This document shows positions 1 to 21,801 of a stretch of DNA of 21,801 nt, piece after piece; position 1 is the first letter of the stretch; the number at the start of each line of letters is the position of its first letter. Origin of the DNA: a virus. The stretch covers positions 1 through 21,801 of IMG/VR virus record IMGVR_UViG_3300034105_001587, one strand, 5' to 3'. The notes below the pieces were generated by a model that saw only the letters and a program-made list of their open reading frames with translations, was not told the DNA's origin and made no database searches. The position numbers were made by a program, and so were the translations under genes.

Positions 1-791
1 ATAAAGAAAATCGTAGAGACAGAGAAAACGAGTATAAGTTAGATTCTTTCACTGAGCAGAAAGAAAGAATCAAACAATACTTGGAGGACTGTTATATAAG
101 ACAAATCAACATCGATAATAACGAAGCCGATGATTTGATTGCTTGGTATTGTAAAATTGCAATAGACGAAACTATAACCATCTATTCGGGGGATAAAGAC
201 CTTACCCAACTTATATCGGACAAGGTATCGGTGTTTTATCCGAGAACCAAACAAACTTATCATTTAGGAAGTAAAATCAAATGTGATTTTTACGAATTTC
301 CCCACGAAAACATTAAAACTTATAAAATATTGTCGGGGGATAAATCGGACAACATTGATGGTATTTCAGGGTTGGGAGAAAAGACACTTATAAAGTTTTT
401 TCCTGAGCTGCTTGAAAAACCGGTTTCAATTACCGATATTTTAGAAAAGGCTGATAACCTGTTAAAGGAGAATAAAGGAAATAAGACATTACAAAATCTT
501 TTGTCCGGTAAAACAAAAAGTGGAATTTATGGTGAAGAATTTTTTGTTATTAACGAAAAAATCATAAATTTGTCATCTCCATTAATAACTGATGATGCTA
601 AAGAGCTTGTTGAGTTATATTATAAAGAAACTTTAGACCCTGATGGTAGGGGTTATAAGGGATTGATTAAAATGATGATGGAAGACGGGTTTTTTAAGTA
701 TCTACCGAAAGGTGATGATGCGTGGGTGAATTTTGTTAGACCCTTTATGAAATTAACAAGAAAAGAAAAACGAAATTATAAAAACAATTAA
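1..791 (+). CDS. 5'-3' exonuclease / RNase H (FEN-like), 5'-truncated by window edge
   Basis: This is the C-terminal part of a FEN-superfamily 5'-3' exonuclease, like T4 RNase H, T5 D15 or the N-terminal domain of Pol I. Such enzymes remove RNA primers and 5' flaps during lagging-strand synthesis. The frame is open from base 3 to the left edge, so the gene starts outside the window; the TTG at 81 is internal. The first visible codons (KENRRD) resemble the conserved Y-K-x-x-R helix region. Next come the acidic motif NNEADDLIA (about 112-138), the metal-site motif SGDKDLTQLIS (about 186-218) and the helix-hairpin-helix region GDKSDNIDGISGLGEKT (about 336-386). Roughly the first 90-100 residues, including the first metal-binding Asp, should lie upstream. 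The C-terminal tail is Lys/Arg-rich. The stop is TAA, eight bases before the next ATG. Family assignment is firm; T4 rnh orthology is inferred. Confidence 0.9.
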   Translation, partial: KENRRDRENEYKLDSFTEQKERIKQYLEDCYIRQINIDNNEADDLIAWYCKIAIDETITIYSGDKDLTQLISDKVSVFYPRTKQTYHLGSKIKCDFYEFPHENIKTYKILSGDKSDNIDGISGLGEKTLIKFFPELLEKPVSITDILEKADNLLKENKGNKTLQNLLSGKTKSGIYGEEFFVINEKIINLSSPLITDDAKELVELYYKETLDPDGRGYKGLIKMMMEDGFFKYLPKGDDAWVNFVRPFMKLTRKEKRNYKNN

Positions 792-799
792 TTAAAATT

Positions 800-1252
800 A
801 TGAAAGACCAAGAATCGGTAAAATTAGAATTCTTAATGATGGTAAATGATAACATCATTGTACAGAGATTTTTTAACGTAAGAGAGTTCAACAGTGAGGC
901 TAAAAACTCGTTAGAACTTTATGAATTACTTTATGAGTTTAAAGATGATATCCAAACTCAATTATCTTTAAAAACCGTAACATATATGACGGACAATATG
1001 TACGAAATTATGAACAATCCGTCTATTTTGGAAACATCTTATACAGATGGTCCGGAGTACTTTAACATCTTTATTAAACAAAATGATGTGACAATTTGTC
1101 ATAGACAGATAGACGCTAAAGTATACCCTCCGAAGATAAGATATACTGTGGATGTACGCCCACACCTAAAAAACTTATTAATGAACCTGACTGACATTTT
1201 TTCATCGGAAGATTTAACAAAAAAATATCTAGAAGTTAACCTAAGTGTATAG
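800..1252 (+). CDS. Unrecognised 150-aa protein in replication cluster
   Basis: I do not recognise this protein. The ATG at 800 lies eight bases after the exonuclease stop, in an A/T-rich leader without a Shine-Dalgarno sequence, and the gene ends with TAG, the only TAG terminator in the window. The product is acidic to neutral and mixed alpha/beta, with no signal peptide or membrane segment. Its middle part (about 75-120) is rich in Tyr and Asn, and a proline-containing stretch (YPPKIRYTVDVRPH) lies near 108-121. Its position between an exonuclease and the replicative helicase suggests a replication accessory role such as a helicase loader or single-strand-binding partner, but that is inference from context only. 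No T4 homologue could be identified by eye. Confidence 0.75.
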   Translation: MKDQESVKLEFLMMVNDNIIVQRFFNVREFNSEAKNSLELYELLYEFKDDIQTQLSLKTVTYMTDNMYEIMNNPSILETSYTDGPEYFNIFIKQNDVTICHRQIDAKVYPPKIRYTVDVRPHLKNLLMNLTDIFSSEDLTKKYLEVNLSV

Positions 1253-1268
1253 TATTTATTAATACACT
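1244..1268 (+). promoter_or_regulatory. Inverted repeat with ATAGT/TATTTATT element before helicase gene
   Basis: A 7-bp perfect inverted repeat (AGTGTAT at 1244-1250, ATACACT at 1262-1268) has an 11-base loop containing ATAGT (1249-1253) overlapping TATTTATT (1253-1260). It overlaps the TAG stop of the preceding gene and ends 13 bases before the helicase ATG. There is no U-tract, so it is a poor terminator. Similar elements stand before three other genes in the window. A phage promoter or RNA-processing site is possible but not shown. Confidence 0.35.
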
Positions 1269-1281
1269 AAAAGAAAAAAAC

Positions 1282-2664
1282 ATGGCGTCAAACAAAAATT
1301 TCGAGTATCTGGGTTCAACATTTCAGATACAATTATTAAACCAAATCATAATCGATAAGGACTTCTCAAGGTCAATTATAGATGTGATTGAAACAAGTTA
1401 TTTTGAGAATAAATATTTCAAATTAATCATCCAAATGATTAAAGAATATTATACAAAATACGAACATACACCAACCTTTGATACCTTAGAACAAATCACA
1501 AAATCTGAGATACAACAACCTCTAGCGTCAAAAATCATTATTGACACCCTTACAAAAGTAAAGGAATCTACTCTTGAAGGTGCGGAGTTTGTACAAGAAA
1601 AATCTATGAAATTCTGTAAGCAACAAGAACTACAAAAAGTAATGGTTAAAGCTCAAAAAATCATCGATACTGGTGAATTTGAGAGTTATGATACATTAGA
1701 AGAAATGGTGAGTAAAGCTCTACAAGTTGGGGAACACGACAAGGGTACTGAAAGTGTTTTCAGTAACTTGGATGATGTTTTAAATGAAGATTATCGTCAT
1801 CCGATACCAATGGGTATTCCGGGGATAGATAGGCTCTTAAAAGGTGGTTTAGCTAAGGGTGAAATCGGGGTTGTTTTAGCACCTACAGGAGTAGGTAAAT
1901 CCACATTATTAACTAAAATCTCAAATCACGCATTTAACTTGGGGTACAATGTTTTACAAATATTTTTTGAGGACAACCCAAAAATCATTCAAAGAAAACA
2001 CATTACATTGTGGACAAAAATACACCCGGATGAGTTGTCGATAAGAAAAGACGAAGTTATGATTAAGGTTCAAGAAATTAAGGAGAAAATGCCTAATGAA
2101 TTGATACTTAAAAAACTACCATCTGACACAGTAACAATGATGCAAATCAAGAATCAAATTAGAAAAATGATTTCTGAAGGGAATAAAATTGATATGGTAT
2201 TATTGGACTATATTGACTGTGTTGTTCCGGATAAAAACTTGGGTGATGAATGGAAATCTGAAGGGTCTGTGATGAGAGGTTTTGAATCTATGTGTCACGA
2301 ACTTGATTTAGTAGGGTGGACAGCAACTCAAGGTAATAGAAGTTCAATATCATCAGATGTTGTAACAACAGACCAAATGGGTGGGTCAATTAAAAAAGCT
2401 CAGGTTGGACACGTAATCATTTCCGTGGCTAAATCTCTACAACAAAAAGAAATGAAATTGGCAACAATTGCAATTACTAAATCACGTATTGGTGATGATG
2501 GTGTTGTATTTGAGAATTGTAAGTTTGATAATGGTATGTTAGAAATTGATACTGAAAGTTCAGTAACATTTTTAGGATTAGAAGAACAAACCGAAGAAAG
2601 AAATAGACAAAGAATCAAAGATTTGTTGGATAAAAGAAAAGAAAAAAACCAAACACAAAATTAA
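1282..2664 (+). CDS. 41: DnaB/gp41-type replicative DNA helicase
   Basis: This is a hexameric superfamily 4 replicative helicase that moves 5'-3' on the lagging strand and recruits primase. At 460 aa it is close to T4 gp41 (475 aa). The N-terminal helical DnaB-N-like domain spans roughly 1-110 (e.g. [18 protein letters not shown]). The RecA-like ATPase follows: Walker [10 protein letters not shown] (200-208), FFEDN with the likely catalytic Glu (about 230), Walker B MVLLDYID with Asp309, a sensor-like segment TATQGNR (about 351-357), and TKSRIGDDG (about 396-404), corresponding to the TKNR arginine-finger region of DnaB. The arrangement [11 protein letters not shown]...SSDV closely follows the gp41 layout. 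The C-terminal tail is Lys/Gln-rich. The ATG is preceded by an A-rich leader without a Shine-Dalgarno sequence. It is followed seven bases later by nrdB. Confidence 0.93.
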
Positions 2665-2671
2665 TTTAAAA

Positions 2672-3622
2672 ATGAAAGAAAAAATATTAGAACCAAACAA
2701 TGACAGATTTGTTATTTTCCCGATAGAACATGATGATATATGGGAGTTTTATAAACAACATCAAGCGGCGTTTTGGACAGCGGAAGAAGTGGATTTATCA
2801 AATGATATTAGAGATTGGGAAAATTTATCAGACAATGAAAGATTCTTCCTTAAAAATGTATTGGCGTTTTTTGCGGCTTCGGATGGGATTGTAAATGAAA
2901 ATTTGGCGGAAAATTTCTTAAAAGAAGTACAGTATGCTGAAGCAAAGTTTTTCTACGGATTCCAAATTATGATGGAGAATATTCACTCATTAATGTATTC
3001 ATTATTGATTGATACCTATGTGTCAGATGATAAAGAAAAAGATGAATGTTTTCATGCTATAGATAGATTACCTGCTGTTCAGAAAAAGGCTAAATGGGCT
3101 CTTGATTGGATTGAAAACGCTTCTTTTCAAGAAAGATTGGTTGCATTTGCGGCGGTTGAGGGTATTTTCTTCTCCGGGTCATTCTGTTCAATCTTTTGGA
3201 TGAAATCGAGAGGAATAATGCAAGGATTATGTAATGCTAATACACTTATCTTTAAAGATGAGAACTTACATTGTGATTTTGCTATTCATTTAATTAATAA
3301 TCACGTTGAGAACAAACCAAGTGAGAAAAGAATTAAAGAAATATTATTATCAGCGTTAGAAATTGAAAAAGAGTTTATTACTGAATCATTACCTGTATCT
3401 TTAATAGGTATGAATTCAAATTTGATGAAACAATATCTTGAATTTGTAACTGATGGACTATTAGTTAAATTTGGTTGTAAAAAACATTTCAATGTTGAAC
3501 AACCATTTAAATTTATGGAACAAATAGCTGTTGAAACAAAAGGTAACTTTTTTGAATCAAGAACTATGGAGTACCAAAAGGCTAAGTTAGGAGAATCATT
3601 AACATTTACGGAGGATTTTTAA
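2672..3622 (+). CDS. nrdB: Ribonucleotide reductase class Ia, beta subunit (NrdB)
   Basis: NrdB is the radical-generating subunit of aerobic ribonucleotide reductase, which makes deoxyribonucleotides for phage DNA synthesis. All six di-iron ligands are visible: Asp71 (in ASDGIVNEN), Glu102 and His105 (in MENIH), Glu163 (in AVEGIFF), and Glu197 and His200 (in DENLH). The radical tyrosine is Tyr109. The SDGIVNENL and MENIHS motifs are of the eukaryotic/T4-like class Ia type. The acidic, Phe-ending tail (SLTFTEDF) fits the C-terminal peptide that docks on the alpha subunit. At 316 aa it is slightly shorter than T4 NrdB, and it appears complete with no intron. The stop is one base from the nrdA start, so the two are probably co-translated. 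Confidence 0.97.
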
Positions 3623-3623
3623 T

Positions 3624-6038
3624 ATGATGTCACTAAAAATTAAAAAAAGAGGGGGGGATGAGGTTTCATTCAACCCCCAAAAAATATATCAAAGAGTTAA
3701 ACGAGCGGCTAAAGGTATGAATGTGAATGCTGATGAGGTATTCATTAAAGTGATTACCTCTGTCCCAACTGAAGGTATTATCACAACAAAAGAGTTAGAT
3801 AAATTAGTTTATGAGATAGCGGCGGCTTACACTGGTAGTCATCACGATTATTCAAGATTAGCGTCTTCGGTGGCGATATCAGCTTATCATAAAGAAACTG
3901 ATGAGAGTTTTTGTAACACAATGGAAACACTATATTCTTATGGTACAATTAACGATGTGTTAATTAATACTATTAAAGAATATGGTGCTGAAAATATTGA
4001 TTCTGTAATAAATCACGAGAATGATTATAATTTTGACTATTTTGCGTGGAAATCGTTACAAGAAATGTATTTGTTAAAAACGCCTCAAGGTAAAGTAATT
4101 GAGAGACCTCAACATATGTATATGAGAGTGGCTCTATGGGTGACTAAATCATTTGAAGAAGCAGTTGAGTATTATAAATCATTGTCTAACCAACTTATAT
4201 CTCCGGCAACACCAATTATGATTAATGCGGGTACCAAAACACCTCAATTGGCGTCTTGTGTATTACATTATAACAATGGGGATTCTAGAGATGGATTGTT
4301 AGAAACATTAAACGATATATCAACTTATTCATCTGATGCTGCTGGTATTGGATTATGTATGTCAAATATTCGTAGTAAAGAAAGTCGTATTAACACATCA
4401 GGAGGGTTTGCGGGTGGATTATTAAAGTATCTTAAAATTGTGAATGAATCGTTAAGATTCTTTAACCAACAAGGTAGGAGACCGGGTAGTGCTGCCATCT
4501 ACATTGAACCTTGGCATAAAGACATTATTGATTTACTTGAGATTAAAAAGAATACAGGTGCTGAAGAATTGAGAGCGAAAGATTTATTCACCTCAATTTG
4601 GTTACCGGACAACTTTATGAATGCTGTTAAAAACAACGGTGATTGGTATTTGTTTTGTCCTAATGATATTGTCAAGGCGGGTATTAAACCATTGCAGGAA
4701 GCTTACGGAGATGAATATGAATCAAATTACGATAAAGCTGTTGAACTTGGTTTAGGTAAAAAAGTGAAAGCTCAGACAATTTGGAATAAAATCATTGAAT
4801 CTCAAGTTGAAACCGGAGTTCCTTACTTATGTTCTAAAGATAGTGCTAATAGAAAAACTAATCATCAAAACATTGGAGTGATTAAACAATCTAATCTATG
4901 TAATGAGATTTACCAATACACGGATGAAAATACCACAGCAATCTGTACATTATCGTCTATGGTATTAAAGAATTTTATCATAAAAGGTGAGTTTGATTTT
5001 AAATTACTATATAGTGAGGTTAGAAAGGTTGTAAGAGCTCTTAACAAAGTTGTTGATATTAATAGTTATTCAACTGAACAAGGTCGAAAAGGTGGGTTAG
5101 AACAAAGAGCAATTGCTATTGGAACACAAGGTCTTGCTGATGTATTCTATTTGATGGATTATATTTTCACATCTGAAGAATCAAAAAAGTTAAATAAAGA
5201 AATTTTTGAAACTATCTATTTTGCGGCAATTACTGAAAGTATGAATTTGTGTAAAACAGGTGAGTACGAACCATATAAATTCTTTGAAGGGTCACCAATG
5301 TCGAAAGGTATATTCCAATTTGATATGTGGGGGTTAGATTATGAAGGGTTAGGTAGAATGTGGGATTGGGATTCACTTAAAACAGAAGTGTCTAACCACG
5401 GGGTTTGTAACTCGTTATTCACGGCTCAGATGCCAGTAGCGTCTTCAGCTAAAATCACAGGTTCATTTGAAATGACAGAACCAGCTCACTCGGCTTTATT
5501 TAATCGTCGTGTTGTAGGTGGAGAAATTTTAATCGTTAATAAGTATTTAATTAGTGATTTTGAAAAAATGGGTGTTTGGTGTGAAGATTTGAAGAATGAA
5601 ATCATTATGAATGAAGGGTCTATTCAAAACATCAACTTCAATCATTATTTAGACCAGGAAGATAAGAATTATAACAAGAAAGTTAAACGAATTGAACATT
5701 TAATTCCGAAATATAAGACAATTTGGGAAATATCTCAAAGAGAATTAATTGATATGGCTGCGGACAGAGCACCATTTATTGACCAATCACAGTCAATGAA
5801 TATTTATATGTCTGACCCAACATTATCAAAGATTTCGTCATCACATTTCCATTCTTGGGGTAAAGGGTTAAAAACCCTTTGTTATTATGTTAGAACAAAA
5901 GCAATATCCACCGGAGCTAAACACTTGGCGGTAGATATTACAAAAATCCAACAACCAAAGACAATTGAAAAACCAACAGTTGATTTAACATCAAAACCAA
6001 CAGATACAGAATTTGAATGTTTTGGATGTGGTTCTTAA
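3624..6038 (+). CDS. nrdA: Ribonucleotide reductase class Ia, alpha subunit (NrdA)
   Basis: NrdA is the catalytic and allosteric subunit that pairs with NrdB. An ATP-cone domain occupies about residues 3-95 (LKIKKRGGDEVSFNPQKIY), predicting overall activity control. The active site is intact: Cys212 (LASCVLHY), the N-C-E triad Asn424/Cys426/Glu428 (SNLCNEI) and the second redox Cys441 (AICTLSS). The radical-transfer pair is Tyr754-Tyr755. The signature GRRPGSAAIYIEPWH lies near 290-305. The tail ends CFGCGS, with the Cys799/Cys802 pair expected to re-reduce the active site via thioredoxin or glutaredoxin. Two in-frame ATGs (3624, 3627) could start it; the first is one base after the nrdB stop. 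A GGAGG at 3610-3614 sits upstream but also encodes the end of NrdB. No intron or intein interrupts the gene. A7 and G7 runs lie at 3642-3657. Confidence 0.97.
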   Translation: MMSLKIKKRGGDEVSFNPQKIYQRVKRAAKGMNVNADEVFIKVITSVPTEGIITTKELDKLVYEIAAAYTGSHHDYSRLASSVAISAYHKETDESFCNTMETLYSYGTINDVLINTIKEYGAENIDSVINHENDYNFDYFAWKSLQEMYLLKTPQGKVIERPQHMYMRVALWVTKSFEEAVEYYKSLSNQLISPATPIMINAGTKTPQLASCVLHYNNGDSRDGLLETLNDISTYSSDAAGIGLCMSNIRSKESRINTSGGFAGGLLKYLKIVNESLRFFNQQGRRPGSAAIYIEPWHKDIIDLLEIKKNTGAEELRAKDLFTSIWLPDNFMNAVKNNGDWYLFCPNDIVKAGIKPLQEAYGDEYESNYDKAVELGLGKKVKAQTIWNKIIESQVETGVPYLCSKDSANRKTNHQNIGVIKQSNLCNEIYQYTDENTTAICTLSSMVLKNFIIKGEFDFKLLYSEVRKVVRALNKVVDINSYSTEQGRKGGLEQRAIAIGTQGLADVFYLMDYIFTSEESKKLNKEIFETIYFAAITESMNLCKTGEYEPYKFFEGSPMSKGIFQFDMWGLDYEGLGRMWDWDSLKTEVSNHGVCNSLFTAQMPVASSAKITGSFEMTEPAHSALFNRRVVGGEILIVNKYLISDFEKMGVWCEDLKNEIIMNEGSIQNINFNHYLDQEDKNYNKKVKRIEHLIPKYKTIWEISQRELIDMAADRAPFIDQSQSMNIYMSDPTLSKISSSHFHSWGKGLKTLCYYVRTKAISTGAKHLAVDITKIQQPKTIEKPTVDLTSKPTDTEFECFGCGS

Positions 6039-6062
6039 TTGAGATAAAACAACTATAATATT

Positions 6063-6088
6063 AATCACGACTTCGGTCGTGATTTTTT
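6063..6088 (+). terminator. Rho-independent terminator after nrdA
   Basis: A perfect 9-bp stem (AATCACGAC at 6063-6071, GTCGTGATT at 6076-6084) is closed by a TTCG tetraloop (6072-6075) and runs into six T residues (6083-6088). It lies 25 bases after the nrdA stop and separates the nucleotide-metabolism genes from the baseplate genes. It is the only classical intrinsic terminator I found in the window. Confidence 0.93.
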
Positions 6089-6109
6089 ATTTTGGGGTAT
6101 TTATAAAAA

Positions 6110-6132
6110 ATAGTGACGACACTATATTTATT
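6110..6132 (+). promoter_or_regulatory. ATAGTG hairpin plus TATTTATT before gp25
   Basis: A 6-bp inverted repeat (ATAGTG 6110-6115, loop ACGA, CACTAT 6120-6125) runs directly into TATTTATT (6125-6132), which ends three bases before the gp25 ATG. A second TATTTATA lies at 6098-6105. As this follows a strong terminator, transcription of the baseplate genes should restart near here, making this the best promoter candidate region in the window. No convincing host -35/-10 pair is visible. Confidence 0.4.
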
Positions 6133-6135
6133 GTT

Positions 6136-6594
6136 ATGGCAAATGGAACAACATATGGTTTAACTTTTCCCTTTAGAGATTCTTTTGATGGGAAATATTT
6201 GGACTTATCAGATTATAATGACCAAGAAACTAGGTCTAATTTAATCCATCTTTTATTAACTAGAAAAGGTAGTAGATATTATTTACCCGATTTTGGTACA
6301 AGATTATACGAATTTTTATTTGAACCTTTAGACGGACCAACATTTTCAGAAATAGAATCTGAAATACGAGAATCTGCGGGTGTTTATTTACCTGGTATAA
6401 CAATAACGAACATCAGTATTTATGCTGCATCAGATGATGATGAAGATAAAGGGAGTTATATAAATGATAACGATGAAAGAATATTTCGAGTACCGAACAT
6501 CTCAAATAATGAACATACGGCAAAAGTTAAAATTGATTATACCATCAATAATGATGTGTTTAACAGTAGTGACTTTGTAATTATTAATATATAA
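6136..6594 (+). CDS. 25: Baseplate wedge protein gp25 (GPW/gp25 family)
   Basis: This is a gp25-like wedge component of a contractile-tail baseplate, where gp25 nucleates the sheath and joins the gp6/gp53 wedge core. The 152-aa product carries the family pattern in order: DSFDGKYLDLSDYNDQ (about 13-28), then RSNLIHLLLTRKGSRYYLPDFGTRLYEFLFEPL (about 31-63), then ITITNISIY. The frame stays open upstream to a GTG at 6079, but that codon lies in the terminator stem. The ATG at 6136 gives the usual family length and N-terminus. An acidic insertion (SDDDEDKGSYINDNDE, about 100-117) lengthens it relative to T4 gp25 (132 aa). The gp6 homologue follows four bases after the stop, the usual wedge partnership. 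Confidence 0.93.
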   Translation: MANGTTYGLTFPFRDSFDGKYLDLSDYNDQETRSNLIHLLLTRKGSRYYLPDFGTRLYEFLFEPLDGPTFSEIESEIRESAGVYLPGITITNISIYAASDDDEDKGSYINDNDERIFRVPNISNNEHTAKVKIDYTINNDVFNSSDFVIINI

Positions 6595-6598
6595 AATT

Positions 6599-8437
6599 AT
6601 GGCAAACAAGAAAATATCCTATACTACGAGGGATTTCCAATCAATTAGAACAGAGTTAATTAATTTTACTAAAACGTACTATCCGGATACGATTCAAAAT
6701 TTTAATGATGCGTCTGTCTTTTCAGTATTATTAGATTTAAACGCCGCTGTAACGGATAACTTACAATTTAATATTGATAGAAGTATCCAAGAGACAGTTC
6801 TTCAGTATGCCCAACAAAGGTCTTCAGTTTTTAATATTGCAAAAACTTACGGATTAAAAGTTCCGGGTATGAGACCATCGGTTGCTTTGGTTGATTTTTC
6901 AATAACGGTACCGGCTTATGGAGATAAAGAGGATTTAAGATATTGTGGTATATTAAGAAGAGGGTCACAAGTTAATGGTGCGGGACAAGTATTTGAAACT
7001 GTTTATGATATTGATTTTTCTTCACCAATTAATTCAGAAGGATTTCCAAATAGATTAAAAATTCCTAATTTTGATTCAAACAATAAGTTATTAAATTATA
7101 CAATAACTAAACGAGAAACTGTTGTTAATGGAATAACAAAAGTGTTCAAAAAAGTGATGACACCAAATGATGTTAGACCTTTTTATGAATTATTTTTACC
7201 GGACAAAAATGTGTTAGGAATTACTAGTGTTCTATTAAAAGATAGTACTCAATATACTAATATTCCATCAGCACAAGAGTTTTTAGGGTTAGATAATAGA
7301 TGGTATGAAGTAGATGCGTTAGCTGAAGATAGAGTGTTTGTTGAAGACCCTACAAAAGTGTCAGATTCGCCAGGTATTAAAGTTGGAAAATATATCCAAA
7401 CTAGTACTAAATTTATTACTGAATTTACGCCTGAAGGGTTTTTAAAAGTTACCTTTGGTGGTGGTTCTCAATCGGCTGACGAACAATTAAGAGAATTTGC
7501 TAGAGATGGATATCAATTAAATTTATACAAGTACTCTAATAATTTAGCGTTAGGAAGCACGTTAAAACCAAATACCACATTATTCATCCAATATAGAGTT
7601 GGTGGTGGTGTTGGTAGTAATATTGGGGTTAATGCTATCACACAGATAGGAACGGTTTCATTCTTTGTTAACGGACCTTCAGATAGTGTTAATACAACTG
7701 TTGTAAATTCGCTGAGATGTACAAATGTAACGGCTGCAATTGGTGGGGCTAGTTTTCCTACGACAGAAGAAGTAAGAAATTTAGTTTCTTATAATTTTTC
7801 GTCTCAAAAAAGAGCGGTAACCGTTAATGATTATGAATCGATAATTAGAACAATGCCGTCACAATTCGGAGCACCGGCTAAAGTATCTATTACCGAGAAT
7901 AATAATAAAATTATTGTTCAAATGTTATCGTATGATGAAACGGGTAGATTAACAGAGGTGATTTCAAACACATTAAAAAATAATGTGGCAAATTACTTAT
8001 CAAACTATCGAATGATAAATGATTATGTGTCAATACAAAGTGCTAATGTTATTGATTTAGGGTTTAATATTGATGTTGTTTTAGATAACACTCAAAATCA
8101 AGGAAATGTGATTTCCCAAGTTATTACAATTGTGTCTGAATATTTTGACCCTACAAATAGACAAATGGGTGAAAATGTTAATGTTTCAGAATTAAGAAGA
8201 TTAATACAAAGTGAAAATGGGATAATTTCATTGTCTGATATACAGGTATTCAATAAAGTGGGGGGACAATATTCATCATCACAAACATCGCAGAGATATA
8301 TAGATAGTTCAACCTATCAGATAGAGTTAATTGACGATACTATTTTTGCAGAACCAAATCAAACTTATCAAATTAAATATCAAAACAAAGATATAAATAT
8401 TAGAGTTAAAAATTTAAAAACCGTTAATTTTTCTTGA
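6599..8437 (+). CDS. 6: Baseplate wedge protein gp6 (Baseplate_J-like)
   Basis: This is a gp6-type wedge protein, the dimer that forms the inner iris of the T4-like baseplate. The 612-aa length is close to T4 gp6 (660 aa). The N-terminus (YTTRDFQSIRTELINFTKTYYPD...FNDASVFSVLLDLNAAVTDNLQF) is the typical helical start of gp6/gpJ proteins. A beta-rich core follows, then the Baseplate_J-like C-terminal part, with RAVTVNDYESIIRTMPSQFGAPAKVSI near 400-430 and a ferredoxin-like domain near the end. The gene closes with tandem in-frame stops, TGA then TAG (8435-8440). It follows gp25 by four bases with a shared A/T-rich leader. No membrane segment is seen. Family assignment is strong; exact structural equivalence to T4 gp6 is inferred. 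Confidence 0.92.
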   Translation: MANKKISYTTRDFQSIRTELINFTKTYYPDTIQNFNDASVFSVLLDLNAAVTDNLQFNIDRSIQETVLQYAQQRSSVFNIAKTYGLKVPGMRPSVALVDFSITVPAYGDKEDLRYCGILRRGSQVNGAGQVFETVYDIDFSSPINSEGFPNRLKIPNFDSNNKLLNYTITKRETVVNGITKVFKKVMTPNDVRPFYELFLPDKNVLGITSVLLKDSTQYTNIPSAQEFLGLDNRWYEVDALAEDRVFVEDPTKVSDSPGIKVGKYIQTSTKFITEFTPEGFLKVTFGGGSQSADEQLREFARDGYQLNLYKYSNNLALGSTLKPNTTLFIQYRVGGGVGSNIGVNAITQIGTVSFFVNGPSDSVNTTVVNSLRCTNVTAAIGGASFPTTEEVRNLVSYNFSSQKRAVTVNDYESIIRTMPSQFGAPAKVSITENNNKIIVQMLSYDETGRLTEVISNTLKNNVANYLSNYRMINDYVSIQSANVIDLGFNIDVVLDNTQNQGNVISQVITIVSEYFDPTNRQMGENVNVSELRRLIQSENGIISLSDIQVFNKVGGQYSSSQTSQRYIDSSTYQIELIDDTIFAEPNQTYQIKYQNKDINIRVKNLKTVNFS

Positions 8438-8456
8438 TAGTATAAGATTATTTATC
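8437..8456 (+). promoter_or_regulatory. ATAGT...TATTTAT element before hydrolase gene
   Basis: ATAGT (8437-8441) and TATTTATC (8449-8456) lie between the tandem stop of gp6 and the hydrolase ATG at 8469. The same two elements, at varying spacing, occur before three other genes preceded by longer gaps. They are followed by a short palindrome, CTATT-TTT-AATAG (8457-8468 area). The role is unknown; a promoter is one possibility. Confidence 0.3.
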
Positions 8457-8468
8457 TATTTTTAATAG

Positions 8469-9380
8469 ATGGAGATATTATATAATTTTTTTGAAATAAT
8501 TAAGGGTAATAACGGAACGTGGGCACAAGCAATTTTAAATGGTTTAGTTTTAAATATTAGAGTAGTATTTGGATTGGTTGTTTCTATTTATTTTTACAAA
8601 AAAATATACAATCTAAAATCATTTGAATCTTTATTATTAATGATATCTCTTATTATAATGATGACAGAGTGTCGTTTTTTTTATGAGAGAAGAATAATGG
8701 AGGTTTTACATAATCAAGTATCTTATTATGGTAAAGACACGGACAATTTAATAATTGTTGTTCAGGGAGCTAATAATCCATTTACCGATACTGTTGAATA
8801 TAATAAAACACAGGTTGATTTCACAAATTCACGAGATACCGATGGGTTGGGGTTAATTGAGAAAAGATTAACTAGTTTTAACACTAAAGTGTTAACATAT
8901 GTTGGTACTCACAGTTATACTTTTACTCCGGAAGATGTTTATGAAACAATATATTATTATAGGATGTATAAACCTAAAGGTAAAATAATATTAGTTGGTC
9001 ATAGCATTGGTGGTCACAATTTGACACAAGTATTAGATAAACTAAATGACAATAATGTGTCTGTTGATTTAGTTATGTTTTTAGATAATGCCGATAAATT
9101 ACATAACAATTTTGATTATAAAGTTAAATCAAATGTGAAGTGTGTTATTAATTTCACATCACCAAAATGGGCGGATAATTTTTATTTCTTCACTAATGCC
9201 GGTGGTATAGTTAGTAGAGACGATAAAAACAATTTCACAAATATTCTTAATTTAAAAATACCAAAAACAACTCACACCAGTATTGACAATAAAATACCTA
9301 AAGATATTTCGAATATTATTAACAATTATTTGAAAAATGACTCAAACCCTATTGATTTTACCAAAAAATATAAATTTTAA
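8469..9380 (+). CDS. Membrane-anchored alpha/beta hydrolase (lipase/esterase-like)
   Basis: This looks like a serine hydrolase of the alpha/beta fold. The nucleophile elbow GHSIGG (177-182, Ser179) follows a beta strand (GKIILV) as in lipases and esterases. A plausible acid is Asp206 (LDNAD), and His269 (TTHTSID) fits the catalytic His. An upstream strand, NLIIVVQG (93-100), would supply the oxyanion region. The N-terminus has two hydrophobic stretches, about 22-42 and 52-68, followed by basic residues, suggesting a hairpin membrane anchor with the hydrolase domain on one face. There is no convincing lipobox. It sits between gp6 and the largest structural gene, with 31- and 75-base spacers on either side, unlike the abutting neighbours, so it may be a later-acquired gene. 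The substrate is unknown. A role in lysis, membrane remodelling or host modification is inference. Confidence 0.8.
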   Translation: MEILYNFFEIIKGNNGTWAQAILNGLVLNIRVVFGLVVSIYFYKKIYNLKSFESLLLMISLIIMMTECRFFYERRIMEVLHNQVSYYGKDTDNLIIVVQGANNPFTDTVEYNKTQVDFTNSRDTDGLGLIEKRLTSFNTKVLTYVGTHSYTFTPEDVYETIYYYRMYKPKGKIILVGHSIGGHNLTQVLDKLNDNNVSVDLVMFLDNADKLHNNFDYKVKSNVKCVINFTSPKWADNFYFFTNAGGIVSRDDKNNFTNILNLKIPKTTHTSIDNKIPKDISNIINNYLKNDSNPIDFTKKYKF

Positions 9381-9408
9381 ACATAATTTATATTTAAAAA
9401 AAATTAAT

Positions 9409-9451
9409 TATCTTTTAAAAATAGTGCATAAACTATTTATTAAAAAAGATA
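9409..9451 (+). promoter_or_regulatory. Nested hairpin leader with TATTTATT before 1782-aa gene
   Basis: An inner 7-bp stem (AAATAGT 9419-9425, ACTATTT 9432-9438, six-base loop) is nested in an outer 8-bp stem (TATCTTTT 9409-9416, AAAAGATA 9444-9451). ATAGT (9421-9425) and TATTTATT (9434-9441) fall within it. The structure ends four bases before the ATG at 9456, so it could affect translation start. There is no terminal T-run, so termination is unlikely. The rest of the gap (9381-9408) is A/T-rich with nothing recognisable. Confidence 0.35.
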
Positions 9452-9455
9452 AAAA

Positions 9456-12400
9456 ATGTCAAAGTCATATAGAATAAGAACAAAAGTTGGTGTTGATACT
9501 TCTTTAAAAGTATTAATTGAACAAGAATTCGAACATTTAGAGATTCTATCCTTAAAAATATTACAAAGTGATATCTACACTAGACAATGCTCCGATTATG
9601 GTGTTATTGTGGGTCGTGTTAGTGTTAATAATGGATTCGGTATCCCAAATGCTAAAGTTTCTATCTTTATCCCTATTGATAGTGAAGACCAAGATAATCC
9701 AATAATCTCTGAATTATATCCATATAAATCATTACTTGATATAAGTGATGACGGTTATAGATATAACCTATTACCTTATGTTAAATCATATAGTGCTCAT
9801 GTTCCTACGGGAACATTCTTTACGAGAACAGATGTTTTAACTAATCCAACATTAATTGAGGTTTACGACAAATATTATAAATATAACGCAATTACTAATG
9901 ATAGTGGTGATTACATGATATTTGGGGTTCCTGTTGGGTCTCACACTCTTGTAATGGATGTTGATTTATCCGATATCGGGGAATTTTCATTATCCCCTCA
10001 AGATTTAATTAGAATGGGTATTGCGACAGAATCTCAAGTCGCTGGTACTAATTTTAAATCTTCAAATAATTTACGTGAATTACCCCAGATTATTAATCTT
10101 AGTAAATCTATAGAGGTGGAACCATTATGGGGACAACCTGAAATTTGTAATTTAGGGATTGTAAGAACAGATTTTGATTTAAGTAGTGATGCGAATATTG
10201 ATATTCGACCAACATCTATTTTTATGGGTTCAATAATTTCAGGACCAAACACTAGTGCTTTGACAGAAAATTGTCGACCACCAAATAAATCGGGACATTT
10301 ATGTAATTTAACTGTTGGTCCGGGTGACATATTGGCTATCAGACAGACAATTCAACAGGATTCAAGCGGTAGACCTATTTTAGAAAATTTTAGTTTAGAA
10401 AATGGGGGAAAAGTCATTGATGAAAACGGTACTTGGTTAATCGACGTTCCTATGAATTTAGATTACTACACAACTAATGAATTTGGGGAACAAGTGTTAT
10501 CTAATGACCCTGAAGTAGGTGTTCCAACTAAAGGTAAATATAGATTTAAGGTTAAATGGGCTCAATCACCATCTTTAGGGGAAACAATTAAACGAGCAAA
10601 TTTCTTAGTTCCAAATATTAAAGAATATAATAGCCCTAATACTGACGAATCATATTCGTTTAGTGTAGATTGGGGGGATTATGCTTATAGCGGGTTAACA
10701 CCTGGTGATGTTAATAATGTTTTATCAAAAAAAATAGTCCAAGAAGCTATTGATTGTGAAGATAGGTTTTATATGATGCAATATAATAAAGTTTACACTG
10801 TTTCACAATTTATTAATGCAAATAGAAGTGGGTCGGGAACTGAAAGATATATAGGTATTAAAAACATATTAGAAGAAACTTGTAATAGTGTTAATAATAG
10901 GTTTCCGACTAACGATGGTAATTTTAGATTTGATATTATATATATTATTTTTATGTTTTTTAGTATAGTATTAACACCTATATTTTTTGCTTTAATATTA
11001 TTATTACATATTTTATATTTTTTAATTGGTCTACTGATTGACTATCTTCTACCAATTATAATTGGTTGGTGTGCCTATCAAGCAACAAACTCTTTTATAC
11101 AAGGATGTGTTGCATACCCCGCAGTGGGGTTAATTGCGGGATTCTTCGCTTTAAGTGCGTTTTTTATTGTGTTAGGTGTTAAATTTGGTAAAGTACTAAA
11201 GAAATTAAAAGAAATAGATAGAAAGGGTGTTAAAGTACCTATTTTAACTTATCCTGAATGTGATTTATGTAGTTGTAAACCTGAATCGTCAACGAGTGAA
11301 GGTGAAAAGGATGACTCAATTACTGCTTCGGAGAATCAGGTAAAACCTTGTAATGGTATCGTTTCAAATACGGATTTAACATCGATAACCCTTTCTGATG
11401 GGATTTTACCGTTATTTAATGGTGGTTCTTTTAAGTTACCAGTTAACGGTCCAAATGTTTCTGGTGGTTTTACTTCTGAATTTGCGGCTGGGTACACGCA
11501 AGAATTAACAGGATTAGTATATGATGGTCAGTATGCGTCGGTTAACATTGGTGCGCCATTCATGTTTCAGGTTATTTTCGGAGATGGTACATCAACCGAG
11601 AGAAGGGTTCTTTATACAACTAGTTTACCAATGGCGGATAGAGTTAACTTATTTAATGTTAAAGCAAAATATTTTGACGAGACACCAATAAATCCTGGGG
11701 GGGGTGTAAATAGAATTACCGTTAATTTTCAACCAACACAAACAAATAACAAACATTATGACAATACACTTGTTATTCTTTGTAGTAAGTCAACACTACA
11801 AAGTCTCTCTCCTGGACAATTAATCTCATTTCAAAATCCGACAATGAGTAAAGATATTAACGTAACAGGTGGTATTGTTAATATTTATGGTAATAACGCT
11901 ATAACCGGAGTAACATCAACTGGTTTAACTTCCATAAATGTGTCATACGCAAATTATAACGGAAATGGGAGTACTACAGTACCATATTCTGTTAACATTA
12001 CGGCGGACACTACAAATAATGTACATAAATTCCCAACAGACATAGAATATTTTCAAGTTATTACGGGAATGACATATAGTGACTTTAGTAGTCAATGTAG
12101 CACTCAAATTAATTATAATTCATTAAATAATCGTTATTTAAACAATACAACTTTCATCGCTCAAGAATATTTTCAAGCGAACATTCGACTAACATCTATC
12201 GTACGAGTGAATAGATACGTTGCGGATAATGTTACGTTAAGACCGATGATATATATACCTGACTATCAACAAATTTGTGTTTTAATTTTAAATCGAGGTG
12301 TTGACCCTTACACACCTAAAGTACCAATATCTTATGGTTTAGGTAGGATATTTGGGGATAGTTCGGAAAGTTATAAAACAGTTACGGGTCTTTACCATAT

Positions 12401-14804
12401 GAATATACCAATTCAGGGTGGTTATAAAAATATTAGTCATTTAAATTCTGACTATATAAATGGAAGTAATTTAAATCCTGATTCGTATTCACAATCAAAT
12501 CAAAAATTATATTTTAATTCATTTTCGTATAAACCACAGATTCAAACAATCATAGACCCTGCCTTAACTGGTTATACGTTAGGTGTTAAAGTTGTTTATT
12601 CAGGGGTTACAAATTCAGGGTATTCCGGATTTTCGTCAAATCTTATTAGTTATTATTCTAGTGTTGATAATCGTGCTTTGGGGTTTATAGCTTCGTGTGG
12701 TGGAAATATCACCGGTCCAAAGGCGATTGATAATAGTGTTGCAGTAAGCAGTGGTTTGGGGTTATATATTTCACCACAAAATAGGTTTTCTCAAGAGATA
12801 TATACAAAACGGTTGTTTTCTGCCACAACATACTCATCATATTATATAAATTACATTGATTTGACGCGTCCATATAAACCAGGGACACCTGTAAATCAAG
12901 GGTATTTTCCTAAAGAAATTATCGAAGGTGGTCCGTTAATGTATTGTGATATAAACTTATTCAATGATTATAAGTTAAAATTTTCTGATGATGACGAAAC
13001 AAATGACAGACCGGCAAGATTTTACAATACGGCTGATAAAGCTGGTAATTACACATTAACGTCAAATTATTATTCACCAATATATAATACAACAGGTAAT
13101 ACTTTAAATTTCTCATTAGGCTCAAGTGGGAACCAAATTGTAATGAGAGGTGATAGATTGCCAACATCTACAAATGTTGAGGAATATTGTTGTAATGGAA
13201 TGGTGTTGCAGAAAAATAATAATTTTCAAATATATTTAGTTCCTGAAGAGGGTGTATTAAATATTAATAGTTCTCAAGGTTCAACAGGTTCTGCGGGGGC
13301 TGGAGATTTTAATGGTGTTGTTGATGATTTAGCTGAATCGACTGGAATAACTAAAGTTTTTGAATCGTTTAATTGTGCTGACTCTGTTAATTTGGATTGT
13401 TATGATTGTGAAAGTACTAATGGTACTAATGGTGGTCCAAATAGTACTATAAAGGTAAATTATGATGGTTGTAGAGAATTTAAAGGTAAAATAATATTTC
13501 AATATGGGTGTTATAAATTTATCACAACAATATGGTTATCACTATTTAAAGATTGGGAGTTAATGTTTGAGTGGATTGCTCGAAATATGGTATTATTAGG
13601 TGCTTGTAGAAATGTCTTTTCACATAGATTTGTTAATAATTGGGTTAATGGTGTGTTATATGCGTTTCCGTTTAAAAATCAAATTAAAGGTTATACGGCA
13701 CCAACATTTGTACCACCTAATCAACCTATAATGTCTTATTGTTCCGATACTATTAGATATCATTATCAAACAAAAAATTTCTATTATAGGGCGACGATTT
13801 ATAATACGGTAACAAATCAGTTTGTTACAAATACGTCGGGTAATATTGGATTTCCAACAACAATTATTGATTTAGGTCCGAGGTCTGATTATATGCAAGA
13901 ATTGGTTATGTCTGACGAGTATGATGGGTATGTTGCGAATAAATTGGATTCATCATCTTATGGTGTTGTTGACGACATTCTTAATTTATTTATAGTTAGT
14001 CGATTTATTAATAAAACGTTTTTGAAAACACTACTTGGGGCTTTTAATATACTTGCTTATTTTAAAAATGAACGTGGTAAGGTGGGTAATGGTGGTACTA
14101 AATATATGATAGATGCTGATTATTCACAATTAATTTCTATTAATTCAGAATTAGGTGTTGCACCGTTTACACCCGCAAATTACCCTGATAATCCTGACAA
14201 AACAAAACAAAACCCAATTTTCTTTAACTGTGATAATGTTTTCGGTATTTTCTTTACGGCGGATACTCAGATAAGAGATTATATCACACCAAAAAGAACT
14301 ATTATAAATCCATCAGGTACTACAACTAGTAATTGTACTTTTAATAATTTTCCGGTGTACTCCCAAAGAGTTCCATTATCTCAATGGTCAATACAACCAA
14401 ACAAAGATAATAGGAACCTTAGTTATATTTTTGGTACACAAGAGAATAATTGGGATTTTTCTGTGAGCGGAGGTGGTGGAAGTAATCAAACAATATTTTC
14501 TCAAAAATATCAGTCATTAGATAGATTAAATCCGAGCTCAAGGTATTTTAGAAGTACAGGTAGTAATCAAGCACAATATCAAAAAGGATATATATACGCT
14601 GTTGAAACTTATATTGACCCAATAACAAATAATCCCACAATTGATTTGACGGCAGATGTTTTCTATTGGGACAAAAATCCAAAGGATGAACAATCGGTGA
14701 CGGTGGGAGCACCATTTCATTTTTACTTTGGTTTAAGACGAGGTGCGTCATCGTATGATAGATTTAGAACTAAATGGGTAAACACAAGTAATATAGTAAA
14801 TTAA
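9456..14804 (+). CDS. Giant 1782-aa virion/baseplate-region protein with internal membrane-like block
   Basis: This is the largest gene in the window. Residues about 48-172 form a carboxypeptidase-regulatory-like (Ig-type) beta domain: GVIVGRVSV...GIPNAKVSIFIP, an insertion, then AITNDSGDYMIFGVPVGSHTLVMDVD. A second beta-rich segment follows (about 250-370). Residues 494-575 are strikingly hydrophobic, enough for three or four membrane passes, followed by a basic stretch (KFGKVLKKLKEIDRKGVK) and a Cys cluster (Cys602, Cys605, Cys607). The centre to about 1290 is Thr/Ser/Asn/Tyr-rich beta sequence. A second Cys cluster (Cys1307, 1315, 1318) precedes an aromatic, partly hydrophobic region (about 1354-1400). 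An 8-G run lies at 11697-11704. Its place after gp6 matches T4 gene 7, but I see no gp7 sequence signature. A baseplate or host-contact role is inferred from context. Confidence 0.85.
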   Translation: MSKSYRIRTKVGVDTSLKVLIEQEFEHLEILSLKILQSDIYTRQCSDYGVIVGRVSVNNGFGIPNAKVSIFIPIDSEDQDNPIISELYPYKSLLDISDDGYRYNLLPYVKSYSAHVPTGTFFTRTDVLTNPTLIEVYDKYYKYNAITNDSGDYMIFGVPVGSHTLVMDVDLSDIGEFSLSPQDLIRMGIATESQVAGTNFKSSNNLRELPQIINLSKSIEVEPLWGQPEICNLGIVRTDFDLSSDANIDIRPTSIFMGSIISGPNTSALTENCRPPNKSGHLCNLTVGPGDILAIRQTIQQDSSGRPILENFSLENGGKVIDENGTWLIDVPMNLDYYTTNEFGEQVLSNDPEVGVPTKGKYRFKVKWAQSPSLGETIKRANFLVPNIKEYNSPNTDESYSFSVDWGDYAYSGLTPGDVNNVLSKKIVQEAIDCEDRFYMMQYNKVYTVSQFINANRSGSGTERYIGIKNILEETCNSVNNRFPTNDGNFRFDIIYIIFMFFSIVLTPIFFALILLLHILYFLIGLLIDYLLPIIIGWCAYQATNSFIQGCVAYPAVGLIAGFFALSAFFIVLGVKFGKVLKKLKEIDRKGVKVPILTYPECDLCSCKPESSTSEGEKDDSITASENQVKPCNGIVSNTDLTSITLSDGILPLFNGGSFKLPVNGPNVSGGFTSEFAAGYTQELTGLVYDGQYASVNIGAPFMFQVIFGDGTSTERRVLYTTSLPMADRVNLFNVKAKYFDETPINPGGGVNRITVNFQPTQTNNKHYDNTLVILCSKSTLQSLSPGQLISFQNPTMSKDINVTGGIVNIYGNNAITGVTSTGLTSINVSYANYNGNGSTTVPYSVNITADTTNNVHKFPTDIEYFQVITGMTYSDFSSQCSTQINYNSLNNRYLNNTTFIAQEYFQANIRLTSIVRVNRYVADNVTLRPMIYIPDYQQICVLILNRGVDPYTPKVPISYGLGRIFGDSSESYKTVTGLYHMNIPIQGGYKNISHLNSDYINGSNLNPDSYSQSNQKLYFNSFSYKPQIQTIIDPALTGYTLGVKVVYSGVTNSGYSGFSSNLISYYSSVDNRALGFIASCGGNITGPKAIDNSVAVSSGLGLYISPQNRFSQEIYTKRLFSATTYSSYYINYIDLTRPYKPGTPVNQGYFPKEIIEGGPLMYCDINLFNDYKLKFSDDDETNDRPARFYNTADKAGNYTLTSNYYSPIYNTTGNTLNFSLGSSGNQIVMRGDRLPTSTNVEEYCCNGMVLQKNNNFQIYLVPEEGVLNINSSQGSTGSAGAGDFNGVVDDLAESTGITKVFESFNCADSVNLDCYDCESTNGTNGGPNSTIKVNYDGCREFKGKIIFQYGCYKFITTIWLSLFKDWELMFEWIARNMVLLGACRNVFSHRFVNNWVNGVLYAFPFKNQIKGYTAPTFVPPNQPIMSYCSDTIRYHYQTKNFYYRATIYNTVTNQFVTNTSGNIGFPTTIIDLGPRSDYMQELVMSDEYDGYVANKLDSSSYGVVDDILNLFIVSRFINKTFLKTLLGAFNILAYFKNERGKVGNGGTKYMIDADYSQLISINSELGVAPFTPANYPDNPDKTKQNPIFFNCDNVFGIFFTADTQIRDYITPKRTIINPSGTTTSNCTFNNFPVYSQRVPLSQWSIQPNKDNRNLSYIFGTQENNWDFSVSGGGGSNQTIFSQKYQSLDRLNPSSRYFRSTGSNQAQYQKGYIYAVETYIDPITNNPTIDLTADVFYWDKNPKDEQSVTVGAPFHFYFGLRRGASSYDRFRTKWVNTSNIVN

Positions 14805-14805
14805 T

Positions 14806-16623
14806 ATGGATGACATTAGAATTGTTTTAGGTTCGTTACGATATAAAACGGCAACTAACACTGATTTATCAATACCGACACCGTTAGTTCAAAACACGAA
14901 AATTTTACAGGAATTTGACAGAAGTATAGATGTTAATCTTCCTCAATTATTTGATGATGAAAGACAAAAATCAACAACATTTAGACCTGTGTGTAAATTT
15001 CAGTTATTATATAGTAATTCGTACACAGGGTCAACAAATTATACGCCATTAGAAAATAATCTATATTATATTAATGAAACTAATTTAGCTATAAAACAAT
15101 GTAATCTTAATCCTGATGCGGTTTCTTGGGAGGGATTTCCCCAATATTACGAGTTTGATTTTGTTCGTAGTGATTATAATATTAGTGGTTACACTCAACC
15201 ACCAAACAATCATATAAATTTTATATCAAAGAGTGCTTCAACATACAATTGGAATTTTTTCATGAGTTATCCTTATAGAAATTCGTACAGTAAAGTGTTA
15301 CAATATTATTCAGGTTCAACATTAATTCCATGGGTTGTTTCAGATGGTATACCGTTTATCATTAAATCAACCAATACGTTTATTAATGGAAGTCGTGTGG
15401 TTCAATTTGTGTGTCCGGTTAAACATGGGTTATCTGTTAGTGAATTTGCTAAAATAAAAATAGTGGTTAATAACACAATAAAAACAGAAGGGACATTTCA
15501 GATATTTGAACTGGGTGATAGTATGCCAGGAACAGAAGAATATATATTCAATATTTATGATATTGGTTATTCAGCAACAACATTTGTTGTTGGGTATCAT
15601 GGTACTTTTAAAAGAATTATTAATTATGAAAATCCAACAGACACAACTTCAAAATACTATGTATTACAACATAAGTTATTAACAAATGTTAATGATTATG
15701 TATTAGTAAATGCTGGGTTTGAACAAAATATATTTGGAGCTAAAAAGAAATTTGAAAGTGCGTTTTACACCCCTAACCAAACTACAAGGGTTTCAATTAA
15801 AGAAGGTGCTCAATCATATAGTTTATCTTTTAATAAAGACATTGATATTAATAAATTAAGGGATAATCAAAAAAGACCAGTAACTGATTTATATGTTACA
15901 ACAATATGGAAAGGTTATTTTGGTTTAACACTCGGGTCTAAAAATGGTCAAGGACAATATGTTGGGTTAAAACAAGGGTATGAATTTAACATACCTTTAT
16001 CGTCAATTGGATTTCCAAGTAGTTGGTGGGAATCGACAAATACATTATCTAATTTTGTTGATGGAAATAATTTACCATATCCTTTGGGTACTTTAATTCC
16101 TGCTACCACTACTTCATATGTTTTTAATTATATGCAATCTCTAAAAGAAGGGGATATTGTTGATGGTGGGATTTATGAATGGAATGATTACGAGCAAAAA
16201 GAAAGAATGATTAGCGACATTTCACATAAATTTACGTTTAATAGTAATGTTTTTGATATTAGTTCAACAGATAATAACAATAATCAAAAGGGTTATTATT
16301 ATCAGCCACATAATAAAATGAAAATTAGAGATTTCTCTGATTATATTGAAACAGGGAGTATTAAGGATATGGCGGGTGTTCCGGATTATTCATATTTCTC
16401 AACAACATATAATTCATTTATTTGGAGAGATTTATATCCTTATGGTTTTAAGGATAATAAACAAAATGGTGTTGATTATCCGTTTTTAAATGGAAAACAT
16501 TATCCATATGAGAATTTTATTTTTAGAATAATACCGGAAGGAACTAATTATATACAAAGTAGTTTAAATAATTATGCAACTCTTTACGGAGCTGCTCAAC
16601 CAAAAACAGACGATTGTGAATAA
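14806..16623 (+). CDS. Uncharacterised 605-aa virion protein
   Basis: I do not recognise this family. The ATG at 14806 is one base after the preceding stop (TAATATG). The product is Tyr/Asn/Ser-rich with alternating hydrophobic residues throughout, suggesting an all-beta virion protein. It has no signal peptide, membrane segment or coiled coil. The N-terminus (MDDIRIVLGSLRYKTATNTDLSIPTPLVQNTKILQEFDRS) looks like a conserved start module, and the C-terminus ends in an acidic, Cys-containing tail (PKTDDCE). Its reading frame closes with three consecutive in-frame stops, TAATAATAG (16621-16629), of which only the first counts. Its position within the baseplate cluster supports a structural role, such as a wedge periphery or fibre-attachment protein, by inference only. 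Confidence 0.82.
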   Translation: MDDIRIVLGSLRYKTATNTDLSIPTPLVQNTKILQEFDRSIDVNLPQLFDDERQKSTTFRPVCKFQLLYSNSYTGSTNYTPLENNLYYINETNLAIKQCNLNPDAVSWEGFPQYYEFDFVRSDYNISGYTQPPNNHINFISKSASTYNWNFFMSYPYRNSYSKVLQYYSGSTLIPWVVSDGIPFIIKSTNTFINGSRVVQFVCPVKHGLSVSEFAKIKIVVNNTIKTEGTFQIFELGDSMPGTEEYIFNIYDIGYSATTFVVGYHGTFKRIINYENPTDTTSKYYVLQHKLLTNVNDYVLVNAGFEQNIFGAKKKFESAFYTPNQTTRVSIKEGAQSYSLSFNKDIDINKLRDNQKRPVTDLYVTTIWKGYFGLTLGSKNGQGQYVGLKQGYEFNIPLSSIGFPSSWWESTNTLSNFVDGNNLPYPLGTLIPATTTSYVFNYMQSLKEGDIVDGGIYEWNDYEQKERMISDISHKFTFNSNVFDISSTDNNNNQKGYYYQPHNKMKIRDFSDYIETGSIKDMAGVPDYSYFSTTYNSFIWRDLYPYGFKDNKQNGVDYPFLNGKHYPYENFIFRIIPEGTNYIQSSLNNYATLYGAAQPKTDDCE

Positions 16624-17440
16624 TAATAGTTATAAATTTACCTTACCAAAAGGTGATGACAAATATATCAATATACCAATTGAAATTAAATGGGATTTTC
16701 TTGGGCAGGATGATGCTATAGATGAGTATCAAGACAATGTTGTTGAAGAGATTGTGGGGTTTCCCGGTGATTTTGAGGTGACAAGATTTGCGCACGCATC
16801 TTATAGTGGAGATACCAAAACAGACATTAAATATGATTTTCATTTTTTTAGTGTTAATGGAGGTGTCCCAACTAATCCTTCGACTCAAGTTTTAACGTCA
16901 TCACCTAGTAATTGGATTACAAGTTATATACCTGAAGGATTTACAACAATTGAAATATATTATTATGTAAAGCCATTCACTAAATCTTTTTTTAAGTTGG
17001 ATTTTTACGATAGTAAAGATGCGATAACTCAAACCAATTATTTTACAGTGATACTTCCGGTTCAACAAGGGTTTACTGTGACAGGATTGACAAGTGCTTA
17101 CAAAACTCCGGTTAATATTAAAACACCGTCATTTCAATTAGATTATGTTGGTGATAAAGAAGGGTTCTTTTTATATTGGTTAAGAAATACGAAATTTTTA
17201 AATATTAGTAAATTTTATATGACGGCAAAATTTTTTGATGCTAGATTGGGTTTTTTTATTAAAATGACTAATACACCTCAAAGTAATATTGTTTCAAAAT
17301 TTAAATTTAATCCTGAAAATTATTTTTACTATGAAGTTAGGTTAAATTATAATGAAAAAACGTATCAGGTTTTTGATAACTCAAATACCCGTGTTGGAAC
17401 AACAAGTTCCATAAAATGGTATGAATATATAAATCCGTAA
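16616..17440 (+). CDS. Uncharacterised ~274-aa virion protein (probable GTG start)
   Basis: I do not recognise this family. The frame is open back to an ATG at 16574, but the codons between 16574 and 16612 (CTC, CTG, CTC, CAG) are of a kind rarely used by neighbouring genes, while the overlapping frame there has the usual codons. I therefore prefer the GTG at 16616, which overlaps the previous stop by eight bases. The ATG start (288 aa, 50-base overlap) remains possible, as its A/T-rich leader resembles other starts here. The protein opens with YKFTLPKGDDKYINIPIEIKWDF and is beta-rich with many aromatic residues. No membrane segment or enzyme motif is seen. It is followed one base later by the next gene (TAATATG). 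A structural role is inferred from its neighbours. Confidence 0.8.
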   Translation: MNNNSYKFTLPKGDDKYINIPIEIKWDFLGQDDAIDEYQDNVVEEIVGFPGDFEVTRFAHASYSGDTKTDIKYDFHFFSVNGGVPTNPSTQVLTSSPSNWITSYIPEGFTTIEIYYYVKPFTKSFFKLDFYDSKDAITQTNYFTVILPVQQGFTVTGLTSAYKTPVNIKTPSFQLDYVGDKEGFFLYWLRNTKFLNISKFYMTAKFFDARLGFFIKMTNTPQSNIVSKFKFNPENYFYYEVRLNYNEKTYQVFDNSNTRVGTTSSIKWYEYINP

Positions 17441-17441
17441 T

Positions 17442-18602
17442 ATGACAGAAAGAGATTATCGTATTAAGATATCCCCCGAATTTATTAAAAGTGATATTTT
17501 TCAGGTTATTTACACCGCTAATACTATTACAGGTAGTAGTATTGTTGATGAGTGTTGTATTAAACCTGCAGAGACCTTTAAAATACATTTAACGGGTGGT
17601 ACGTATGTTTATTCATCAATGACTGAAGTGTTATCGGGAGGTACGGATGGTTATTCATTATTAACCGGATTGACAATTCCCATCTTATTAACTGAAACAA
17701 CGGTAGATGTTGGATATTATTCTGTGTTTGACGGTATGGTGTTACAACAAGACACTATGTTAAATTTTGTTTATTCGGGTAGTGGTAATACTTGTCATTT
17801 TTATAACACAACAGACACTGAATTTAAGAAATATTTGGAGTTTTCTAACTATAAAATAGATTGGGGGGATAATACACCGATTCAAACAGTTACACCATCA
17901 ACAACATTAGTACACCCTTACCAAATTACAACAGGATACACAATAACTATGTCGGGTATGAGTCCTTGGGGTACAAATATTATAACAAAAACAATTAACT
18001 TACCCTTAAATGGTACCACAATACCAAATAAAAAAGGTGAGGTCAATTTTCAACCAGCCGGAGGTAATTGGTCTAATACTTTATTATCGTATGATTATAT
18101 ATTCAGTGGTGATTCAAGTTGTGATGCAACATTAAACGATATTAATTTATTTAATCCGGTTAATACTGTACCATTTTTAATTACAGGTTTTACCACTTCA
18201 TCGTTGAGTGATTTAAAACAATACGGTACTCGATTATATAAGCCTAATGTTCAAGTAACGGGAAACACTGGAATGATTGGTACATATTCAGGTGTGACTT
18301 CAGATGGGTTATTAACGGCATACACAATTAATAATATTGATTATTATGATTATCCGGATGGGACAACTCTTTTTGTTGTTAAATCTGTGGGTTTAACTCC
18401 TGATATGTTGAATTGTGAACCAATTGTGAAAAATGAATTATTATTAGGCATAATTGATGAAGCAGAAATACAATCTAATATATTTATTGAAAGAGGAAAG
18501 AACTCAGCTCTTGAGAGAGTTGAAAGATTGGGTGAAGTTGACAATGTGGGTGACCTTGAAAAGTACGGATATAAATTTTTTAACGTAAATACTAGTATAT
18601 AA
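17442..18602 (+). CDS. Uncharacterised 386-aa virion protein with PKD-like segment
   Basis: A beta-rich protein of the baseplate cluster. Residues about 130-188 resemble a PKD-type Ig fold: NYKIDWGDNTP (WGD at 141-143), then LVHPYQ (157-161) and a following strand pair ending in TKTINLPL. PKD-like domains usually mediate protein-protein or carbohydrate contacts. The last ~45 residues (IFIERGKNSALERVERLGEVDNVGDLEKYGYKFFNV) are charged and helical, quite unlike the rest, and look like a separate attachment or assembly module. The start is one base after the previous stop (TAATATG), and the end is likewise one base before the next ATG. No transmembrane segment or signal peptide is seen. The function is unassigned; a structural role is inferred. 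Confidence 0.82.
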   Translation: MTERDYRIKISPEFIKSDIFQVIYTANTITGSSIVDECCIKPAETFKIHLTGGTYVYSSMTEVLSGGTDGYSLLTGLTIPILLTETTVDVGYYSVFDGMVLQQDTMLNFVYSGSGNTCHFYNTTDTEFKKYLEFSNYKIDWGDNTPIQTVTPSTTLVHPYQITTGYTITMSGMSPWGTNIITKTINLPLNGTTIPNKKGEVNFQPAGGNWSNTLLSYDYIFSGDSSCDATLNDINLFNPVNTVPFLITGFTTSSLSDLKQYGTRLYKPNVQVTGNTGMIGTYSGVTSDGLLTAYTINNIDYYDYPDGTTLFVVKSVGLTPDMLNCEPIVKNELLLGIIDEAEIQSNIFIERGKNSALERVERLGEVDNVGDLEKYGYKFFNVNTSI

Positions 18603-18603
18603 T

Positions 18604-19512
18604 ATGGCAACAGGAACATATGGAACAATAAGACCGGCAGACGTGAGTCCGGAAGATGTTGAGATAATTTTAAATTATACACCATCAAGAGATGATACTG
18701 ATAATTTTGTATTAACAAAATTGAATGCGTTGTCAATTTTAAGACCGTATTTTAATAATGATACCACAGGGGTAAATAACGGTATTGAGATATTGGGTGG
18801 TTTATATAATTTAAAATTACCTGCGGAACAATTTAATCAAATAGGTATTTATACCGTATTCATTAGACCGGCTCAAATAAGAACTACAATATTAGATTGT
18901 GGTGTTTTATCTGCTTTACCTAATGTTAAAGGGTTAATTTTTGATTTAAATTCGGTTGATTCAGATTATAGAAACAAATTTGTCACTCAAGGTTTAGTTG
19001 GATTTAGAATAGAGTATTTAAATTCTGATGGAACAAAGATACCTAATTTTTTTAGAATAATAACCTCATCATTTTTTTGTGAACCAGTTGTTCAAAATTT
19101 AACTAACTCATCTCAAAAAGCAATAAGATATAAATATACTGATAACAATAGTAATTTATTATTCTGTACTTTATCACCGTCTTCGGCACCAACAAATAAG
19201 CCAAATGCAACACCGTATATAGGACAACCTAATCAGAATGTAATTATAACAAATACTTTCTTTAATCCAATTACGTTAGACATTGAAATTGGTGAACACG
19301 ATTTCTCAACATTGGCAATTGCTCTTTATGGTAATCAAACTAAATCTATTGATGATGGAATTTACACTCTATACGATAATGCTAATAACATATACAAACA
19401 ATACAATTTATATGAAATTAGAGACCAATTTAATGAGTTATTATATGAAGTTAGACAAGATAGAGGAAATAACATTGATTTTAGTAAAAACTTTACAAAT
19501 ATAACTCAATAA
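18604..19512 (+). CDS. Uncharacterised 302-aa virion protein
   Basis: I do not recognise this family. The N-terminal half has a compact pattern suggestive of conservation (IRPADVSPEDVEIILNYTPSRDD, then NGIEILGGLYNLKLPAEQFNQIGIYTVFIRP at about 60-90). The middle part is Asn/Ser/Pro-rich (about 175-215). The C-terminal third (IALYGNQTKSIDDGIYTLYDNANNIYKQYNLYEIRDQFNELLYEVRQDRG) looks helical and charged. There is no signal peptide or membrane segment. The ATG is one base after the previous stop. The TAA stop shares its last base with the ATG of the next gene, so the two are probably translationally coupled. Its position supports a baseplate or tail-fibre-network component, by inference. Confidence 0.82.
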   Translation: MATGTYGTIRPADVSPEDVEIILNYTPSRDDTDNFVLTKLNALSILRPYFNNDTTGVNNGIEILGGLYNLKLPAEQFNQIGIYTVFIRPAQIRTTILDCGVLSALPNVKGLIFDLNSVDSDYRNKFVTQGLVGFRIEYLNSDGTKIPNFFRIITSSFFCEPVVQNLTNSSQKAIRYKYTDNNSNLLFCTLSPSSAPTNKPNATPYIGQPNQNVIITNTFFNPITLDIEIGEHDFSTLAIALYGNQTKSIDDGIYTLYDNANNIYKQYNLYEIRDQFNELLYEVRQDRGNNIDFSKNFTNITQ

Positions 19513-21801
19513 TGGCGATAGAAAAATTTACGTGTCCACCACAAACAGCATCCGGTGCGGGTACATTCTCCGATAATTTAGTTGGGTTTCAACTTGTTAC
19601 TGGAGGGGGTTTGACGCAAGGTAATTTTGAATTTACTAAAAGTATTACAGAAAAATCTAACCGAACTTTTACAACAGGAGCGTTTTCAAACCCTATTAAT
19701 TTAGATGGGTTAGGTGTTAATAGTGTTGCACAATCAAAGGCTATTTTTGAAAATAATTTTAAAGTTTATCCCAATTTTGATTTAACTCAAGTAACTAATT
19801 TTACAACATATGGGTCGATGGTTAAAAGAATCTCAACCTCTGTTGAGATTATTATTAGTAAATTTCCTGCGGCGTTGGAGGTTACTTTCATGGATGAAAA
19901 TTATTTAACAGGTGCGACGGCAACCAATATTTCTTATAATCCGGTAACTTACGAGACAAAGATTGAATTGGATGTTGCAAGAATTAGAAATCCGTTTGAT
20001 ATTGATTTCACGGTTAACTCAACAAGAAATTTAGAATTAAGAGAAATCCAAGTTTCACCATTGAGAAATATGACAACTCAATTTACTAAATACTCTTTAT
20101 ATTATAGTGGTGTTGGTTATGATGTGGTTTATATTGACCCAACAACATCATTAACATCGGGAACTCTTAAAATATATCTTAAAGGAGATGTTTTTTTAGG
20201 TAAAACAGAAATATATGATGATTTAGTTATTAGACCAAATGATTATCAAGTTAATAGAGTTTTTAATGAAAGTTTAGATGAGGTTCAAAGATTTTTGTTA
20301 AATAGAAATGTGGTACCTATTTACACAGCGACATTTCAAGTTCCTAATGAAAATACTGATGGGACTTATTATATTCAAAATAAATTGGTTACATGGCCTT
20401 TATATGGTAATTGGAATTTAGATATATTAACAAATTCTTTCTCAACTTATTTGACAACATTAAATAATATTAGTGTGTCTTTTGATGGGTATCAAACAAA
20501 TCTCGTTTCAAGATTTTTAACGACAGATTCTATTAAAGAATTTGATACTTCTGACCAAAAAATTGAAAAAATATTACAAATTTACGGAAGAAGTTTTGAT
20601 GAAACTAAAAAGTTCATTAATGGTATGGCGTATATGAATTCTGTGAATTATAATATTGGTAACGATATTCCATCACAATTATTAAAGAATTTATCACAAA
20701 CATTAGGTTGGTCAACAAATATGTCACCAATTAGTAATGATGATTTTTTAGGTTCAATATTTGGTCAAAAAAACGTTGATAAATCATCATTTAGTGGTGT
20801 GGGACAATCTCAAACACCCGATGAATTGAATTATCAATATTATAAAAATTTAGTTCTTAATTCTGCCTATCTATTCAAATCAAAAGGTACTCGAAAATCA
20901 ATTGAAACTTTAATGAGATTAATCGGTGCTCCGGATGCTTTAGTTGAATTTAATGAATATGTTTGTTTGGCTGACCAAAAAATAAATATGTCAGATTTTG
21001 ACTTACAATACGCTAAAATATCTGGAGGAACATATACTAAAGTATTACCAACATTAGATGGTGGTGACACCTTTAAAATACAAGAAATTGAATATTCAGG
21101 TTTCACAACAACATCTGTTCTTCAGGAAGTTAATTTAAGTCAATCCGATTATCCGGTTAGTAATGATGGATATCCGTCATCACCGATTAATTCAGACACA
21201 TATTTTTATCAAATGGGTAGTGGGTGGTTTGAGTCCACACCTAAACACAGGTCACCGGAACAACCGGATTTAACTAATAGTGTTTTTACCGGAGCAAACC
21301 CTAATTATCAAACAAAATTATCCCCATTTACTTACGGTCAAGAATATCTTAATGTTTATGACTCATTTCCTTTTATGACTTTGGGTTATAATTTAATGAC
21401 AGCAATCGATAATAACAAAAGTTGGGTTGATACTGAAATTGGGGGTAGAAATAATTTAGATGGTGGTTACAATGCGTTATATTATACTGATAGTGAAAAA
21501 TTAGTAATTAATGTTAAAAACATTGACTTATTTTTAAATCCGGCTCAAGGATTGTCGTATGATGTTTGGTCAATGTCAAGAGAATATAATTTTCCGATAG
21601 CGAATGAAGGTTTAGGTTATGTTGAACCAACAAGATGTAATCCTAATCCGGTGTCGTTATATCCGCATAAAGGAGGGGTGGATTCAACAAAGATTAATCC
21701 ACAACCAAGAAAAGAAACATTTTTTGAATTTGCTCAAACATTTTGGAAAAACACCATTAATGTTAGAAATAGACAATTTTCAACAGACGGACACACTAGT
21801 G
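19512..21801 (+). CDS. Large virion protein with tail-protein-I-like core, 3'-truncated by window edge
   Basis: The frame is open from the ATG at 19512 (overlapping the previous TAA by one base) to the right edge, giving at least 763 residues without a stop. Residues about 30-310 are beta-rich. Residues about 340-480 are helical: YGRSFDETKKFING (358-371), IPSQLLKNLSQTLGW (about 388-402), then YYKNLVLNSAYLFKSKGTRKSIETLMRLIGAP with KSKGTRKSIE at 456-465. This order (short helix, leucine-rich helix ending in LGW, Arg/Lys-Gly-Thr helix followed by a Leu/Ile-Gly) resembles the P2 gpI / phage tail protein I layout, a wedge component of contractile tails. Beyond about 480 the sequence is beta-rich again and Tyr/Asn/Pro-rich. 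The resemblance is by eye, so the specific function is tentative. Confidence 0.85.
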   Translation, partial: MAIEKFTCPPQTASGAGTFSDNLVGFQLVTGGGLTQGNFEFTKSITEKSNRTFTTGAFSNPINLDGLGVNSVAQSKAIFENNFKVYPNFDLTQVTNFTTYGSMVKRISTSVEIIISKFPAALEVTFMDENYLTGATATNISYNPVTYETKIELDVARIRNPFDIDFTVNSTRNLELREIQVSPLRNMTTQFTKYSLYYSGVGYDVVYIDPTTSLTSGTLKIYLKGDVFLGKTEIYDDLVIRPNDYQVNRVFNESLDEVQRFLLNRNVVPIYTATFQVPNENTDGTYYIQNKLVTWPLYGNWNLDILTNSFSTYLTTLNNISVSFDGYQTNLVSRFLTTDSIKEFDTSDQKIEKILQIYGRSFDETKKFINGMAYMNSVNYNIGNDIPSQLLKNLSQTLGWSTNMSPISNDDFLGSIFGQKNVDKSSFSGVGQSQTPDELNYQYYKNLVLNSAYLFKSKGTRKSIETLMRLIGAPDALVEFNEYVCLADQKINMSDFDLQYAKISGGTYTKVLPTLDGGDTFKIQEIEYSGFTTTSVLQEVNLSQSDYPVSNDGYPSSPINSDTYFYQMGSGWFESTPKHRSPEQPDLTNSVFTGANPNYQTKLSPFTYGQEYLNVYDSFPFMTLGYNLMTAIDNNKSWVDTEIGGRNNLDGGYNALYYTDSEKLVINVKNIDLFLNPAQGLSYDVWSMSREYNFPIANEGLGYVEPTRCNPNPVSLYPHKGGVDSTKINPQPRKETFFEFAQTFWKNTINVRNRQFSTDGHTS

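Follow-up and report, generated by a model that had tools for sequence, protein, structure and literature searches.

What does a long, strongly hydrophobic segment do in a protein encoded among phage baseplate genes? The question is raised by the window (the whole stretch of viral DNA analysed, 21,801 nucleotides), which encodes a large protein, P0001, with such a segment in its middle. How DNA passes across the inner membrane in contractile-tailed phages is poorly understood. The reading preferred here, to which a probability of roughly 0.45 is assigned, is that P0001 is associated with the baseplate and carries a membrane-inserting element, which would work by analogy with the hydrophobic loop of phi29 gp9.

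Hydrophobic block and predicted structure of P0001

The P0001 ORF is intact from ATG to stop codon and encodes 1782 aa (9456-14804, + strand; Table 1). Residues 494-575 (bases 10935-11180) form a block in which 69 of 82 residues belong to the set AILMFVWCYG and only one is charged. The mean Kyte-Doolittle hydropathy of this block is 1.98; when the protein was shuffled 5,000 times, no stretch of 82 aa exceeded 1.61. Hydropathy above 1.6 over 19 residues is confined to residues 487-582. Insertion energies were calculated on a position-independent translocon scale with approximate scale values; this gave -4.2 kcal/mol for residues 509-527, and no other ORF of the window had a value below +3. The block is followed by a basic stretch (KFGKVLKKLKEIDRK) and by Cys602, Cys605 and Cys607, which are almost invariant in homologs. 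A preliminary description of the locus had pointed out the hydrophobic block, the basic stretch and the three cysteines, and all of them are present. The label "transmembrane" for the block is a prediction based on hydropathy and conservation.

AlphaFold was employed for two overlapping parts of the protein. The model of residues 1-880 is weak overall (pLDDT 59.9, pTM 0.39), and its most confident parts include two long helices in the block, at 494-552 and 557-585 (pLDDT about 76-90). The structural check proposed earlier for the block thus returned the helices and not their placement. The model of residues 640-1782 is better (pLDDT 75.6, pTM 0.58) and predicted to be beta-rich. A Foldseek search with this C-terminal half against PDB and BFVD gave no match with E <0.001, and a VIA comparison gave none above Z 2.4; VIA helix matches to chemoreceptors and GtrB were set aside as generic long-helix matches. 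Near the N-terminus, a carboxypeptidase-regulatory-like domain had also been proposed, and the predicted fold of residues about 47-249 bears this out by its similarity to human carboxypeptidase N (Z 10.4, rmsd 2.0, 79 residues). The corresponding Pfam family, CarboxypepD_reg, is matched weakly: it was reported at E<1 for 18 of 20 homologs, with 0.002 as the best E, and was not reported for P0001 itself.

Table 1. Features of the P0001 locus, with positions in the window and residue numbers of P0001
Feature	Position	Strand	Remarks
gp25-like baseplate gene	6136..6594	+	First ATG 6136
gp6/gpJ-like baseplate wedge gene	6599..8437	+	
Optional gene between gp6 and P0001	8469..9380	+	N-terminal hydrophobic segment and alpha/beta-hydrolase-like part; in 40/149 loci
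P0001	9456..14804	+	Founder of a new family
Residues 1-480	9456..10895	+	Best conserved part; 66% mean pairwise identity (104 homologs); dN/dS 0.07
Residues about 47-249	9594..10202	+	Predicted carboxypeptidase-regulatory/transthyretin-like beta sandwich with insertions
Cys476	10881..10883	+	Invariant (104/104 homologs), 18 residues ahead of the block
Residues 494-528	10935..11039	+	Hydrophobic run, conserved; acidic residues nearly absent; dN/dS 0.12
Thr507-Pro508	10974..10979	+	Polar/Pro break near the middle of the 35-residue run; position 507 is T, R, Q or K in 91/104 homologs, Pro508 in 75/104
His518	11007..11009	+	Within the hydrophobic run; 102/104 homologs
Residues 529-590	11040..11225	+	Hydrophobic, variable in length and sequence, basic stretch at end; 16% pairwise identity, dN/dS 0.36
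Residues 595-607	11238..11276	+	Motif PILTYPECDLCSC; Cys602 and Cys605 104/104, Cys607 102/104
Residues 640-1782	11373..14801	+	Predicted beta-rich C-terminal half (AlphaFold pLDDT 75.6)
Residues about 1363-1393	13542..13634	+	Predicted long helix, weakly hydrophobic in some homologs
605-aa neighbour	14806..16623	+	Order constant
288-aa neighbour	16574..17440	+	Order constant
386-aa neighbour	17442..18602	+	Order constant
302-aa neighbour	18604..19512	+	Order constant; strongly conserved (73-96%)
ORF 19512	19512..21800	+	KGT motif; counterpart of the isolates' large post-gp6 protein; cut at window end

Conservation of the block in the P0001 family

P0001 defines a family that carries no Pfam, PHROG or NCBIfam name. 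Pfam and PHROG gave no match at 0.01, and NCBIfam matches to TrbF and MscL were dismissed as lying far under the cut-offs of these families. With P0001 and the divergent homolog L143 as tblastn queries, none of 50,697 phage records (INPHARED) was matched. The P0001 profile gave no match in the whole records of T4 and the three nearest phages (see below) even at E 10, and no relative was found in GTDB genomes. The only match in a PDB sequence search, an ABC transporter at E 1.3, was rejected as chance-level. In IMG/VR, at least 167 P0001 stretches were confirmed with a single-sequence query and at least 598 with an alignment query, numbers that do not count independent genomes, as the contigs overlap. 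The lineage is abundant but uncultured.

The alignment comprised 167 full-length proteins, 104 of which are less than 95% alike and constitute the non-redundant set. The block was found in every aligned homolog. Its best 19-residue Kyte-Doolittle value is at least 2.01 throughout the non-redundant set (104/104), and charged residues account for 4.7% of the block compared with 16.8% of the protein. By the same translocon scale, two of the 104 blocks lack a 19-mer with an insertion energy <1 and 25 contain a single one, a point against the preferred reading. Block length ranges from 55 to 145 residues: three homologs (L122, L166 and L204) have almost only the first hydrophobic run, and the longest blocks would suffice for about four transmembrane-like stretches. 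Mean pairwise identity among the 104 homologs falls from 66% in residues 1-480 to 36% in 494-528 and 16% in 529-590; it is 56% in 591-607 and 33-47% in the parts from 640 to 1782. Asp493 is conserved in 100 of these homologs. The dN/dS values among close relatives, pooled over 62 non-independent pairs and suited as a guide only, are 0.07 for residues 1-480, 0.12 for 494-528 and 0.36 for 529-590. Residues 494-528 are under strong purifying selection. Two homologs, L204 and L193, have a second hydrophobic stretch (KD 1.9-2.1) in the C-terminal half, close to where residue 1170 of P0001 aligns.

That composition is held while sequence and length drift is the pattern to be expected of lipid-facing helices, and a packed core is hard to reconcile with it. 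The membrane-like character noticed in the single sequence extends to the family, in which the block looks membrane-seeking. Alternatively, the block could be a buried scaffold, an all-hydrophobic helix bundle that packs on itself, on gp6, on the ORF 19512 protein or on further wedge components, with no contact to lipid at any stage. Long helix pairs are indeed predicted in the block, and the invariant Cys476 and the Cys602/605/607 cluster bracket it and could lock a hairpin. However, the divergence of the second half and the variation in block length are unlike a tightly packed core, and the scarcity of charged residues likewise speaks against burial, which is considered unlikely.

Gene neighbourhood and comparison with T4 gp7

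The order gp25-gp6-P0001-605-288-386-302-19512 is constant within contig reach in the examples listed from 149 loci, which were selected through P0001 itself. P0001 was also present in 68 of 73 loci picked by gp6 and in 78 of 80 picked by the ORF 19512 gene. Four of the five exceptions in the first set lie on contigs that stop at most 360 bases from gp6, the fifth (L228) having 1.3 kb downstream, and both exceptions in the second set lie on contigs that start at most 2.6 kb from the ORF 19512 gene. These loci, selected without reference to P0001, rule out that it is a lone oddity of the window. The placement of P0001 in a virion gene cluster, as given in the preliminary description, is upheld by the gp25 and gp6 families directly upstream and by the constant order in relatives, and from this gene order P0001 would be expected to be present in virions.

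It could nevertheless be a non-virion membrane protein, acting in host takeover or in the envelope, with a gene that lies in the baseplate cluster by chance. None of its sequence relatives is annotated as a virion protein, and the hydrolase-like gene upstream likewise encodes an N-terminal hydrophobic segment, yet that gene is optional. This explanation is very improbable given a gene order that is fixed in essentially all loci examined, the well-conserved N-terminal 480 residues, and a beta-rich protein with a carboxypeptidase-regulatory-like domain.

Several further observations were made in this region. The optional gene encodes a GHSIGG lipase-like motif, gives weak alpha/beta-hydrolase matches and is fast-evolving (46-76% in examples). 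The baseplate genes come directly after those for a DnaB helicase and the two subunits of ribonucleotide reductase (1282-6038), and relatives share this order. The GTG listed as start of the gp25 gene (6079) falls within a terminator-like hairpin after NrdA (6063-6084), and ATG 6136 is therefore the more likely start.

By gp6, the nearest annotated relatives are Flavobacterium phage immuto, Microcystis phage Mel-JY01 and the uncultured LR756508. Their large post-gp6 proteins have 1265-1400 aa and a hydropathy that never exceeds 1.6. P0001 had initially been assigned to the gene-7 position, an assignment that did not survive profile comparison: the post-gp6 protein of these phages matches ORF 19512 (hhalign probability 94.6-95.6, E about 1e-8) and not P0001 (probability 0.5), and P0001 gave no match to T4 gp7 either (probability 0.44). 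By its sequence profile, P0001 thus looks like an additional gene of the lineage and not a counterpart of the post-gp6 protein. As ORF 19512 could not be linked directly to T4 gp7, it is named here only as the isolates' counterpart. No relation was found between the 605-, 288-, 386- and 302-aa neighbours and the smaller genes around gp6 and the ORF 19512 counterparts of the isolates.

The premise that T4 wedge proteins are soluble and free of membrane-like segments proved incomplete. T4 gp7 (L159:5061-8156), like P0001 a large protein whose gene adjoins gp6, has one transmembrane-like helix at residues 888-906 (KD 2.07, insertion energy -0.17 on the same translocon scale), and its record text states that the "C-terminus is predicted integral membrane domain". 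A segment of this type alone is therefore no proof of membrane contact, and the T4 gp7 helix is the chief reason for caution in giving P0001 a membrane role. Because T4 gp7 is a wedge protein within solved baseplates, the hydrophobic helices of P0001 may simply be buried, which favours the scaffold over a membrane-inserting element. The T4 helix is, however, a single short one towards the C-terminus, whereas the P0001 block is central, longer and much more hydrophobic. A further point against the preferred reading is that a wedge part normally remains external to the outer membrane, and hydrophobic helices are unusual in that setting.

Comparison with membrane-active tail proteins and lineage

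The relative G002, a contig of 272 kb, encodes a sheath, a tube and a protein of the hub family in the same region, and its P0001 gene follows gp6. In the G002 tail module (sheath, tube, hub), the insertion energy is not negative for any other ORF, among them a 581-aa ORF that adjoins the hub. This makes P0001 the strongest candidate for a membrane-active component. The 581-aa ORF is the most helix-leaning of the ORFs compared and, by composition and place, a tape-measure candidate. In diffocins, the tape measure CD1366 has five predicted transmembrane helices proposed to enter the target membrane, and such membrane-like helices in a contractile tail resemble the P0001 block (PMC10996793). P0001 itself does not resemble a tape measure in composition or place: it is beta-rich instead of mostly helical or coiled coil, and its gene lies after gp6 and not near tube and hub, the distance to the G002 tube gene being about 28 kb. 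The 581-aa ORF is the better candidate in G002. The tail region of G002 (L156 and L157, 92541-112648) further contains a 1197-aa sheath and giant ORFs of 1637 and 2307 aa, the latter with no PHROG match.

When DNA is released, the hydrophobic L-loops of phi29 gp9 move out of the knob and make up a helix barrel for the membrane (PMC6542822). In P0001, as in phi29 gp9, soluble domains flank a long hydrophobic, predicted helical insertion (PMC6542822), and the knob proteins of C1 and Andhra are grouped with phi29 gp9 as the closest systems (Andhra, PMC9710869). In contrast, all three are podophages without a contractile sheath, and P0001 is much longer. No sequence or fold relation of P0001 to the phi29 type was found, and no gp9-like entries for the knob fold were among the matches listed for both P0001 models, of which the 1-880 model is weak. 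Another baseplate protein, the RcGTA megatron, is proposed to insert into the membrane and form a pore; it differs in that its N-terminus is used and the particle is non-contractile (PMC7296036). Literature searches for a membrane-spanning baseplate protein yielded no description of P0001.

According to the preferred reading, P0001 would be a structural, baseplate-associated protein peculiar to one jumbo myophage lineage. Its conserved N-terminal part would dock in the tail machine, and block 494-590 would form a helical hairpin-like element that is hidden in the free virion. A shape change of the baseplate would release this element, which would then insert into the host membrane and either anchor the tail or line the DNA path, acting like the phi29 gp9 hydrophobic loop but in a contractile tail. 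We infer the hiding and release of the block, its membrane insertion and the copy number of P0001. That His518 or the Cys cluster might serve as a lock or trigger, or form a metal site, is speculation prompted by their conservation. It seems doubtful that the membrane-entry element has moved from the tape measure to a giant baseplate protein, as a hairpin with an intramembrane His and a base closed by Cys476/602/605/607 that deploys on contraction. If P0001 does carry a dedicated membrane element outside the tape measure, it would offer a precise target for the step of DNA passage, namely residues 494-590, His518 and the four Cys residues.

Since it begins some 490 residues from the N-terminus, a polytopic segment of this kind would be expected to engage the membrane-insertion pathway while the protein is being synthesized. 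This speaks for a different role, in which the block would sit in the inner membrane of the infected cell as an anchor on which baseplates are built, later to be carried into the virion or cut off. The basic residues after the block (mean K+R 3.5 in 576-600) are as in positive-inside topology. To our knowledge, virion proteins with such segments, including tape measures and phi29 gp9, reach the particle and are not used as membrane anchors during assembly, and this anchor is regarded as rather unlikely compared with a membrane-inserting element of the baseplate.

The P0001 lineage probably consists of jumbo myophages infecting Bacteroidetes. In G002, the bS21 gene is located on the opposite strand between the portal and the head protease/major head protein genes, an arrangement reported for freshwater Bacteroidetes jumbo phages in the available part of a study that, in the same part, does not describe a P0001-type tail protein (PMC9723584). 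This gene arrangement suggests that the lineage is the same as that of the bS21-encoding phages. The host and habitat of the window itself would follow from these relatives, with lake bacteria as the probable hosts. The ORF after the ORF 19512 counterpart in G002 (L158:13897-17466) contains several SprB repeats (Pfam E 9e-20), a feature of Bacteroidetes gliding adhesins; these repeats fit a Bacteroidetes host, and the ORF possibly encodes a host-binding protein.
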